The notes below the pieces were generated by a model. The model ran no database searches, had not been told where the DNA came from, and saw nothing but the letters and a program-made list of their open reading frames with translations. Shown piece by piece: positions 1-64,000 of a stretch of 64,000 bases of DNA. The translations under genes were made by a program, and so were the position numbers. Each line of letters opens with the position of its first letter. Position 1 is the stretch's first letter. The DNA is from a virus: the IMG/VR virus record IMGVR_UViG_3300047510_003583, positions 1-64,000 of that record, one strand, 5' to 3'.

Positions 1-2052
1 ACTCCAACACCGACGCCTACCCCGACACCCACTCCTGGTTCTCCAGATCCTGCGCTATATACAGGAGAAACACTTCAAGCTAACTGGACATGGCCTGATT
101 TTAATAATCCTTTTAAGGTTGTTTCTGATCAAAATATATCTTTTTCAGGTACTGGTACAAGATACCCAGGTACAGCATCTTCTCCTGCTATCGCATCAAA
201 TCCAGCTTATAAGTACGATATAAAAATAATACCTCAAAATGGCTCTGTATTTACCCAAAGTGATTTTGTTCTACCGGCAGGATGCTCGTGGGTATCTACA
301 AACCCACTAACTATACGAGTAGAAACAGTAACAGTTGGAGCTGCATTAAACAACGGCACTGATATGAATTTAACAGCAAATACTGGTAATATTAAAGTTA
401 TTAACACCGGCGCAGGTATAAAATATTTTAGTGCATCGATGCGTTTTGTTTTACCGGTCTGGAGCGGACAAAACGTAAACTATGTTTATACAAATGAAGT
501 TTCTACAGAACCAGGTATATATGCAGTATATCCTTTATCTATAACAGGGCCAGATCCATCCCTATATTCAGGAACAACACTATTTGTTTCTCACCAATAC
601 CCTGATAGCCTCAATCCGTATAAGGTTGTGTCTGAGCAAAATGTTTCATTTAATGCTATAGGTACTAAGTACCCAGGTACCGCTTCATCTCCTGCGCAGT
701 TATCTAACCCAACGTATAAATTTGAAATAAAAATAATACCACGTACCGGTACAACAATATCTCAAAGTAACTTTGTCTTACCAGCTGGGTGGACTTGGGC
801 TTCATCTAACCCATTAACAATACATGCCCCTGTTGTAATTGACCCAATACAAAATAACGGTACCGATATGTCTTTAAAATCAAATAACGGGTTTACATCT
901 CAGCTTCAAGTTATAAACAACGGTAACGATAATTTATACTTCACTGCCCAAGGTCGTTTTGTTGTACCTACCTGGAACGGTCAAACAGTAAATTGGTACT
1001 ACACTAACGCAGTAACAACACCAGAATACTACGTACTACCAAAAGCGGCTATATCCCCTGACCCTATTAATTACCCAACAGCATCTTTTAGTAGTCAAGT
1101 ACAAGTACCTAACGGTGATTACCCCGATAGAGTTGTTTCTGGTACTATAATGTCATTTTCAGGTACTGGCTTAAAATACCCTGGTACTAATTCTTCTCCT
1201 TCCTTACTCTCTACACCAACATATAAAATGGAAGTAGAAATAGTACCTCAAAACAATTCTAATATAACCCAAAGTAACTTTATTTTACCTGCCGGGTGGA
1301 CATGGGCCGGTGGTCTTAAAATGCATATACCTGTTACAGTAAATTCAGCATTAAACAATGGTACTGATATGTCCTTACAATCTAATGTTGGGTTCCCTGC
1401 AGGGGTTACTGCAAATCACACAGGTACAACACCACTTTACTTCAAAGTAAAACTTCGCTTTATCGTACCGACGTATAACGGTGCTACTGTTAACTGGTAC
1501 TACACAACACCTGCAGAAACTACAACAATATATCGAATGGTAGAACTTACACCTGATCCTACTGTCTTTCCTAATAACTCTACCCTATCAACAGTTCATC
1601 AATACCCTGATGGAGCTAATCCTTACGTTGTTAGAAACGGACAAAAATTCTCGTTCTCAGCAACAGGCACTAAGTACCCGGGTGTTTGGTCTACCCCTGC
1701 TATCGGTTCTAATCCAGGGTACAAACTTGAAGTACAATTAACACCTGAAAATAATACAACTATATCTACAAGTAATTTCACCCTACCAGCCGGTTGGACC
1801 TGGTATTCTACAAACCCACTTAAAATACATATACCGGTGACATTCGGCAGTCAGGGAGGCGGAAACGATATGGATTTAATTGCCAATACTGGTTTTGCAT
1901 CAAAAATTACATCAACATATAACAGTGCAACACCGAAGTATTTCAAAGCAACAACACGCTTTATTATACCAACATGGAACGGACAAACCGTAAACTGGTA
2001 TTTCCATGACGGCGCCGCTACTACAACCCCAACCTTTACATTAAGAGCATAA
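1..2052 (+). CDS. Repeat-built fibre/adhesin protein, 5'-truncated by the window edge
   Basis: The frame is open from base 1, so the start lies outside the window; the Met at 364 is internal. The visible 683 residues begin with a Thr-Pro linker (TPTPTPTPTP) and then consist of four copies of a unit of about 168 residues. Each unit runs through PDP..Y, QYPD..NPY.V, GTKYPGT.SSPA, SNF.LPAGWTW, PL.IH.PV, NNGTDMSL and RF.VP.WNGQTVNWYY. The last unit ends in FTLRA. No enzymatic motif is visible. The beta-rich Thr/Asn/Gly composition and its place before a glycine-rich fibre gene suggest a host-binding fibre. This is inference; I do not recognise the repeat family. Four nucleotides separate it from the next gene, so they are probably co-transcribed. 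Confidence 0.75.
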   Translation, partial: TPTPTPTPTPTPGSPDPALYTGETLQANWTWPDFNNPFKVVSDQNISFSGTGTRYPGTASSPAIASNPAYKYDIKIIPQNGSVFTQSDFVLPAGCSWVSTNPLTIRVETVTVGAALNNGTDMNLTANTGNIKVINTGAGIKYFSASMRFVLPVWSGQNVNYVYTNEVSTEPGIYAVYPLSITGPDPSLYSGTTLFVSHQYPDSLNPYKVVSEQNVSFNAIGTKYPGTASSPAQLSNPTYKFEIKIIPRTGTTISQSNFVLPAGWTWASSNPLTIHAPVVIDPIQNNGTDMSLKSNNGFTSQLQVINNGNDNLYFTAQGRFVVPTWNGQTVNWYYTNAVTTPEYYVLPKAAISPDPINYPTASFSSQVQVPNGDYPDRVVSGTIMSFSGTGLKYPGTNSSPSLLSTPTYKMEVEIVPQNNSNITQSNFILPAGWTWAGGLKMHIPVTVNSALNNGTDMSLQSNVGFPAGVTANHTGTTPLYFKVKLRFIVPTYNGATVNWYYTTPAETTTIYRMVELTPDPTVFPNNSTLSTVHQYPDGANPYVVRNGQKFSFSATGTKYPGVWSTPAIGSNPGYKLEVQLTPENNTTISTSNFTLPAGWTWYSTNPLKIHIPVTFGSQGGGNDMDLIANTGFASKITSTYNSATPKYFKATTRFIIPTWNGQTVNWYFHDGAATTTPTFTLRA
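37..2050 (+). repeat. Four tandem coding repeats of about 500 bp
   Basis: The PDP-containing start of the unit recurs near 49, 550, 1054 and 1555, giving a period of about 501-507 bp. Copies are clearly related in protein but divergent in DNA. This points to old duplication rather than recent slippage. The first copy is the most divergent (GCSWVSTNPLTIRVE in place of GWTW...IH). Confidence 0.8.
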
Positions 2053-2056
2053 AAAT

Positions 2057-3835
2057 ATGTCTTGCGAAAAATATAAAACAAAAAATATACCTAGCGAAGA
2101 ATGTATCGGAGATTCTTTAGAAAAAATTAACGATAACTTTTTTGTATTGCGTAATGCATACTGCGACATCCGTACTGAATTAAACAACAGATTGAGAATA
2201 ATGAATCAGAGTGTTCCGTTACCGGAGTATACCGAAACGATAGTATTCAGCGGTACTCGTGTTTCTGTGAGAGTTACGCCAGGGGACGATCCTTACGATT
2301 TAACAGATAATTTATTAGATAACGGTGTTCATAAAACGGTTTTTATACCTGTCACAGGGGTTACCCAAATATTAGCGGGTAGTAATATAACTTTAGAATC
2401 AACTCAACCGGGAGGCCGCGGAGAAGTAACTGTCAATTTTGATTTACCACCTCGAGCTAAACAAATTAGAACGTTTATGTTTTATGAAGACGGTAATAAT
2501 AATGCATTAACCCGACCGAGTTATACTCGATTACAAAATTTTATTAACAATAACCTTAAAGTAGGTCCTAATCAAAACCTACCCGTTACAACTAATTCTG
2601 AAACAACTGATATTTCTCGAGAAAATGATGAAATATACATTGTTTACTTTAAAACAGCGCGCAACCGTGCAACAATTGCAGCAGGTGGTAGTCAAGCTTA
2701 TACAGGCTATAAAGGGCAATTAGTTAGTGGGCCTACTTTCGGTGGTGGAGAGCCTGGGCGCCCTAGTAGTCAATCTATAACTTCGAAAGGTGAAAAATCA
2801 TATACCGCTACTTGGCCATCTGATACTGCAGATCGATCAGCTTTAGTTACAATAACCTATAAATTTCGCTTTACAGGTACAGAATATGTACCTATTATTA
2901 ATGATGAAACCGGAGCTTGGCCCAAATATAGTTATAGCTTACACCAATCGCCTGATTTTCCAGGATTAGCTATTCAACCTCCACCTGATACTATTACATC
3001 TACCCCTGATGCAACAGAGGTAGTAGTTCGCTTTTATGGTATACCTGCTGAGCCGTTCGTTGTACCAGCGAATGTTACTTCTATTCAGCTTTTAGTTATA
3101 GGGGCTGGAGGTGGCGGCGGTAAACCGCTCACCCCCGGACAAACAGATAAAGCTTGTGGCGGTGGCGGATCCGGTGGCTATTATTTTAATCCGTCATTTA
3201 CTGTAAAACCAGGAGGTATTTATAGTGTAGAAGTTGGGGTAGGTGGCACCTCTGGTACTAACAGCCCTAGTCAAAACGGAGGTTATAGTACATTTGCGTT
3301 AGCCCCGGGAACAACAGGCTGGACATCGGCTGACAGAGTGTATTGTAGAGGTGGTGGTTCTGGTGCTAATGGCTCCGGTCAAAACAGCGGAGACGGGGCT
3401 AGTAGCGGGGGCGGCCCTGGTACTCATGGCGGTCAAGGAGGAACGGTAGGTTCTGCTTTAACTAATCCCTCAGGATGGGGACAGCCTATAGGAGCCCAAG
3501 GTAGAGTAGGGGGAGTAGGCTCTGCAGGCCGCGGCGGCGGTGGTGGTGGTTATTTGGAAGCCGGTAAAACTGGAAGCGACTCTACAAACCCGGGGGTTGG
3601 TGGAGCTGGTATACAGGTACCTGCTGAATCTTTATTATTAACAGGTCAGTGGGTTTGTGCAGGCGGTTCTGGTGGTGTAGATACAACAGTACCAGGAGCG
3701 GCTAGTTTTACACAGAGACCAGACTTAAGAGATAGTTCAATTTACGGATTAACATTTAAATATGGCTGCGGTGGTGGTGCTGGTTTAGATGGTAGTAATG
3801 GGCTAGTAGGTGTTGCCTATAGACAGTCCCTCTAA
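2057..3835 (+). CDS. Tail fibre protein with glycine-rich C-terminal domain
   Basis: 592 residues. Residues about 15-28 hold the motif CIGDSLEKINDNF, also found at the N terminus of two other fibre proteins here (32641-35400 and 35420-36622); it is probably a virion attachment segment. The middle is beta-rich without a recognised fold. From about residue 350 the sequence becomes a long glycine-rich domain (VIGAGGGGGKP, GGGGSGGYY, RGGGGGGY), as in the polyglycine tip domains of phage adhesins that bind host receptors. It is tightly packed between the repeat protein (4 nt) and an oxygenase gene. The adhesin role is inferred from domain type and position. Confidence 0.75.
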   Translation: MSCEKYKTKNIPSEECIGDSLEKINDNFFVLRNAYCDIRTELNNRLRIMNQSVPLPEYTETIVFSGTRVSVRVTPGDDPYDLTDNLLDNGVHKTVFIPVTGVTQILAGSNITLESTQPGGRGEVTVNFDLPPRAKQIRTFMFYEDGNNNALTRPSYTRLQNFINNNLKVGPNQNLPVTTNSETTDISRENDEIYIVYFKTARNRATIAAGGSQAYTGYKGQLVSGPTFGGGEPGRPSSQSITSKGEKSYTATWPSDTADRSALVTITYKFRFTGTEYVPIINDETGAWPKYSYSLHQSPDFPGLAIQPPPDTITSTPDATEVVVRFYGIPAEPFVVPANVTSIQLLVIGAGGGGGKPLTPGQTDKACGGGGSGGYYFNPSFTVKPGGIYSVEVGVGGTSGTNSPSQNGGYSTFALAPGTTGWTSADRVYCRGGGSGANGSGQNSGDGASSGGGPGTHGGQGGTVGSALTNPSGWGQPIGAQGRVGGVGSAGRGGGGGGYLEAGKTGSDSTNPGVGGAGIQVPAESLLLTGQWVCAGGSGGVDTTVPGAASFTQRPDLRDSSIYGLTFKYGCGGGAGLDGSNGLVGVAYRQSL

Positions 3836-3846
3836 TAAATCATAAT

Positions 3847-4335
3847 ATGACTATAACATTTGATAATATATATCAAGTTTTAGAAGAAAGAAAAAAAGAT
3901 CTAAATTTTCGTTTTAGAGACGATGTAAAATCTGAACCTGGTTACAGCCGATTTAGCACACTTTTTAAAGATGCAAGTCTAGGGTATGACGATATACCGG
4001 ATGATATATTAACTTTTTTAGAAACAGCGTTTAAATCAAGTCGTTACGATTTTATGCAGATACAAAAATACGAAATCGGGGAATATATTTTACCACACCG
4101 AGATTCGTATCCGCACTTTAATTTGTTAATTCTTTCACAGTCTGACCTAGATGGTATTGTTGTTGAACAGATTGACGGTACGTATAAATTTTTCCCTGAC
4201 GTGCAAGGAAATATGATAAATTTACCGGCGTATAAATGGCATTGGGTAAACCCTGTGAGAGATAAGACACGCTATACCGCTGTAGTAGGTACCTGTACTA
4301 AGTTTAACGACGTAAATAATTTACTATCAATATGA
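3847..4335 (+). CDS. 2OG-Fe(II) oxygenase superfamily protein
   Basis: 162 residues with the double-stranded beta-helix dioxygenase signature: iron-binding H84-x-D86 (LPHRDSYPH), distal H132 (KWHWVNPV) and R142 (TRYTAVVG) for 2-oxoglutarate. The family hydroxylates protein, nucleic acid or small-molecule substrates using Fe(II), O2 and 2OG. Such genes are frequent in T4-like aquatic phages and the substrate is usually unknown. Its position inside a fibre operon suggests it might modify a fibre, which is inference. The stop codon overlaps the next start (ATGA), indicating translational coupling. Confidence 0.8.
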   Translation: MTITFDNIYQVLEERKKDLNFRFRDDVKSEPGYSRFSTLFKDASLGYDDIPDDILTFLETAFKSSRYDFMQIQKYEIGEYILPHRDSYPHFNLLILSQSDLDGIVVEQIDGTYKFFPDVQGNMINLPAYKWHWVNPVRDKTRYTAVVGTCTKFNDVNNLLSI

Positions 4336-4856
4336 TAACTGATAAAGTCATGTACGCTCTTTTTAGTGAAAAGGGTCGTTTTATAGGTTATACGGATTTT
4401 AAACCACAAGCCGGTTTATACAAAGAAATGCCTCCTGGGTTTAACCCGGTTGAGAGTGTTTATGTTGGTAATTACGAAACAGGTGGTGTTAAAACAATAA
4501 AAGATCTTGAAATAATTGAATATAGGCAAAGCAATGTAGATAAAAAATGGGTTGTATATGAAAAAGATTTAAACGAAGATACGCGTAGAAATATAGAAGA
4601 AGTAAACGATTACCCTATATATAAGCAGTTAAATTACATCATGCAGGCTCTTTACGATAATAAAGATAAGTTAAGCTTTGCAAAAGAATTTACACACATG
4701 TGTGAAGTAATAGAGGATTTAAGACATAGACACCAATTATCAATTAACTCGTATAAAAAGATGAGTGATAACGAACAGATACATTTTGTGCCGCTCGGGC
4801 AAGAAGGGGATTTCTTAGATAAATATAGCGAAAAGCTATTAAATATTAGCGAATAA
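4332..4856 (+). CDS. Unknown protein in fibre operon, possible fibre assembly partner
   Basis: 174 residues, soluble and charged, with no signal peptide or membrane segment. The N terminus (MYALFSEKGRFIGYTDFKP) looks like a small beta domain and residues about 95-170 are predicted helical. It overlaps the 2OG oxygenase stop by 4 nt and ends 6 nt before the next virion gene, so it is part of the same operon. Small proteins in this position often help fibres fold or assemble. There is no motif to prove that here and no function is assigned. Confidence 0.6.
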   Translation: MITDKVMYALFSEKGRFIGYTDFKPQAGLYKEMPPGFNPVESVYVGNYETGGVKTIKDLEIIEYRQSNVDKKWVVYEKDLNEDTRRNIEEVNDYPIYKQLNYIMQALYDNKDKLSFAKEFTHMCEVIEDLRHRHQLSINSYKKMSDNEQIHFVPLGQEGDFLDKYSEKLLNISE

Positions 4857-4862
4857 TATTTT

Positions 4863-6461
4863 ATGGCAACAACTGAAAATTTAGTGCCGGTAGCATCTTC
4901 TATGCCTGGTAATTTTGGTATCGGGGATACGTTTTCTTGGGTAGGGGTGGAGAACCCGTACGGGAGACCGTTTTATGCTCGTGCTTCTTATATTACTAAT
5001 TTTTCAGATATGGCTATTAGTTTGTCAGCATCTGAGCTCTCCATTGGAGCAGTTACAATAAAAGATAATAACTCAGGAACAAATGCTGATGTCGTAAATG
5101 TCCCGGGGTACGGTGCAGGCCTTCAAGTACTTACACAGGACCTAGAATCTACAATTGACGATGTAACTATCGGCGATAAAGACGGTAATCTCGCTACAGT
5201 AAAACAGTCCACATCATCTTTAAATGTTAATGTAACAAATACTATTAATAGTATAACGACACCAGAAGCAACACAACTTGATGCTTTTGGAAGATTGAGA
5301 ACATCTTCCCCTTTAACTCTTTTTGATTCAAGTCATAGATATAGAGACAACAATCTCTGGTCATCGTTAACAGCTGTAGGTGCTACATATACCTTTAATC
5401 AAAATCAAGGTTTAGTGGATTTAACAGTTACTGCAGCATCTGGTTCTTCTGTTATTAGAGAGACTACAAAAGTATTTTCATATCAACCTGGCAAGTCTCT
5501 TCTGGTATTAAACACCTTTGTCCTTGCTCCTTCTGCAGCAGGTTTAAGACAAAGAACTGGTTACTTTGGAAATGACAATGGAATTTATTTTCAGATGGAT
5601 GATGAAGTTATAAGTTTTGTTGAAAGATCATTAGTTACTGGTACACTTTCAGAAACAATAGTGCCTTTATCTGGTTGGAATATTGACAAACTTGATGGAA
5701 CTGGACCTTCTGGATTTACTTTAGATGTAACAAAGGCTCAAATTTCTTGGATGGATATTGAATGGTTGGGGGTAGGTACAGTTCGCTGTGGGTTTGTAAT
5801 TGACGGAAAGTTTGTTCATTGTCATTCATTTCATCATGCTAACAGAATTGCTTCAACTTATATCACCACAGGTTCATTGCCTTTAAGATATGAAATTACT
5901 AATAAGGCAGCTACAGGGGTTACAAGAACCATGAAGCAGATATGCTCTACTGTGATATCTGAAGGTGGTTATGAATTAAGAGGCTTACAACAAACAATCG
6001 GAACAACTATAACCGCTCCTAAAGCTCTTGCGACAGCAGGAACCTTTTACCCTGTTGCTTCAATTAGGTTAAAAGCATCTCCAAATAGATTAGATGCAAT
6101 TGTCATATTGACAGCATTATCTTTAATGGGGGTAGGAACAGGTATTTATCAATGGAAGGTTTTTGCTAGTTCATCAACTACTGGAGGAGGTGCATGGCAA
6201 TCTGCAGGACTAGATTCTGCGGTGGAATATAAATTAGATGGTACAGCCGTTTCTGGTGGAAGAACTCTGGCAGAGGGATATTTTACATCTAATGCTCAAG
6301 GAGCAACAACAATTGATATTTTAAAAGAAGCTCTATTTAAATTTCAATTAGAAAGAGATGGTTTAACAGGAACCCCTTACGAGCTCTGTGTAGCAGTGGC
6401 AGCAAGTACCGATACAGAAGTAGTACACGGTTCAATGGATTGGGAAGAGATTAGTAGGTAG
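4863..6461 (+). CDS. Virion structural protein with the shared 'IEWxGxGxxR' domain
   Basis: 532 residues. The region DAFGRLRTSSPLTLFDS (about 140-156) starts a large beta domain. It continues through FGNDNGIYFQMDDE and then GTGPSGFTLDVTKAQ with WMDIEWLGVGTVRCGF (about 278-305). The same order of motifs occurs in the much larger proteins at 48606-54584 and 54588-57710, so these are homologous virion modules. The C terminus GSMDWEEISR resembles the ends of those proteins (MTWEEQ, LTWREQ). Between about 5280 and 6370 the codons favour GGA, AGA and TTG more than flanking genes do, a hint of mosaic origin. It is likely a tail fibre or capsid decoration subunit. Confidence 0.7.
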   Translation: MATTENLVPVASSMPGNFGIGDTFSWVGVENPYGRPFYARASYITNFSDMAISLSASELSIGAVTIKDNNSGTNADVVNVPGYGAGLQVLTQDLESTIDDVTIGDKDGNLATVKQSTSSLNVNVTNTINSITTPEATQLDAFGRLRTSSPLTLFDSSHRYRDNNLWSSLTAVGATYTFNQNQGLVDLTVTAASGSSVIRETTKVFSYQPGKSLLVLNTFVLAPSAAGLRQRTGYFGNDNGIYFQMDDEVISFVERSLVTGTLSETIVPLSGWNIDKLDGTGPSGFTLDVTKAQISWMDIEWLGVGTVRCGFVIDGKFVHCHSFHHANRIASTYITTGSLPLRYEITNKAATGVTRTMKQICSTVISEGGYELRGLQQTIGTTITAPKALATAGTFYPVASIRLKASPNRLDAIVILTALSLMGVGTGIYQWKVFASSSTTGGGAWQSAGLDSAVEYKLDGTAVSGGRTLAEGYFTSNAQGATTIDILKEALFKFQLERDGLTGTPYELCVAVAASTDTEVVHGSMDWEEISR

Positions 6462-6465
6462 TTCG

Positions 6466-6473
6466 AATAAATA
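6466..6473 (+). promoter_or_regulatory. Late-type promoter AATAAATA
   Basis: AATAAATA matches the T4-like late box NATAAATA and lies 9 nt before the ATG at 6483. There is no Shine-Dalgarno sequence between. Confidence 0.55.
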
Positions 6474-6482
6474 ATAATAGTT

Positions 6483-6683
6483 ATGGCACAATATACTCCA
6501 AAACGTAAATATACGAAAAAACCTTCCACACAACTTAAAAAGGTTGTCAAGAAAGTTAAAAAAGAAACAGTAGAAGCAGTAGAAGTAGCTGCTGAAGTAC
6601 CCGCTGTTGCAGTAGCAACAATAGTACCTGCTGCTAAATCAATCTGGCAAAAAGCCACTGATTGGGTTAAAGGTTTATTTTAA
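6483..6683 (+). CDS. Small basic Lys/Ala/Val-rich protein
   Basis: 66 residues. The N-terminal third is strongly basic (KRKYTKKPSTQLKKVVKKVKK). It is followed by an Ala/Val/Glu-rich stretch and an amphipathic tail (IWQKATDWVKGLF). It could bind DNA through the basic part or associate with membrane through the C-terminal helix; the sequence does not decide. It has its own late-type promoter and converges with the gp15-like gene, leaving 1 nt between the stop codons. Function unknown. Confidence 0.55.
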   Translation: MAQYTPKRKYTKKPSTQLKKVVKKVKKETVEAVEVAAEVPAVAVATIVPAAKSIWQKATDWVKGLF

Positions 6684-6684
6684 T

Positions 6685-7416
6685 TTATTCAGTTATTATC
6701 TGAGGTTGTGGTTGTGCAGATAGCACAATGTAATCGGTCTTTGTACGATCGTCTCTCGACTCGAGTGAGAAGTCTGCAATACTCGAGAATCTTGTATTAA
6801 CCTTGAATATAAGGGCGTCTGATTTACCGGCCTGAGCCTTGAACAGCCAACCTTTAACAGTAAACTGTGTTTCGGCTGCTACTCTTGCTACTGTCGAACC
6901 GTTTATATCTTGAGGGTATGTTAAATTAATATTACCTGACCAATTTACCATACTACGAATTTCTTGATCGGGCATTGATGGTGTACGCCAAGATATGATT
7001 ATGTAGGGATCAAAATACGGTATAAAATTTGTTATAATTTGATCCATATCCTTTTGATATCGAGTCAATATTGATAGATTTAAAAGTAAATCAATTGGTA
7101 CTGGCTGATACAATCTTTGCGCTCTATTAGGGAACTCGTCACTCGGTATATGACCACCTTGTAGTTTATTAAAAACTCTATTAATATCCCGAGATATACC
7201 ACCAACAGAAACTGCTACAACCGGTAACTGTATATTCTGAGCTTTATCAAGAAGATCTAACAACACTCTTTGTTTTGGAGAGTATACAAACCGCACCTTT
7301 ATACTGTCTTGAGGGTTCTTATCCTTATCAAACCGTTTAATAACAATGTCATCCATTGCGGCAATAAATTGGGTAATCATTGTTTCGATTTCGAAATCGA
7401 ATGTATAATTGCGCAT
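6685..7416 (-). CDS. 15: gp15-like tail sheath stabiliser / tail completion protein
   Basis: 243 residues. T4 gp15 caps the contractile tail at its head-proximal end, stabilises the sheath and joins tail to neck. The evidence is the block PVPIDLLLNLSILTRYQKDMDQIITNFIPYFDPY, which parallels the T4 gp15 region PSPIKMIYELSIFTRYEDDM followed by ILPYFQPHF. The N-terminal region IKVRFVYSPKQRVL parallels gp15's VPITYASKEH. Length fits the family (T4 about 272). The start at 7416 is set by a TATAAATA late box 6 nt upstream. It stands alone on the minus strand, apart from the gp14-like neck gene at 30408. Confidence 0.85.
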   Translation of the reverse strand: MRNYTFDFEIETMITQFIAAMDDIVIKRFDKDKNPQDSIKVRFVYSPKQRVLLDLLDKAQNIQLPVVAVSVGGISRDINRVFNKLQGGHIPSDEFPNRAQRLYQPVPIDLLLNLSILTRYQKDMDQIITNFIPYFDPYIIISWRTPSMPDQEIRSMVNWSGNINLTYPQDINGSTVARVAAETQFTVKGWLFKAQAGKSDALIFKVNTRFSSIADFSLESRDDRTKTDYIVLSAQPQPQIITE

Positions 7417-7422
7417 ATATAT

Positions 7423-7430
7423 TATTTATA
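7423..7430 (-). promoter_or_regulatory. Late-type promoter TATAAATA
   Basis: An exact T4 late consensus reading leftward, 6 nt from the ATG at 7416. This predicts a transcript starting at or next to the start codon. Confidence 0.65.
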
Positions 7431-7476
7431 AGAGAAAAAATGTCGTAGCCAAGAATTTACCTATTAAATATTTCTG

Positions 7477-8766
7477 ATGTCACAATCTTCATTATGGTAT
7501 TATCAAAATAACCCATCATATGACGAAGCAGCTCGATTATTAGGTGCAGCCCCTGGTCAAGCAAAAGGAGAAGGGTTTTTTGGTAAACTACAAACAACAC
7601 TCGCTAATACCAACGAGTCTTTGCAAGATTTTGCTAATGTTATAAACGGTGTTAATAGTAACACATTAAAACCAAGTTTAGAAACTACTAATCGTTTAAG
7701 GTATCAGTTTGCTAATCTATATGTAGCAGCCGGGGTTGGTTCTGCTACAGGTGCGATAGACGGCGCAAGTAATAATATTAGCTCTAGTGTTAGGGCGGCC
7801 AGTTCAAAAATAGCTGAAGTTACAAAACCGGTATCTCTTTTTATGGGTTCTACTATCGGTACTCTAACACAGGTACTAAAAGATCCGATTGGTTCGGTGT
7901 TCGATTTACCAAATACTATTGGTATGATGGTCGATCAAGTAAACCCAGGGTTTAAAAACCGCTACAGTGCTAGCTATAAGAAATTTCAATTAGATAAAAT
8001 AGCAGAATTTCCTAAAAACGTTTTTGGTTCTATCTTTCAAATATCTCAGATGATAGATAAAGCTATAGCTATACCTTTATCGTTTATTGAAGATTTATAT
8101 TACGGGTTAATGAGTGTTTTAGAAGAAATAAACAACTTTGTAAATGATATGTTTAAACTCATACAAGAGTTTTTTATGACTATGCTAAGTAGTTTACTCG
8201 GCGAACTATCTGCAGTATTTGAGTTATTAAACGCTATTGTACAGTTCGCGAATCAACTCGGTGGTATAGTAACTATATTTGCTGGGGCTAATAATTTTAC
8301 AGGTTTTTTAAATACAACAATAGCATCAGTCAATTCTATTAACGGGTTTTTACAAGACCCAATAAGTGTTGCTTTATCATATGTACCGAGTGAGGTGTCT
8401 CAGGGTCTGTATGCTTTACAAAACCCTAACGCCGTAATAAACCAATTTTTACCGCCAGAGCTATCTCAATGGTTTGATAAAATATCCCAGATTACTGGTT
8501 TTGGTTTTAATGGTAATATGGGTCAAGGGTTAGGGTCTGTATTAAACGGTTTAAGAGATGGGGTTATAACAAGTATATTAGAAGGCTTTGCTACCCAATT
8601 TTCTATTTTATCTCCCTTATTTACCGGTAATATAACCACCCCTCCAACATATGATTATAGATCTGCTATTGCAACCTCTAGTGATGGTACACAATACGAC
8701 GTTAATCAAACAACCGGCTGTATCTATAAAACAGCAAAACCTCCTACTAATTATACAGTAAGTTAA
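7477..8766 (+). CDS. Probable tail/baseplate structural protein upstream of the hub gene
   Basis: 429 residues, rich in Ala, Ser, Asn and Phe, with long hydrophobic or amphipathic helical stretches at about 195-270 (IPLSFIEDLYYGLMSVLEEI, EFFMTMLSSLLGELSAVFEL). The C-terminal domain is non-helical. It starts 60 nt from the divergent gp15-like gene and ends 4 nt before the gp5-like hub gene, so a tail hub or tape-measure-related role is plausible. It is too short for a full tape measure of a large myovirus. I do not recognise the family. The upstream sequence has a weak late-like ATTAAATAT before the ATG. Confidence 0.6.
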   Translation: MSQSSLWYYQNNPSYDEAARLLGAAPGQAKGEGFFGKLQTTLANTNESLQDFANVINGVNSNTLKPSLETTNRLRYQFANLYVAAGVGSATGAIDGASNNISSSVRAASSKIAEVTKPVSLFMGSTIGTLTQVLKDPIGSVFDLPNTIGMMVDQVNPGFKNRYSASYKKFQLDKIAEFPKNVFGSIFQISQMIDKAIAIPLSFIEDLYYGLMSVLEEINNFVNDMFKLIQEFFMTMLSSLLGELSAVFELLNAIVQFANQLGGIVTIFAGANNFTGFLNTTIASVNSINGFLQDPISVALSYVPSEVSQGLYALQNPNAVINQFLPPELSQWFDKISQITGFGFNGNMGQGLGSVLNGLRDGVITSILEGFATQFSILSPLFTGNITTPPTYDYRSAIATSSDGTQYDVNQTTGCIYKTAKPPTNYTVS

Positions 8767-8770
8767 TAAT

Positions 8771-10855
8771 ATGAAGAAGTACCCTTATAACTACTTAGGT
8801 ATATGTATTAGTAATAGAGACCCTCAATTTAGAGGGAGGGTTAAGATTTTTATTCCAAGTATAATGCCGGCTCTATATGAAAATTGGAATAAAGAATTTG
8901 CCGATATAACATTAGAGTGTGTCGGGGATAATCTTGCAGCAGGTCTTAAAAGTGAAATTGTTGAACGTCTTGAAAAAATACTACCTTGGGCAGAGTGTGC
9001 ATCTCCAATAATCGGGTCTTCAGTTGGTGGTTCGTACAGTAGTGGTTCAGTGGGCGGTACCGGTCAATTTAATCAAAATACGAATGGTCCAGACCCCGGG
9101 ACTGGTGGTATGCCTAGCCGTGCAAATATTATAACTGGTAATACTGACCCGAGCAAAACAATAGTAAGTGCAACCGGTGTTAATGGTTCAGGTAAAACTA
9201 CTGTTACGTATGCAGACGGCACTACTGCTACATTAGGAGGCCCCCGACCAATACGTAATAATAACCCTGGTAACTTAGAGTACGGCCAATTTGCAATTTC
9301 CCAGGGAGCCGTAGGTAGTGATGGTCGTTATGCAGTTTTCCCTACACCTGCGATTGGGCAACAGGCAAAAATTAATTTATTAAAAACTGATACATATCAA
9401 GATTTAACTATTGGAAACGCGTTTAACCGTTATGCACCTCCAGGGGAAAACCCTAACTATTTACGAGATTTGCAAAACTATACAGGGTTTAATTTAGGTC
9501 GTAATATGAGTTCTCTTTCTGATTCTGAGTTTAATACACTTATATCTGCTGTAGCAAAAATTGAAGGTTACGGTGCACCTGTTAATATAGATGACCCTAC
9601 AGATCCGCCGGATACCGGTGCTATTGGTTCCGTAACAGTACCTTTTACATCCCCTGAAGGCAATCAAACATATACAGCACCTGAAGACCCGGGTACACCA
9701 TCGGTAACTACACAAGGAGGAGGTACACTTAGTACAGGGGTAACCGATCCTACTGCTACGGGAGACGGAAGAGGTTCAGTCATGATTAACCGGGTCACGC
9801 CTTCAGGTACTGGGAAGGGTCAAAAAACTACAGGTACTATGACACTTACTTTACCGGGCGGCGGTAGCCGTACGTATAATTTTAACAACGGTGGTTGGTT
9901 TCGAGGTGCTATACCTTCGGGAGAGTATGTTATTTCGGGTGGTGTACGTACAGGTCAATCAGGCATGGTTGTTGATGGAAGTGGTTGGAAGTTTAATATG
10001 AGTGATAAATACGACCCGGGTGCTGGAGGCACTAGAACAGCATTACGCATACACCCTGATGGTGGAGCAGTTGGTACCGCTGGTTGTTTAGGTATTATTG
10101 GTGATAATGCGACTCAAGAGCAGTTTTATGCAGATTTAAAATCTATATTAGCAGCAAATGGGGGTAAGTATACAGCCAATATAGTTGATGGACTACCCGG
10201 CACAGGTCAGCCAGGGGCAACATCCGGTGGTACACCTGTTTTAAATCAACCAACAAGTATGGTTCATACTACAACACAAACCCAAGCTTCTCCGGTTGAT
10301 ACAACCGGTATGGCTCAAGGTATGTTTGTATACCCCGGGGTGGGTGCTATGTTGTATGTATTTTTCCGGGAAGGGGATCCGTTGTTCCCGGTCTATTTTG
10401 CAGCTTCATACGGAGCAAACGAATGGGGCTCGGCCTATCAACGTAACGGTGCAGGCGCACCTTTATATTACCCAGCTGATAACGACGACCCAAATAAAAT
10501 TGTTAATAAAACAGTTATGAGGTTTAACGCGGCGGGAGCTATAGAAGCTAACGGTAGTGTTTCAGGGGAACAAGACCTTAGAACCTTAACACTTGCCCAC
10601 GCTAATGGCGCTCATTTACAGTTTCATCCTTTTGGTTCAATACATTACTCACCAAATGAGCATTTTGAACAGGTAGCTGGAAATAAGTTTTCGTATCGTT
10701 TAAATAACGAAGCCTGGACACAAGGCATAGATAATAAAGTTGTATTAGGTAATTCTTTTTTTAAGATTGGAAATCCTTCAGAAGAAAATCTAAATACAAT
10801 AGAAGAAATACAAGCTAAAATAAAAGAAGTAAATGATATAATGTTAGAAGATTAA
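8771..10855 (+). CDS. 5: gp5-like baseplate hub/spike with two inserted murein-enzyme-like modules
   Basis: 694 residues. Residues 1-75 (NYLGICISNRDPQFRGRVKIFIPSI) are the first half of a gp5/VgrG-type OB fold. Its second half appears only near 515-550 (GMFVYPGVGAMLYVFFREGD then PLFPVYFAASY). Between them, residues about 158-268 hold a domain opening IRNNNPGNLEYG, seen in phage-associated murein-degrading proteins. Residues about 335-470 hold a domain with H428 (RIHPDGG) and C439 (GTAGCLGI), like YkuD/DUF2778/DUF5675-type L,D-peptide-bond proteins. Gly/Ser/Pro linkers separate them. T4 gp5 carries a lysozyme after its OB domain; here enzymes appear inside it. The C terminus leads toward a spike. 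Catalytic assignments are tentative. Confidence 0.8.
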   Translation: MKKYPYNYLGICISNRDPQFRGRVKIFIPSIMPALYENWNKEFADITLECVGDNLAAGLKSEIVERLEKILPWAECASPIIGSSVGGSYSSGSVGGTGQFNQNTNGPDPGTGGMPSRANIITGNTDPSKTIVSATGVNGSGKTTVTYADGTTATLGGPRPIRNNNPGNLEYGQFAISQGAVGSDGRYAVFPTPAIGQQAKINLLKTDTYQDLTIGNAFNRYAPPGENPNYLRDLQNYTGFNLGRNMSSLSDSEFNTLISAVAKIEGYGAPVNIDDPTDPPDTGAIGSVTVPFTSPEGNQTYTAPEDPGTPSVTTQGGGTLSTGVTDPTATGDGRGSVMINRVTPSGTGKGQKTTGTMTLTLPGGGSRTYNFNNGGWFRGAIPSGEYVISGGVRTGQSGMVVDGSGWKFNMSDKYDPGAGGTRTALRIHPDGGAVGTAGCLGIIGDNATQEQFYADLKSILAANGGKYTANIVDGLPGTGQPGATSGGTPVLNQPTSMVHTTTQTQASPVDTTGMAQGMFVYPGVGAMLYVFFREGDPLFPVYFAASYGANEWGSAYQRNGAGAPLYYPADNDDPNKIVNKTVMRFNAAGAIEANGSVSGEQDLRTLTLAHANGAHLQFHPFGSIHYSPNEHFEQVAGNKFSYRLNNEAWTQGIDNKVVLGNSFFKIGNPSEENLNTIEEIQAKIKEVNDIMLED

Positions 10856-10856
10856 T

Positions 10857-12413
10857 ATGGCAACAACAGTACAGTCCACGGGTCAGCAAGGTTCAGAAAG
10901 TTTTGTAGCAACAACAGAAGCAGCAGGTGCTGGGTATACAGGCGATTCTCGTTATATAGCTGTTGATGCTGACGGTAATGTAACAGAGCTTGGAGATTCT
11001 ATACCAGCCGCAGGGGCCCCGTCAACAAGCGGAGGAACTGGTGGTGGAAGCCGCAGAAAAGTCCCTTGCCCGACTTGTAAAACACCTTTAGGGCAAGATA
11101 AAAAAATGCTACAAAATCAGGGCGGTAATAAGTCTACCCCTGTAAATGCTATACTACCCAACAGTAATATATCTATTTGGACAGAATTTTTAGGCACGGT
11201 TTCTGCTTTATTTGGTAAACCAAAAATAACCGCTCAAGAAGCATTAGAAGAATGTCCAGTTTGTAAGAACAAAGGAGAAGTAGAGGATTACACCGACACA
11301 ACTCGACAAGAGCAGGCAGCAAAAGCAAAAGTCGAAGGTATGAAGGATGAAATTACTAAGCTTGAACAAAAGCTTGGCCCTCCGGGCGGTAATCGTTACA
11401 CACTTGTAGCTGGGGACGAATACCTCGAAGTAGGTATGAGCATGAACGACCCAGGCAAAACATACAAAGTGCATGAAGGTAAAGGTTTTGTCCCTTATGG
11501 TAATCAAATTAAAAAAGGCTGTGTACCTATACACGGGAAATCGAATGTTGTAAGAGGTACAAACCCACTCGCTTTACCGGGAGGCCACTACCACATAAAA
11601 TGTTCGAACAAATTTAGTGTTTTTGCTGGTGCTCAAGGTATTAATATAGAAAGTCTCGGGCCTATAACTTTAAATGGTGGTATAACAAGAATTAACGGTC
11701 CCTCAGTTAGTATTGGTAGTTCAATCGGACAAACACTTGTTGAGGGAGGAGACGTAGCAATAGCGGGTAATAGTATTGCATTAACACCTGCAGCTGGAGG
11801 ATCTGGTCAAGTAGCTATACAAGGCTCACTCGGTGTTGCTTCAAATATTACAGCTGCAGGCGGTGCTCATATTGATGGAGATTTATCGTTTACCTCCGCA
11901 ACAAGCCCAGCTAAGGTAACAGAGGTAGAAACAGCATCTCAAACGGATCAAACAACTGGTGATGCTCGCTGGTACCCATTTTGTGCGATTGAAGGTGTTA
12001 TTGATTTTATGCGTTGTGCAGAAGAAATGGTTTTAAGTCCGCGTTTTAAAGCATTTACGCCCCGAGGCATTGAAGACATAACATATCGAGTTAAAAATTT
12101 AGGTAAAAAATTAATAGGTTTAGAATTACAACCAACAGGTATGGTTTTTGGGGTAATGCCTGGTCCTGCTGCTTTACCGATCTTTAATTTTACTCATCAC
12201 CATAAATTAGAGGACATGTCCCATAGTCATACCTTTATGGGGCCTAATATTCGTGTACTAAGAGGAGCTGACGGTGCTCAACAAGTAAGAGATTATGCTT
12301 CTGGTAAAACCCAACCTGCACCGTTCCCTGCTCAAAAACAAGACGAAGACAGTATTTTAAGAAAAGCCCTTAACCTCTTGGCAATTCTTTTTATGACTAA
12401 GAAAGTTACTTAA
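10857..12413 (+). CDS. Baseplate spike protein with beta-helical repeats, two CxxC pairs and a His-rich tip
   Basis: 518 residues, starting 1 nt after the hub gene. CPTC (71-74) and CPVC (133-136) could together bind zinc. A coiled-coil-like stretch (about 150-172) leads to a repetitive beta region (NIESLGPITLNGGITRINGP, then SVSIGSS), typical of phage spike beta-helices. Near 445-457 lies FTHHHKLEDMSHSHTF; His clusters at spike tips bind metal in other phages. The C-terminal 60 residues are charged, then hydrophobic (LLAILFM). Its position suggests the membrane-piercing spike partner of the hub. The spike role is inference; cysteine and histidine clusters are directly visible. Confidence 0.7.
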   Translation: MATTVQSTGQQGSESFVATTEAAGAGYTGDSRYIAVDADGNVTELGDSIPAAGAPSTSGGTGGGSRRKVPCPTCKTPLGQDKKMLQNQGGNKSTPVNAILPNSNISIWTEFLGTVSALFGKPKITAQEALEECPVCKNKGEVEDYTDTTRQEQAAKAKVEGMKDEITKLEQKLGPPGGNRYTLVAGDEYLEVGMSMNDPGKTYKVHEGKGFVPYGNQIKKGCVPIHGKSNVVRGTNPLALPGGHYHIKCSNKFSVFAGAQGINIESLGPITLNGGITRINGPSVSIGSSIGQTLVEGGDVAIAGNSIALTPAAGGSGQVAIQGSLGVASNITAAGGAHIDGDLSFTSATSPAKVTEVETASQTDQTTGDARWYPFCAIEGVIDFMRCAEEMVLSPRFKAFTPRGIEDITYRVKNLGKKLIGLELQPTGMVFGVMPGPAALPIFNFTHHHKLEDMSHSHTFMGPNIRVLRGADGAQQVRDYASGKTQPAPFPAQKQDEDSILRKALNLLAILFMTKKVT

Positions 12414-12943
12414 TTAACAACCGATTTATGTGTTAATGTTTGTAACATCATATAGCTAAACTTTCTACCAATATCTCTCGCGATATCTGCCGATGTTAAG
12501 GTTTTTACATTAACACTTTTCATTACCTCAAAAAATTCTATATACTTGCGGTATTTGTCAGGAGCAGTAACCCATTTACCGTTACTTGATAACTCTGATA
12601 GCATTGAGTAAGGCTCAATTTCAGTTAACGGTGTGTTATTTTCAGTAATTTCTCTAATAACTCTATCTTGGTATTCTCCGATAACTTGTTCAAATCCTTT
12701 TTGCATAGTTTCTATAGAAACATTTGCTGGTACTTCAATTTCGTCGATAGTAGGAAATACATGATCTTTATCAAAATAGGTTAGTTTCATAATATCATAG
12801 GGATGCTGAGGTATTGATGAAAGTGCTGCTCGTGCAGATAACAAAGCAGACTCAGTCCCCTGTATTATTGCTGATAATGATGTTAAATCGGTTGTATTTG
12901 TTTGATAAAAAGCCGATAAACTAGGTATTTCAATATTAAACAT
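12410..12943 (-). CDS. Unknown protein in baseplate region
   Basis: 177 residues, mixed alpha/beta with Ser/Leu-rich N terminus (LSAFYQTNTTDLTSLSA). There is no signal peptide or catalytic motif. It converges on and overlaps the spike gene by 4 nt. A TATAAATT late-like box lies 6 nt before its ATG, which supports late expression and the start. Proximity to hub and spike genes suggests a tail assembly role. I do not recognise a family. Confidence 0.55.
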   Translation of the reverse strand: MFNIEIPSLSAFYQTNTTDLTSLSAIIQGTESALLSARAALSSIPQHPYDIMKLTYFDKDHVFPTIDEIEVPANVSIETMQKGFEQVIGEYQDRVIREITENNTPLTEIEPYSMLSELSSNGKWVTAPDKYRKYIEFFEVMKSVNVKTLTSADIARDIGRKFSYMMLQTLTHKSVVN

Positions 12944-12949
12944 TAATAT

Positions 12950-12957
12950 AATTTATA
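12950..12957 (-). promoter_or_regulatory. Late-type promoter variant TATAAATT
   Basis: Leftward TATAAATT, one mismatch from TATAAATA, 6 nt before the ATG at 12943. Confidence 0.4.
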
Positions 12958-12977
12958 AAAACAATTATAGAAAACAA

Positions 12978-13463
12978 CTAACAAAACATTTCCCCTAAAA
13001 ATCCTTCCCATTTCTCGTGATGAGCCGCTATATCCGGTTGTTTATTCGATTTAAATATAGCTTTCGAGGTATTACGATAAAACTTGGGAGACGGTGCGGC
13101 TCTTAAGCGGAATCTATGTTCTAACGCCTTATAAAAGAAGGATAACGATATAAGACACTTATTAGCTAATATTAAAGGTTCATCCCTATGTACGTACGGT
13201 AACGGATCTGGATTGTCTATCATTTGACATACTGTTATACCAACTCTATGACACTCATCTTCTGAAGAAGCGAATTTAGCAGTCAGACATATAAGACAAA
13301 CAACATCAATAGGGTTTGTAGATAAAAACTTACTCGATTTTATGGTTATTTGCTCACCAATAGCTTGACGTAATGCTGTATGAAGCGAGTTATCCTCTTT
13401 GTAAAAAGACCGAATCTTATTACAATCCTCTGGGTCGTAAAGCTCGTCAATGAGAGCGTTCAC
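12978..13463 (-). CDS. Unknown Cys-containing soluble protein
   Basis: 161 residues. Several cysteines (CLICL, C at ECHRVG, VCQM, KCLI) are scattered without a clean zinc pattern. The C-terminal part is basic (RFRLRAAPSPKFYRNTSKAIF). It lies 8 nt downstream of phoH on the same strand, so it is probably in the phoH operon. No function assigned. Confidence 0.55.
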   Translation of the reverse strand: MNALIDELYDPEDCNKIRSFYKEDNSLHTALRQAIGEQITIKSSKFLSTNPIDVVCLICLTAKFASSEDECHRVGITVCQMIDNPDPLPYVHRDEPLILANKCLISLSFFYKALEHRFRLRAAPSPKFYRNTSKAIFKSNKQPDIAAHHEKWEGFLGEMFC

Positions 13464-13471
13464 ATATATAC

Positions 13472-14272
13472 TTATTTGTGCCCGTGGTGATTTTGTGGTA
13501 TATTTGCTGCTCTTATTTCTTTGAACTTGTGAGTAACGTATCTACAAAGCTCTGAACGAACAATATCTTCTTCAGTTAATTCAGCACAAATGATACCTTG
13601 TTCAATTGATTCATCGTTATTGAAGGCATCATAAACCTTTGTAAAACCAGACTTACCATGAGAGAGGTCAGACTGTTCTGGGTCACCGCAAACAATAACC
13701 TTTGCAAATTCCCCCATACGTGTCATAAGGGTATTAAGCTCAGCTATGGTTAAGTTTTGAGATTCGTCACAACAAATAAATTTTGCAGCAAAATGTAAAC
13801 CTCTTGCATAGTTAATCGGGCAGATAACAAAACGGTTATCTTTTTCTAGTTTATCGATTTGTGGTTTAGGTAAAAGCTCTTCAAACTTGTGATTAAAAGG
13901 AGCTAGATAGACACCGAACTTATCAGTTATATCTCCAGGTAGATACCCTAATTTTGAATCAGCTGACTCAACTGCTGAACGAATTAAGACAATATCAGAC
14001 ACTTTTCTTTTTTGTAAAAGCTGTAACCCAAGATACATAGAAAGAATCGTCTTTGATGTACCCGCTACACCTTTAAGAAATAAAACTTTACATCGTTTAT
14101 CGAGGAAAAGCTCTATTATTGCTTTTTGTTTTTCAGTCCATGGAAGCTCCCTAATATTGAGATCATAGCTGATTTTCTCCCTTTGAAACACGTATGGGGA
14201 AGTGTCAGGGACCGGCGCCGTATTACTCTCAGCGTTGTTTTTTACTCTGCGAGAGCGCTTACTTTTGCTCAT
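13472..14272 (-). CDS. phoH: PhoH-like P-loop ATPase
   Basis: 266 residues from the ATG at 14272. Walker A is GVAGTSKT (about 68-75) and Walker B is FICCDESQNL (about 165-174), followed by MTRMGEFAKVIVCGDPEQSD, the PhoH family signature. The family is a helicase-like RNA/NTP-processing ATPase. It is widespread in marine phages; its role in infection is not settled. The frame extends to 14341, but the 14272 start is preferred. It has a late-type AATAAATA box 7 nt upstream, and the longer form would overlap the divergent gene at 14324. The N terminus is basic (MSKSKRSRRVKNN). Confidence 0.9.
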   Translation of the reverse strand: MSKSKRSRRVKNNAESNTAPVPDTSPYVFQREKISYDLNIRELPWTEKQKAIIELFLDKRCKVLFLKGVAGTSKTILSMYLGLQLLQKRKVSDIVLIRSAVESADSKLGYLPGDITDKFGVYLAPFNHKFEELLPKPQIDKLEKDNRFVICPINYARGLHFAAKFICCDESQNLTIAELNTLMTRMGEFAKVIVCGDPEQSDLSHGKSGFTKVYDAFNNDESIEQGIICAELTEEDIVRSELCRYVTHKFKEIRAANIPQNHHGHK

Positions 14273-14279
14273 GCTATAA

Positions 14280-14287
14280 TATTTATT
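14280..14287 (-). promoter_or_regulatory. Late-type promoter AATAAATA (phoH)
   Basis: Leftward AATAAATA, 7 nt before the phoH ATG, adjacent to a rightward sigma70-like promoter. It decides the phoH start. Confidence 0.55.
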
Positions 14288-14288
14288 C

Positions 14289-14316
14289 TTGCCACCTACA
14301 GAAAGGTCAGTATAAT
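14289..14316 (+). promoter_or_regulatory. Sigma70-like promoter TTGCCA-N16-TATAAT
   Basis: TTGCCA at 14289-14294 and a perfect TATAAT at 14311-14316 with a 16-nt spacer. The ATG at 14324 follows after 7 nt, so the predicted transcript begins at the start codon. Confidence 0.65.
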
Positions 14317-14323
14317 TAACAAT

Positions 14324-14959
14324 ATGGGAATGTTCGATCACATCTACATAAAGAAAAAGCTTCCGTTAACTAAAGAGCTTAAAGCTCTTGATGTCAATTG
14401 GGAAGAACTAGACTTTCAAACTAAAGATTTAGAAAACGCTTTAGATACTTACGAGATTACTAAATCCGGTAAACTCCGTCATCTTTGGCAAGAAAGAGAA
14501 TGGAGAGACGATGATAGTGCTTTCTTAAAAGGATATTTTGAAGTCATTAAAGAAGAATGGAGAGATGTTGATTTCCACGGCACTATTAACTTCTATACTA
14601 CTCATACAGACAATAACGATTACCATTGGGATTGGATTAGCGATGACCCGGAGCAAATGTCCTGGGATGATATTGAATTAATTCAAGGCTATGATTGGTG
14701 GTTTGAATTTGAAGCTTATTTTACTAAAGGTAAACTCGATGAAATTAAACTCATTAAAACTACTAAAGACCCTATTAGGGAAAGAATTAAAAACAATAAG
14801 CTCTGGTCTGAAAAAAGAGCTATAGAAAATAAAAAGCTACATAGAAAGTTTATTAATTTTATGAGACAATTTAGTTGGTACAGAACTGCAGTCCGTTATA
14901 CATTAAAATTAGTAAATAACGCATACAGCTTTTTAACAAAAATTCTTTATAGAATGTAA
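14324..14959 (+). CDS. Unknown acidic/aromatic phage protein (MGMFDHIYI type)
   Basis: 211 residues. The open frame reaches back to 14126, but the start at 14324 is chosen because a TATAAT promoter ends 7 nt upstream and the longer frame would be antisense to phoH. The N terminus MGMFDHIYIKKKLPLTKEL resembles small conserved phage proteins of unknown function. It is rich in Trp, Asp and Glu (HWDWISDDPEQMSWDD) with a basic C-terminal helix. The sigma70-like promoter suggests early expression. The next gene overlaps by one base (TAATG). Confidence 0.65.
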   Translation: MGMFDHIYIKKKLPLTKELKALDVNWEELDFQTKDLENALDTYEITKSGKLRHLWQEREWRDDDSAFLKGYFEVIKEEWRDVDFHGTINFYTTHTDNNDYHWDWISDDPEQMSWDDIELIQGYDWWFEFEAYFTKGKLDEIKLIKTTKDPIRERIKNNKLWSEKRAIENKKLHRKFINFMRQFSWYRTAVRYTLKLVNNAYSFLTKILYRM

Positions 14960-15171
14960 TGTTTTTAGAATTTAAAAATCCCTTACCGGTAATTACACCG
15001 ATGGGTAATGGCTACGCTATATACGTACGAGATGGCGGGACATGGGAAAACGATGTTTTTGCAGTAGCTTTAGAAGAGGGAGGAGATATTAAACATTTTA
15101 CATCTGCTCAACTTAAAATGTGGCATAATGCTACATTTAATATAAAATCTATAAATACAAAAGATCTTTGA
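14959..15171 (+). CDS. Small conserved-looking phage protein
   Basis: 70 residues (MFLEFKNPLPVITPMGNGYA, then WENDVFAVALEEGGDIKHFT), a compact beta-rich domain. Its start overlaps the preceding stop (TAATG), so it is translationally coupled to that early gene. The end of the gene contains the late-type promoter of the tmRNA. Function unknown. Confidence 0.65.
   Translation: MFLEFKNPLPVITPMGNGYAIYVRDGGTWENDVFAVALEEGGDIKHFTSAQLKMWHNATFNIKSINTKDL
15150..15157 (+). promoter_or_regulatory. Late-type promoter TATAAATA (tmRNA)
   Basis: An exact TATAAATA inside the end of the upstream CDS, 20 nt before the mature tmRNA 5' end. This leaves a short precursor leader. Confidence 0.5.
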
Positions 15172-15177
15172 AAATTT

Positions 15178-15636
15178 GGGGATGCACTGGTTTCGACAAA
15201 TAGTTGAAACTAAAAGCGCATGTCGAGGTTGATTAGCTGGCCTCGTAAAAAGCTGATCAAAACTATAAAAGCAGAAAATAATACTGCTGATATCTTGGCA
15301 GAAGCCGAGTATATCTTCAACAACGCTGATGAGGTTCTTGCCTCATACGCAGACGAAGAATTGCTCTTAGCTGCCTAAGGTCCTTATAACCAGACCCTCT
15401 AAGGTTATATTGATAAACAGAGGTTGTTGAATCGAGGAGTATATCAACGTAACAAAAACAGTCCTTCGTATGTAGATGTGCGGTAATGTCTATAGGCAGA
15501 CTAAAAACCCGGTTAGTGTCGCCAAGCAGCCTAAAGTCTTCGTCACCGTATGGTGGCTGAAATGCTAAAGACACTTAAACATGTAGACCTTTTAGCGTAA
15601 GTTATTTGGACAGGGGTTCAACTCCCCTCATCTCCA
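15178..15636 (+). ncRNA. ssrA: tmRNA (one-piece)
   Basis: 459 nt. tmRNA rescues stalled ribosomes by acting as tRNA and then as mRNA for a degradation tag. The 5' end GGGGATG pairs with CATCTCC near the 3' end. The 5' domain has CTGGTTTCGAC and the T-arm is GGACAGGGGTTCAACTCCCC. The CGAGG/CCTCG pseudoknot 1, with GATTAGCT pairing to AGCTGATC, ends 12 nt before GCA at 15271, as in E. coli. Reading from there gives a 35-residue frame starting AENNTADI and ending EELLLAA before TAA at 15376. This is long compared with the usual 8-12 or so. The 3' CCA is not encoded. A later resume codon (for instance 15349, giving ADEELLLAA) is possible but sits far from pseudoknot 1. Confidence 0.92.
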
Positions 15637-15653
15637 CTTTCTATAAAAAAATT

Positions 15654-15875
15654 ATGTCACCACAAAAAGTAAATAAACTAGTTATGCAAGGCCGCCTTGT
15701 CCCTATTCTTCAAAAGACCAAGGACGGTAAAGTTATGATGTTAGGTTATCGCCGTAAAGGCAATAGCCGTAAAAGTAGTCAGGTTATTGAGTTTAGAGAG
15801 CCGCAAGAAGTACCTGAACTTTCTAAGAAACTCGAAAGTCCTGATATTAAGCTTCCTGAAACAATAACTTTATAA
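15654..15875 (+). CDS. Small basic unknown protein
   Basis: 73 residues from ATG 15654 (MSPQKVNKLVMQGRLVPIL). An upstream in-frame start at 15606 lies inside the tmRNA T-arm and is rejected. It is basic in the middle (GYRRKGNSRKSSQV) and acidic at the end. It starts 17 nt after the tmRNA. No family recognised; nucleic-acid binding is only a possibility from charge. Confidence 0.55.
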   Translation: MSPQKVNKLVMQGRLVPILQKTKDGKVMMLGYRRKGNSRKSSQVIEFREPQEVPELSKKLESPDIKLPETITL

Positions 15876-15896
15876 GGTTTATTGTATATGCATTAA

Positions 15897-15904
15897 AATA
15901 AATA
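15897..15904 (+). promoter_or_regulatory. Late-type promoter AATAAATA
   Basis: 8 nt before the ATG at 15913, with no Shine-Dalgarno sequence between. Confidence 0.55.
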
Positions 15905-15912
15905 ATATATCT

Positions 15913-17541
15913 ATGTCTCAAGACTACCATCTTAGTAAAATCTATGATTCTTTACTAAAACAGCAACCACCTCAGCAAAAACCAGTTAATGAGAAAAAAG
16001 AAGAAACACCGTTTCAACCTTTAACTCACATCTACCAGCAACTTTTAACAGAGCGAGTCGGTATATATGCAAAACCTATAGGTCAAGAGGTAATTGCTCC
16101 TAACGAACCTGGAATGAAGACACTTGGTGTTGCAGACAATGAGCAATATGTACAAAATGCCTTAAATTCAGTTACTGTTAAACCAGCGACAGATAATCTT
16201 TTAAAGTCTGCAGGCAATTGGGACTCTACTGATGATTACGAGGACTCTTTAAAGTTACCTATAGCTATGGCATTCGCAAATAAGGGGTTTACGAGTAATG
16301 ACATTAATAAACTAATAGCGCATAAACCTAATTTAAAAAACTTTGTGGAGCATGTAGTTGCTCAACAACCATTTAACGCCCGAGAAGTTGTAACAAACGA
16401 GTTGCAAGGTTTATATACTGATAACGAACATTTAGATTATCTTTTTGATTATGTTTTTGCAAAAAAACCAAAAATTGCAGACGTGGGTGTTGGTATGGGA
16501 GAAGTAGCTTTAACAATATTCACCAATTGCGTAAAAGGTAAAGTGGGGGATTTAGATTCTTCAGCAGGTCCTATAGAGGTAAAATCAACCGGTGGTAGAT
16601 TAGCAGCGCCTGCTCATATAAATTATGAGTTTGCAAAGGATTTAGCAAACTTTCTAAACGAAAATAAGGCTATACAAAAAACAAATAGACATCTTTTTAA
16701 CTTAAAAAATAATATAATACATGATATAGATAATATTTTAAATAATGAAAAATATAATAAACTTTTTACGGAGAATTTTAAAAATTACGTAAGAGAGTTA
16801 GCTAATACTATCGATGCCAGTAATTTTGAAGTAAATTTTGAAAGTGGGATTTTTGGAAAACCCCGTTCAATGTTAGGGCCTGAAGCTCTATTTAAAATTT
16901 ACAGTGATACTGGGTATATTAATGAACCTGAGCTGCAAACCATGCAGAGTGATTATCAAAAAGAAAAAAGCGTGTGGGTAAAAGAAGCCCAGCAAGTAGT
17001 TAAGCAGTTTACAAGACAAATTAGAGATACATTTTTAAAGAATATTTTTAAAAAAAGAACAGTGAAAGGGGCACCTCAAAGAAAAATCGATTACGCTATT
17101 AGTACACAAAAAGATGTTCGAGATATTGCGGCTGCTGGTAGTCTTCTTAGAGCTTTAGAAGAATTTTATTTTACTGATTTCGGTTTAACAGCCGAACAAA
17201 AAGCACAAGCATTAACAGTTATAGTAAACAAAAATTATCGAGAAGTTGCAGAAAGATTTAAACCCGAAATAGTAAAATTTTTTAGTGATTACGAAACAGA
17301 CTTTAAAAGGGGTTCAGATATTACTTTAAAAGCGGCTGTATTTGCTATGCAAGTATCTGTATATGCATATCAACATTTTAAATATCTTTTTTTAATTAGT
17401 AAAGCTACAAAACGGTCAATAGGTCTAAATGCAGAATCGTTTTACAATTTAGCATTAAGATATATTAAAGACTCTCAAGAAGTAGGATTTTCTATTGAAA
17501 TGGCTGCTGATGAACGAGGAGGCTCACAATTAAATTTTTAA
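15913..17541 (+). CDS. Putative PD-(D/E)XK-type nuclease-containing protein
   Basis: 542 residues. The segment GVGMGEVALTIFTN then GDLDSSAGPIEVKSTGGRL (about 195-229) fits a PD-(D/E)XK core: GE..L, an Asp, then ExK followed by GGRL. Similar segments occur in phage endonuclease-like proteins. The N terminus (1-60) is Gln/Pro-rich and the C-terminal half is helical and charged. A late promoter and a following 1-nt gap to the next gene indicate a late operon. DNA cleavage during packaging or a virion role are both possible. The nuclease call rests on one motif region. Confidence 0.5.
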   Translation: MSQDYHLSKIYDSLLKQQPPQQKPVNEKKEETPFQPLTHIYQQLLTERVGIYAKPIGQEVIAPNEPGMKTLGVADNEQYVQNALNSVTVKPATDNLLKSAGNWDSTDDYEDSLKLPIAMAFANKGFTSNDINKLIAHKPNLKNFVEHVVAQQPFNAREVVTNELQGLYTDNEHLDYLFDYVFAKKPKIADVGVGMGEVALTIFTNCVKGKVGDLDSSAGPIEVKSTGGRLAAPAHINYEFAKDLANFLNENKAIQKTNRHLFNLKNNIIHDIDNILNNEKYNKLFTENFKNYVRELANTIDASNFEVNFESGIFGKPRSMLGPEALFKIYSDTGYINEPELQTMQSDYQKEKSVWVKEAQQVVKQFTRQIRDTFLKNIFKKRTVKGAPQRKIDYAISTQKDVRDIAAAGSLLRALEEFYFTDFGLTAEQKAQALTVIVNKNYREVAERFKPEIVKFFSDYETDFKRGSDITLKAAVFAMQVSVYAYQHFKYLFLISKATKRSIGLNAESFYNLALRYIKDSQEVGFSIEMAADERGGSQLNF

Positions 17542-17542
17542 T

Positions 17543-18088
17543 ATGTCTTTTAAGCAGTATTTTGAAGAAAAAAAGTCTATTCATGACCCTGTTCGTCCTG
17601 GCATTTTAAAACGTCAGGTAAAAGGTAAAATGACATGCACAAAAGCTAGGTCTTTAAAATCTAAGCAAAAAAATAAAGGTAACAATACAGCTAAAGCTGC
17701 ACAACGCTATCTCAATTACCACTGTAATGAGCAACAAATACAACAGCCTCAGCAAACACAATCTAAACTTAATCAATTACAAGCAGCATTAGACGTCGCA
17801 GGGTTTGAACCATCTATCGGTACAGGGGCCGATGCAACAAATACAGTTATATCAGGTCTTAGAGCGGCTCTAGCTAAAGAACCCGATGAGCGTAAAAAAC
17901 ACCTTATAAATGCCGGTATTTCAGCTATATCATTAGTTCCATTTGCAGATGTAATAAAACTTTTAAAAGTACGTAAGTTAGGGAAACCGGCTACTCAGTT
18001 AGCTACCCAAGGAGCTAGAAACGTAAAGACTTGGGGCAAACAACAGCAAACAACAGATCGCTTTAATACAAACACAGCAGTAGCATAA
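17543..18088 (+). CDS. Unknown protein with pretoxin-like hydrophobic Gly/Ala segment
   Basis: 181 residues. The N terminus MSFKQYFEEK resembles the start of the protein at 20976 (MTFKTYFTEQ). Residues 20-75 are basic with two Cys (MTCTKARSLKSK, YHCNEQQ). Residues about 85-150 (AGFEPSIGTGADATNTVISG, then INAGISAISLVPFADVIKLL) resemble the 'GxxPGxGxxxDaxN...aMxPxxGd' hydrophobic linker that precedes toxin domains in polymorphic toxins. No toxin domain follows. It begins 1 nt after the nuclease-like gene. Function unknown. Confidence 0.55.
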   Translation: MSFKQYFEEKKSIHDPVRPGILKRQVKGKMTCTKARSLKSKQKNKGNNTAKAAQRYLNYHCNEQQIQQPQQTQSKLNQLQAALDVAGFEPSIGTGADATNTVISGLRAALAKEPDERKKHLINAGISAISLVPFADVIKLLKVRKLGKPATQLATQGARNVKTWGKQQQTTDRFNTNTAVA

Positions 18089-18091
18089 ATA
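18084..18091 (+). promoter_or_regulatory. Late-type promoter CATAAATA
   Basis: Overlaps the preceding stop codon and lies exactly 5 nt before a GTG start at 18097. Confidence 0.5.
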
Positions 18092-18096
18092 TTGTT

Positions 18097-18435
18097 GTGA
18101 CAGCCTTCGAATATAACGAAGATCTGAAAGAGTGCTGCATATTATTTGGAGCATCCCACGCTGTTACTATATTTTTTAAGAACGGTGTACCTATTATGCC
18201 TGAACCGTTTTATGAAACGGTTATTTTTATACCATCTGATATAAAACGTACCACTATAGCGGTAATCATTAAAACAATAAAATTCTACCTCGAAAAATTA
18301 GAAAGAAACAAGATGTTTTGTGCTGATATAATAGTGGACTTTAAACGAAAATCCCCAACTATTATTACTTACACAGTTTTTGTAAAAGAAAAACAGTTTA
18401 CAAAAAACAAACTAAAATATCTTAACGTCTCTTAA
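18097..18435 (+). CDS. Unknown small protein with GTG start
   Basis: 112 residues, beta-rich and hydrophobic-patterned (AVTIFFKNGVPIMPEPFYET, then VIFIPSDIKRTTIAVIIKTI). The GTG start is supported by a CATAAATA box 5 nt upstream. It overlaps the convergent membrane-protein gene by 14 nt. No family recognised. Confidence 0.5.
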   Translation: MTAFEYNEDLKECCILFGASHAVTIFFKNGVPIMPEPFYETVIFIPSDIKRTTIAVIIKTIKFYLEKLERNKMFCADIIVDFKRKSPTIITYTVFVKEKQFTKNKLKYLNVS

Positions 18436-18649
18436 GGTAATTAGCGATACCTATTAGAGTAGGAGCCCATAACCCAACAAATAATGCTAATCTTTGATTG
18501 TGGGCAGATTCTAAATCTGTGCTACCACCAAATAAAAGCATAATCGTTAAAGAAAAAAATACTGATAGTACACCGAATGTAAAGCATACTTTTTCAAGTA
18601 TATATAAAGAGTTTTTTGGGTCTAATAAAAAACGGATCTTTTGTTTCAT
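18422..18649 (-). CDS. Small two-TM membrane protein
   Basis: 75 residues with TM segments near 18-40 (VCFTFGVLSVFFSLTIMLLF) and 50-70 (LALFVGLWAPTLIGIANYL) and a basic tail (KRR). It overlaps the end of the GAF-like gene upstream by 4 nt, so the two are translationally coupled and may act together at the membrane. Function unknown. Confidence 0.6.
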   Translation of the reverse strand: MKQKIRFLLDPKNSLYILEKVCFTFGVLSVFFSLTIMLLFGGSTDLESAHNQRLALFVGLWAPTLIGIANYLKRR

Positions 18650-19269
18650 TCTATATAACCGGCCATTATTCCGGCTTCTCGTTTTAAATTTTCAAGTTCT
18701 TGATTGTTTAATTTTATGATGTCATGTATGGAGTCTAGACACATAATACCTACTATATTGTCTTGTATATCTAACATAGATAAAGCAAGAAAACTCTTTA
18801 TACCTCGGGATTCGAAAAACCCTTGTAGAGATGAACTACCTGCATCCCCTGTTACGGTAGTATCTAATATTTGAAACATACCCTTATCTGCTATCTCTCT
18901 AAAAAGAGTAACAAAAAGAGACGTCGGTAAATTTTGAGTGTTGGAACCTTCATTAGATACTCCCTTTTTAGTTGTTTCATAAACAAGAGAAAATTTTTGT
19001 AAACTTTTACCTGTAAAAGTATGTGAACCGTTATGAAAAATTGCAACCCATACTCTATCAACGTTATATTTTTTGCGTATTTTTTCTAATCTATCAACTA
19101 TAATACCTTCTTGGTGTAGCTTTTCAATAATTGTTGGTTCTTTTTTTTCTGGGTATCTTGCTCGGTTTAACAAATATTTCATTAACTGCAACAAAACCGG
19201 CGCCACAACACTTGTTATTACGGCTACCAAAATTAAAGTAAAATGATACGAATCTAAACTATCTGGCAT
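18646..19269 (-). CDS. Membrane-anchored GAF-like domain protein
   Basis: 207 residues: one N-terminal TM helix (about 10-32, LILVAVITSVVAPVLLQLM), a short basic linker and a cytoplasmic domain. The latter (VDRVWVAIFHNGSHTFTGKS ... DIQDNIVGIMCLDSI) has the layout of a GAF domain, a small-molecule or redox sensor fold. No output domain is attached. An AATAAATA box 5 nt before the ATG sets the start. It is coupled to the small membrane gene downstream. Ligand and role unknown. Confidence 0.6.
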   Translation of the reverse strand: MPDSLDSYHFTLILVAVITSVVAPVLLQLMKYLLNRARYPEKKEPTIIEKLHQEGIIVDRLEKIRKKYNVDRVWVAIFHNGSHTFTGKSLQKFSLVYETTKKGVSNEGSNTQNLPTSLFVTLFREIADKGMFQILDTTVTGDAGSSSLQGFFESRGIKSFLALSMLDIQDNIVGIMCLDSIHDIIKLNNQELENLKREAGIMAGYIE

Positions 19270-19274
19270 ACCAA

Positions 19275-19282
19275 TATTTATT
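19275..19282 (-). promoter_or_regulatory. Late-type promoter AATAAATA
   Basis: Leftward box exactly 5 nt before the ATG at 19269. Confidence 0.55.
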
Positions 19283-19332
19283 TAAAGTTGTTGTTGTCAG
19301 TAATATTTAAGCAAAAAGAAGTTATAAAGTGC

Positions 19333-19362
19333 TTGCATTTTTAAATAGTTCAGCTATAAATA
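19333..19362 (+). promoter_or_regulatory. Hybrid promoter TTGCAT-N16-TATAAATA before the tRNA island
   Basis: TTGCAT at 19333-19338 and TATAAATA at 19355-19362 with a 16-nt spacer. It combines the phage's early -35 type with the late box, so it could serve both stages. Confidence 0.5.
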
Positions 19363-19367
19363 ATAGT

Positions 19368-19614
19368 ACATTCATAAATGAAACATACAGATACACGTTC
19401 AATTGTGGTAAGCCCATGTCTCTTTGGGACCTGGACACCTTACTCTTTTTAAGCGGGTATTTTAAATTTTTTACTTGATATACCCGCTGAACTCAATAAA
19501 ATGAGCAGCGGGTTTAAAATTCTAGAGGTTTGTTGGAAGATGTACCTGAAACATCGAAAGAACCACCGTGAATCCGTGGGTGACGTTAGTCAGAGGTGTA
19601 GGTTCATAAAAAAA
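19368..19614 (+). ncRNA. Unidentified structured leader RNA before the tRNA array
   Basis: No CDS on either strand is convincing here. Elements in order: GTAAG (19408-19412) pairs with CTTAC (19439-19443) around a CCCA/TGGG hairpin. AGCGGGTAT (19452-19460) pairs with ATACCCGCT (19480-19488). The latter can pair instead with AGCGGGT (19507-19513), extended by CTCA/TGAG, giving two mutually exclusive hairpins. GATGT/ACATC forms a further hairpin near 19540-19555. The second alternative is followed by only a weak T-rich stretch. It may be an attenuator-like leader or a processed RNA; no known family recognised. Confidence 0.4.
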
Positions 19615-19685
19615 GCGGATGTGATGTAATGGTAGCCTGGAACCTTGCCAAGGTTCTCGCGAGGGTTCGATTCCCTCTATCCGCT
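19615..19685 (+). tRNA. tRNA-Gly (GCC)
   Basis: Acceptor GCGGATG/TATCCGC, anticodon arm GAACC-TTGCCAA-GGTTC, T-arm GAGGG-TTCGATT-CCCTC. CCA is not encoded. Confidence 0.92.
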
Positions 19686-19697
19686 CATTAATTTCAT

Positions 19698-19777
19698 GCC
19701 AGTGTGGCTCAGCGGCGACAGCACCGCTTTTGTAAAGCGGTATACAAACAACGGGGGTTCGAGTCCCTCCACTGGCT
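19698..19777 (+). tRNA. tRNA-Thr (TGT)
   Basis: Acceptor GCCAGTG/CACTGGC, anticodon arm CCGCT-TTTGTAA-AGCGG, T-loop TTCGAGT. The variable region (TATACAAACAAC) is about 12 nt without a clear stem, unusually long for Thr. Confidence 0.85.
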
Positions 19778-19786
19778 CTTTTTAAT

Positions 19787-19863
19787 GCACCAGAAGCTAA
19801 AGTCGTCAAAGCGTCGGTCTGCAAAACCTTCATTAGTCAGTGCGAGTCTGACCTGGTGCTCCA
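19787..19863 (+). tRNA. tRNA-Cys (GCA), CCA encoded
   Basis: Acceptor GCACCAG/CTGGTGC, discriminator T (expected for Cys), CCA encoded. T-arm GTCAG-TGCGAGT-CTGAC. The anticodon loop is CTGCAAA, with only about three good pairs in its stem. Confidence 0.8.
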
Positions 19864-20080
19864 TTTAAACGGACCTGGCTGCAGCAAATAAACCAGGTCC
19901 AGGTAAGATAGTCGTTGCCTGTTAGTGTGTTAGGGCTACTTACTGTTGCTGGACGAGTTAGGCTGCATAAAGCATTGACTCCAAGCATTTAGATTAACAC
20001 AGGCTAGACGGATGATTCCGGGCTCCATGCCCGGTCTCGTTGAGGAAGGGACAATTCCTAGGACAAAACCCTTCACATAC
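19864..20080 (+). ncRNA. Unidentified structured RNA segment between tRNA genes
   Basis: About 220 nt without a CDS. Strong local helices: GGACCTGG (19871-19878)/CCAGGTCC (19893-19900), AGGTAA/TTGCCT (19901-19920), CCGGGC-TCCAT-GCCCGG (20018-20034), and GAAGGG/CCCTTC (20045-20050 with 20069-20074) enclosing a smaller AGGAA/TTCCT. This density of GC-rich helices in an AT-rich genome suggests a functional RNA co-transcribed with the tRNAs. Family not identified. Confidence 0.45.
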
Positions 20081-20117
20081 TACCTTAACTTTTTAAAAAC
20101 TCTTCTTAAATAACAGT

Positions 20118-20327
20118 ATGAACGTTGTTAATATTATATTAACAATAATCGCGCTATTTACAGGCACGGTTATCGGGGTAGCTCTGTTTAATTTCTTAAT
20201 AAAATTTTATCTAAAGCACAAAAAAACGAAACTACCATCAGGTATTATTTGTAATAGACGTCATAGAGATCGTCGTTCTTTATTAAGAAGAAAAGTTGAT
20301 TTGATTAAACAATTTTTATCGAAATAA
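20118..20327 (+). CDS. Tiny single-TM membrane protein with basic tail
   Basis: 69 residues: one TM helix (about 5-30, IILTIIALFTGTVIGVALFN) and a strongly basic cytoplasmic tail (CNRRHRDRRSLLRRKVDLIK). It lies inside the tRNA island, preceded by CTTAAATAAC, a weak late-like box. Function unknown; small phage membrane proteins often alter host membranes, but there is no motif to say how. Confidence 0.5.
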   Translation: MNVVNIILTIIALFTGTVIGVALFNFLIKFYLKHKKTKLPSGIICNRRHRDRRSLLRRKVDLIKQFLSK

Positions 20328-20333
20328 TATTCA

Positions 20334-20407
<74 letters not shown>

Positions 20408-20416
20408 TACTTTAAT

Positions 20417-20492
20417 GTTGCTCGTGGTGTAACGGTTAGCATTACAGATTGTGATTCTGTTAGAGAGGGTTCGAGTCCCTTCGAGCAACCCA
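20417..20492 (+). tRNA. tRNA-His (GTG), CCA encoded
   Basis: G-1 at 20417 opposite C73, acceptor TTGCTCG/CGAGCAA, anticodon arm ACAGA-TTGTGAT-TCTGT, CCA at 20490-20492. The His-specific G-1:C73 is present. Confidence 0.92.
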
Positions 20493-20592
20493 AATTTGGG
20501 CTAATCTTATAAATGGAGCCGACATTCCTTACTATTACGTAGGGTTAAGATTATTCCTGGGACGTCGCGGGTAAACCTGTCCCACTTTTTTT
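20493..20592 (+). ncRNA. Small structured RNA ending in an intrinsic terminator
   Basis: TAATCTTA (20502-20509) pairs with TAAGATTA (20546-20553). They enclose hairpin CCTTAC/GTAGGG (20527-20532 with 20539-20544) and an internal loop TAAATGGAGCCGACATT. A terminator follows directly. It may be the 3' end of the His tRNA transcript with a regulatory element, or a stand-alone RNA. Family unknown. Confidence 0.4.
20558..20592 (+). terminator. Rho-independent terminator inside the tRNA island
   Basis: Stem TGGGAC (20558-20563)/GTCCCA (20579-20584), then C and seven T. It separates the first five tRNAs from the later ones. Confidence 0.7.
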
Positions 20593-20593
20593 C

Positions 20594-20665
20594 GGGGAAT
20601 TAGTTAAGTGGCTATAACTCCTGATTTGCATTCAGGTGTCACCGGTTCGACTCCGGTATTCTCCA
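20594..20665 (+). tRNA. tRNA-Ala (TGC)
   Basis: Acceptor GGGGAAT/ATTCTCC, anticodon arm CCTGA-TTTGCAT-TCAGG, T-arm ACCGG-TTCGACT-CCGGT, discriminator A. It starts 1-2 nt after the terminator T run. Confidence 0.92.
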
Positions 20666-20673
20666 TATTTTTA

Positions 20674-20755
20674 GCTCTAGTGGTGAAATTGGCAGACACG
20701 ACAGACTTAGGATCTGTTGCTTTACGGCATGGGGGTTCGAGTCCCTCCTGGAGCA
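20674..20755 (+). tRNA. tRNA-Leu (TAG)
   Basis: Acceptor GCTCTAG/CTGGAGC, anticodon arm ACAGA-CTTAGGA-TCTGT, long variable arm, T-loop TTCGAGT, discriminator A. Confidence 0.92.
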
Positions 20756-20762
20756 CATTTTA

Positions 20763-20849
20763 GGAAGTGTGGCCGAGCGGTTTAAGGCAGAAGTTTACTA
20801 AACTTCCGAGGTATCCACTCCTCCGTGGGTTCGAATCCCACTGCTTCCG
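20763..20849 (+). tRNA. tRNA-Ser with unusual anticodon ACT
   Basis: Acceptor GGAAGTG/TGCTTCC, G73, long variable arm GAGG/CCTC, T-arm GTGGG-TTCGAAT-CCCAC. The anticodon arm is GAAGT-TTACTAA-ACTTC and symmetric, so the anticodon is ACT. Bacterial tRNAs for AGY serine codons normally carry GCT, so A34 is unexpected. Confidence 0.88.
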
Positions 20850-20865
20850 TTTTACAAAATTTTAT

Positions 20866-20956
20866 GGGCAGATGGCTGAGCTGGTCTAAGGCGTCCGACT
20901 TGAAATCGGAAGTGGTTTTATCGCCACCGTGGGTTCGAATCCTACTCTGCCCGCCA
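20866..20956 (+). tRNA. tRNA-Ser (TGA), CCA encoded
   Basis: Acceptor GGGCAGA/TCTGCCC, anticodon arm CCGA-CTTGAAA-TCGG, long variable arm (GTGG/CCAC), G73 and CCA. Confidence 0.92.
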
Positions 20957-20962
20957 TTTTAA

Positions 20963-20970
20963 TATAAATA
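20963..20970 (+). promoter_or_regulatory. Late-type promoter TATAAATA
   Basis: Exact consensus, 5 nt before the ATG at 20976. The predicted start of transcription is the start codon itself. Confidence 0.65.
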
Positions 20971-20975
20971 CCTTT

Positions 20976-21203
20976 ATGACATTCAAAACATACTTTACAG
21001 AGCAATTATCTAAAGGCATGTCTTTAGAGGATATTGCTAAAAAACATAATGTTGACGTAGCTGAACTTCAGAATGAATTAGAAAAAGGTACTAAAGTTGA
21101 GCACGAACACACTAATTCTGAAGAACATGCTAAAAGAGTAGCTATGGATCATTTAGTTGAAGATCCAAAATACTATACAAAACTTTCAAAAGCTGGTCTT
21201 TAA
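20976..21203 (+). CDS. DUF5661-like small protein
   Basis: 75 residues. The C-terminal half (KVEHEHTNSEEHAKRVAMDH, LVEDPKYYTKLSKAGL) matches the pattern of the uncharacterised DUF5661 family (EHT..x..A..IA.DHL.E.P.YY.KL). The N-terminal half contains a short helix-turn-helix-like stretch (MSLEDIAKKHNVDVAELQNE). It sits between tRNA genes under its own late promoter. No known activity for the family. Confidence 0.65.
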   Translation: MTFKTYFTEQLSKGMSLEDIAKKHNVDVAELQNELEKGTKVEHEHTNSEEHAKRVAMDHLVEDPKYYTKLSKAGL

Positions 21204-21204
21204 T

Positions 21205-21277
21205 TGCGGGATAGAATTCCGGTGAGTTCAGGTGTCTCATAAGCATCTCTAGGTGGGTTCGACCCCCACTCCCGCTA
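21205..21277 (+). tRNA. tRNA-Met (CAT), initiator-like
   Basis: With T8-A9 in register, the acceptor is TGCGGGA/TCCCGCT with an unpaired T1-T72. The D-stem GAAT/GTTC contains A11:T24. The anticodon arm is GGTGT-CTCATAA-GCATC and the T-arm is GTGGG-TTCGACC-CCCAC; A73. The mismatch at 1:72 and A11:U24 are initiator hallmarks, but the three G:C pairs usual at the base of the initiator anticodon stem are missing. An elongator or a lysidine-type Ile tRNA remains possible. Confidence 0.82.
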
Positions 21278-21285
21278 CTTTTAAC

Positions 21286-21360
21286 ACGTTGGTGGCAGAC
21301 AAGCAATGCAGCAGTCTCCAAAACTGCCTTATGTGGGCGCGATACCCACCCAACGTGCCA
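21286..21360 (+). tRNA. tRNA-Trp (CCA), 3' CCA encoded
   Basis: Acceptor ACGTTGG/CCAACGT, G73, CCA at 21358-21360. Anticodon arm GCAGT-CTCCAAA-ACTGC. The T-loop GCGCGAT departs from TTCRANN. Confidence 0.85.
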
Positions 21361-21364
21361 TTTT

Positions 21365-21438
21365 GCGGTGGTAGTATAATAGTAGTACAGTAGTCTTCCA
21401 AACTTCGGGCCTCGGAGCGTAACCGTGTCACCGCACCA
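21365..21438 (+). tRNA. tRNA-Gly (TCC), divergent
   Basis: Acceptor GCGGTGG/TCACCGC, A73, CCA encoded, D-arm TAGTATAATAGTAGTAC as in Gly tRNAs. Anticodon arm GTAGT-CTTCCAA-ACTTC has one mismatch. The T-arm CTCGG-AGCGTAA-CCGTG lacks the TTC motif and has a mismatch, so the gene may be decaying or structurally unusual. Confidence 0.7.
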
Positions 21439-21442
21439 TTTT

Positions 21443-21516
21443 GGAGTTGTAGCTCAATCGGTCAGAGCACTGCCCTGTCACGGCAGGGGTTGCGGGTTCG
21501 AGTCCCGTCGACTCCG
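21443..21516 (+). tRNA. tRNA-Asp (GTC)
   Basis: Acceptor GGAGTTG/CGACTCC, anticodon arm CTGCC-CTGTCAC-GGCAG, T-loop TTCGAGT, G73. Confidence 0.93.
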
Positions 21517-21521
21517 TATTC

Positions 21522-21595
21522 AGAGGTGTAGCTCAACTGGTTAGAGCACCGCTTTGATAAGGCGGGGGTTGTAGGTTCAAGTCCTACCATCTCTA
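21522..21595 (+). tRNA. tRNA-Ile (GAT)
   Basis: Acceptor AGAGGTG/CATCTCT, anticodon arm CCGCT-TTGATAA-GGCGG, T-loop TTCAAGT, A73. Confidence 0.92.
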
Positions 21596-21601
21596 TTTTT
21601 T

Positions 21602-21674
21602 GGATCCTTAGTGAAATGGATTATCACTTAACGCTACGGACGTTACATTCTAGGTTCGAATCCTGGAGGATCCA
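21602..21674 (+). tRNA. tRNA-Arg (ACG)
   Basis: Acceptor GGATCCT/AGGATCC, anticodon arm TAACG-CTACGGA-CGTTA, T-loop TTCGAAT, A73. The last bases overlap the next late-type promoter. Confidence 0.92.
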
Positions 21675-21680
21675 TAAATA
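21673..21680 (+). promoter_or_regulatory. Late-type promoter CATAAATA
   Basis: Overlaps the 3' end of tRNA-Arg and lies 5 nt before the ATG at 21686. Confidence 0.5.
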
Positions 21681-21685
21681 ATATT

Positions 21686-22090
21686 ATGAAATGGTGGCCT
21701 ACTTTATTACTGGCCATTGCTGCTTTTTTCTTTTTTGACACTTATTCATTAAAAGTACCAAAAAAATATGAAATGCTCGATGATGGTTGTTTAGTACAAT
21801 CGCTATATTTTCAACAAGTAATACAAGCTAAACAAATGCTTGAGTTTAATATGTGGTCTCGGGTGTTGTGTATACACTTTTACGGTATGATAGAGGGTCA
21901 CGCTGTAACTGCTTTTGTTTATAAAAATATAACATGGGTATACGACCCTAACCGTGGCTCTTTTCCGGTAGCTCATTTCTCTTTATACGACCCTTTAATG
22001 ATTGCTGAATTAGCATTTCCAAAATTATCTATAAAAAAGGCTTATTACATAGAACCTACAATGCTTTTACATTATCAAAAAAATTTTTAA
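21686..22090 (+). CDS. Secreted or membrane-anchored papain-like Cys-His-Asp protein
   Basis: 134 residues. The N terminus MKWWPTLLLAIAAFFFFDTY is a signal anchor. C35 (DDGCLVQS), H72 (IEGHAVTAFVYK) and D87 (WVYDPNRGS) fall in the order and spacing of a transglutaminase-like or papain-fold cysteine protease triad. The segment GHA..x..Y...W.YDPN is typical of such cores. It could cleave peptides in the host envelope. Neighbours are the tRNA array and a small RNA gene, so context adds little. Activity is inference from the triad. Confidence 0.55.
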   Translation: MKWWPTLLLAIAAFFFFDTYSLKVPKKYEMLDDGCLVQSLYFQQVIQAKQMLEFNMWSRVLCIHFYGMIEGHAVTAFVYKNITWVYDPNRGSFPVAHFSLYDPLMIAELAFPKLSIKKAYYIEPTMLLHYQKNF

Positions 22091-22127
22091 AAAATACTAT
22101 TTTTTGTTAAAAAACAACACCTTTGAG

Positions 22128-22135
22128 AATAAATA
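22128..22135 (+). promoter_or_regulatory. Late-type promoter AATAAATA for a non-coding RNA
   Basis: Predicted start at about 22141 coincides with the first base of the GAACG/CGTTC hairpin that opens the RNA at 22141-22393. No CDS follows. Confidence 0.5.
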
Positions 22136-22308
22136 TATATGAACGCAAAAACGTTCATGATCTTTAAAAATTAAAAAAGGACGTTTCAGTGGTGCTCAGG
22201 ATCGGTGAGTTCAGTGCGGCTAGGACGAGGTGCTAGCGACATAAGTAACCACCATGCATTTATTATGGTTCGAATCCATACTGGATTTTCAGACAAAGAA
22301 AAAACAAC

Positions 22309-22343
22309 GGTACCCAGGAGGCACATTTGCATTCCTGGGTACC
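22309..22343 (+). terminator. Perfect 11-bp hairpin, possible first terminator
   Basis: GGTACCCAGGA (22309-22319) pairs perfectly with TCCTGGGTACC (22333-22343). A run of eight T follows 10 nt later (22355-22362), so it may stabilise the RNA 3' end rather than terminate alone. Confidence 0.45.
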
Positions 22344-22364
22344 ACTAAAGCGACTTTTTTTTAT

Positions 22365-22393
22365 AACCGCAACAATAGTTGCGGTTTTTTTTT
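22365..22393 (+). terminator. Rho-independent terminator
   Basis: AACCGCAAC-AATA-GTTGCGGTT (22365-22386) followed by an unbroken T run to 22393. Confidence 0.85.
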
Positions 22394-22419
22394 GCATTTT
22401 TTCCGAGTTCCTTTATACT
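22392..22419 (+). promoter_or_regulatory. Sigma70-like promoter TTGCAT-N16-TATACT
   Basis: TTGCAT at 22392-22397 overlaps the terminator T run. TATACT is at 22414-22419 and 6 nt later comes the ATG at 22426, matching the other early promoters of this phage. Confidence 0.6.
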
Positions 22420-22425
22420 TTAATA

Positions 22426-22689
22426 ATGATTTTAGCAAAAGAAATAGCAGGTATCATAATGATGCTGTGTTTTATGTTTTGTTACATACCACAGATTGTT
22501 AAAATCTTTCAGAATAAATCATCAAAGGATGTTTCCTTAGCCTTAATTCTTATGTCTATTGGAGGATATATATCTGGTATGGTTTATATGTTTTTAGGTA
22601 CGTTTGGACTTTGGTGGTTCTTAAATTATTGTGTCGGGCTTATTATGTGCTCGATTCTTGTATACGCCTGGTTTAAGTATAATAAGTAA
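22426..22689 (+). CDS. PQ-loop SemiSWEET-like transporter
   Basis: 87 residues with three TM helices (about 3-24, 38-58, 64-83), the size and layout of a SemiSWEET half-transporter, which dimerises to move sugars. The PQ motif is in FCYIPQIVKIFQNKSSKDVS (P22, Q23, with KSSKDVS after the first helix). A conserved-position Asn is in WWFLNYCVG. The upstream in-frame extension to 22327 crosses two terminators and is rejected. The 22426 start follows a TTGCAT/TATACT promoter by 6 nt, suggesting early expression. Substrate unknown; other PQ-loop roles are possible. Confidence 0.75.
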   Translation: MILAKEIAGIIMMLCFMFCYIPQIVKIFQNKSSKDVSLALILMSIGGYISGMVYMFLGTFGLWWFLNYCVGLIMCSILVYAWFKYNK

Positions 22690-22690
22690 C

Positions 22691-22765
22691 GCGCGGTTAG
22701 CTTAGCGGTAGAGCAGGTCCTTTACACGGACAAGGTCGGGGGTTCAATCCCCTCACCGCGCACCA
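22691..22765 (+). tRNA. tRNA-Val (TAC), CCA encoded
   Basis: Acceptor GCGCGGT/ACCGCGC, anticodon arm GTCC-TTTACAC-GGAC, T-loop TTCAATC, A73 and CCA. It begins right after the SemiSWEET stop codon, likely on the same transcript. Confidence 0.92.
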
Positions 22766-22770
22766 CTTTT

Positions 22771-23172
22771 ATGAAAAAAGTAATGACAGTTGATTTCGAT
22801 GACACTTTAGCCGCTACAATTACTAGTGGTTGGGGAGGTACATCTTTAAAACCTATACCTCGTATTATGAACTTTGTATTCGATAAAGTTCGTTCTGGGG
22901 AATGGGAGGCCCATATCGTTTCCTTTCGTTCTGATAAGGATAAACAAGAGGTAATAGACTTTGTAAAGGGCTACAAATTACCGATTAAAACAATAATTTG
23001 TACTAACTCTAAGAATAAAACACCGTTCTTAAAGAGTTTAAACTCAAGTCTCCATATAGATGACGATGTTTCAGCATGTACTTTAGCGTTTATGGCAGGA
23101 ATTGAGTGTTTATTAGTAGATCACGGCCAAGGAGATACAAATTCTATGGCTAATTTATTCCCGAAAATCTGA
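22771..23172 (+). CDS. HAD-superfamily hydrolase-like protein
   Basis: 133 residues. Motif I is DFDDTLA (nucleophile D8, acid/base D10), motif II the Ser in HIVSFRSD, motif III a Lys in CTNSKNKTPFLKSL, and motif IV HIDDDVSA. This fits small HAD phosphatases or nucleotidases, which are common in phages and may act on nucleotides or nucleic acid ends. No cap domain insert is seen. It starts 5 nt after tRNA-Val and probably shares its transcript. Substrate not determinable. Confidence 0.75.
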   Translation: MKKVMTVDFDDTLAATITSGWGGTSLKPIPRIMNFVFDKVRSGEWEAHIVSFRSDKDKQEVIDFVKGYKLPIKTIICTNSKNKTPFLKSLNSSLHIDDDVSACTLAFMAGIECLLVDHGQGDTNSMANLFPKI

Positions 23173-23180
23173 CTTTCTTC

Positions 23181-23216
23181 TTGCAGTTCAGTTTGAATTC
23201 CGTATAATTGGAGGTG
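23181..23216 (+). promoter_or_regulatory. TTGCAG-N16-TATAAT promoter and strong GGAGGTG ribosome site
   Basis: TTGCAG at 23181-23186, TATAAT at 23203-23208, GGAGGTG at 23210-23216, ATG at 23221. This is the clearest Shine-Dalgarno sequence noticed in the window. Transcription from this TATAAT would begin at about 23215 and exclude most of the site, so the site may serve transcripts from upstream. Confidence 0.6.
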
Positions 23217-23220
23217 CAAT

Positions 23221-24291
23221 ATGAATGCAACATTAATCAAAGACTACAACAAAAGGTCAAACATCGTTCGGGAGAGCATTTCGCACTACCGAAAAAATCC
23301 GGTCCGTCTTTCGCAAATCCGCAAAGATGGAAAAATATTTAAAGTTAACAATGTAGAAGTTACCTCTAAAGCTCTCAACGATCTGTCGAATATCTTTTCG
23401 ATTAAGTCAGCTCTTGTCGATCAAGTTGAAAATGATCGCGAACAATGGCAGCCGCTGCAAAACGCCCTGACCAACATTAAGAAAGATCGCACCATCACTG
23501 CGATCGTTAACGACGGTTCGAACTCTCGGCCGTTTATTACTAAGTTTGTCGATGCACCGATTGAAGAGCAAGAGCCTCTCAGTCTTAATAGCGGTCTTGA
23601 AAAGATTGGTGGTTACCTTGAGACGGCTGAAGGAGATCTTGAAATTCGAGACTTTTATTTCAATCCTGAAAGCCTGTCTCTTGAGATTAATATCCGTAAC
23701 AAGTCTAATAACATTGACGTATTTGGTGACGGAGACGACATCTGGAACTCCGGCTTCGGTATTCACTATTACGAAAAGAAGACTTCAGTCGCTCCTTACT
23801 ACCTCCGCCTGGTCTGTACTAACGGTATGACGGCAGCACATGAAATCTTTCAGCGCTACTTCAGTAATAAGGGTATGAAACAAGAATCGTTCAACAAACT
23901 TGTTAACAATGTTGTTGATCGGGACATCCAACAGATCTGCCGGGCTAATAGCCGTCGGTTGAAGGACGTTAGCGGGTCTCTTCGTGAGTTCTTTGCTGCT
24001 CGCAGTCTGCTAAGCGGTAAAAAGGATCTACAGAAGCGATATTTCGACGATAGCGAAATCCAAGAAGCTTATAAGCCTTACGGCATCCGTTATCGCAACA
24101 AGCGTTGGCTGTCTTCTGCAAATAGTAACGTGAACGGTTACGATCTGTTCAATCATCTGACTCACGCTGCTTCGCATAACCCGACCCTTCCAATGAACAC
24201 AAGAACAGCCTTGAACGCTCTAGCATCTGAGATGTTCTTTAAGGGACCGGACCTTGCGTTCCAAGCACCTAACCCGTTCAGTAAGAACTAA
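23221..24291 (+). CDS. DUF932-like phage protein, probably highly expressed
   Basis: 356 residues. The segment APYYLRLVCTNGMTAAH near 192-208 is the DUF932 signature (R.VCTNGM). The family is widespread in phages and plasmids, with unknown function. Its codons end in C much more often than neighbours (atc, aac, ttc, cgc), it has a strong ribosome site, a sigma70-like promoter and a nearby downstream terminator. Together these suggest abundant, probably early expression of a single gene. The composition may also mean a different origin from its neighbours. Confidence 0.75.
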   Translation: MNATLIKDYNKRSNIVRESISHYRKNPVRLSQIRKDGKIFKVNNVEVTSKALNDLSNIFSIKSALVDQVENDREQWQPLQNALTNIKKDRTITAIVNDGSNSRPFITKFVDAPIEEQEPLSLNSGLEKIGGYLETAEGDLEIRDFYFNPESLSLEINIRNKSNNIDVFGDGDDIWNSGFGIHYYEKKTSVAPYYLRLVCTNGMTAAHEIFQRYFSNKGMKQESFNKLVNNVVDRDIQQICRANSRRLKDVSGSLREFFAARSLLSGKKDLQKRYFDDSEIQEAYKPYGIRYRNKRWLSSANSNVNGYDLFNHLTHAASHNPTLPMNTRTALNALASEMFFKGPDLAFQAPNPFSKN

Positions 24292-24308
24292 AAATATACT
24301 GGCTCTAG

Positions 24309-24316
24309 AATAAATA
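24309..24316 (+). promoter_or_regulatory. Late-type promoter AATAAATA for a tiny RNA
   Basis: The box lies 18 nt after the DUF932-like stop. Its predicted start (about 24322) is at the GCTAG hairpin of a roughly 57-nt RNA with an intrinsic terminator. Confidence 0.45.
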
Positions 24317-24320
24317 TAGG

Positions 24321-24377
24321 GCTAGGTTGTAATACTAGCACCCCTTGGTAGCTGCGGTTGCCAAGGGGTTCGCTTTT
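24321..24377 (+). ncRNA. Candidate 57-nt RNA with two hairpins
   Basis: GCTAG (24321-24325), nine loop bases and CTAGC (24335-24339), followed at once by the terminator hairpin. The same GCTAG-N9-CTAGC hairpin occurs in the RNA at 22141-22393. It could instead be just the 3' untranslated end of the DUF932-like mRNA. Confidence 0.35.
24341..24377 (+). terminator. Rho-independent terminator
   Basis: CCCCTTGG (24341-24348) pairs with CCAAGGGG (24361-24368), followed by TTCGCTTTT. It ends the DUF932-like transcription unit. Confidence 0.8.
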
Positions 24378-24406
24378 ATATCTAAATATGATTAAATAAA
24401 AAAAAT

Positions 24407-24580
24407 ATGAGTCCAGTAGATATTGAAGCTATTATTGATAACGGTATAGATGAAATTGTCGCAACAGCGTTCGAAGAACACTTTACCACTAAAAAAGAGA
24501 TACAACACGCTTTAGATTATTTAAAAGAAAGAATAAACAGTCTAGAAACTGAGGACTTCGAAGATCTAATAGAAGATTAA
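24407..24580 (+). CDS. Small acidic helical protein
   Basis: 57 residues (MSPVDIEAIIDNGIDEIVAT ... LETEDFEDLIED), amphipathic and acidic with no membrane segment. It is preceded by TCTAAATATGATTAAATAAA, a late-like AT stretch, and overlaps the convergent gene by 4 nt. Codon use is like its neighbours. Function unknown. Confidence 0.5.
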   Translation: MSPVDIEAIIDNGIDEIVATAFEEHFTTKKEIQHALDYLKERINSLETEDFEDLIED

Positions 24581-25128
24581 TTACCTTGCATGTATTGCCC
24601 GGTGTTTGATACTGGTGCTGGTGGTGGTGTCCCGCCTGGTGGAGTAGCTTGTGGTAATTCAGATGGCGGGTTTTGACTTAACTCTGCAGGAATATCTACT
24701 CCAGGTTGTTGATCGTTTTGTTGAGCCGTTTCAAATTTCTTTTGTTCAATATAATCAGCAATTTCTGATATAGAAGTCTCTTCGTGAGTATTTTCAATAG
24801 TCTTTGGTGGCTCGTTTGTATTGATTAAGTCGTAAATCTTAACAGATAGGTTATTAACGCTTTTTTCTGAAGCGTTTTCAGCATCAAAGATAAAAGCTAT
24901 CTTAAAAGACAGATCATTTTCTTCGTCAATAAAGTTAAAGTACCCATCTCTTAGTATTTGCATTGCTGTTTTACGTAAATCCCCCATCTTTTTAGGGTTA
25001 AGTAAGTTACGTTGCAAGAATTGCTGTAATAGTATTACTATATAGTCGTAAAACGCAGGGTCATTACGGTCTTCCACGTTAAATTCAGTTAAAATACAGT
25101 CTAATAGAGAGTCAAACTTGGTTGTCAT
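24577..25128 (-). CDS. Unknown protein with helical N-terminal domain and Pro/Gln-rich tail
   Basis: 183 residues. The frame opens at 25170, but the ATG at 25128 (MTTKFDSLLDCILTEFN) is chosen because a TATAAATA box lies 8 nt upstream and the longer form would overlap the endolysin end. Residues 1-115 look like a helical domain with several acidic patches. The last 60 are low-complexity (QQPGVDIPAELSQNPPSELP, TPPGGTPPPAP), typical of virion or assembly proteins. Family not recognised. Confidence 0.6.
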   Translation of the reverse strand: MTTKFDSLLDCILTEFNVEDRNDPAFYDYIVILLQQFLQRNLLNPKKMGDLRKTAMQILRDGYFNFIDEENDLSFKIAFIFDAENASEKSVNNLSVKIYDLINTNEPPKTIENTHEETSISEIADYIEQKKFETAQQNDQQPGVDIPAELSQNPPSELPQATPPGGTPPPAPVSNTGQYMQGN

Positions 25129-25136
25129 TTGTTTAT

Positions 25137-25144
25137 TATTTATA
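25137..25144 (-). promoter_or_regulatory. Late-type promoter TATAAATA
   Basis: Leftward exact consensus at the end of the endolysin gene, 8 nt before the ATG at 25128. It decides that start. Confidence 0.6.
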
Positions 25145-25847
25145 GATAAGCGAATTGAAAATGCATCCAATCAAAGTTACGTTCTTTACCTAAACTAGTA
25201 CCGCCTTCTTCTTTAACAAACGTCCAGAACGGTTCATACACTGATTTCGCGAGGGTAGCCCTGTCTCTCCCCCATTTTAATTGGTTATTATCAGGATCTA
25301 TGTCAATAGCGGCTCCCCATGAATGTATTGAATAACTACTACCTCCACGCATTTTGCGTACATTTAGGCAACCACCAAAAGAATCTAGTTTTAATTTCTT
25401 AATTTCTGCCTCACCGTAATGTTTTAATGTCTTTTCAAAGACATTGTAAAACGCTTTTGTACATTTTTCATTACACATCATCTTTTTAATAGTAACATTT
25501 TTATCCCATGCCAGTTTAAACTGATAAGGAAGCTCTAATAGTGTCTGATTTTCTCCAACTGGGCCGTAAAAGTTACACATTGATGTATATCCTTGTTGAG
25601 GCCACTTTTGGGATAGTGGGGTATTTTCAGAAACTTTTGTAACGAAGTTCCAAGTTTTGGGACCAACAACACCATCAGCCTTTAAGCCGTTCTTTAACTG
25701 AAATTTAAGTGTTTCTCTTTCTGTTTGAGGCCCGAACGCACCGTCTACAAACGGTACTTTATAACCAGCTGACTGTAAAAACAGTTGCCACTGTTTTACT
25801 TCTTCTCCAAAACTACCTTTCTTAAGAGGTTCCATATTATTCCCCAC
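25140..25847 (-). CDS. Modular endolysin: peptidoglycan-binding domain plus M15 peptidase
   Basis: 235 residues. Residues about 8-68 form a PG_binding_1 domain (GSFGEEVKQWQLFLQSAGYK ... DGAFGPQTERET ... DGVVGPKTW). Residues about 155-235 form an M15 (VanY/D-Ala-type) zinc peptidase with H175 and D182 (SIHSWGAAIDIDPDN) and H229 (DWMHFQF) as ligands. The enzyme cuts peptide cross-bridges of peptidoglycan at lysis. There is no signal peptide, so a holin is needed for release. It follows the holin candidate with an 11-nt overlap. Confidence 0.88.
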   Translation of the reverse strand: MGNNMEPLKKGSFGEEVKQWQLFLQSAGYKVPFVDGAFGPQTERETLKFQLKNGLKADGVVGPKTWNFVTKVSENTPLSQKWPQQGYTSMCNFYGPVGENQTLLELPYQFKLAWDKNVTIKKMMCNEKCTKAFYNVFEKTLKHYGEAEIKKLKLDSFGGCLNVRKMRGGSSYSIHSWGAAIDIDPDNNQLKWGRDRATLAKSVYEPFWTFVKEEGGTSLGKERNFDWMHFQFAYL

Positions 25848-26328
25848 CTCCTTGGGAATAAACCCATTCTAATGGTGCATATGAAGGCTCATCTTTGTAT
25901 TTTTCAGCATATCTAACTGTTGTTTCTTGAATAATTTTTTCTTCTCTTTGATCTGATGTTAAAACTGCGTCAAAATTAGTACTAGATAAACTACCATACT
26001 TGAGATCAACAACAGCCTGTATGCCTATATACGATGCTACAATAATTGCTAAAATTTCTATTGTTTTTGTAAAAATTGTAACGTAACCTGCAATAAGTTC
26101 GTTTTTTGAAGGTAATAAAAACAAGATACCGACTGAAGTAAAGTAAAAAATTAGTAAACCTATAAACGATGAAAACGCTAAAAAGAATTTTTTAGACTTA
26201 AAGTGGTTTTCTCTACGTAACGAGTCTTGTAACTCAACAGGAGTACCAGGGGGTACCATGTTACTCGATAGAAATGAGGCTGCGCTTTTTAAAATATTGC
26301 TAATACCTGCTATCATAAAAGGAACCAA
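25837..26328 (-). CDS. Two-TM membrane protein, holin candidate
   Basis: 163 residues. TM segments are at about 48-72 (FFLAFSSFIGLLIFYFTSVG) and 82-106 (YVTIFTKTIEILAIIVASYI). It has an amphipathic N terminus and a charged C-terminal tail. It lies between the i-spanin and the endolysin with overlaps on both sides (16 and 11 nt), the expected place for a holin. It is longer than many holins and has no family signature, so the role rests on context. Confidence 0.55.
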   Translation of the reverse strand: MVPFMIAGISNILKSAASFLSSNMVPPGTPVELQDSLRRENHFKSKKFFLAFSSFIGLLIFYFTSVGILFLLPSKNELIAGYVTIFTKTIEILAIIVASYIGIQAVVDLKYGSLSSTNFDAVLTSDQREEKIIQETTVRYAEKYKDEPSYAPLEWVYSQGGGE

Positions 26329-26831
26329 ACTAAACTTGCAAACAATAAAGCGCCTCCAGTGGGTACACCTAAGTTATACGGTGGTGGAGCTAAATTCATA
26401 AACTGTAAACCGACAAGTACACCAACAGCTGCAGCAATAACAGCTGCAATTATTTTAAGTCTGTGATATCTCTTAACAGCTTTGTTGTACTTTTCCATAA
26501 ACTTCTGAGCCTCTGCTTGTTGTATGACCCCCCACTCTTTAAGAGCGTCAGCTGACTTTTGTACTTCTACTGTTTTAGCTTCGGCTGTCTTAGTTTGTTG
26601 TACGGCTTTATCGAGAGAAGCTTTAAGTTTTGTATTTTCTTCTTTTGCTGCCTTAAGCTCAGCTGCAATACCTTTTACTAATTCTCTACCCTCACTAATT
26701 GTTGGTTTTGGTGTGGGTTTAGCTACGGCAACCGGGGTAGGTTGGGGTTTAGGTTGTTTTTTACCAAAAGGCCAGGCTTGGGTAGTGGTGGTTAAAATTA
26801 AAACCATTAGGATAGGTAGTATATATTTCAT
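26313..26831 (-). CDS. Inner-membrane spanin-like coiled-coil protein
   Basis: 172 residues. N-terminal signal-like helix (KYILPILMVLILTTTTQAWP), a Pro/Lys-rich linker (KKQPKPQPTPVAVAKPTPKP) and a long coiled coil (about 45-115, ELKAAKEENTKLKASLDKAV). Two C-terminal TM stretches follow (KIIAAVIAAAVGVLVGLQFM and GALLFASLVWFLL). A coiled-coil membrane protein beside a small lipoprotein and an endolysin fits an Rz-like spanin. The order, with membrane segments at the C terminus, is unlike classical Rz, so an alternative is a holin-like or structural lysis protein. Confidence 0.5.
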   Translation of the reverse strand: MKYILPILMVLILTTTTQAWPFGKKQPKPQPTPVAVAKPTPKPTISEGRELVKGIAAELKAAKEENTKLKASLDKAVQQTKTAEAKTVEVQKSADALKEWGVIQQAEAQKFMEKYNKAVKRYHRLKIIAAVIAAAVGVLVGLQFMNLAPPPYNLGVPTGGALLFASLVWFLL

Positions 26832-26832
26832 A

Positions 26833-27102
26833 TTATGGATTGATTACGTTTTTGTTTGTTTGTTGTTCAGCTTCTTTTTCGATTTGTTCGAGTAAAGCGT
26901 CTAATCTTTCAGCTAAAGTTAAAGCTTTATCGATTTTTTGGGCTACAACTGTATTTTGTTCCCCCGCTTCTTTAAGAGTTTCTTTGGTTTCAGTTAGAGA
27001 TTCGATAACACGGGCAGTAGATACTGTAGGCGGAGATATTTGTTTAGTCGTTTGACAACCTACACAAAATAATAGTACAAAAATAAATAAAAGTATCTTC
27101 AT
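26833..27102 (-). CDS. Rz1-like outer-membrane lipoprotein (o-spanin candidate)
   Basis: 89 residues from ATG 27102. MKILLFIFVLLFCVGCQTTK carries a lipobox (FCVGC, modified Cys16). The rest is a coiled-coil stretch (VIESLTETKETLKEAGEQNT ... LTLAERLDALLEQIEKEAEQ). The frame extends to 27468 but that part is antisense to a real gene at 27158-27409 and is rejected. It is followed after 1 nt by the i-spanin-like gene, completing a four-gene lysis cassette. A lipobox implies a Gram-negative host. Confidence 0.7.
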   Translation of the reverse strand: MKILLFIFVLLFCVGCQTTKQISPPTVSTARVIESLTETKETLKEAGEQNTVVAQKIDKALTLAERLDALLEQIEKEAEQQTNKNVINP

Positions 27103-27157
27103 AAAATTATTTAAGCTTGTTTTAATAGAAAAAAGTATATAAAATATACAACAAAAT

Positions 27158-27409
27158 ATGACCCCGTCTTTAGAGCCTCGTAATTTATACGCCTTTACTA
27201 AGTACCGTCGAGGGGAGTTTCTTCTTTTAATTGAAATTAAAGATGAGGTATATTCTTTTATGCAGTTACCAGACAGGTACCAACTTAAACTAACAAAGCA
27301 AGACACGCTCAAAGGAATTAAAACAGGGTTATTGGACTTTGTAGAAAAAATACCAGAAGAAGTATTTGAAGTGAGCAAGGCTAATATGGAATTACTGGAA
27401 AAAGCTTGA
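27158..27409 (+). CDS. Unknown small protein
   Basis: 83 residues, mixed alpha/beta (RRGEFLLLIEIKDEVYSFMQ). It is divergent from the o-spanin gene with 55 nt between. TATAAAATATA lies upstream but no clear -35 was found. It ends just before a sigma70-like promoter. Function unknown. Confidence 0.55.
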   Translation: MTPSLEPRNLYAFTKYRRGEFLLLIEIKDEVYSFMQLPDRYQLKLTKQDTLKGIKTGLLDFVEKIPEEVFEVSKANMELLEKA

Positions 27410-27434
27410 CACTTTCTTAAAAACCACGTAACAT
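27406..27434 (+). promoter_or_regulatory. Canonical sigma70 promoter TTGACA-N17-TAACAT
   Basis: TTGACA at 27406-27411 overlaps the previous stop codon; TAACAT is at 27429-27434. The ATG at 27443 follows after 8 nt, so a leader of 0-2 nt is predicted. Confidence 0.7.
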
Positions 27435-27442
27435 TTACAAAC

Positions 27443-27673
27443 ATGAAAAACACTACAACACCAGTCAATATGGAACAAATGTCATTGTATCAACTTTGTC
27501 GTTGGTCAGCTTTGGAAGAAGCGATAAACATTATCGGTGAAAAATGCGAAGATAGAAATATGGACTTCGATACAGTAGAACTTAAGCCGTTAGATATTTT
27601 GAAATATATTGACACAGCTACAGATAAAATTTACGAAAAGGTTATTAAAACAACAAATGATTCAAAAAATTAA
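27443..27673 (+). CDS. Small unknown early protein
   Basis: 76 residues, helical and acidic (MSLYQLCRWSALEEAINIIG, EKCEDRNMDFDTVELKPLDI). It has a perfect -35 and good -10 just upstream and no Shine-Dalgarno sequence. It overlaps the next gene by 17 nt. No family recognised. Confidence 0.6.
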   Translation: MKNTTTPVNMEQMSLYQLCRWSALEEAINIIGEKCEDRNMDFDTVELKPLDILKYIDTATDKIYEKVIKTTNDSKN

Positions 27674-28130
27674 AAATCTGCTTGCAAAAGAAACTACTTT
27701 AATAGTAGTTCTATCCCTAATAATCACACTAGCTATATGCTCACTTATCGGTATTGCAGGTTATGTACTACTAAATCAATTTTGGGCATCTTTTATACTA
27801 GCATTTATTGGTCAATTTATAATTTTTGCTATATACAACACTAATTTAATTAGAAAAGATAGAATTGAATATGCGCAATTAGTTAATGAACAGTTAAACG
27901 CTATAGGTAAATACAACATACAAATATCTTGCGCTTATTGCCGACAAAATAATACAGCCCCGGTGCTGCTAAATCAAGAAAACCGTTTTACTTGTGAGTA
28001 CTGTAGGCAGGTGTCTGGGATAAAAATGCAGTTTATATCAACACAACTTACAATACCGTTGGAAAAAGTGGTACTACCTGGTACTGATGATAGTGAAGCT
28101 GTAGTATTTAACGTTAATACAACTAGTTAG
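27657..28130 (+). CDS. Two-TM protein with zinc-ribbon-like CxxC pairs
   Basis: 157 residues from ATG 27657; the frame extends to 27609 but that would overlap the preceding gene more deeply. TM helices lie at about 14-37 and 43-61. A cytoplasmic domain holds C92-x2-C95 (SCAYCRQ) and C113-x2-C116 (FTCEYCRQ), a likely zinc ribbon. It is probably early, from the 27406 promoter. The role is unknown; it may recruit a partner to the membrane. Confidence 0.6.
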   Translation: MIQKIKNLLAKETTLIVVLSLIITLAICSLIGIAGYVLLNQFWASFILAFIGQFIIFAIYNTNLIRKDRIEYAQLVNEQLNAIGKYNIQISCAYCRQNNTAPVLLNQENRFTCEYCRQVSGIKMQFISTQLTIPLEKVVLPGTDDSEAVVFNVNTTS

Positions 28131-28402
28131 ATCCAAAAGTCATCTAAACTACGAGTAAGGTCTCTTACTATAGCCATAGCAGTATTAATCTTGTACTGCA
28201 TTTTTGCTAACCGCTTTTGTCTAAGTGGTGTTAAACTTGTAACATTATTACGTTTTACTACCTCGATACGTTTTCTTATCGTATCTAAATTAAAGTAAAC
28301 ATCCGCTAACTGTTCTTCTATATTTTCTAAAGGAAAAGGTAGAAGCTTTTTAGGCTTTGGAGCTAGTTTATCAGGATCTATAAAAGCAGTAGGGTTGAAC
28401 AT
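28127..28402 (-). CDS. Unknown small helical protein
   Basis: 91 residues. Pro/Lys-rich start (PDKLAPKPKKLLPFPLENIE) followed by two long basic/acidic helices (ADVYFNLDTIRKRIEVVKRN, AKMQYKINTAMAIVRDLTRS), perhaps a helical hairpin. It converges with the zinc-ribbon gene with a 4-nt overlap. Function unknown. Confidence 0.55.
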   Translation of the reverse strand: MFNPTAFIDPDKLAPKPKKLLPFPLENIEEQLADVYFNLDTIRKRIEVVKRNNVTSLTPLRQKRLAKMQYKINTAMAIVRDLTRSLDDFWI

Positions 28403-28435
28403 ATGTGTTTTATTATTTAATTAAGTATATACACA

Positions 28436-28660
28436 ATGTTTTTGCAAATAAACGAGATAAACGTACAGGATAACGGTCGTATCGATATGCGTTTAGAGTA
28501 TGACGAAACGTTTCGTCAGGGGGTAGCACGCCATTTTAAAAAAGAAAATGTTTCAAAAAAAGAGATTATGTCTTTTATTCTTGAAAAACTTGAGGATCAA
28601 TTAGCAAAAGACTCTACATTAATTGCAAGATTAAATGATTCAGAGACTTCTTCTGAATAA
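28436..28660 (+). CDS. Unknown small acidic protein
   Basis: 74 residues (MFLQINEINVQDNGRIDMRL ... MSFILEKLEDQLAKDSTLIA). It is divergent from the gene ending at 28402. Its 3' end overlaps the convergent exonuclease gene by 47 nt, an unusually long antiparallel overlap. Function unknown. Confidence 0.5.
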   Translation: MFLQINEINVQDNGRIDMRLEYDETFRQGVARHFKKENVSKKEIMSFILEKLEDQLAKDSTLIARLNDSETSSE

Positions 28661-29519
28661 ACACTCTTTTCCAATCTTCAATGTCTTTAATAAATGTTTT
28701 CATTTCAAACTCATCACAAAACTGTTTAAACATAGTTAAGTCAGGTAAAACTTCCTTCATTTGAGTAATAAATTGCTCCTCATAACTTTCTTTTTCTCCA
28801 TCTTCTTGTAGGTACGAGTCTTTTAGAGACATAATCTTATAATTTCTTATAAAAATATCTTTATCTTCATCTGTAAGAGTTTCTAATATAGTTTTGTACC
28901 CTTGGCATGCAAGCTTTTTGCTTTTTTGAGGGCCATACCCCGGTATACCTGGTATATTGTCTGATTTATCCCCCATTAACGCTTTAATATTAAGAAAATC
29001 CGCTAGGGTTGTATCGACTTCTTGTTCGAAGTTTTCTTCTGTTATAAGAATCTTCTTTAAAGGGTTATAAAACCGTACTTGTCTATTAACTAATTGTAAT
29101 AAGTCTTTATCTATAGTTACAATTGTCGCAGGGGGTACCTTTTCCTGCACTAACCAACTAATAACATCATCAGCTTCTAAAACATACGGGTATATTTGGT
29201 ATATTCCGAGTGCTATTAACCACTTTTCCACTACAGCCTGTTGGTCGTGTACTTTTTGGTTTTTAGCATGGTCCCGGTTTTGTTTATATTCTTCAGGTAG
29301 TAACTGTTTACGGAAGTTTGTTGAAGGGTATTTTATTCTTTTATCCCAGGTAACCCAAACATTTTCAGGTTCGAACTTTTCACACAAAGACTTTAACGAC
29401 TTTAAAAAAATAAAGACAGGACCGGTCCAAACACCTTTTGTGTTTACGAGTGGTTCCCGGGTTTCTGCTACCCAATAGGCTCGGTGCAACAAATTTGAGC
29501 CATCAATTACTAAATTCAT
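28614..29519 (-). CDS. FEN-type 5'-3' exonuclease / RNase H-like
   Basis: 301 residues. N-terminal MNLVIDGSNLLHRAYW gives the first metal-binding Asp. YVLEADDVISWL and TIDKDLLQLV supply further acidic residues. MGDKSDNIPGIPGYGPQKSK is the helix-hairpin-helix signature of the FEN / Pol I 5'-nuclease / T4 RNase H family. These remove RNA primers and flaps during phage replication. A TTGCAA/TAGAAT promoter 6 nt before the ATG suggests early expression. Confidence 0.88.
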   Translation of the reverse strand: MNLVIDGSNLLHRAYWVAETREPLVNTKGVWTGPVFIFLKSLKSLCEKFEPENVWVTWDKRIKYPSTNFRKQLLPEEYKQNRDHAKNQKVHDQQAVVEKWLIALGIYQIYPYVLEADDVISWLVQEKVPPATIVTIDKDLLQLVNRQVRFYNPLKKILITEENFEQEVDTTLADFLNIKALMGDKSDNIPGIPGYGPQKSKKLACQGYKTILETLTDEDKDIFIRNYKIMSLKDSYLQEDGEKESYEEQFITQMKEVLPDLTMFKQFCDEFEMKTFIKDIEDWKRVFIQKKSLNHLILQLM

Positions 29520-29525
29520 GTTTAC

Positions 29526-29576
29526 ATTCTATATAAAAAAATAGGTATTGCAATTTATTTGTTTGTATATTAGTAT
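29526..29576. promoter_or_regulatory. Divergent promoters sharing one palindromic TTGCAA
   Basis: TTGCAA at 29548-29553 reads the same on both strands. Rightward, a 17-nt spacer leads to TAGTAT (29571-29576) and 6 nt later the ATG at 29583. Leftward, a 16-nt spacer leads to TAGAAT (29526-29531) and 6 nt later the ATG at 29519. Confidence 0.6.
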
Positions 29577-29582
29577 TAGTGT

Positions 29583-29837
29583 ATGGAAACAACAAAAGAC
29601 ACATTAAAAGAGCAGCTAAAAACAAGTATTCTTAATGTAACCTTTCGAAAGAAAGACGATACTATAAGAGATATGAAATGTACTTTGTTAGAAACATATC
29701 TACCTAAGTTGGAACAAAAAAGCGAAGTAAAAAAAGAAAAAGCTGAAAACAATAATAATATTTCTGTGTGGGATATTGATAAAAATTCGTGGAGATCTTT
29801 TCGTTTGGATAGTATAATTAAAATTGAAACAGTATGA
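29583..29837 (+). CDS. DUF2693-like small protein
   Basis: 84 residues. LNVTFRKKDDTIRDMKCTLL and SVWDIDKNSWRSFRLDSI match the small phage protein pattern 'TFtKkDGt.R.m.cTL ... vwd...W RSFR.DsI' (DUF2693-like, a beta-barrel-like fold). Function unknown, probably early. It shares a regulatory region with the exonuclease and overlaps the next gene by 4 nt (ATGA). Confidence 0.65.
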   Translation: METTKDTLKEQLKTSILNVTFRKKDDTIRDMKCTLLETYLPKLEQKSEVKKEKAENNNNISVWDIDKNSWRSFRLDSIIKIETV

Positions 29838-30118
29838 ACGAACAAAAACCTACAGTATATAAAGTTCGCCCAGAACAACTCGGGGGACAAGATGTAAATG
29901 ATTTTTTAAATCAGTGTATTGCAAAAGAATTTGCAGGACAAGAATATTTCATTGTTAATGAAAGTGTATTAGATCGTGTAACACCTGAATTCCCAACTCA
30001 GCTTCGTAAAATAAAAGCATATTCAGTAAACGTAAATGGCGCAGCAGTAGCTCTTTATTTTGATATTACAGAAGTGCAAAGCACATACGGTAGTTCTTGG
30101 CTTGGCGGATCTCGATGA
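29834..30118 (+). CDS. Unknown small protein in early operon
   Basis: 94 residues, alpha/beta (YKVRPEQLGGQDVNDFLNQC). It is coupled at both ends by ATGA overlaps (29834-29837 and 30115-30118), so it is the middle gene of a three-gene operon started at 29583. No motif recognised. Confidence 0.6.
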   Translation: MNEQKPTVYKVRPEQLGGQDVNDFLNQCIAKEFAGQEYFIVNESVLDRVTPEFPTQLRKIKAYSVNVNGAAVALYFDITEVQSTYGSSWLGGSR

Positions 30119-30411
30119 ATAACGAGTTTATAACTTCCGCAACAACTACCATAAAAGAAGTCGCGCAAACCATGCAAGAGCGTGGTTCGCAGTATGCTGA
30201 CTCGTGGGGAAAGGATAGTATCTGGTTACTAACTAAAGCTATTATTAAAAAATACACCGACGTTGATGTAGATGATGAAACATGCAAAGCTATTGGTCTA
30301 GCAGTCTTTATTGATCAAAAGTATTCTCGTTTTATAGGGGGATATAAAAGAGATACCGCTATAGATTTAGTACCATATTTAGCTGCACTTGCAGAAAAAG
30401 TAAAAAATTAA
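30115..30411 (+). CDS. Unknown small protein (RGxQYAD motif)
   Basis: 98 residues from ATG 30115, preferred over 30097 because of the ATGA overlap with the preceding gene. ERGSQYADSWGKDSIWLLTK resembles the 'RG..YGD' start of small phage proteins of unknown function that look like nucleotide-metabolism domains. The likeness is weak. It overlaps the convergent neck gene by 4 nt. Confidence 0.55.
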   Translation: MNNEFITSATTTIKEVAQTMQERGSQYADSWGKDSIWLLTKAIIKKYTDVDVDDETCKAIGLAVFIDQKYSRFIGGYKRDTAIDLVPYLAALAEKVKN

Positions 30412-31118
30412 TTTACGTCTCCAGGTCCGTCAAAATAACCATAAGGTTCAGATAAGTTATTTGTCTGGTAGTTAAAGATTTCACATCTCGCTTTTTTATC
30501 CGCACTATCTTCATACGGTGGTGGGAACTCTGCTGAAATAGTACCATTGAGTGTGCTGCCGTATTCCCCACTATCATTAATTTGGACGTTAAGTGGCTCA
30601 GGCTCTGTACCAGGCTCGGATGAGTATTCCCATCTCTTACATTTTATAACCCAAATGTAGTGTCCAGCTAATGTATTAGCATTAAATTGAAGGTTTTGAT
30701 CATCCCTCTCAGTTATTTCATATATGGGAGCCCCACGGCCATTAGGTCTGTCCCCTGTTCCCCCGTATTCTTTGAGTTCGATTAGGTCCCCTGCTTTTGG
30801 TTCAGTACCTGGACCGAATCTATCCCAATAAGAAGACAAATGTATAATAGCAGTCATATCACAATCTGCCATTATACCAAATTTTGATAGCATAATAGCA
30901 TCATTTGTAATATCTGTTAGCATTATTACTTCGCCGTATTTTTGGAACTGGGACGTCGGGTCTTCACCGTATATAAAGTCATGACCAGAAAGACGGTAGC
31001 CGTGAGTAAAGTAATTTACCGTTGTACCGTAATGTTCGATTTGTTCTCTCCACCAACGACTAAAGTTTTCACGTTCGTTAGTATTGATGTTTTTGTTTAA
31101 ATAACGAACCTGTTCCAT
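30408..31118 (-). CDS. 14: gp14-like neck (head-closure) protein
   Basis: 236 residues. T4 gp14 closes the head-tail junction with gp13. The order of features follows T4 gp14: a GxxxxY tyrosine-rich stretch, FIYGEDPTSQF (T4 LFGEDVGSRF), SKFGIMADCDMTAIIHLSSY (T4 SNFGMQVNDEVTLSINPNLF), KAGDLIELKEYG (T4 KSGDLIYFP), PIYEITERD and AGHYIWVIKCKRWEYSSE. The length is near the T4 protein (256). It is transcribed after the unknown gene at 31121, with 2 nt between. It is distant from the gp15-like gene, so the tail completion genes are split. Confidence 0.78.
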   Translation of the reverse strand: MEQVRYLNKNINTNERENFSRWWREQIEHYGTTVNYFTHGYRLSGHDFIYGEDPTSQFQKYGEVIMLTDITNDAIMLSKFGIMADCDMTAIIHLSSYWDRFGPGTEPKAGDLIELKEYGGTGDRPNGRGAPIYEITERDDQNLQFNANTLAGHYIWVIKCKRWEYSSEPGTEPEPLNVQINDSGEYGSTLNGTISAEFPPPYEDSADKKARCEIFNYQTNNLSEPYGYFDGPGDVN

Positions 31119-31120
31119 TT

Positions 31121-31684
31121 TTAGACTTTTGTTATATTATTGATACCTTTTTTAAGTGTGTGTTTTTTCTTTTTAGGTAGTTTAGCAATTTTTTCTATTG
31201 AAGACTCACCTAAAAATCTTGGTTTTTTTAGCCATTTTTGAGAATACGGATGATAAACACTTTCATATTCTTCTAGATCAAACTTACGAACTGTAGGTAT
31301 AAAAACTATAGGGTGTTGTGTACCTGGTAATAGTTTTTCGTTAAAATCTTTTATCATGTTTAAAATATGTTCTTTTAAAAGATCTGTTAAGTTGTTTGTA
31401 AATAATTTTACTTTTATTACTACAGGTGCTTTATCAGAGCTGTTTTCTTTTAAAGAAGGACCGACCATAAAATAATCTTCTACCCGTGGAAGCACTGGAC
31501 CGGCCTCAATGCTGTTGATTAAATCAATATTGTTAGCAATAACAGCGCGATGGCCAGGTAATAATATCGGGTCTCCGCCTTCAGGTGGGAAATAAAATAA
31601 ACGAGGGTCTAAACTATTAGGAATAATAACCTTTTCATGGTACTTTAGGTATTCGTTTTTATAAGTTTTTTCGAAAAGAGTCAT
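31121..31684 (-). CDS. Unknown protein coupled to the neck gene
   Basis: 187 residues, alpha/beta, with a strongly basic C terminus (AKLPKKKKHTLKKGINNITK). KVIIPNSLDPRLFYFPPEGG suggests a virion or head-tail joining protein. It is co-transcribed with the gp14-like gene. A GATTAAATAC late-like sequence precedes the start. It may correspond to another neck component, but no family is recognised. Confidence 0.55.
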   Translation of the reverse strand: MTLFEKTYKNEYLKYHEKVIIPNSLDPRLFYFPPEGGDPILLPGHRAVIANNIDLINSIEAGPVLPRVEDYFMVGPSLKENSSDKAPVVIKVKLFTNNLTDLLKEHILNMIKDFNEKLLPGTQHPIVFIPTVRKFDLEEYESVYHPYSQKWLKKPRFLGESSIEKIAKLPKKKKHTLKKGINNITKV

Positions 31685-31714
31685 AAAAGTATTTAATCAA
31701 CATCTAAAACAGAA

Positions 31715-31734
31715 ACAGCCCCTTTCGGGGCTGT
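31715..31734 (-). terminator. Leftward intrinsic terminator after the scaffold-like gene
   Basis: ACAGCCCC-TTTC-GGGGCTGT. On the minus strand it is followed by TTTCTGTTTTAG. It ends transcription from 32582 before the neck genes. Confidence 0.65.
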
Positions 31735-31760
31735 AACTTATTTTATATTTACTATTAAAA

Positions 31761-32582
31761 TTATTTCTTAAAGAAATCCCCAGCTTTAATTGTGCTGCTT
31801 ACTTCTGGTTTGCTTTTTGGGCTTTGAAGTGATTTATCAAATGATTTAGCTGGTTTTAATTTATCATCTGAATCAATATTGCCGCTGTTTGCTTTACCTT
31901 TTGATACAGGTACGGCACCCTTAACTTCTTTTGAACCAGGTTTTTGTAAATCTGTACCTGCTTTTAGGTTATGAAGAGCATGTCCTTTTTCTTCAGCATC
32001 TACTGCTTCTTCTACTTTTTCTTCGTCTTCATTTTCTTCGTCTTCGTCTTTTGACTCTTCACGAATTTCGTTTTCAACTTCATCTTTTGCTTCTTCAGAT
32101 GATTCATCTTCAAATGATTCTTCTTCTGAATTTTCTTCTTCGTTACCAATTTTATCTAAAATTGTTTGTAGAGAGTCGATAATACCCTTAAGATCAGAAG
32201 CTAAATCAGAAACTTCATCTTCTGTTTCACCGATTTCATCAGCCATATCATCGTTTGTCGTCGGAACTTCTGGTTCAAACGGATTCATCGAACCACCAAA
32301 TTCTTCATTAAGAGTAGCTTTGAAAAGCTTTTCAAAAGCCCCTTCAAATCCTGCTTCTTCTTTTAAAGAAACTTTTTTAGCTTTACCGCCATCAGAATAT
32401 TCTTTTGATTCCTTAGCTTTTGGAACATCTTTTTTAACTTTTTCATCACCGCCAGATTTTGCTACAGGTACTTTACCACCTTTAGCAATTTCTTGTTGAC
32501 CAGGTTTTACAACTACGTTACTCTTTGCTGCTTCTTGTAAAAGAATTTTTTCGGAGTAGATATCTGATAGAGGGTTTTTCAT
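31761..32582 (-). CDS. Highly acidic low-complexity protein, scaffold/prohead-core candidate
   Basis: 273 residues. The middle is extremely acidic (EEENSEEESFEDESSEEAKD ... EDEENEDEEK); the flanks are Lys/Gly/Ser-rich. A hydrophobic helix (EVSDLASDLKGIIDSLQTIL) and the C-terminal AGDFFKK are more ordered. Acidic, disordered, helical proteins in T4-like phages are often prohead scaffold or internal head proteins, but no capsid gene is in view to support this. It has a late promoter 10 nt upstream and a terminator downstream. Confidence 0.5.
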   Translation of the reverse strand: MKNPLSDIYSEKILLQEAAKSNVVVKPGQQEIAKGGKVPVAKSGGDEKVKKDVPKAKESKEYSDGGKAKKVSLKEEAGFEGAFEKLFKATLNEEFGGSMNPFEPEVPTTNDDMADEIGETEDEVSDLASDLKGIIDSLQTILDKIGNEEENSEEESFEDESSEEAKDEVENEIREESKDEDEENEDEEKVEEAVDAEEKGHALHNLKAGTDLQKPGSKEVKGAVPVSKGKANSGNIDSDDKLKPAKSFDKSLQSPKSKPEVSSTIKAGDFFKK

Positions 32583-32592
32583 ATTTGTTATA

Positions 32593-32604
32593 TATTTATT
32601 TATT
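32593..32604 (-). promoter_or_regulatory. Overlapping late-type promoters AATAAATA
   Basis: Two overlapping leftward AATAAATA boxes (32593-32600 and 32597-32604), 10 nt before the ATG at 32582. Confidence 0.55.
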
Positions 32605-32640
32605 CAAATTGTGCTTATTTTATAGGTTATATTATTATTT

Positions 32641-35400
32641 TTAATATGTTATTCCAAAAGGATCAAGTGCACCAGATCTCGGGAAAAATCTCGGATACGA
32701 TGCGGTCCGTATTTTAGAATCTCTGCTATTAAATGCGTTTCTGGCATCTACAGGGAATGTAAAAAGATCGGTTACAGTCTTAAGTGTCAAATCAGTATGA
32801 GCTGCGCAGTAATTGTTTAATCCCATACATACAACACTACTCAATCTAAAATTTGTACACTCCATATAGCTTGTAAATATATTTTGATTACCCTCTATAT
32901 AAACTGCTAAATTAGCTGCGTTTATTACGTTATTAGATGACGGATAGTTTGTAAAAGTAATAGAAGTATTTGTATTTTCCGTTAAACCAATACCTACATT
33001 AGCTCGGCTTATAAAAATATTTTGTAATGCTAAATTTGCATTCGGGTTAACCTTAATAGCGGTAGGAGCGTCAAATATACTAGTATTTTTTATAGTTAAA
33101 TGATTATTTGATGTATTAATGCCGATGCCATATCTTTGATTATCAATTGAATTGTTACGTGTGCTAAACAACGTTACATAATCTAAATAACCCGTGCTTG
33201 TATCTTCTATTTTTATAGTCGAACCACTTAAAGCATTCTTAACAAGACTAACTTCTTCTAATGTAAGTGAGCTGTTTTGAGAAATTGTAATACCGTTAGC
33301 TTCTCTATCTATTGTACTGTTGCAGTAAATTAAATTAGGAGAGTAGTACGGGTAAGGTTGTACGTCAGGACTAATACCTGTATTCTGTAAAAGCTTTGGT
33401 GTAATAGTTAGACTAGAATTATGTGTACATAATGCTCCGTAGCGGTTACCTATTAGATTAATGCTACCTATACTTACGTTAGAATAACTTTTTGCAGTAA
33501 TACCTGCATCTCCATTATGAAATATATCAACAAACTGTAAATATGCTTTTGAGTTGTTTTGTACAACCAAACCATTACGGAAATTTTGAGCTATAATCAA
33601 CCGAGAGCCGTTTGTGAGTAAGGAGCTATCGTTTTCAATAATTGCACCTATAGAGTTATCTGTAATTGTTAAAGCGTTTCTTATATGTACTGGGTTTGTA
33701 ACGTCTCCTTCTACAATTATAGATGAGCTATTTGTTGCATGTAGACCGATACTAAAGTTAGCAATTGCAGAATCTGAATCAATTACGGCTATACTATTAT
33801 TACTTGCTTGTACCCCAATATTTTCTGTATCAATAATATCAACAGTGTTAACTGCTGTTCTTGGGCCCCGCACATAAACATTTTGTAAATGAAGACTTGT
33901 GCCTATTAATTTAAATCCTGCACTTCCAGTGTTTGTAAACCAAATTGTCGTTGGAAGAGGTTGTATATATGTTAAACCTGAACCTACGGGCATTTTAATA
34001 CTAAAAGAGCGTGGTATCTTTATGTTGCTTAATAGGGTATTATATTTTGAATTAGCTGTAGCACGTTGATAGTTACCAGCTGATGCCTGTATTGTTACAG
34101 AATCATATTCTACCCGGTCGTATACACCGCGATATAGTTCAAAAAACGTTTTTTCAAAAAACGGTACCGAACCAACTACACCCTGTACTGAAACGTTTGT
34201 AGGGTCAAGTTGAGTTTTTGAGCTTAATCGTTCTGTAAATAGAGAACCGACGTCATCTAAATAAACTCTACCGGTATAATTGTTATTAACTGATGATAAT
34301 TGATATGCTTTAACAACTAAAGCCGCTTTACCGTTAAAATGAAATATATTACCTGTTTCAAATTTAGTATTACCAGGTGAGTACGGCACAGGTGGGGACG
34401 CGTTATTTTGAGCAGTAACAATAACTACGTTAGTATTATAAGACGCATAATCATTTGTGTTATTAGCAGCAGATAATCTTTGTAATGTATCTGTGGCTGA
34501 ATAATGCCAGTTATTTTTATTACCAATAAACACCGGTACACCCGATACTGTACTACTAAACGGTGTAGTTACTTCAAAATAATTGTCATTGGTTACTCTT
34601 TCTATTTGTTTTACTTCGTTGCCCGCAATAATGTAATTGTAATATCGATCATTTTGTATATCTTCAATTCCGTTTATAGCGCTTAACAAGCGCTTAAATG
34701 ATGGGGCATTAAACCCGTGCACACCCTTAAGCCCTGAGCTATAAGTTACATAACCTGGTATAGGTATTGCATTTTTTCCGAATGTTTGATAGACTTTTAA
34801 GGATCTATAATCTTTTAATTTCTGTTCACCAAGTGAAGTATCAAAAACAAAATTTGGTATCACATCATCGTCATGAAACGTTGTTGATGGTTGTACCATA
34901 GTTGCAGTAATAGTATCTGACATAGTACTACCAACAATGTGTACCGTGCCTGGTATATTTGCTAATGTAACTGTACTAGATAATTGATAAACTGCCGGGT
35001 CTTTTAGAAAAATGTAAAAATCATTTCGTTTATTAATTTTTGAAGGGTCCGTTGGTGTATTTTTTGCAACGTTGGTAATTTCGTTTATTGCTTTATCTAA
35101 AGTTAGGTAAGGAAAGGCTATAGAGCCTTTTTCTGAATCATTACCTGTTAAACTAACATAAAATGCATTTGGAGAATAAAATACACCTCTGTCATTAAGA
35201 CGTATATTGATATCTCGTACCCCTGTTAAGGCAGCTGTAACTAGCTCTAAAGCAAGGTTTGTTTCAAAATTAATACTAGCGATAACAGCGCTTAGAGTTT
35301 GTTGCTGACTATCTAAACCTTGAAAGTTACCGTTAATCTTTTCTAAAGATTCCCCGATATATTCATCTCCGTCAATTTCTGTTGTGTAAATTCTTGCCAT
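32641..35400 (-). CDS. Fibre/tailspike with right-handed beta-helix
   Basis: 919 residues. EIDGDEYIGESLEKINGNFQ (about 8-27) is the shared attachment motif also in the proteins at 2057 and 35420. SPNAFYVSLTGNDSEKGSIA, then FPYLTLDKAINEI (about 76-108), is the opening of a pectate-lyase-like beta-helix as in receptor-depolymerising tailspikes. Many repeated short strands follow to about residue 850 (NNSIAVIDSDSAIANFS, NNSKAYLQFVDIFHNGDAG). No catalytic residues are identified, so binding and cleavage cannot be separated. A TATAAATA box lies 6 nt before the start. Confidence 0.75.
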   Translation of the reverse strand: MARIYTTEIDGDEYIGESLEKINGNFQGLDSQQQTLSAVIASINFETNLALELVTAALTGVRDINIRLNDRGVFYSPNAFYVSLTGNDSEKGSIAFPYLTLDKAINEITNVAKNTPTDPSKINKRNDFYIFLKDPAVYQLSSTVTLANIPGTVHIVGSTMSDTITATMVQPSTTFHDDDVIPNFVFDTSLGEQKLKDYRSLKVYQTFGKNAIPIPGYVTYSSGLKGVHGFNAPSFKRLLSAINGIEDIQNDRYYNYIIAGNEVKQIERVTNDNYFEVTTPFSSTVSGVPVFIGNKNNWHYSATDTLQRLSAANNTNDYASYNTNVVIVTAQNNASPPVPYSPGNTKFETGNIFHFNGKAALVVKAYQLSSVNNNYTGRVYLDDVGSLFTERLSSKTQLDPTNVSVQGVVGSVPFFEKTFFELYRGVYDRVEYDSVTIQASAGNYQRATANSKYNTLLSNIKIPRSFSIKMPVGSGLTYIQPLPTTIWFTNTGSAGFKLIGTSLHLQNVYVRGPRTAVNTVDIIDTENIGVQASNNSIAVIDSDSAIANFSIGLHATNSSSIIVEGDVTNPVHIRNALTITDNSIGAIIENDSSLLTNGSRLIIAQNFRNGLVVQNNSKAYLQFVDIFHNGDAGITAKSYSNVSIGSINLIGNRYGALCTHNSSLTITPKLLQNTGISPDVQPYPYYSPNLIYCNSTIDREANGITISQNSSLTLEEVSLVKNALSGSTIKIEDTSTGYLDYVTLFSTRNNSIDNQRYGIGINTSNNHLTIKNTSIFDAPTAIKVNPNANLALQNIFISRANVGIGLTENTNTSITFTNYPSSNNVINAANLAVYIEGNQNIFTSYMECTNFRLSSVVCMGLNNYCAAHTDLTLKTVTDLFTFPVDARNAFNSRDSKIRTASYPRFFPRSGALDPFGITY

Positions 35401-35406
35401 TGTTAA

Positions 35407-35414
35407 TATTTATA
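35407..35414 (-). promoter_or_regulatory. Late-type promoter TATAAATA
   Basis: Leftward exact consensus, 6 nt before the ATG at 35400, between the two fibre genes. Confidence 0.65.
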
Positions 35415-35419
35415 GTTGT

Positions 35420-36622
35420 TTAATTTACAACGAAGTAATTAATTGTGCTAGTATCGTTTGCTCTTGTTGTAGGATCAGATAATGAGCTAATTATTACTGT
35501 ATTGGTTGTACAGCGTGCAGATAAATGACCGAGAGTGCCTTGAGGTGTTGCTCTTGTTACAAATACACGGCTATTAGTTGTTACCCCTGTGACTGTTATT
35601 TCTGTAGCACCGTTCGGGTACGGGGTGCCTAAAGTTGCCTGACCAACAGCTGCAGGATTACTACCTGCTGCAGCAAACGAAACACGACCTGCTAGTGTTA
35701 CAACAGACCCTGTATCGCTAATATTACTATCTGTAAGTGTGTCAACAGTACCAGACCCTGACCACTTCGGAATCGAGTTACCGGTTCCGGATCCATCTAC
35801 TAGGGCTGTGCCCCACACCTTAGGGTCAATTTCATCGGTTACAACAACGTTATTTGAGCTTAAAACAACAACTGTATTTTCAATCGCAGTACCTGGTGCA
35901 ATACCATTAATTTTTACGACATCACTACTATCAGTACCTAAAACAGTGTCTCCGTCGACAGTTAAGTTTATTGTAGTATAAAGTGAGCCTTCTATAGTTA
36001 AACGATTGGCCGCATTACGATATAGTTTAACTGGTGTTGTTGTACCTATGATTATTGCATTATTTGTATCTAGAGTATTTTTAAAGGTTGTATTACCCGA
36101 TTCAACGGTTACATTTTTAGTTGAATTTAGCCCTATTACAGCGTTACCTGATAAAAAGAAATTACCTTCAATGGCTGCGTTGTTTGTTACGTAAAAGTTG
36201 CCATCTGTACGAAGAGTATCATTAAGTTGGCCGTCTTTGTACAGGTTTGTAACCATGGCGTTTGTCGGGGTACCGACATCACCGCTGTTTCGATGACCAA
36301 AAATTAAAGCACTTTGTCTAGAAATAGCTCTAGAAATATAAACAGGGTATGCCTGTATTAAAATATACTCGCCGCGATTAGTATTAGAACCAAAAACAGA
36401 TGTACCTTCTGCTCGAAACGTATCCTTAACACTAGCAGCTCCGGATACCTGTAAATTATTAGTAACTACTTGACTTCTAAGGGAGGTAATAAAATCATCT
36501 ATTTGTATGTATTTTGCAGATAGAGTTACCGGTAGTTTTTGTAGGTTTAAAAAGTTTTGATTAATTTTCCCTAAAGAATTACCTATATACTCATAGGGTG
36601 ATATGGTTGTTATTGCGTCCAT
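35420..36622 (-). CDS. Tail fibre protein with shared N-terminal attachment motif
   Basis: 400 residues. SPYEYIGNSLGKINQNFLNL (about 8-27) is the shared motif. The centre is Asn/Thr/Gly-rich beta repeats (NNAAIEGNFFLSGNAVIGLN ... NTTFKNTLDTNNAIIIG). RQSALIFGHRNSGDVGTPTN is a segment typical of trimeric fibre shafts. The C-terminal 100 residues form a globular head (GSGTGNSIPKWSGSGTVDTL ...). It is shorter than the neighbouring fibres and may be a shaft or collar fibre. It has its own late promoter. Confidence 0.7.
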   Translation of the reverse strand: MDAITTISPYEYIGNSLGKINQNFLNLQKLPVTLSAKYIQIDDFITSLRSQVVTNNLQVSGAASVKDTFRAEGTSVFGSNTNRGEYILIQAYPVYISRAISRQSALIFGHRNSGDVGTPTNAMVTNLYKDGQLNDTLRTDGNFYVTNNAAIEGNFFLSGNAVIGLNSTKNVTVESGNTTFKNTLDTNNAIIIGTTTPVKLYRNAANRLTIEGSLYTTINLTVDGDTVLGTDSSDVVKINGIAPGTAIENTVVVLSSNNVVVTDEIDPKVWGTALVDGSGTGNSIPKWSGSGTVDTLTDSNISDTGSVVTLAGRVSFAAAGSNPAAVGQATLGTPYPNGATEITVTGVTTNSRVFVTRATPQGTLGHLSARCTTNTVIISSLSDPTTRANDTSTINYFVVN

Positions 36623-36633
36623 TTATTATAATA

Positions 36634-36641
36634 TATTTATA
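36634..36641 (-). promoter_or_regulatory. Late-type promoter TATAAATA
   Basis: Leftward exact consensus, 11 nt before the ATG at 36622. Confidence 0.6.
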
Positions 36642-36671
36642 CGAAGGTTATCGTGCATCAATGTAATCATA

Positions 36672-39485
36672 TTAAAGACTTTTTTCAGCTAAAATATAAG
36701 AGCTACCCGGGCACCATGTTTTTGCTGTTTCAACCCACACAGGTAAGTTATTTTCTACATAAACAGGGTCAGCATCACACAATGTTGGTCCTTCTACAAA
36801 AAAGTTAATAGTGCTAGGATCTAAATGGTAGCTATAGTTTGGGTTATATGACTCTTTCTGCGGTATAACCGTACCAGTTATCGATAATGCTTCCTCTTGG
36901 CCGACAATCATACTACGTGCTTTACTGATTTTTTCGTTTCCTAAAATTTTAACAATAAATTCAGGATATGTGGCATCTCCTACAAAACCTAATGAAAAAT
37001 AAGCTTCGGCTGCATCTTCTTCAACCGGCGGCTGCCCGTTGTTGCCTGTAACACTCGAGGTTTGAGTACTAATTGTGGTTAGCATTTGTCTCGCTGTAAG
37101 AGATTCTACATCTGTTAGTAAATCTCTGTAATTTAGCATATTTTTAATAGCATTAATATTGTGCCAAAGTTTTTCTATATTACGATTAACTACATCAGTT
37201 GTAACAATTTCGTTTTGACCAAAAACTATAGTGCTTTTTTCAAAAAGTTTTAAATTATCAAAATCTCTTTTAGTAAAATACTTTGTTATATAGCTACCAG
37301 TAACAACGTTCATTTTTTTAACTACACTTTTACGGACTAACTCAATGTTATCCCACATACGCTGAAAACTACGGTTATATGTTATGTCTTGTACTATTTC
37401 TTCCTTATTAATAAAAATGTCGTTTAGTTCCCAGTAATACTCTTCTTTAAGCTCATCTCCTAAATACAAAAAGTTTGTATTAACAAGTAGTTTTTGCAAA
37501 TATCCTCCAACAGTAATGTATAAGTTACGTGTTTGATCAATACACCCGCTATAGATATTAAAGTCTAAATTCGAATTACTACTATCTCCCTCTAACCGGG
37601 TTGTTTGATTGCCCCATGTTTTACTGTACTGGGCTTGAAAACCCGTATCATTCCAGGTTATGCTTACTGGGTTAAGATCTAAACTTTGTGCACAGCTTAA
37701 AGCATCCCAAGACCAGTAAAAATTATACAAATCTTGACAAGGTAAAAAATAATCTGATTCTGCGATACTTACATTTTCTGAACCATAAATGGTTGCAATA
37801 TATTTACCACTTTTATGATATTTTTGTACCTTTGTACGGTATATAACAAATAAAAAGTCGCGACGAGGCTCAGTTATTATCTTAATTGGTATAGAGTCAG
37901 GGTTAAAGAGTTTATATTCTAAAATAGTATTTGTTTCGCTATCAACTTTAGCTACAGTTTTTGGCTTAAGAATGTGATAATTGTAATCACTATCTGTTAA
38001 CCCGTTTATTATTGTATTATCAAATAGCTCAGATATCATAGTTGTTAGCCACGTACCGTCGTTACTATATTTTTTAATAACACCATTACCTGTGTCAACG
38101 ACGTGTAAGTTGTCGTAGTTATCTAAAAAAATACTATTAGGTAATAAAAACTTGTTTTTGGCATTACGTCCACCGGTTCCGCCAAAATAAAGCTGATTGG
38201 TCCAAGTTGATGATGTTCTTGTAAAGTTCTTTTGAAAAATACCTATTCGAGATGCCCCGGCGTCAAGAACAAACATTTTTTTCTTAGAATCTAGTACAAC
38301 ATTTTTAATATTTAAAAACGGAGCACCTTCATTAAAGTTTTTTATTTTAGCTGTTATACTTGTGTTGTAAAGTTTTGTTAATTCGTGTATAGTATTATCT
38401 TTAATATAATAAAACTCATAATCTGTTGCAAAAACATCAACAATAGGTGTTTGGTTTTCAATAGGTTCAAAATATTCGTATGAACCATTAACATTATTTA
38501 CATATGTGTTCCAAACATATTTGTTAGTGTTATACCAACCTATTCTTTTTGTAACAGCAGGGTTTACAATTTTTTGCTCAAGTAGAAATCTCTCCAGGCA
38601 ATCGTGCATTTTACGAAATACAGAGTTTATATTATCCTCAATTACAAATTCGTTTGGTGCAATATACGGAGGTATATCGTCGACCTTTACAAAATCATCA
38701 ACAAAGCGTAATTTATCTACTGTGTTATAATCTTCATAAACTTCTTGCACATTTAAAATATCTTCGTGCATAAGTTTTAACTCTTTTATTAAAAAGTCAT
38801 CATTAAAATATAATGTTACGATAATATCTTTTTTACCGAGTGTAGAGTATTTTACATGAAATGTTGCCGGGGTATAATCACCGACAAAAGTTATTCTATT
38901 TTCTTCTGATTCAATTGTACCTTTTTGTATATAGCTTGTAGTATTAGATATAGCTATACCTTGTATAGTTTGTTCTTTATTTTTTAAGATGAGGTAATCA
39001 TTTGTGTATAACTTATACGGGGCGGTACAAAAAACGTTTTTCGAAACTTGATTATCGATTTTGTTTTTACCTTTTAAGTAGTCTGGTAAATAGGCTACTG
39101 TAAGTTTAAAAAGAGATGTATCTAATGTATATTTTTTGGTGTTTACATTTTTATTTTCAAGTATTTTTATAGTTATTTTAGCAACCCGGGCGGCTGGATA
39201 AGCTGCTCCGAATTCTATAGGGTCCCCGTTAGCATCGTAAACAAAAACACTATTTAAAAAAACCTTCTTAAAGCCGTCTTCTTCATCGTTATAAAAAAAG
39301 CTATCAGGTTCTATTGACCACGATAGAATTGAATTTATATCAATATTATATTCGTTGTAGTTACCTTCTTCATCGTAATAAACTGTAAAAGCTTCTACAT
39401 CTATACTTACCCCGCCTTTAAAATAGGTGTAATTAGCGGGACGCATCCCAAGATCTTTTGGTGTTATATAAGGTGCTATTGCCAT
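36672..39485 (-). CDS. Large virion protein with NHL-type propeller repeats
   Basis: 937 residues. MAIAPYITPKDLGMRPANYT starts a beta-rich N domain. Residues about 380-560 hold NHL-like strands: KNVVLDSKKKMFVLDAGASR, NSIFLDNYDNLHVVDTGNGV (then IKKYSNDG) and FVIYRTKVQKYHKSGKYIAT, the usual blade pattern of a six-bladed propeller. The C-terminal third contains coiled or helical linkers and ends in a small globular part with Cys (DADPVYVENNLPVWVETAKT). Its start overlaps the previous gene's end by 10 nt, so it belongs to the giant-protein operon. It is likely part of a peripheral tail or baseplate appendage. Confidence 0.65.
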   Translation of the reverse strand: MAIAPYITPKDLGMRPANYTYFKGGVSIDVEAFTVYYDEEGNYNEYNIDINSILSWSIEPDSFFYNDEEDGFKKVFLNSVFVYDANGDPIEFGAAYPAARVAKITIKILENKNVNTKKYTLDTSLFKLTVAYLPDYLKGKNKIDNQVSKNVFCTAPYKLYTNDYLILKNKEQTIQGIAISNTTSYIQKGTIESEENRITFVGDYTPATFHVKYSTLGKKDIIVTLYFNDDFLIKELKLMHEDILNVQEVYEDYNTVDKLRFVDDFVKVDDIPPYIAPNEFVIEDNINSVFRKMHDCLERFLLEQKIVNPAVTKRIGWYNTNKYVWNTYVNNVNGSYEYFEPIENQTPIVDVFATDYEFYYIKDNTIHELTKLYNTSITAKIKNFNEGAPFLNIKNVVLDSKKKMFVLDAGASRIGIFQKNFTRTSSTWTNQLYFGGTGGRNAKNKFLLPNSIFLDNYDNLHVVDTGNGVIKKYSNDGTWLTTMISELFDNTIINGLTDSDYNYHILKPKTVAKVDSETNTILEYKLFNPDSIPIKIITEPRRDFLFVIYRTKVQKYHKSGKYIATIYGSENVSIAESDYFLPCQDLYNFYWSWDALSCAQSLDLNPVSITWNDTGFQAQYSKTWGNQTTRLEGDSSNSNLDFNIYSGCIDQTRNLYITVGGYLQKLLVNTNFLYLGDELKEEYYWELNDIFINKEEIVQDITYNRSFQRMWDNIELVRKSVVKKMNVVTGSYITKYFTKRDFDNLKLFEKSTIVFGQNEIVTTDVVNRNIEKLWHNINAIKNMLNYRDLLTDVESLTARQMLTTISTQTSSVTGNNGQPPVEEDAAEAYFSLGFVGDATYPEFIVKILGNEKISKARSMIVGQEEALSITGTVIPQKESYNPNYSYHLDPSTINFFVEGPTLCDADPVYVENNLPVWVETAKTWCPGSSYILAEKSL

Positions 39486-42160
39486 ATGACTTTATAGTGC
39501 TGAGTATACCCAGGCATTGTTTTATTAATTATTTTTTCGATTTGTTTTTCGATTTGCTCTCTAATAGCAGGAGAATATACACCATTATCCTGTATTTTAA
39601 TATTATAGAAATTACTTTTGCTACCTGGTACGCGATGTTTAAAGAAACGTTCGATTTCTTCGATATAATATTGATCTTTTACATTTACGTTCCAGTATAA
39701 ATCGTTTTGAGGGGTGCTTTCTTTTAAAAGAAAAATAACATCCTCATCTTCTAAAGCTCGAGAGTATAGTTTTATGCCGTGCATGTAGCCGTTGAATTGT
39801 AAGCTTTGTGTTTTTAATTCATCGTTAATACTAGCTGTTTTACCAGGGGGTTGACCAATAAAGATATTATTCTTAAAACCAATCGGTACTTCATAATAAG
39901 AAGGTATTTCAATTTTTTCACTTAATTTTGCATTTAAATATATTTTTAATGTATTATCTTTATAGCTACATGTAACCATATACCATTTCTTATCTAAAAA
40001 GCTGTTTACATTAATTTTTGTTTCAAAAATTTTCGCACTATAATCGTTTGTATACGCTTTTACTTTAAAAACTATAAAATTATCATTCTGGTACTTAAAT
40101 TGCTTGTACCGGTAGCCAGTTATATCTTTTTTAGTAACAAAAGAGCTAGTGTATTTAAAGTTATTAATATCGAACAAGCCTGTGAGAGTTATATCCTTTT
40201 TATGATTACCGTCTAAAAATACTTCATAAAAACAATTTTCTATATTACTTACAAACAGTATTGTTGTCTCAATTTTTTTCGAAACACGATTATATCTTTT
40301 AATAAAGTCAAAATTAGTAACCGGTTCTTTGGTCATAACTCTATCTGTTTTATATTTTGTTATTAGCGTTGTAGGGTCATTCCATACCCCTTCCCAAGGA
40401 TACTCTAAAACTTCTTTATTTTGGGTGTAGGATAAAGTTAACAAAAGGTCTCCATCTGTATTACGTAGCACGTGTTCCCAGCGATTTAAATTTGTATTCC
40501 ACTCAACGAATAAATTACGAACTATTCTTGCACCGAATGTATCTTTTGTAAAATATTTTTTAAAATAACGGTTTTTGCCATTATATGTTTCGGTTTGTTC
40601 GTACTCTTTAGTTTCACCGTTTAAAAATGATGATGTAACTAAAAGATTTGCAAATCTATCTTGTATTTCGGAGTTTGTGAAATTAAACTGTCTAATAAGC
40701 TTTTCAGTTCTTATTAAGAAAACACTCATTGTGTTGTTACCGCTTAATACCCATAACTGATCGTCCAGTACTTGTATTTTATGTATGGTTTTTGAAGTGG
40801 TCATTCGGGTACGTTTATTATTTTTATAAACGGTACGCGATCTTGCAAAATATATATTATTATTAAGATCAACAGTAACACAGTTCGATGTTACATCAAA
40901 ATAAAATATTTTACCGTTGTTGTCTATAAACAAAGTTTTATTAATGAACGTTCCAAATATTGTTTCTCGTAATTTAAAATCCTTAGTATATATGTGCTGT
41001 CTATCATCTGATATGATTACAAAATCATTATTAGGGTACAACGATATGTCGTTTATACGGAACGGAGTTTTTACTTCATTTAGAAGAGACCCGGTAAAAT
41101 CATATTTTTGTATAACAGAATTAAAGTCGTCGTAATAACCAACAACAATAGTGTTATTATCTGTATCTTGCAATGTTATTTGTGGGGTGTACTCAACGTA
41201 AGCGTTATAATAATTTTCGTTATCTAAATTAAAGAACGCAATTTTTTTCTGCTCTACTAAAGATAATGTATAGTAAATAAAACTATTCTTATTTTCATAA
41301 GAAACCTCGAAACTACTTTTATCTAAATTACCTACTAACGTGCTATTCAAGCTCTGAGACCATTCGTTATGGGATACCCAAAATACGCAACCAAGTTCAT
41401 TTCTATCAAAAGACAGAGCCGTTGTATACTGCACAAACGTATTAAGATAGTTTGTAGAAAAATCTAAACTGTTTTTACCTACAAACGGGCTAAAGTCGAT
41501 TAACGTATTAATATTTCGACTATTAAAACGGTTAGAGTAACGACTGCCATCTACAAATCGAGTCCCGCTTTGCTCTAGAGTAAAGGTTAATAGTTTTTTT
41601 TGATCCCCGCTTATTGTTTCAATAGTTTTTTGTATCTTTTTATTTCCAATATGATAAAAAGAGTACCAGCTGCCAGGTTCTAGAAGTAGTCTAGATGGTA
41701 AGTCGAATATTGCTGGTGTATTTTCAATAAAAACAGGAGGGGTATACTTTTGATTTATAGCTTCACTATAACTTGTATGACCCGGATTGTAAAATCTATC
41801 AAGCCATACAGGTCTTTGTTCAGAGGATGAAAGATAAAGCCAGCTACACAACCATTCTCCATCTTTTGGACCGGTAGAGTTGCCGTAATTAGTGTATTTA
41901 CCGTAATTGCCTTGTTTTTTAAAGACTTTATCGCTGTTATACGGTGTTAAACCGCCTATAGCACCTGCTTCTATAAAACCGCTATCATTAATATGGGTTG
42001 TATAACTAAAATACGGTACGTGAAAATAAGTCGTTTTATCTTTGTTAAAGATTAACTCAGTTGTTTCAGCATTATACGATAGAAATATATTTTGATACCC
42101 GTCTTTTTGTGGGGGCCCTACAAAAATCTTATGATAATTACGTAAATAAAGCTGCTCCAT
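39476..42160 (-). CDS. Large virion protein with LamG/concanavalin-like domain
   Basis: 894 residues. Residues about 680-820 form a LamG-type jelly roll (DKKWYMVTCSYKDNTLKIYL ... FKNNIFIGQPPGK ... FNGYMHGIKLYSRALEDED), a carbohydrate-binding fold. Residues about 330-500 contain propeller-like strands (NNTIVVGYYDDFNSVIQKYD, INDISLYPNNDFVIISDDRQ). The C terminus is amphipathic (REQIEKQIEKIINKTMPGYT). It overlaps the next gene by 10 nt. It is probably a glycan-binding part of the tail; binding itself is inferred. Confidence 0.7.
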   Translation of the reverse strand: MEQLYLRNYHKIFVGPPQKDGYQNIFLSYNAETTELIFNKDKTTYFHVPYFSYTTHINDSGFIEAGAIGGLTPYNSDKVFKKQGNYGKYTNYGNSTGPKDGEWLCSWLYLSSSEQRPVWLDRFYNPGHTSYSEAINQKYTPPVFIENTPAIFDLPSRLLLEPGSWYSFYHIGNKKIQKTIETISGDQKKLLTFTLEQSGTRFVDGSRYSNRFNSRNINTLIDFSPFVGKNSLDFSTNYLNTFVQYTTALSFDRNELGCVFWVSHNEWSQSLNSTLVGNLDKSSFEVSYENKNSFIYYTLSLVEQKKIAFFNLDNENYYNAYVEYTPQITLQDTDNNTIVVGYYDDFNSVIQKYDFTGSLLNEVKTPFRINDISLYPNNDFVIISDDRQHIYTKDFKLRETIFGTFINKTLFIDNNGKIFYFDVTSNCVTVDLNNNIYFARSRTVYKNNKRTRMTTSKTIHKIQVLDDQLWVLSGNNTMSVFLIRTEKLIRQFNFTNSEIQDRFANLLVTSSFLNGETKEYEQTETYNGKNRYFKKYFTKDTFGARIVRNLFVEWNTNLNRWEHVLRNTDGDLLLTLSYTQNKEVLEYPWEGVWNDPTTLITKYKTDRVMTKEPVTNFDFIKRYNRVSKKIETTILFVSNIENCFYEVFLDGNHKKDITLTGLFDINNFKYTSSFVTKKDITGYRYKQFKYQNDNFIVFKVKAYTNDYSAKIFETKINVNSFLDKKWYMVTCSYKDNTLKIYLNAKLSEKIEIPSYYEVPIGFKNNIFIGQPPGKTASINDELKTQSLQFNGYMHGIKLYSRALEDEDVIFLLKESTPQNDLYWNVNVKDQYYIEEIERFFKHRVPGSKSNFYNIKIQDNGVYSPAIREQIEKQIEKIINKTMPGYTQHYKVIWQ

Positions 42161-42187
42161 TGTATTATAAGTATTTAAGTCTAAAAC

Positions 42188-45100
42188 TTAAATATCAAAC
42201 GCTGTTATAGTGTATGTAAGGGTATTTCTTGCGGTTGCATAACTAAAATTACTTTTAGCCGCTATTTGTTTCCAAAGAATTTTTGGTGGGGGTACCGCAG
42301 TTATAGAATCAATTAAAGACGTAGGCTGATACGGTGTAGCAAATGGTCCGTGTTCTATTTGAAACCCGTATATACCTATTTGACCTGCAGCTGCAGCCTG
42401 TAAATATAGCTCTCGGCGAATAGGTGGTGCGGGTGTTCTAAATGTCGTTATACAGCGTATCCAGTCATTTTTATAAAACTCTATACGAGATGTGTTACCT
42501 GTTACAACTCTTTTAGAAGCTAAATCAAAAATACCTGACTTAATACCATATTCACTTCTTAAAATAGATGGGAGCTCCCATTTAACAAAAGGTATATCGT
42601 AATATTTTAAAAAGACACTCATTGTGTATGTTTCGTTTACTCGAAGCTCCCCGCCTTGTACAGCTGGTTTAATATAATAATTGTTACTAGCTTGTTCGAC
42701 AGTTATAATTGCTGCATCTTTTGTACCAAACGGGCTATCTATTACATTAGCGTTTGTTCTAACGTTACCACCACCGATAGTCCAAGATGCAATTCTGTTA
42801 CTTTCTAAAACAATGTTACCAGAACTTTGCGGAACCTGGGTTAAGTTAAAGAAAGAAGCGTTTTTAATACCCTGACCTAATTGACCTAAATTACAATTAC
42901 CTGAAACAAATAAGTTACCGCCTGATAAAGCTAGTAGATGATGCTTACCTGCTGCAATATCATCCCATTTTCCGGGTATCTGTAACCATTGTCTGTTAAC
43001 AGGGTTAATAGTTGTTGTTCCTAGTTCACCGAAGTCATTTGAGCCAACTGCAAATAAATCCCCGGTTTCAGCTAATGCATAAGACGTTGTATCCCCAGCT
43101 TCTATTTTACGCCACGGGCTATATAAAGATTCTCCAGTTGCAGGATCTGTACCTGTAATTGGTGGTACCACCGTACACTCTTGCCACTCATAAACAGTAT
43201 CCACGTCTTCAACACCTAGCTCTCCTTTATCGTTCAAACCTGTGCTGTATATTTTACCGTCTCCGGCTAATCCAATAGAGTGCTTTATACCTGCTGCGAT
43301 ATCAAGCCACTCTGAACCACCAGGTAAAATATTCCACCCTCTAACAATTTTAGTATTTTCACCCATACCTAATTGACCCTCTTCATTTTGGCCTGTTACA
43401 TATAGCTTATTATCACTCTTTATACCTAAAGTATGGGTGATTCCCCCTACTATTTTTTTAAACACAGTACCATCTTCTTGTATTTGTTGAGAGATATCCC
43501 ATCTGTTTATAAAGTTTCTTGGTAAATCAGCTCTACCTAACTGAAAATCTCTATTATCTCCTGCTCCGTATAAATTGCCGTCAAAATCTACTGCAAAAGA
43601 ACAGTTATGGGTAGTAAATATATCTCTCCACTTACCTGGTATTTGTTTTGGTGTCGAAACAATTATTTCTCGTTCTGGTGACGTTGCAATTTGCCCGTAA
43701 GTGTTGTTACCGCCTGCATATAGGTCTGTGCCACTTAAAAGCAAGGCATGTGTTGCACCTAAAGAAATCTTTGTCCAACCACCTGTTAATGTTTGAGTTA
43801 AAACTAATACATCAGAAGAACCTCCATTTAGTAGTTGACCATTGGAGTTTCTTCCGGCAACAAAAATATTACTTAGAGGTACGTTAATTGTCACATCAAT
43901 AATAGGTAGTGGTGGCTCAACAATAGGTTGCCCTGTTTCAGGGTCTATAGAAGATACTCCTTCATAGATTGTTTTACCGTAAAAATTTTGGCCTAAAATA
44001 TACGGAAACACAGGTCTTTGAGTTGCAGGATCAATGGTAAGAAAATATGCATATGTACCGTTAGGGTATTCTGGTGTAACACAATAACGACCGTTGTAAG
44101 CGTCTAAATCACCATAACTAGGGTTATAGTTATAATCTTGTACAAAATACCCGAGGGGGTATGAACTTAGAGGAGGACGATATTTAGGTACACTTGATAA
44201 TACCCGGTAAGAACTACGTAAGGCAGTAACACGGGAAAGACTATCGTCTGGTTTTTTATACCCATAAGGTCCGTAAATCGGAAAACCGTCTAATGCTACA
44301 CCAAATATTTTTGAGTGACCGTTATAATGTTCAGTACTAAAATTATAATAATCATTTAAGCCTAAAAACTCTTCCCAAGTGTCGTTAAATAAAAATTCTC
44401 CAGTGTAGTATTTGTATAAATTATTTTTATCAGGGGCACCACCTGCAAAATCAATACCTGAAAGTTTTGTATAAACCAAATCAAAATTATATATATTGCG
44501 GTTGTTCGAGCCTGTTAACGTTTCTGTTGAACAAAAATTATTTAAATAAACACCGTTGCTTGCAATACCGATTATTCGGTTTTTAGTTTCTGCAGGAAAT
44601 CTTTCTCGAGTATTTTTACCACCGTTATACGGTAAAATAAAATTGTAACTTTGCGGTTCAACAGAAAAGCGATATTCGTTTGTAGGAAATGTTCCCTTTT
44701 TAAAGATAGTCGATGGTATGCTTTTAGCATCAATTATTAGATTACTTTGTTCGGAATCATATCTAGCATCAATGTCTAAATCAAAAAATATAGAGGCCGG
44801 GTTAAAGCCTGTAAAGGAAGGTGGTTTAGGTTTTTTTGCAACTGTATAAGAAGGTGTTAATATATTTTTTAAGGCTACTATTTCGGCATCAATATCAAAA
44901 AATTGCTGTTTATCTTTATTAGTTAAGTCAGTGCTGTTTTTATACGGTACATGTACTAAAAAATTAATATCATTAACCGGTATTTTATTAGCTATCTCAG
45001 TATTTGTTGTATTTGTATCTTGAAAATTATTGTAATATTCTACTGCGTAGCTTTGTGGTATGTAATCAGGGGTGTAAAAACTATCTACTCTTCTCTCTAA

Positions 45101-45739
45101 AACCATATAATACTCACTAACACGTAAATCAGATAAATGTAACCCTGTTGCTCGTAAAACTTTTGTAATTGGACTATAACTAACGTATCTTTTTGTTTCT
45201 TTATTAGTCTTTTTATCAATAACCCGAGACAATAATATAATACGATTTTCTTCCTGAGTAAATGCAAACGACTGTTGTTGATAGTAATCAATATTCTTTT
45301 TTGGTTCGAGTGTTATATTATAAGGGTATTCTCGAGATACAGTAAAATATAAATCATTATGTATTAAAGATATACTGTTATTGGTAATTTTAAAATATAT
45401 AAAATCGTCCGTCGTATATACATGAGAAACATTAATATTTTTATCTTTAAATGTTACATAATAGTTTGAGTCTTGAAAATACAAGTAAGCATAATCATTA
45501 AGCTTAAAAGAATCAATAACTCGTTTAGGACTTTTATATAATGATTGAATATTATTACCTTTTGTTAAAATAAGTCCGCTATCTTTCTGCAAAGATGCGT
45601 CTTGTATATTATTAAAAACGTCATATGTAAAATGGGTATACCCATCAGATGTTTGGGTGTATACACCTTTAAGGTTTAAAGCGTTTTTTAGCTTAATAGG
45701 AAAAATCGGTACCTGATCGATTGTTTTTATAGTAAGCAT
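42188..45739 (-). CDS. Giant virion protein: YHYH domain plus seven-repeat RCC1 propeller
   Basis: 1183 residues. About 470-590 carries YHYH-type motifs (STEHYNGHSKIFGVALDGFP, IYGPYGYKKPDDSL, YNGRYCVTPEYPNGTYAYF). About 625-960 has seven RCC1-like units: GRNSNGQLLNGG, GNNTYGQIATSP, GDNRDFQLGRAD, GQNEEGQLGMGE, GLNDKGELGVED, GSNDFGELGTTT and GNCNLGQLGQGI, one full seven-bladed propeller. The C-terminal 200 residues resemble a phage fibre jelly-roll domain (ASWTIGGGNVRTNANVI ... TYTMSVFLKYYDIPF). It starts 1 nt from the upstream gene. Host-recognition role inferred. Confidence 0.75.
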   Translation of the reverse strand: MLTIKTIDQVPIFPIKLKNALNLKGVYTQTSDGYTHFTYDVFNNIQDASLQKDSGLILTKGNNIQSLYKSPKRVIDSFKLNDYAYLYFQDSNYYVTFKDKNINVSHVYTTDDFIYFKITNNSISLIHNDLYFTVSREYPYNITLEPKKNIDYYQQQSFAFTQEENRIILLSRVIDKKTNKETKRYVSYSPITKVLRATGLHLSDLRVSEYYMVLERRVDSFYTPDYIPQSYAVEYYNNFQDTNTTNTEIANKIPVNDINFLVHVPYKNSTDLTNKDKQQFFDIDAEIVALKNILTPSYTVAKKPKPPSFTGFNPASIFFDLDIDARYDSEQSNLIIDAKSIPSTIFKKGTFPTNEYRFSVEPQSYNFILPYNGGKNTRERFPAETKNRIIGIASNGVYLNNFCSTETLTGSNNRNIYNFDLVYTKLSGIDFAGGAPDKNNLYKYYTGEFLFNDTWEEFLGLNDYYNFSTEHYNGHSKIFGVALDGFPIYGPYGYKKPDDSLSRVTALRSSYRVLSSVPKYRPPLSSYPLGYFVQDYNYNPSYGDLDAYNGRYCVTPEYPNGTYAYFLTIDPATQRPVFPYILGQNFYGKTIYEGVSSIDPETGQPIVEPPLPIIDVTINVPLSNIFVAGRNSNGQLLNGGSSDVLVLTQTLTGGWTKISLGATHALLLSGTDLYAGGNNTYGQIATSPEREIIVSTPKQIPGKWRDIFTTHNCSFAVDFDGNLYGAGDNRDFQLGRADLPRNFINRWDISQQIQEDGTVFKKIVGGITHTLGIKSDNKLYVTGQNEEGQLGMGENTKIVRGWNILPGGSEWLDIAAGIKHSIGLAGDGKIYSTGLNDKGELGVEDVDTVYEWQECTVVPPITGTDPATGESLYSPWRKIEAGDTTSYALAETGDLFAVGSNDFGELGTTTINPVNRQWLQIPGKWDDIAAGKHHLLALSGGNLFVSGNCNLGQLGQGIKNASFFNLTQVPQSSGNIVLESNRIASWTIGGGNVRTNANVIDSPFGTKDAAIITVEQASNNYYIKPAVQGGELRVNETYTMSVFLKYYDIPFVKWELPSILRSEYGIKSGIFDLASKRVVTGNTSRIEFYKNDWIRCITTFRTPAPPIRRELYLQAAAAGQIGIYGFQIEHGPFATPYQPTSLIDSITAVPPPKILWKQIAAKSNFSYATARNTLTYTITAFDI

Positions 45740-45740
45740 A

Positions 45741-48593
45741 TTATAATTTTATTAACTCCTTAAAGCCTAGACCTGTGTTTTGTGCAACGTTTGTACCTAA
45801 ATCGTTCTCGTAAACAATCCGGTTTGGTGGTTGTAGTGGTTTTTCACTAGTTAAAGTTGTAAGTTCTTTTTTATACTTATTATCTTTGCGAAGAACTGCT
45901 GCTTGTCCTTGAAAATCAAATACAAAGGTTGCATTGTTATTTACACCATAAAAATTTGTCTTTATGATGTCTTTTTGTGGTTTAGCTTTTAGTCCTATAG
46001 GGCCTATTTCTCGAGAGCAGCTACTATGAGCATCTGTGACAGCACTATATGCTGTAATAGAAGGATAAAAGGTTCTAGGATCAGTAAAAGTTGATCGAGT
46101 GTATGTATGACGAACGTTATAGTTTCGAGGATCTTCTAAATCTTTTACAGTTGGGTTTATTGTAAAAATAATATTCGAATCTCCTGTTAATGTAGTGTGT
46201 CTCGATATTGTTACTAAAGGTGTACCGTCTCCAAAGTCCCAGTCTATTCTCTCAATAGGAAACGAACCGGGTTTTGTGCTACGAGGGGTAAACTCTATTG
46301 TAAGTGGGCTAAACCCGTAATCTGTAGAAAGAACTGCAAAGTTAGCAGTAGGACCAATTTCATCTAAACGTACTGCATCATAATCTGCATCTTCATCATC
46401 GTAAATATAGTTATTCTCTAGATCTGCGGTTACTTTTACGCATAAGGACGGGGTATAAGTTTGTGGTACGGTATAGACGTGTTCTATTTCTGCATCTGCA
46501 CTGTAGCCCTCTCTTAACCAAAGTTTTGGGTTGTCTCCGGTTCTTAATGTTTCGTCCCATCTATATTTTTTCCACGAAGGGTCTGTTGAGCCCCAGCCTA
46601 TATCAATATAGGATTGAGCATATTGCTGCCACCAGCGAGCTTCAAAATAATATATTTTTTCTTTTTGAAGTAGTAAACTTTTTCGTTGTAGAGATGAACG
46701 ATCCCAATGCTTTTGACTTTCAGGGTATATAGTATCGCCGTTATACGGGTAATTACGACATATTAAGTAGTCAAACGGGTAATCTTGCAAGTCTGTTTCG
46801 TTAGGTTCTTCACAATATAGTAAAACAGAATCACAATCAGAACCTAATGAAAAGGTATGATAGCTTGTCTCTTGAGGTTTAAAGTACCATGAAATACGAT
46901 GCACTTTACCTTCGGGGTTGTTAATAGTGTTTATAGCAGGTACTGATGGTATAAGTGCTGAAAATCTCGAATTGTTAATATCTGTTAACAATAATAGTTG
47001 CGGTTCCCATACTAAAATATATTTGCCAAAAGGATCAGCATTTTCAAAGAAAACGTTATTGGCAGAAGTTTGTATATTTAAAGAATAGTTGTTTGTATCT
47101 AAAATAGAAAACCCGTATGTACAGGTGCCAGTATACTGCGCTGTACCGGTCATTGCTAAATAATACCACCCATCTCCTACATCTTGTATTTGATAAGCGG
47201 TAACATTACCCTTTTTTTGTAAAAGAATACCTGATTGAAGATCCCAGTCTGTAAAGCATGGGGTTGTTAAAAAGCACGGACCACCTAAATTTAGTCTTAC
47301 TTTAAATACGCTACCTAGAGGTTTAACAAAAATACTAGCTATTAAAGAGCTACCTGCATTAAAGACTTGACCCGTCGGTTGTGTGATACTGTAAAAGCTT
47401 TTTTCTGGTGGGCCCTGCATACGTATTAAACATGCATCTCTGGAAGATAAACTGGCTGTCGAATTAGGGGCAAACCCCGCATAGTTAATTGCATCTACAC
47501 CGTTTAATAACCAGTTAGAAGGGGCAAATTCAAGAGCAGGTTCAACTAATGTCGGAGCTATTCGAGACGGCTCTCTAAGCTTATTGCGACTGTAAATTAA
47601 ATTAGCATCGTTACGATCATATCCGTTTATATGAAGACTTTGTACAGGTAATAAGGAGACCGGGTTTACTGTCTGTATAACAGGGTCTCTAACACCGCCT
47701 TCTTGTATAGTTAAATTAAACTGCTCTCTTGTAAGATTAGCTGATGCTTGCGGAACGTTTAATTTGCTTGCTAAGTCATCTGTATAATTTAACTTTTTAA
47801 AAATAATTTTTAAGCTTGTTGCACAAGAAGAAAACGTATTTACAGAAGATACTGTACCTGCAAATTCTGGATTACGAGATAAAAATGTAGTAGGGGCTTC
47901 TTCTCGTAAATAAAGACGTCTATTAAAACTTGGTATAAGGCTCGGAGGGGTTGATTTTAGTGTTTCTACGGTTGCTAATAAATCTGGGGGTGTTGTATAT
48001 ACCTGGGCCCAGCGCTCGTACAATACAGGTCTTTGAGATGAATCCGTATATTCAATTGTACCAATATTATCACCAAACTGCAGCAGGCTACCTGAAAGTT
48101 CTTTTACCATGTTAATCGCACCTCTTGGAGGCACAACGCTAAGTAAATTTACAACAGTTTCCGGGTATTCAAAAATATCTAAATCGTTATCTAATGAATC
48201 AGAAATTTTAATTGCTTCATCAGCAGCTGAATAGTAATGAGTCAGGGTGCTTCTAACCCTATAGCCATTTGTGGCTTGTCCCGCCCATGACCAAACTGCT
48301 CCATATCGGTCTTCAAAAGGGTGAAACGGCTCTCTAGGGTTAAAGGACGTTATATTATTTGTTTCAGTGTAATAGTTATCTGCATTAAACGTTAAGAAAG
48401 TTTGTAAACGAAATCTAGGAACAACATCCGTGGTAATAAGATAACGTACTTTTGTTACCGGTGCATATCCCGAAACAAAATTGTTTATAGATTCTAGAGG
48501 TTTAAAAGATACAGGTAGCCCTCGATCCCAATTGTAACCGTCTTCTACTGTTAAACCGCTTATAACTGCAAAATTACTACGTAGTATTATCAC
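45741..48593 (-). CDS. Giant virion protein with fibre jelly-roll, PA14-like and PKD domains
   Basis: 950 residues with a GTG start; no ATG nearby fits better. About 354-530 is a phage-fibre jelly roll (APSNWLLNGVDAINYAGFAP ... SSLIASIFVKPLGSVFKVRL). About 555-670 is PA14-like (HRISWYFKPQETSYHTFSLG ... KEKIYYFEARWWQQYAQSYI), a fold that often binds sugars. About 745-850 is a PKD domain (ANFAVLSTDYGFSPLTIEFT ... RIDWDFGDGTPL). It follows the 48606 gene by 12 nt on the same operon. Adhesin function inferred from domains. Confidence 0.7.
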   Translation of the reverse strand: MIILRSNFAVISGLTVEDGYNWDRGLPVSFKPLESINNFVSGYAPVTKVRYLITTDVVPRFRLQTFLTFNADNYYTETNNITSFNPREPFHPFEDRYGAVWSWAGQATNGYRVRSTLTHYYSAADEAIKISDSLDNDLDIFEYPETVVNLLSVVPPRGAINMVKELSGSLLQFGDNIGTIEYTDSSQRPVLYERWAQVYTTPPDLLATVETLKSTPPSLIPSFNRRLYLREEAPTTFLSRNPEFAGTVSSVNTFSSCATSLKIIFKKLNYTDDLASKLNVPQASANLTREQFNLTIQEGGVRDPVIQTVNPVSLLPVQSLHINGYDRNDANLIYSRNKLREPSRIAPTLVEPALEFAPSNWLLNGVDAINYAGFAPNSTASLSSRDACLIRMQGPPEKSFYSITQPTGQVFNAGSSLIASIFVKPLGSVFKVRLNLGGPCFLTTPCFTDWDLQSGILLQKKGNVTAYQIQDVGDGWYYLAMTGTAQYTGTCTYGFSILDTNNYSLNIQTSANNVFFENADPFGKYILVWEPQLLLLTDINNSRFSALIPSVPAINTINNPEGKVHRISWYFKPQETSYHTFSLGSDCDSVLLYCEEPNETDLQDYPFDYLICRNYPYNGDTIYPESQKHWDRSSLQRKSLLLQKEKIYYFEARWWQQYAQSYIDIGWGSTDPSWKKYRWDETLRTGDNPKLWLREGYSADAEIEHVYTVPQTYTPSLCVKVTADLENNYIYDDEDADYDAVRLDEIGPTANFAVLSTDYGFSPLTIEFTPRSTKPGSFPIERIDWDFGDGTPLVTISRHTTLTGDSNIIFTINPTVKDLEDPRNYNVRHTYTRSTFTDPRTFYPSITAYSAVTDAHSSCSREIGPIGLKAKPQKDIIKTNFYGVNNNATFVFDFQGQAAVLRKDNKYKKELTTLTSEKPLQPPNRIVYENDLGTNVAQNTGLGFKELIKL

Positions 48594-48605
48594 AATAATA
48601 TTTAA

Positions 48606-51600
48606 TTACTGTTCACGCCATGTTAAACCGGCATATACCTTAGCTTTTGGATAAACCGGTGTAGGCGGCAGTACTAATCTTCTTACAAATGTAGCATCCT
48701 TACTTAAATATGCCGATAGTACCGTACTTCGGGTTTCACAGTATATAGGGGATCCTGATAAAGGTAACACTTGACCGAGAGTTAACTTAAATCTATTATC
48801 TTTTGCGGCAGTTATTAATGCAATATTATTAATAAGAGGGTGTCTATTGTTTATTGAAGTCCACGTTGATGTGTATAAATCTTCAGTTGACCCCGTGCAA
48901 GCTAATAATTCGGTAGTTAAATGCTGTAATTCCCAACGACTGTTAATCTCGTTCCAATATAACTTAACCCCTGTAGCTCCAATGACCCCTGTGTAAAGTT
49001 TTTTAGGTACGGTGTATTCATAGCTACTAGCGGCACCAAAAGCCGCTACTGTTATACTTTCGCTACTTGCAGTAGAAAACGTTACTGTGTATGTATTTAC
49101 TTTAAACCCTGATAATTCTGTTGGTAAAGATACAGACGAAATACCATATCTATCTAAGGTACCGTTGTACGCAAAATTAGCACTTAGAGACGTTAAAGGG
49201 GTATTATTGACCATTACAAATGTCTGAGCGGTGGGGTCATAACCTGCCCCTGTTAAGCTTAAAGATATACTCGTTAACGTATAACGCGTGACACTTGTTT
49301 CTGGGCCAGTTTCATACAAAGAGCTTAACCCCGCCAAGGGAGTACTCCAATTTATACTAATAACCTCTCTAGCATTAGCAAAAACCTGTATATCACCCGG
49401 TACTGTTACTGGCGAGGCATCAAAACCAGGATATATAACACTAACTATATCTTTTTCAGCAGATAAACCAAGTTGACCGTATGTATTGTTACCGGCAGTA
49501 AATAAACTTGTACCGCATAAAATAGCTGTGTGGGTATCACCGCATATAGCATCAAGATCTTTGTTTGTAACAACAACCTTTTGAGGGGTGTTGTAGTTTT
49601 GATACGAATTTAAGCCTAACTGACCGTATTGGTTGTCTCCAGTAGCGTATAATACGTGATATATATTATCAGAAGATAATAATAAAGTGTGGTTACCTCT
49701 GGCTGCAGCTTTTGTCCAACCTTGGTTATTGCCTATTAAGGTAAATAGGTTGCGGTTATTATTATCCCCTAAACCTAATTGACCGCTTGTATTAAGCCCG
49801 CAGCTATATGCATTATAAGTGGATAACGATATAACTCTAGAAGTTGTTATTGTCGGAAAGTCATCATCTTCTACAACAGAAACAACCCTTACCGGTACAC
49901 TTGATAGAGGCCCGGCGCTAAGAGCTATTGTATGTTGGTTACCGCATACTATATCCTTCCAGTTACCGGGGTTAGCAGGATTGAGGTCATTTAATCTCTG
50001 AAATGTTGTATAACTATTGCCATACGAGCCAATTCCTAGCTGCCCGTATGTGTTATCCCCTGTTGCGTACCAAACATTTTGATTAGAAAATCTTGTTTTT
50101 GCAAATGTACATGCACTTCCAGGTACAATCTGGGTGTATAATGTTTCTGATAACGGGGTAAAAGCTGTAACATTATTTGTATGGCCTAAACCTAACTGAC
50201 CGTAACCGTTTTCTCCTGATACAAACCATGTATCTTCTGTAGCTGATAATAAAAATGTGTTATTTTTACCGCATACAACGTCTTTAAATGATCCTGTTAA
50301 AGATCTAAACAACGAAACACTAGGTATAGATAGTGGTAGACCTAACTGACCGTGACTATTCGATCCGGCTACAAAGACTTGGTTGTTATTATCAATAACA
50401 ATAACATGTCGATCCCCAACACCAATTTTTTTATACGATCTTTGTAATTCAGTAAACTTATATTTGTTACTGCTGTCGTTATTTAAACCAAACTGAGAAT
50501 TTAAATTGTAACCTGTAGCCGCAATGTCTTTTGGTTTAAAGTCATTAATGTCAAATCCCGATACGGTGGTCCGAGCTGTAATATAAACAGAATTCCATGG
50601 CTGAGATTCTTTTTTCTTTAATGTATTTGAAAGATATTCTGCTACAAGACCAAAATACGGGCTTATATCATACTGGATAACTTCACCTTTAGGTACGTAA
50701 AACGCTGCTATTGTACGAGTAGCCATATTTTCGCGATATTTACCGTTTTTAATATCAGAAGCGGTTATAAACCCTTTGTCATAAAGTGGTTGTGATGATT
50801 GAAAATCTAGTTTTGCCGCAGTACCGGGCATGTCTTTGAGTACTACAAAGTTAGGAGGCTGGGTTAACGCATTACTTTTACCTGGGTACACACACGATAA
50901 ACCAGGTGTACCGGTTAACATCCTGCTTGTAACAATATCAACAGGTGTTAAGCGTACAGAAGAAAGTGGTATCCATGTCGGGCTCACAGTTTGTTGATCC
51001 TGTGTCCAGTAATCAGATATAACTACACAGTCTTTAATACTTGCTCCTTTATGTCCAATAAAAACTAAACGCCACGGTTCGCCAATTTCTCTTGGTTGAG
51101 CACCTGATCTATTACCTTTAGGTGGTAAATCCTTCCACCCGTTAACATTATCAATACCTTTAGTTTGAGGTTGAAGAAACCCTATAGACATGTGAGTGTT
51201 TACTGCAGATGCATGAGCGAAAAGAATACCTGGTCGACCTGCATCGTATGTGAAGGGTTGAAATTTAGTATTTTTTCTTTGGTTTGCAGTTTGGTTTCGT
51301 ATATCGTACCAAGGTTCTCTAAGGGCTACTCTTGAAAGACCTCGAGGATATATTTGTAAAGTAGGTCCTCCACCTTCAGTTAATGAAACTCTATCAATTG
51401 GAAGACCATATTGTGGGAACGCACCTCTGTTTTTAACATTATTAACACTAGGTCTATAAGGGTACGGATAAACGTTTATATTTGTAAGAGGTATATAATC
51501 TGGTAAAGTATCTTTTATTATATAAACTTTACTATTTGTAAGCCCTGTAAATAAGAAAGGCATATACACAGTGTTAACATTTTGTGTATACGGTACACCA

Positions 51601-54584
51601 AAAGATCCATTAACTTTCAGTGTAAATGCATAATCTGATAATATTTCTTGAACTTGGTATTTTTTAGTTCTATCGTTTGTTTGTGCTAACTGATTATCCG
51701 GCACAGTAGGTTGCTCTACGGCGTGTACAAAAGTAAATACTTCCCCTTTCTTAAGCATGTGTGGTAACTCTGTGCAAATAACCGGTATGGGGTTAGTTGT
51801 AGGGTCAGGGGAGCCCATATTGTCAATGTACCGGACATAATTTCGTAAAAAGTAACGACCTATATAACCTTCGTATGTAGGTGTATTTGCGTAATAGCGA
51901 TCTTCTCTTAACGGTCCTTGATGGGAAGACCCTAAATTACAGCTAATCCAATACTCCTCTTTACCATTAAAGGTTTCGCGAGATATTGCCTGGCGGTCAA
52001 GTATTTCTAAATTAAATTCAAACATAGACCCGGTTACATAAGGGTATACACTGACAAACGCATGACCAAAATTGTTTCTAGATGAATTTGTAGGGTTTAG
52101 TTCGGGTCCAAGAGTCGCCTGATCCTCCCATACGGTATGAGGACCGGTTGTTCCAGTTTCAGCCCCGATACCGTAACCCCCGGGCATACGTTCATTGAAC
52201 ATATTCATGTTTGCCCAGCCACTTAATGGGCTAGACAGCCATATTACGTCTCCTTTTACGCATGTTTTAAACCAGTCATCAGGTCCCTTTGTAGGGTCAA
52301 AGTCTCCTACAGCAGAAATATAGGTATTAAAAATACCTGTTCTAGTGCGAGGGGAATTAACCCAGGGGTCCCCGGTTGGGTTTCTTTCATCGTAAACAAC
52401 AAAATCATTATCTTCAACCTTACCGGGCGGTAATCTAGAATCAGACCATAGACCTACTACCCCTGGGTAATCGTCAGATGTTGCAAATGGGTCCCACCAT
52501 TTAAATTGAAATCTATTACATGCAATATTTGTATCGCTTTGAAAAATACGAGCTCCAACTAAAACTTCTCGGGCTGCTGAACCTGAAATACCAAATGTAC
52601 CCGATAAGGCCCGTAAATTGTACGCTCCCCATTCTTCGTGTGCTCCTGCTGAGTCTGTTTCATCGTAACCTGTATAACCGCTATCTTCTGCAGATAAGAG
52701 AAAAAAGGCTGCAGGGTTATTTGCTAAAATAGTTCCAGAAATTGACGGGTGTGGTATATTAAGTGGTTGCAACTCCGCGCCTTTTGTAATACCTTGTACC
52801 AAGTTACTTGTTGGTTTCCAAACTACTTCTACTAAGCAGTTTTCAGATGTACTAATATTAATAAGGGACGGTAATATTAGCTTACTATTAGGTATCATTT
52901 CACCAAATGAGCTTTTTATTGCATCTGTTGTTGAAATACCTACTAGAGGTACCGGGTCTTGACTTACTTCTTTTAAAATGTCAGTGTAACGGGTATTTTG
53001 TATCATTGTGCCTTCGTCGGCCCCTTCAATATACGACGAAACACCGTACTTCTTAAGAGAAACCCGTGCACCTGCTCGTGCAAAAGTAAAATACTTAATT
53101 TGCATTACCGGGCTATTTAAAACCGGTTCTTTAAATAACTGACCGCCTTCAATTTCGTGTAGACATACCCATTCAGCCTTGTCATTATCTTGGTTAAGGT
53201 ATGCAAAAAATCTAGCGCCAGCTGCACCGTACCAACTAAACTCTATTTTGTACATTGTTACCTTATCAAAATCTATAACCGATCCTGAGGGGCCTTTGCC
53301 ATCAACTGTATCATTCTTAAAGTCTTTTTGATAGACTTTAGTTAACTCTGGCGCATCCGGGTCAATACTAACAAATTTAGTTGCGGCCGGTGAAACGCAA
53401 TAAAATGGATCATCAGGGTATGTACCTAATGTGCTTGTTGATTGAACATTGTTATAGTCGGTCTGTATGCCCCATGTTTTTACCGTTAAATTACTATCCC
53501 CGCGGTAATGTCTACGACGGTTAACAGAAAAAGCCACTTCACTTAACGTACCCTGTCTTCCATTACCGGATAATTCAAAATAATATGCGTCACTTGCGTT
53601 ACCTACACCCCAACGCGTGATATTACCTGGAGGGCTTTCATAAAAATCTTCATTACCTAATTCATACGCTTGTAAAACCTGCTCATCAGATAAACTATAG
53701 GCGTTGTCAACACGAGCTTTAATACCGAACGTAAATACATTAGCGCGGCCCGGTAGATACTTAAATGATCTTTGAGTTTCCAGCATTTGAAAACCGAAAC
53801 CTGCAGGGTGCAGGCCTGGAAATAAAGACTCGATCTGTGGACCAAGAAAATAAGGAGCACTTTCTGCAGCTAACTCTACAAAAAGCTCAACACAGGATTC
53901 GTCTCCGCGAAACTGCAAACCAGTGCCGCGATAATAGTTCGGAAAATCAGGTAGTACATATTTATCAATAGCGGCGGATACCTCAGGTGTTATTGTTCTT
54001 GGAGAGTTAAACCACGTACTACTTTCACCCCACGGGTATGACATAGTGTACCAGCCACGGTGTTGCCAAATCACTGAATTGATACCGTACCTTGTTACCT
54101 CTTCAATTTGTGTTGATGTTTCTTCTTCCCGAGGTATACCTAACATTGATATATCTACTTCTGTTTGTATACCAAAATCGTTTTTTTCTTTTTCAATTAT
54201 TATATACCGGTCTATAGGTAAATTAATAGAAAGAGCGACATCTTTGTAATTTTGTTTTTTACGAACCGGCCCGACTATAGAGCTACGTTTTACAATATAA
54301 CCGTTACTACAAAGTGTTGTGTAATTTGTTGTATCAATAGGTATACTAAATCTACGACCGTCAATCACGGTTGCAGGATACTCAATAAAGTTTATAAAAG
54401 GATTAGTACCGTTATCATAAACGGTAATTACGTCTAAATCTCCGTATAAACCGTGGTTTTTTTCAGTAGCAATTACCGTAGCACTACCCGGTACAACAGC
54501 AGAAATAGCTATTTTTGTAAATGTTGTATTTTCGCCGGGTAAATATTTTCTATTAAACGGTACTGTTACTTTGGTATCTGCCAT
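48606..54584 (-). CDS. Giant virion protein (1992 aa): shared virion domain plus RCC1 propeller
   Basis: Residues about 120-560 hold the domain shared with 54588-57710 and 4863-6461 (TEVDISMLGIPREEET, GKGPSGSVIDFDKVTMYKIE, FSWYGAAGARFFAYL). Residues about 1350-1710 contain seven RCC1 units: GYNLNSQFGLNN, GSNSHGQLGLPL, GENGYGQLGLGH, GDNTYGQLGIGS, GLNTSGQLGLGD, GDNQYGQLGLNS and GNNTYGQLGLSA, a complete propeller. The C terminus ends KVYAGLTWREQ, like the other shared-domain proteins (W-x-E-x). It starts 3 nt after the upstream stop. Role probably host-contacting tail or capsid fibre. Confidence 0.78.
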   Translation of the reverse strand: MADTKVTVPFNRKYLPGENTTFTKIAISAVVPGSATVIATEKNHGLYGDLDVITVYDNGTNPFINFIEYPATVIDGRRFSIPIDTTNYTTLCSNGYIVKRSSIVGPVRKKQNYKDVALSINLPIDRYIIIEKEKNDFGIQTEVDISMLGIPREEETSTQIEEVTRYGINSVIWQHRGWYTMSYPWGESSTWFNSPRTITPEVSAAIDKYVLPDFPNYYRGTGLQFRGDESCVELFVELAAESAPYFLGPQIESLFPGLHPAGFGFQMLETQRSFKYLPGRANVFTFGIKARVDNAYSLSDEQVLQAYELGNEDFYESPPGNITRWGVGNASDAYYFELSGNGRQGTLSEVAFSVNRRRHYRGDSNLTVKTWGIQTDYNNVQSTSTLGTYPDDPFYCVSPAATKFVSIDPDAPELTKVYQKDFKNDTVDGKGPSGSVIDFDKVTMYKIEFSWYGAAGARFFAYLNQDNDKAEWVCLHEIEGGQLFKEPVLNSPVMQIKYFTFARAGARVSLKKYGVSSYIEGADEGTMIQNTRYTDILKEVSQDPVPLVGISTTDAIKSSFGEMIPNSKLILPSLINISTSENCLVEVVWKPTSNLVQGITKGAELQPLNIPHPSISGTILANNPAAFFLLSAEDSGYTGYDETDSAGAHEEWGAYNLRALSGTFGISGSAAREVLVGARIFQSDTNIACNRFQFKWWDPFATSDDYPGVVGLWSDSRLPPGKVEDNDFVVYDERNPTGDPWVNSPRTRTGIFNTYISAVGDFDPTKGPDDWFKTCVKGDVIWLSSPLSGWANMNMFNERMPGGYGIGAETGTTGPHTVWEDQATLGPELNPTNSSRNNFGHAFVSVYPYVTGSMFEFNLEILDRQAISRETFNGKEEYWISCNLGSSHQGPLREDRYYANTPTYEGYIGRYFLRNYVRYIDNMGSPDPTTNPIPVICTELPHMLKKGEVFTFVHAVEQPTVPDNQLAQTNDRTKKYQVQEILSDYAFTLKVNGSFGVPYTQNVNTVYMPFLFTGLTNSKVYIIKDTLPDYIPLTNINVYPYPYRPSVNNVKNRGAFPQYGLPIDRVSLTEGGGPTLQIYPRGLSRVALREPWYDIRNQTANQRKNTKFQPFTYDAGRPGILFAHASAVNTHMSIGFLQPQTKGIDNVNGWKDLPPKGNRSGAQPREIGEPWRLVFIGHKGASIKDCVVISDYWTQDQQTVSPTWIPLSSVRLTPVDIVTSRMLTGTPGLSCVYPGKSNALTQPPNFVVLKDMPGTAAKLDFQSSQPLYDKGFITASDIKNGKYRENMATRTIAAFYVPKGEVIQYDISPYFGLVAEYLSNTLKKKESQPWNSVYITARTTVSGFDINDFKPKDIAATGYNLNSQFGLNNDSSNKYKFTELQRSYKKIGVGDRHVIVIDNNNQVFVAGSNSHGQLGLPLSIPSVSLFRSLTGSFKDVVCGKNNTFLLSATEDTWFVSGENGYGQLGLGHTNNVTAFTPLSETLYTQIVPGSACTFAKTRFSNQNVWYATGDNTYGQLGIGSYGNSYTTFQRLNDLNPANPGNWKDIVCGNQHTIALSAGPLSSVPVRVVSVVEDDDFPTITTSRVISLSTYNAYSCGLNTSGQLGLGDNNNRNLFTLIGNNQGWTKAAARGNHTLLLSSDNIYHVLYATGDNQYGQLGLNSYQNYNTPQKVVVTNKDLDAICGDTHTAILCGTSLFTAGNNTYGQLGLSAEKDIVSVIYPGFDASPVTVPGDIQVFANAREVISINWSTPLAGLSSLYETGPETSVTRYTLTSISLSLTGAGYDPTAQTFVMVNNTPLTSLSANFAYNGTLDRYGISSVSLPTELSGFKVNTYTVTFSTASSESITVAAFGAASSYEYTVPKKLYTGVIGATGVKLYWNEINSRWELQHLTTELLACTGSTEDLYTSTWTSINNRHPLINNIALITAAKDNRFKLTLGQVLPLSGSPIYCETRSTVLSAYLSKDATFVRRLVLPPTPVYPKAKVYAGLTWREQ

Positions 54585-54587
54585 GGA

Positions 54588-57500
54588 CTACTGTTCCTCC
54601 CATGTCATGCTACCTCCACCAACAGCTATTGTATCCTTACCGTCGAGTGCACGTGCTGTTAAGAATAACATATCAGGGTCTCCACCTTCTACAAGCGGAA
54701 AAGATAGATATTGCTTGTCAAAGCCAAAGTATGGTGATAGATCTAGATCAACGCCGCCGGTTGCAACGTTAAATGAAGCTAATACCTCTCCTGTGGCTGG
54801 TACTGGTGTTCTCTGCTCATATATATCTTCTTCTACAGCTATTAATGGTCGATCTTCTTGCCATGCAGCTGTTGAAGCATTATAAATAATTTCACTATCC
54901 CCTCTCATAGGTAGTTCAGGTATAAATGCCCCACGTTTTAATGTGCGTCTGACACCCGTTTGCCCGACTCCGTCGTAATCACTCTCGTCGTTACATCCAT
55001 TTACTGTCTTAGGGTTACCTGCAGCGAGTCTTCTAAAGGAGAAGGTAGCATTAAACATCGGTATACCGCCAATTAGCTGATAGTTATCTTCTAATACATC
55101 GGCTTCACTACTTAAATCCTCACAGCCAAACGATTTAAGTTTTAGTATACCCTTAATGCCATAGAATGAACCAAGCACGGCTTTGCCTAGATTCTCTCGA
55201 ATAAGCGGGATAACGCAGTTGTTTCTGTTAAAATATACCACTGTTGAAAAGAGTACTTCTTCTGTACTAGCAGGTATTTCAAATGCTGCTGTCCACTTAT
55301 TTACTAGATCAAATCTTGATAAGCCTTCTTTCCACGCTCTAGCTGTTAGAGGAGGAATTGAATATGCATACGGACCGTATTGTGTCCCGCCTTGTGTTAT
55401 GTAGTTCCAAGATGAATGGTAATCTATACCTGCTTGAAGCCCTGGGCCAGGGTTTGTAGCGTTTACGGTTAGTGATCGTGCAGGTGTCGTTCCATCCACA
55501 CTTATTTGAGAGGTATGCCATATAAACGCTGGTAGTAGATTAGATGGAGATGCGATACCTGACAAGGATGCAAAATACGGGTTTTTTACAAGTTGTAGTA
55601 AGACAGGCTTACTTGTACCAAAACTTAAACGGGTAGGATAAACCTGGGAACGGTTACGTATATTGTTAATTTGATTTTTAACACGAATACCTAGTACAGG
55701 TGTTCCACGACCTGTTACTGCTGTTAGCTGAACACTGACAGCTGAAACACCGACAGGTTTGTTCTCTGTAATAAATGCCAAACGACCATCGTGAGATATA
55801 TCACTAATCGATACACCTGGATAAACTTGATTACCGTTTATGTCGGTGCCGTACAAGCGTGCACCAATATGCCAACTTGAGAAAATACCTCTTGTTTCAA
55901 ACCCTGTTGTGCCTTCTATTGGACGGACCTCAACACCAGATAAGAAGTTTACAACTTCATTATTTTGTAAATTATTAAGATCGACAATGCCGTTATTTAC
56001 TTCATTAGCACTCAAAGTGTTAACAGTAAGTACTTGTCTGTCTGGGTAAATTCTTTTTTCGTTATCTGTTGCAACGGTATTAATATTTACAGTACCTTTA
56101 TCGCCACCGTCAATAAGGTAAGATGCACCGTATTTGTTTACACGCTGAACAATTTTATCTCCATCCTCAATGTTACCTGCACCACCAATATTGAGATAGG
56201 TAAACGGTAGAGTAGGGTTACCTAAACTTGGTGACCCGATTTGGTTTGATACTCGTAAATGGTGTATGCGTACCCAGCGAGCTAAACTATTACTTACAGG
56301 TACATATGCTAAAAACTGAGCACCGACAGCGCCGTACCAGCTGTACTCAATTTTATACATAGTTACTTTTGTGAAATCGAGATTTTTGACTGATTGAACA
56401 TATACGTCTTGGCCGTCCTCTTGTACAACCTGTCCCGTAACGTTACCATCAAAATAATCGCTCCAGCGTCTTAGGTTGCTCTCTCCGTTCATGTTGTCAA
56501 AGTTAAAACATGAACGCGGAACACGGTATTCGTAAACGTTTGCGTACTCTTTTTTAACAGCAATTGGTTTATTAGCAACACCGCTGCCGTTGTCGAACGG
56601 AGCCCAGGCATAATACAGATCTTGTAAAAATTGATCCCAACGAGTACGTCCTACACTTGTTGAACCAAAGTTTTTCCAATGGTAGTCATAAAACGCAACT
56701 AAATCTGGGGGAGGTAACTCCTGACCCGTTTCATAACCTACGTAAGGCATAATATACGTTATATTTGGCGGGCTTTGATTTTGATCTGCAGAGGTTGCCA
56801 GCATTGTTGTATCAAACAAAGCAGCATGGAATAATACTAATTTATCTCTAACAATAATAGCGTGTTCCCCTGCAATACCAGCATAAAGACGAGCTGTTTG
56901 TGCGTTTGGATGACTGCCTGTAACGACATCAGGTGACCACTGACCTGGTCGTGCATAAATGGGGTTAGGTGGTATCGAATTTGTACGTCTGACTACTAAA
57001 AAGTTGTCCCGGTTACCGTCTCCGCGAGCTTCAAAATAATAACCGTTTAAGTTATCAAAACATCCCCACTTCTTACATGTTGAGTTGCGATTATATACTG
57101 TAATACTCACACCCTCACCACCAGCATCTGTATCGTCAATGGTTGTGGCTTTACTTAGCCCGGCGGGTGCGCCTTCTAATGATGTGTCTAAACGGACGCC
57201 AAATGTACCAGAACTTACACGGCCCGGCTGATATCTAAAATAACGTTTTGATGTTAACCGAGAAAAATAAAGTATACCTCTTCCTGGTTCATAAAAACCG
57301 AGAGGGCAGCTTATTTGTGCTGCTGATTCTGCAGATAAGTGTTTAACGCCCCAAACGTTTGCTAAATTACCTGTAATTTGAGGATAACTTGTCCATTCTA
57401 AAGGATTAACATCATACGTATTAACGTCACCGAAAATACCTAAAGCTACTTCAGAACGCGGAATACCAAGCAAAGATAAACTTACTTGCGTAGCTTCTTT

Positions 57501-57710
57501 ATTTACCTCTCTTACCGGAACTGGTAATTGATCTGTTGCAACTACAACAGGTACTGACGAGGCTGCTACTGTAGGTCCTAAATCTAGAGGTGTACCCCCG
57601 ATTGTGCGTACTGTTATTTTCTTTGTTACGCCATTATTAACAATAGGTAGTAAATCTGCAGGGTCTAAGCCTTCAGCCGTTGGTAAAAGAGAGATAGGTA
57701 GATCAGCCAT
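54588..57710 (-). CDS. Large virion/fibre protein with shared domain
   Basis: 1040 residues. MADLPISLLPTAEGLDPADL (then LPIVNNGVTKK) is a phage-fibre N terminus. About 80-530 is the shared virion domain (ATQVSLSLLGIPRSEVALGI, KRYFRYQPGRVSSGTFGVRL, NGYYFEARGDGNRDNFLVVR, VTMYKIEYSWYGAVGAQFLA). The C-terminal 500 residues are beta-rich, ending GGGSMTWEEQ. A late-type promoter precedes it, making it the first gene of a unit that continues to 36672. It is probably a tail or capsid fibre; homology to its two relatives is directly visible. Confidence 0.75.
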   Translation of the reverse strand: MADLPISLLPTAEGLDPADLLPIVNNGVTKKITVRTIGGTPLDLGPTVAASSVPVVVATDQLPVPVREVNKEATQVSLSLLGIPRSEVALGIFGDVNTYDVNPLEWTSYPQITGNLANVWGVKHLSAESAAQISCPLGFYEPGRGILYFSRLTSKRYFRYQPGRVSSGTFGVRLDTSLEGAPAGLSKATTIDDTDAGGEGVSITVYNRNSTCKKWGCFDNLNGYYFEARGDGNRDNFLVVRRTNSIPPNPIYARPGQWSPDVVTGSHPNAQTARLYAGIAGEHAIIVRDKLVLFHAALFDTTMLATSADQNQSPPNITYIMPYVGYETGQELPPPDLVAFYDYHWKNFGSTSVGRTRWDQFLQDLYYAWAPFDNGSGVANKPIAVKKEYANVYEYRVPRSCFNFDNMNGESNLRRWSDYFDGNVTGQVVQEDGQDVYVQSVKNLDFTKVTMYKIEYSWYGAVGAQFLAYVPVSNSLARWVRIHHLRVSNQIGSPSLGNPTLPFTYLNIGGAGNIEDGDKIVQRVNKYGASYLIDGGDKGTVNINTVATDNEKRIYPDRQVLTVNTLSANEVNNGIVDLNNLQNNEVVNFLSGVEVRPIEGTTGFETRGIFSSWHIGARLYGTDINGNQVYPGVSISDISHDGRLAFITENKPVGVSAVSVQLTAVTGRGTPVLGIRVKNQINNIRNRSQVYPTRLSFGTSKPVLLQLVKNPYFASLSGIASPSNLLPAFIWHTSQISVDGTTPARSLTVNATNPGPGLQAGIDYHSSWNYITQGGTQYGPYAYSIPPLTARAWKEGLSRFDLVNKWTAAFEIPASTEEVLFSTVVYFNRNNCVIPLIRENLGKAVLGSFYGIKGILKLKSFGCEDLSSEADVLEDNYQLIGGIPMFNATFSFRRLAAGNPKTVNGCNDESDYDGVGQTGVRRTLKRGAFIPELPMRGDSEIIYNASTAAWQEDRPLIAVEEDIYEQRTPVPATGEVLASFNVATGGVDLDLSPYFGFDKQYLSFPLVEGGDPDMLFLTARALDGKDTIAVGGGSMTWEEQ

Positions 57711-57719
57711 GTTGTATTA

Positions 57720-57727
57720 TATTTATT
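57720..57727 (-). promoter_or_regulatory. Late-type promoter AATAAATA
   Basis: Leftward box 9 nt before the ATG at 57710, between two giant genes. Confidence 0.55.
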
Positions 57728-57735
57728 TAAATTAT

Positions 57736-60700
57736 TTATTGCTCAACTTCAATAAAGTGACCATCATCTAAATTATAATTATCATAATAGTCGGTAATAA
57801 ACGACTCTTGTAACATATAATCATTGTTTTCTTGTAATAGTACTACGTTTTCGTAAGGAAGTATTACTTCAATATCGTCTAGCTCAAAAGTAGGTTTTTG
57901 TTTTAGATATATGTTAATCATAACTCCGTAAACAGTTTTAACAATTTTTTTAGCAAACGGTTTAAAGTTTTTTGCTAACTGAGGCTGAGCATCAACAATT
58001 AATGTAAGTACAGCTGTTTTAGAATCATTATTATAAGCAAACGCTGTAGATGTAATATTTGTTATATACAAGTTTTTAAGAGCTTGAAACTGAGTTAGGT
58101 TAGTATCTTTTAACGGGTAAACCCGCTTGTAAGTAAAGTCTATTAAGTTGAAAGCGTATAGTATTGGAGTAAAACCTTGATATACTTCTCCGTCATAATA
58201 TGGCAGTATATAACTAAAATAAATTTGTTGTTCATTAGGTTCAAGCCAAGAACCTATGTATCGATAATCGCTAAATGTGTGTAATATTGCGTGTTTTGAT
58301 TTAGCAATGTTATAAACAGGTACTGGGTCAAACCCTATTAGAAATGGTTTTGAGTCACTGTTAATCCCGTAAATTAAATTGTAATCATAAGCTTGTGGTA
58401 TATTAACACCAGAGACAACAAATGTCTTTGAGTTAAAAACGTCCGTAACAACATAGTCTAAATCGGGTAGTATGCCGTTTGTTTTAAAGAGTTTAAATTT
58501 AGAGTTTTTCTTTAAAAAGTGATCTGTAATTGTAGTGAATGTTGCAGAGTAGATGTACGTGTGTTTATATTTTTCATCGTTATATGCATCAAAATCGGCT
58601 TCTCCGTCTCCCCAGACAATGGTAACCGGTGCACTGTTATTGGTTTTAATACTAACCCCGGAAAGTACTCCTTCAGGAGGCATGTTGTGGCTAAGAACGG
58701 GTATTGAGAATTCATGAGCTGAAGATGAAGTAGTACCAGCGAATTTCGTCGAGTAACCATCTCCCCAGAAAATTTCAGTTTCCATTCCCGATAGTGTATC
58801 AACTGTTAGCTTATTAATAGAGGCAGGGGTATTATGTTTTAGTGTCCAGTATGTAACATAATCTCCGTACTTATCTATAAGCATATTTGTAATAGATATT
58901 TTGTTAACTATACGTGGTGGGAATTCAACGTTTTGTAAAAGTAGCCCTGTAGGTATCGAAGTTGGTACTTCAATTTGCAATGCACCGTTTTCTTTTTCGT
59001 AGTCTATAAAGTTAGAATCTTCGAGTATATTCTTAAAGACGCCTTTTTCATAATCATAATCTAGACGTAACAATATCATTCCTCCCTTCATTAAGAGGAA
59101 CAAAACATCATAAAAAACTTCAATGTCTTGTATTTCGTTGCTAGTTAGATATTTGTGTAGAGTTGTATATTTGAAATTATCATATATAGACGATAACATA
59201 AACGACGCAGTTTTTACATCGTCACCCAGATTTTTTACCCATACAGACCCTTCAACAATTTTTTGTTCTTTTAACGAACTGGTAATATTTGGTTTATAAA
59301 GACTGTATTGATTTCCGTAAATGTCAGTTGTCCATTTATATAGAATGTTATCGTCAAGGTAGCCTATTTGATTTGTCTTCCAGTAATCTGTATTAATAAG
59401 CCCTCGAAAATCTGGTTTAAAGTTTTTCGAAACTACCCATGTATCATTTTTTGGGCCGTTCCAGGGGGATTGTCTTGTTTTTGTAGTTGTAACCCCGGTG
59501 TTAGAAACTCGGGATGATTCTTCTTTGGCCTGATAACCTAAGAATTTCGGATATGTTTTTGTTATTTCAGGACTTGTTAAACTAGTTGAAACGTACGGAG
59601 CTTCTTTAAGCCAACTACTATTTGTTGTATCATAGACATAACCACCACTGAGTGTTTCTTTTGATAGGCCACGGCTTGCAATACCGTAACTATTACTAAA
59701 GTTTGATGCAGAAATATTTGGAGCTTCAAACGTGTTTATTGGTTTTGTTTTTATGTTGTTTGTGGCATATTTGAGTAAGCCGAGATTTTTATAGGTAAAA
59801 TAACCTCCAAGATCTTCGTGAGAAAAAAGAGAATTAATATTATTAATGCTTGCGATCGTGGGGTAGTGAGCATTAGTTAAGTTAGCGTAATCAAAATCAG
59901 GTGTAAAGGGAGTACCGGTAATTGCGTTAACATTGCTACCAGAAACGTATAAGAAGTTAGGATTAATAGTACTGAGTGTAAAATTAATAGATAAGTCTGT
60001 TTTAGACGTAAAAAATACATATTTTACCATCTCCCCGGCGTTTGTTTGTTCGATTACCATGTCTGATATACATGGGGTAGGGTATGTAGTTGTAGCTTTT
60101 GTTAGATAATCACTATAGTTAGTATTTTCAGTTATTGGTATATTTTTATCTACAACAATGTTTATTTTTTTCCATTTTTTAGAATTGTCTGTTAAGTTGT
60201 AATAGATTGGTTGTATCCAGTTTATAATATTGTTACCAGCGTTAGTGTATGAAATTTCTTGACCCCCGTAGATATAATCGTTTGCTGGTCGCGGTTGAGA
60301 ATAAAAATTATATTCATCTACAAATTCAAATTCATTATTTTGAACAAGTAAGCCGTTAGCAGGGGCTGTTTTTACCCAAAACGGTTTCATGTGAGGGGCT
60401 GAGCTTAACGGTCTATATGCACAAATATCCCATCCGGAAACGGGTACATTTAACATAAAGTTTGCTTTAGGGTATTCTCTAACTGCGTCGACTTTTGTTT
60501 CTCGTTGCAACGGAATACATGTAACAGCAGGGCATGCTGGTGTAAAGGTAACTGTACCATAGCTGCTTCCCGCATAATGTCTTATTGTAAGACTCTGTAT
60601 TGAGTATTTACCGGTTGTTACCGGCACAAAAGGTAATGTTACACCATAGTTTGCAGGGATTTGCCCTGGGGGAGATGTATAATTAAAAATTGTTGGACCT

Positions 60701-63534
60701 GTATAATCAGATGGTGGTTCAGTTAATCTTATTTGCCAATCAACACCTGAAATTCTAAAATATTGAATACTATTTAAATTTTGGCGTTGACCGGTATATA
60801 CAGCTACATTCGGTTCATTAGGAATTAAAAAGTTAACCAACTCATCAGGGGTTACATAATCGTAATCGCTCCATATAGTGTTTGACACCTTTGTAGCCGT
60901 TGGCGAGTCGGTAAATACTGATGATACTTGTCTATATGTTACACTGTAACTATTTTTATGATCGTATATATAAAACTCACCGGGGCTAAAAACCATATCA
61001 GAAGTAAGATTTGTAGTTCTCCAAGTACCATCTGCAGATAACACAGCTTTAATCCATATAGAGTCAGCTCCTATATCACCTTGACGGTACTTTGCAACAT
61101 AATACGGTAGTTGTAAATTTATATCTTCTGGGCTTCTTTTTAGATTATTTCTAAAATAATAGTAACGGGCACCGGCACTTAAGGCCATAGTTGAAGGTTC
61201 CCCACCAAAATTAACCCACTTACCGTAACTCCATCCTACATCATCGTTATTAGGGGTTAACTGATACCAGGCAAAATTATTAAGCCCGTAATCTCGTATA
61301 CTACTCATTACAGCAAATAGAGAAGGGCCCTGTATATAGTAATATTTTTCTTTCTTATCGACATCCAGTAAGTCTGCAGAAATTGTTCTATAGAACGGCA
61401 CAAAAAGACTACTAAGAGCACTTAACCCTTCATGATCTGTACCATACATTTGCGGGTACGTTAATAACCATTCAGCTAAATTAAACTTTGACGGAAAACC
61501 GCTTTCAGCTCCTGCTGCAGAAAAGTATCTATCATCAAGAACAATAAAATCCGCGCTACTATTATAATCAGTAAATTTTTGCCCGGGGTGACCAAACGGT
61601 GAAAAATTTACAGCTTTACAATTACAGGCATTAAAAGGAGTTAAAGTGTTTTTAGAAGATTTTAAAACAGAAATCTCGTAGAGTTTTTCTTTACGGTCAA
61701 GTTGAAGATATTCACAATCTAGAGAATGTTCTATGGTTTTAAAAACAGAAGAAAGCGGTACAGCTGTTATAGCTGCAACAGAATTCCAAATAAATGGTGT
61801 ATAGTCCCCTGCGTTAAAGCGGGCTGTAAAACTAGGTTGCTGAGGGCCGTCAGCTTTACTGTATTTTGTATAATCTGTTTGGTAGTCACTTAAGTTTTTT
61901 GAGGAAAGCCATGCAACCTCTGTAGCTTCTTCTGTTGTAGCTTGCGGGTATGGTATTTTGTAGATAACATCCCCTTTTTTAAATTCAGTAGCAGCAGTTG
62001 CATATGGTATTTTTATCTCGTTTAATAGTCGCGGTGTACACCAGTTGTCTGTTATCGTAAAAGGTATAGTTTCTTTTTCAATATCTTCATCTGTAAACTT
62101 AAAAATCGGCCAATATATTCTATTTTCTCCACCTACAATAGATAAATCAGTTTTATTACCGGCGTAATACCAATATTCTTGATGAGAATTTACGGCGCTG
62201 CTTTGGGTGTTTAATAATATTTTATCTGATTCAGAATACTGCTCTGTAGCATTAGCTCTAAAAACGTTTATGTCTTGTATATATAACGGGTCAAATGATG
62301 TTGTTGTGGGAGTGTAGCTCCAGTATTGTTTTAATATCTCTGTTTTTTCTTCAGGTTCAAGTGTTGTAAAAATCAACGAATTTTCTACCAAACTAGGACC
62401 AGTCCAAGGTAGTCCTTCACCGATTAAACCAAAGCCAGGGTATGGAAACTTGAATTTTACTTGCTTACCAACAGGTAAGTTTGTTACCATGTATGTTTGT
62501 AATTTCTTTTGAGAAGATTCTTCAAGCCATGCCCCTTCAATATCTAATTTTGTGACCTTATAAATTTTATCAACAAAAGGAAACCGTAGGGTAGGTGTTG
62601 TGGGGGCTGATAAAAAGTCGCTCTCGTTTAGTTTTACCGGGGCAGTTATTATTTCATAGTTTGGATTTATATTATCAAAACTTGTTGTCCAATAAAAAAG
62701 TGTGCTACCGGGCTTAAAGTCTAAAGTTTGATTAGTTGTTGTTACTGCTTTTTGACTTGCTTCTTTAATAACATCAACAATAAATGTTGAAGAACCGGAA
62801 AACTTTTTCTTTCGTACAGAATTTACTAATTCTGTAAAAAATGTCGTATTTACCCCTGTACTATAAAGCCAGTTGAGATCGTTTATATCTATATTTTTAC
62901 TATTAAAAAATTCTTGAGTTTTACTGGAAGTTAAATCAAAATAATTAGTAATGGGTTGATTTGGGGAAATATCAAAGTAGTTATGGGTATCGTAAAGCTC
63001 TTCTACACTTACTTTAAAACGATTCGATATTGCACTTAATTGTGGTATCTGATTATAAAAGTATGTTCCTGCTACATTAACAGCATAATTCTTTTTTGTA
63101 AAAGCAGTTAAAATATAACCGTAAAGTATATTTTCTAACCCTTTGTTCGTGCCTGCTACTTCAGATTTAGTCTTAATACCTTTAAGCTCTTCTCTCTGTT
63201 CGGTAAAAAAGACTGCAATATCTTTTAATTTACGACTAAAATAAGGTATAGAAAGTATAAGCTCGTCTTCGCTATCAAGATCTATAGTAGAATACCATTT
63301 TTCAGTTTCTTCATCTGAAAAGAAAACCTGTATTTTTGAAAGTAGGTCAAGATATTCTTGACGTAAAACGTACAAACCGTCAGTAACGAGTTTTGTTGTC
63401 TTATTACTCTCATACCATTCTTTTACGTAGCGATTATATAGATAAAAGCTTTGTTTGGTGTTTACATTAGGATTATAAAGTAACCACTCTTTATAAGGCA
63501 AAGGTATGTTTTTTTTATGTGTTATAGGTTCCAT
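57736..63534 (-). CDS. Giant virion protein (1932 aa) with WGDG/PKD-like repeats
   Basis: N-terminal 250 residues are helical/charged (MEPITHKKNIPLPYKEWLLY ...), possibly a baseplate attachment part. The rest is beta-rich and Ser/Thr/Tyr-rich. Near 1588 and 1641 two WGDG motifs (METEIFWGDGYSTKF, TIVWGDGEADFDAYN) mark PKD-like or surface-protein repeats. The C terminus is acidic. No enzyme motif was found. It is the first complete gene of the leftward giant-protein block and has its own late-type box 9 nt upstream. A long tail fibre or peripheral baseplate protein is likely but unproven. Confidence 0.65.
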   Translation of the reverse strand: MEPITHKKNIPLPYKEWLLYNPNVNTKQSFYLYNRYVKEWYESNKTTKLVTDGLYVLRQEYLDLLSKIQVFFSDEETEKWYSTIDLDSEDELILSIPYFSRKLKDIAVFFTEQREELKGIKTKSEVAGTNKGLENILYGYILTAFTKKNYAVNVAGTYFYNQIPQLSAISNRFKVSVEELYDTHNYFDISPNQPITNYFDLTSSKTQEFFNSKNIDINDLNWLYSTGVNTTFFTELVNSVRKKKFSGSSTFIVDVIKEASQKAVTTTNQTLDFKPGSTLFYWTTSFDNINPNYEIITAPVKLNESDFLSAPTTPTLRFPFVDKIYKVTKLDIEGAWLEESSQKKLQTYMVTNLPVGKQVKFKFPYPGFGLIGEGLPWTGPSLVENSLIFTTLEPEEKTEILKQYWSYTPTTTSFDPLYIQDINVFRANATEQYSESDKILLNTQSSAVNSHQEYWYYAGNKTDLSIVGGENRIYWPIFKFTDEDIEKETIPFTITDNWCTPRLLNEIKIPYATAATEFKKGDVIYKIPYPQATTEEATEVAWLSSKNLSDYQTDYTKYSKADGPQQPSFTARFNAGDYTPFIWNSVAAITAVPLSSVFKTIEHSLDCEYLQLDRKEKLYEISVLKSSKNTLTPFNACNCKAVNFSPFGHPGQKFTDYNSSADFIVLDDRYFSAAGAESGFPSKFNLAEWLLTYPQMYGTDHEGLSALSSLFVPFYRTISADLLDVDKKEKYYYIQGPSLFAVMSSIRDYGLNNFAWYQLTPNNDDVGWSYGKWVNFGGEPSTMALSAGARYYYFRNNLKRSPEDINLQLPYYVAKYRQGDIGADSIWIKAVLSADGTWRTTNLTSDMVFSPGEFYIYDHKNSYSVTYRQVSSVFTDSPTATKVSNTIWSDYDYVTPDELVNFLIPNEPNVAVYTGQRQNLNSIQYFRISGVDWQIRLTEPPSDYTGPTIFNYTSPPGQIPANYGVTLPFVPVTTGKYSIQSLTIRHYAGSSYGTVTFTPACPAVTCIPLQRETKVDAVREYPKANFMLNVPVSGWDICAYRPLSSAPHMKPFWVKTAPANGLLVQNNEFEFVDEYNFYSQPRPANDYIYGGQEISYTNAGNNIINWIQPIYYNLTDNSKKWKKINIVVDKNIPITENTNYSDYLTKATTTYPTPCISDMVIEQTNAGEMVKYVFFTSKTDLSINFTLSTINPNFLYVSGSNVNAITGTPFTPDFDYANLTNAHYPTIASINNINSLFSHEDLGGYFTYKNLGLLKYATNNIKTKPINTFEAPNISASNFSNSYGIASRGLSKETLSGGYVYDTTNSSWLKEAPYVSTSLTSPEITKTYPKFLGYQAKEESSRVSNTGVTTTKTRQSPWNGPKNDTWVVSKNFKPDFRGLINTDYWKTNQIGYLDDNILYKWTTDIYGNQYSLYKPNITSSLKEQKIVEGSVWVKNLGDDVKTASFMLSSIYDNFKYTTLHKYLTSNEIQDIEVFYDVLFLLMKGGMILLRLDYDYEKGVFKNILEDSNFIDYEKENGALQIEVPTSIPTGLLLQNVEFPPRIVNKISITNMLIDKYGDYVTYWTLKHNTPASINKLTVDTLSGMETEIFWGDGYSTKFAGTTSSSAHEFSIPVLSHNMPPEGVLSGVSIKTNNSAPVTIVWGDGEADFDAYNDEKYKHTYIYSATFTTITDHFLKKNSKFKLFKTNGILPDLDYVVTDVFNSKTFVVSGVNIPQAYDYNLIYGINSDSKPFLIGFDPVPVYNIAKSKHAILHTFSDYRYIGSWLEPNEQQIYFSYILPYYDGEVYQGFTPILYAFNLIDFTYKRVYPLKDTNLTQFQALKNLYITNITSTAFAYNNDSKTAVLTLIVDAQPQLAKNFKPFAKKIVKTVYGVMINIYLKQKPTFELDDIEVILPYENVVLLQENNDYMLQESFITDYYDNYNLDDGHFIEVEQ

Positions 63535-63543
63535 GCCTTAAGA

Positions 63544-63551
63544 TATTTATG
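63544..63551 (-). promoter_or_regulatory. Late-type promoter CATAAATA
   Basis: Leftward box 9 nt before the ATG at 63534, overlapping the stop of the upstream gene. Confidence 0.5.
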
Positions 63552-64000
63552 TTAGTAAGTTTTTGGTTAAAACGTAGTTAAACATTTCTTCCACTACCCC
63601 TTCGTCTTTATACCAGTCATTAACTTGAGTACTAGACAATAAAACAGTAGAAGGATTGTTCCAATCTATAAACGTATTATTTAAATTATTAGTGTTTGAA
63701 TATGTAACTCTATATATTTCTAATACATCAAACATATAATCTTGCAATTGTGGTATTTTTAAAATGGAGTATGGTATTGGTGTGTCTGTAGATAAAAAGA
63801 AGCCTGCAGAATTTGTTGAAACAGGTACAATATAGGTAAATTGACTGCGTGTTATAGGTTCTTTAATAAGAAGTATTTCCCCTGCAGTAACAAAAGAATA
63901 CGTAGTATTAATAGGTTCTAAATAAGCTGTGCTTAATTCAGTGTTCTTTGCAGAATAACCAAAAAGTTTTTTAAACGGTATGGATACCGTATTTATTAAT
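63547..64000 (-). CDS. C-terminal part of another virion protein, 5' end beyond the window
   Basis: The frame is open from base 64000 to the stop at 63547, so at least 150 C-terminal residues are visible and the gene begins outside. The visible part is beta-rich at first (KLFGYSAKNTELSTAYLEPI), then ends in helices (QDYMFDVLEIYRVTYS ... DEGVVEEMFNYVLTKNLLT). The TTG at 63747 is not a likely start. It precedes the giant gene at 57736 on the same strand and is probably another structural component. Function unknown. Confidence 0.6.
   Translation of the reverse strand, partial: LINTVSIPFKKLFGYSAKNTELSTAYLEPINTTYSFVTAGEILLIKEPITRSQFTYIVPVSTNSAGFFLSTDTPIPYSILKIPQLQDYMFDVLEIYRVTYSNTNNLNNTFIDWNNPSTVLLSSTQVNDWYKDEGVVEEMFNYVLTKNLLT

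Follow-up and report, generated by a model that had tools for sequence, protein, structure and literature searches.

RCC1 repeats in two large proteins of the baseplate/adhesin module of an uncultured T4-like myovirus

Introduction

Described RCC1 and RCC1-like domains (PF00415, PF13540 and PF25390) include those of UVR8, RPGR, HERC1 and human RCC1. The repeats reported here, in two phage proteins designated P0001 and P0002, share with them the repeat sequence, the spacing of about 50 residues and, by Foldseek, the fold. On the other hand, identity in structural alignments was only about 16–26% (16–22% to human RCC1), and the repeats lie inside very large phage proteins, with the last repeat apparently split in P0001 and one half-repeat short in P0002.

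RCC1 repeats are likewise present in phrog_4219, phrog_7220 and phrog_16766, GAP_001 of phage GAP32, the arrays of 121Q and PBEC04, phAPEC6 proteins and W70_237-239, and in SP-15, LIS04, LIBA6276 and the tail fibre of Littlefix. Eleven RCC1 proteins are encoded by phAPEC6 (PMC7247149). Virions of both GAP32 (PMC5259590) and W70 (PMC11370258) were found to contain RCC1 proteins, and several of the phage RCC1 proteins thus belong to virions or tail operons. The preliminary description of the present locus suggested that a eukaryotic fold in a phage is a surprise. This was overstated, as RCC1 proteins occur in many phages, have their own PHROGs and are present in some virions (PMC5259590, PMC11370258).

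Many of the known phage proteins are stand-alone, with about 370–400 aa, whereas in P0001 and P0002 they form part of baseplate-module proteins of 1183 and 1992 aa. Their companions in these proteins are a YHYH domain and a phrog_1645-like region. YHYH proteins have been reported among the candidates for host recognition encoded in the baseplate operon (PMC7029224). YHYH is predicted to be a tail-associated, metal-dependent hydrolase (PMC7824862). Neither partner was seen among the phage RCC1 relatives examined. The domain partners are unusual, phage RCC1 itself being already known.

Results

The phage and the gene neighbourhood

The stretch of DNA analysed (the window) comprised positions 1–64,000 of a virus record totalling 106,794 bases. 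The same phage was present in a second record, identical across window positions 32191–64000 (the stretch compared), whose coordinates suggest a longer extent. Among viral contigs, the only relatives of P0001 and P0004 were in this second record (100% identical), and megablast with the region gave no match.

Both RCC1 genes were open reading frames on the minus strand:

42188..45739, minus strand: P0001, baseplate/adhesin protein of 1183 aa; YHYH domain after the N-terminal region, then RCC1 repeats with a module inside the last repeat
45741..48593, minus strand: P0003, structural protein of 950 aa encoded between P0002 and P0001; matches to PKD and tail proteins weak
48606..54584, minus strand: P0002, baseplate/adhesin protein of 1992 aa; N-terminal part like phrog_1645, then RCC1 repeats and a C-terminal region
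L009:548-4942, record position about 63547-67941, minus strand: 1464-aa protein with a PKD domain

The order of genes on this strand was gp25, gp6-like, the 1464-aa PKD protein, P0005, P0004, P0002, P0003, P0001, more large proteins, and P0008, a right-handed beta-helix protein that ended the run. The tail operon named in the preliminary description was borne out by the gp25 gene (Pfam GPW_gp25, E 1.6e-15) and the gp6-like wedge gene (phrog_219, E 4e-38), both upstream on the same strand and outside the window. The record also encoded a terminase that shared about 35% identity with known T4-like terminases. Genes for sheath, DNA polymerase, clamp and recombinase were recognised in it by inspection. 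The RCC1 genes belong to the baseplate/adhesin module of an uncultured T4-like myovirus.

Several other features were observed. The 1464-aa protein, between the gp6-like protein and P0005, carried NHL-like propeller repeats by eye, and the baseplate module may on that account hold several kinds of propeller. NHL-like repeats were also seen by eye in P0007 (window 36672–39485, minus strand), which had a C-terminal BP74_N domain (residues 828–935, E 5e-24). P0009 (window 35420–36622, minus strand) carried at its end a K1-lyase_C domain (E 1.5e-7), a domain type known from the C-terminus of a capsule lyase. P0005 (window 57736–63534, minus strand; 1932 aa) matched nothing in Pfam, PHROGs or the phage collection. 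On the plus strand, a tmRNA gene (tag ADEELLLAA) and 13 tRNA genes were found at window 15178–15637 and 19615–22765, and the reading frame at window 1–2052 showed by eye a stretch of TP repeats and, internally, some four repeats of about 150 residues (PDPxxY...).

Both sets of repeats belong to the RCC1 family

The seven units of the GxNxxGQLG type earlier counted in each protein were confirmed with a relaxed pattern. They lay at residues 629, 677, 727, 783, 834, 899 and 947 of P0001, and at 1358, 1407, 1457, 1509, 1596, 1649 and 1698 of P0002. Composition-preserving shuffles gave means of 0.037 (P0001) and 0.025 (P0002) motifs, and none of the 5000 reached seven. The motif was absent from eight other proteins of the cluster.

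Pfam matched both proteins to WD40_RLD, the RCC1-like domain (E 3e-54 for P0001 and 6e-49 for P0002), and to RCC1, PF00415 (E 5e-21 and 6.5e-35). PF25390, PF00415 and PF13540 all scored above the gathering threshold in both, and PF00415 had no match in any of 14 control genomes. The profiles thus placed the repeats in RCC1 and not elsewhere, as first described. A sequence search of the PDB returned RPGR, UVR8, HERC1, HERC2 and RCC1. By Pfam, this search and Foldseek, the repeats of P0001 and P0002 are of the RCC1 family.

The two propellers were only about 27–30% identical, so that one is not a recent copy of the other, in agreement with the preliminary description.

For counting blades, each repeat was divided into a front half, the strand bearing GxNxxGQLG, and a back half, WxxIxxGxxHTxAL. 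Repeats from other viral contigs, 100 in all and with those of the window excluded, served to build a blade HMM.

In P0001 the last repeat is apparently split by a second module

The features of P0001 were the following:

44024..44641, minus strand: YHYH domain, residues 367-572 (Pfam PF14240, E 7.8e-32)
42866..43870, minus strand: RCC1 repeats, residues 624-958; all seven front halves, and back halves one to six
42284..42847, minus strand: all-beta module within the seventh repeat, residues ~965-1152 (AlphaFold strands)
42227..42280, minus strand: seventh-repeat back half at the C-terminus, WKQIAAKSNFSYATAR, residues ~1154-1171 (blade HMM, weak)

The YHYH domain, already noted as a neighbour of the repeats, matched YHYH regions of cyanophage proteins, some of which are annotated as the gp7 baseplate wedge. 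It was about 38% identical to the YHYH baseplate proteins of cyanophages and pelagimyophages, which come from the same type of operon (PMC7029224). None of the YHYH matches examined had RCC1 repeats C-terminal to the YHYH domain.

The blade HMM found seven front and seven back halves, the last back half being weak. It read WKQIAAKSNFSYAT at residues 1156–1169 and scored 4.3 bits (E about 0.01, searched in the C-terminal piece), and its position and sequence fit. As it lies about 195 residues past the seventh motif, the last repeat is apparently split by the all-beta module. AlphaFold placed strands of this module at residues 993–1130 (pLDDT mostly 50–70), and it had no significant match in Pfam, PDB or the phage collection. 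It contains GFQIEHGPFATPYQPT, which may be a carbohydrate-binding motif.

The P0001 model was RCC1-like by Foldseek (UVR8, E 8e-19), but did not superpose as a single closed ring (rmsd about 9 Å). Judged from its half-repeats, closure of the P0001 propeller is likely.

P0002 is one half-repeat short

The repeats of P0002 and a loop within them were located as follows:

49455..50525, minus strand: RCC1 repeats, residues 1354-1710; seven front and six back halves
49821..49910, minus strand: additional loop, about 30 residues long, separating front halves four and five, ~1559-1588 (gap in the P0001/P0002 alignment)

The blade HMM detected all seven front halves of P0002, whereas the back halves numbered six, and a seventh was not found with it in the rest of the protein. 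AlphaFold gave six blades at residues 1381–1710 (pLDDT mostly 80–95), with the region of the first repeat below 50. The six back halves and the six confident blades would suit an open or six-bladed array in place of a seven-bladed ring, an arrangement that fits either function considered below. The six modelled blades, however, superposed on the seven-bladed UVR8 at 2.2 Å over 338 columns, the fit to be expected if the geometry is seven-bladed and one position is empty, and the segment preceding the first repeat (WNSVYITARTTVSGFDI) is by eye about the right length for the missing strands. We consider an open or six-bladed array somewhat doubtful.

The two complete seven-bladed propellers of the preliminary description therefore stand in part. 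P0001 has the seven front and seven back halves, with the last one split and weak, and P0002 has six back halves. The step from seven motifs to seven blades does not hold, for P0002 is one half-repeat short and the last repeat of P0001 is apparently interrupted by a module that was missed earlier. The proposed AlphaFold check upheld the RCC1 fold by Foldseek; a closed ring appeared in neither model, the alignment of 21 sequences being too shallow to settle closure.

A candidate Fn3-like domain at the C-terminus of P0002, seen by eye, had no match and was dropped.

P0002 and its paralogues without RCC1 repeats

Three proteins matched phrog_1645: P0002, its neighbour P0004, and a 532-aa protein at the other end of the window.

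52797..53618, minus strand: phrog_1645-like virion structural region of P0002, residues 323-596 (E 2e-22)
48609..48632, minus strand: AGLTWREQ, C-terminus of P0002; counterparts GSMTWEEQ (P0004) and GSMDWEEISR (protein of 4863-6461)
54588..57710, minus strand: P0004, 1040-aa paralogue of P0002 without RCC1 repeats (BLASTP E 3e-20 to P0002)
4863..6461, plus strand: third paralogue, 532 aa, near full-length phrog_1645 virion structural protein without RCC1 repeats (E 1.4e-138)

The phrog_1645 virion proteins of cyanophages S-TIM5 and S-CBS4 resembled the N-terminal part of P0002 and P0004, and most of the 532-aa paralogue. P0002 differed from them in its RCC1 block and in an extra C-terminal region ahead of the terminal motif.

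A W-x-E motif ended all three paralogues (TWREQ, TWEEQ and DWEEISR). The match between P0002 and P0004 extended to about residue 1338, its last stretch being weak (E 0.005). Beyond this point P0002 continued with the RCC1 repeats, about 270 more residues and then the terminal motif. The simplest account would be that a structural gene was duplicated and received an RCC1 block.

These paralogues bear on the possibility that the propellers serve inside the baseplate as structural spacers or subunit contacts, with no ligand on the host. The phrog_1645 part and the large neighbours do resemble structural scaffolding, and many propellers mediate protein-protein contacts. The RCC1 block, on the other hand, is an add-on in one of the three paralogues and is very unlike the propeller of P0001; a variable binding module would account for this better than a conserved contact would. 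A purely structural role thus appears unlikely.

RCC1 genes in other phages

In six cultured phages (S-SRM01, LIBA6276, Jenst, BUCT-ZZ01, SP-15 and LIS04), RCC1 genes were found with genes for baseplate, tail fibre, pectate-lyase spike, adhesion or lysis (endolysin). This favoured an adhesin role. Against it, large phages such as Serratia phage BF had stand-alone RCC1 arrays that were not next to named tail genes. Aphanizomenon phage Yong-DA was rejected as support, the neighbours of its RCC1 genes being sugar and export genes, and Marinobacter PS6 was uninformative.

The neighbourhoods in uncultured contigs were mixed, with tail genes near the repeats in L041 and L040 and other genes in L032 and L023. 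The repeats were fused to CBM_5_12 and tail-fibre families in L041, and to an FGE-sulfatase-type domain in L032. The Littlefix protein (a Pseudomonas phage tail fibre) was among the BFVD fold matches. Three further contigs (L025, L024 and L039) encoded RCC1 proteins of about 2300–3750 aa with 27–51 motifs, far above one propeller.

Between fEgEco12 and Ecwhy_1, which are of one species, seven gene products were less than 50% identical, and two of these were of the RCC1 type (PMC13070987). We infer that this is a pattern commoner for host-recognition genes.

Discussion

The RCC1 family assignment, the domain order, the paralogy and the gene neighbourhood of P0001 and P0002 are established. We interpret the two as virion proteins of a T4-like baseplate/adhesin module, whose RCC1 domains would be exposed protein- or glycan-binding modules gripping the host surface, and give this reading a probability of about 0.7. 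Their presence in the virion, exposure and ligand binding are suggested by the gene context and the domain company, namely the fusion of RCC1 repeats to YHYH in P0001 and to a phrog_1645 virion region in P0002, within a baseplate operon. The missing canonical half-repeat of P0002 and the lack of a closed ring in either model count against it.

According to this adhesin reading, the carrier parts would anchor in the baseplate, and the exposed propellers would bind a surface protein or glycan, aiding the hold of the tail tip on the host. In P0002, a paralogue of P0004 that would have gained its RCC1 block close to the C-terminus, the older phrog_1645 part would attach to the virion with the propeller projecting. 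In P0001 the propeller follows the YHYH domain, with a second module apparently set into its last repeat.

The label 'regulator of chromosome condensation' points to another role, that of binding or condensing DNA in the head or at ejection. This is the published reading for the RCC1 proteins of phAPEC6 and W70, given in the available text of both papers without direct evidence (PMC7247149, PMC11370258), and PHROGs files phrog_4219, phrog_7220 and phrog_16766 under DNA metabolism. The label, however, rests on similarity to eukaryotic RCC1, and the solved structures nearest to the present repeats are those of UVR8, RPGR and the domains of HERC1 and HERC2. Moreover, the repeats here are fused to baseplate-module proteins and YHYH inside a baseplate operon. 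A DNA role therefore appears very improbable. For a eukaryotic-type function (Ran exchange or chromatin binding), a bacterial virus offers no plausible Ran or nucleosome partner.

The addition of repeats to a baseplate-module protein, with a paralogue lacking them adjoining, leads us to reread phage RCC1 proteins as tail adhesins. The chromosome-packing label that they usually carry, in several genome papers among others, is probably wrong. The chances are about even for the wider proposal, that tailed phages generally use RCC1 propellers as a scaffold for receptor binding, placed on unrelated baseplate and fibre carriers, and that the 'chromosome condensation' label is wrong for the whole class. 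The case of P0002 is useful evidence against a common phage annotation, and it yields a testable prediction on host range.
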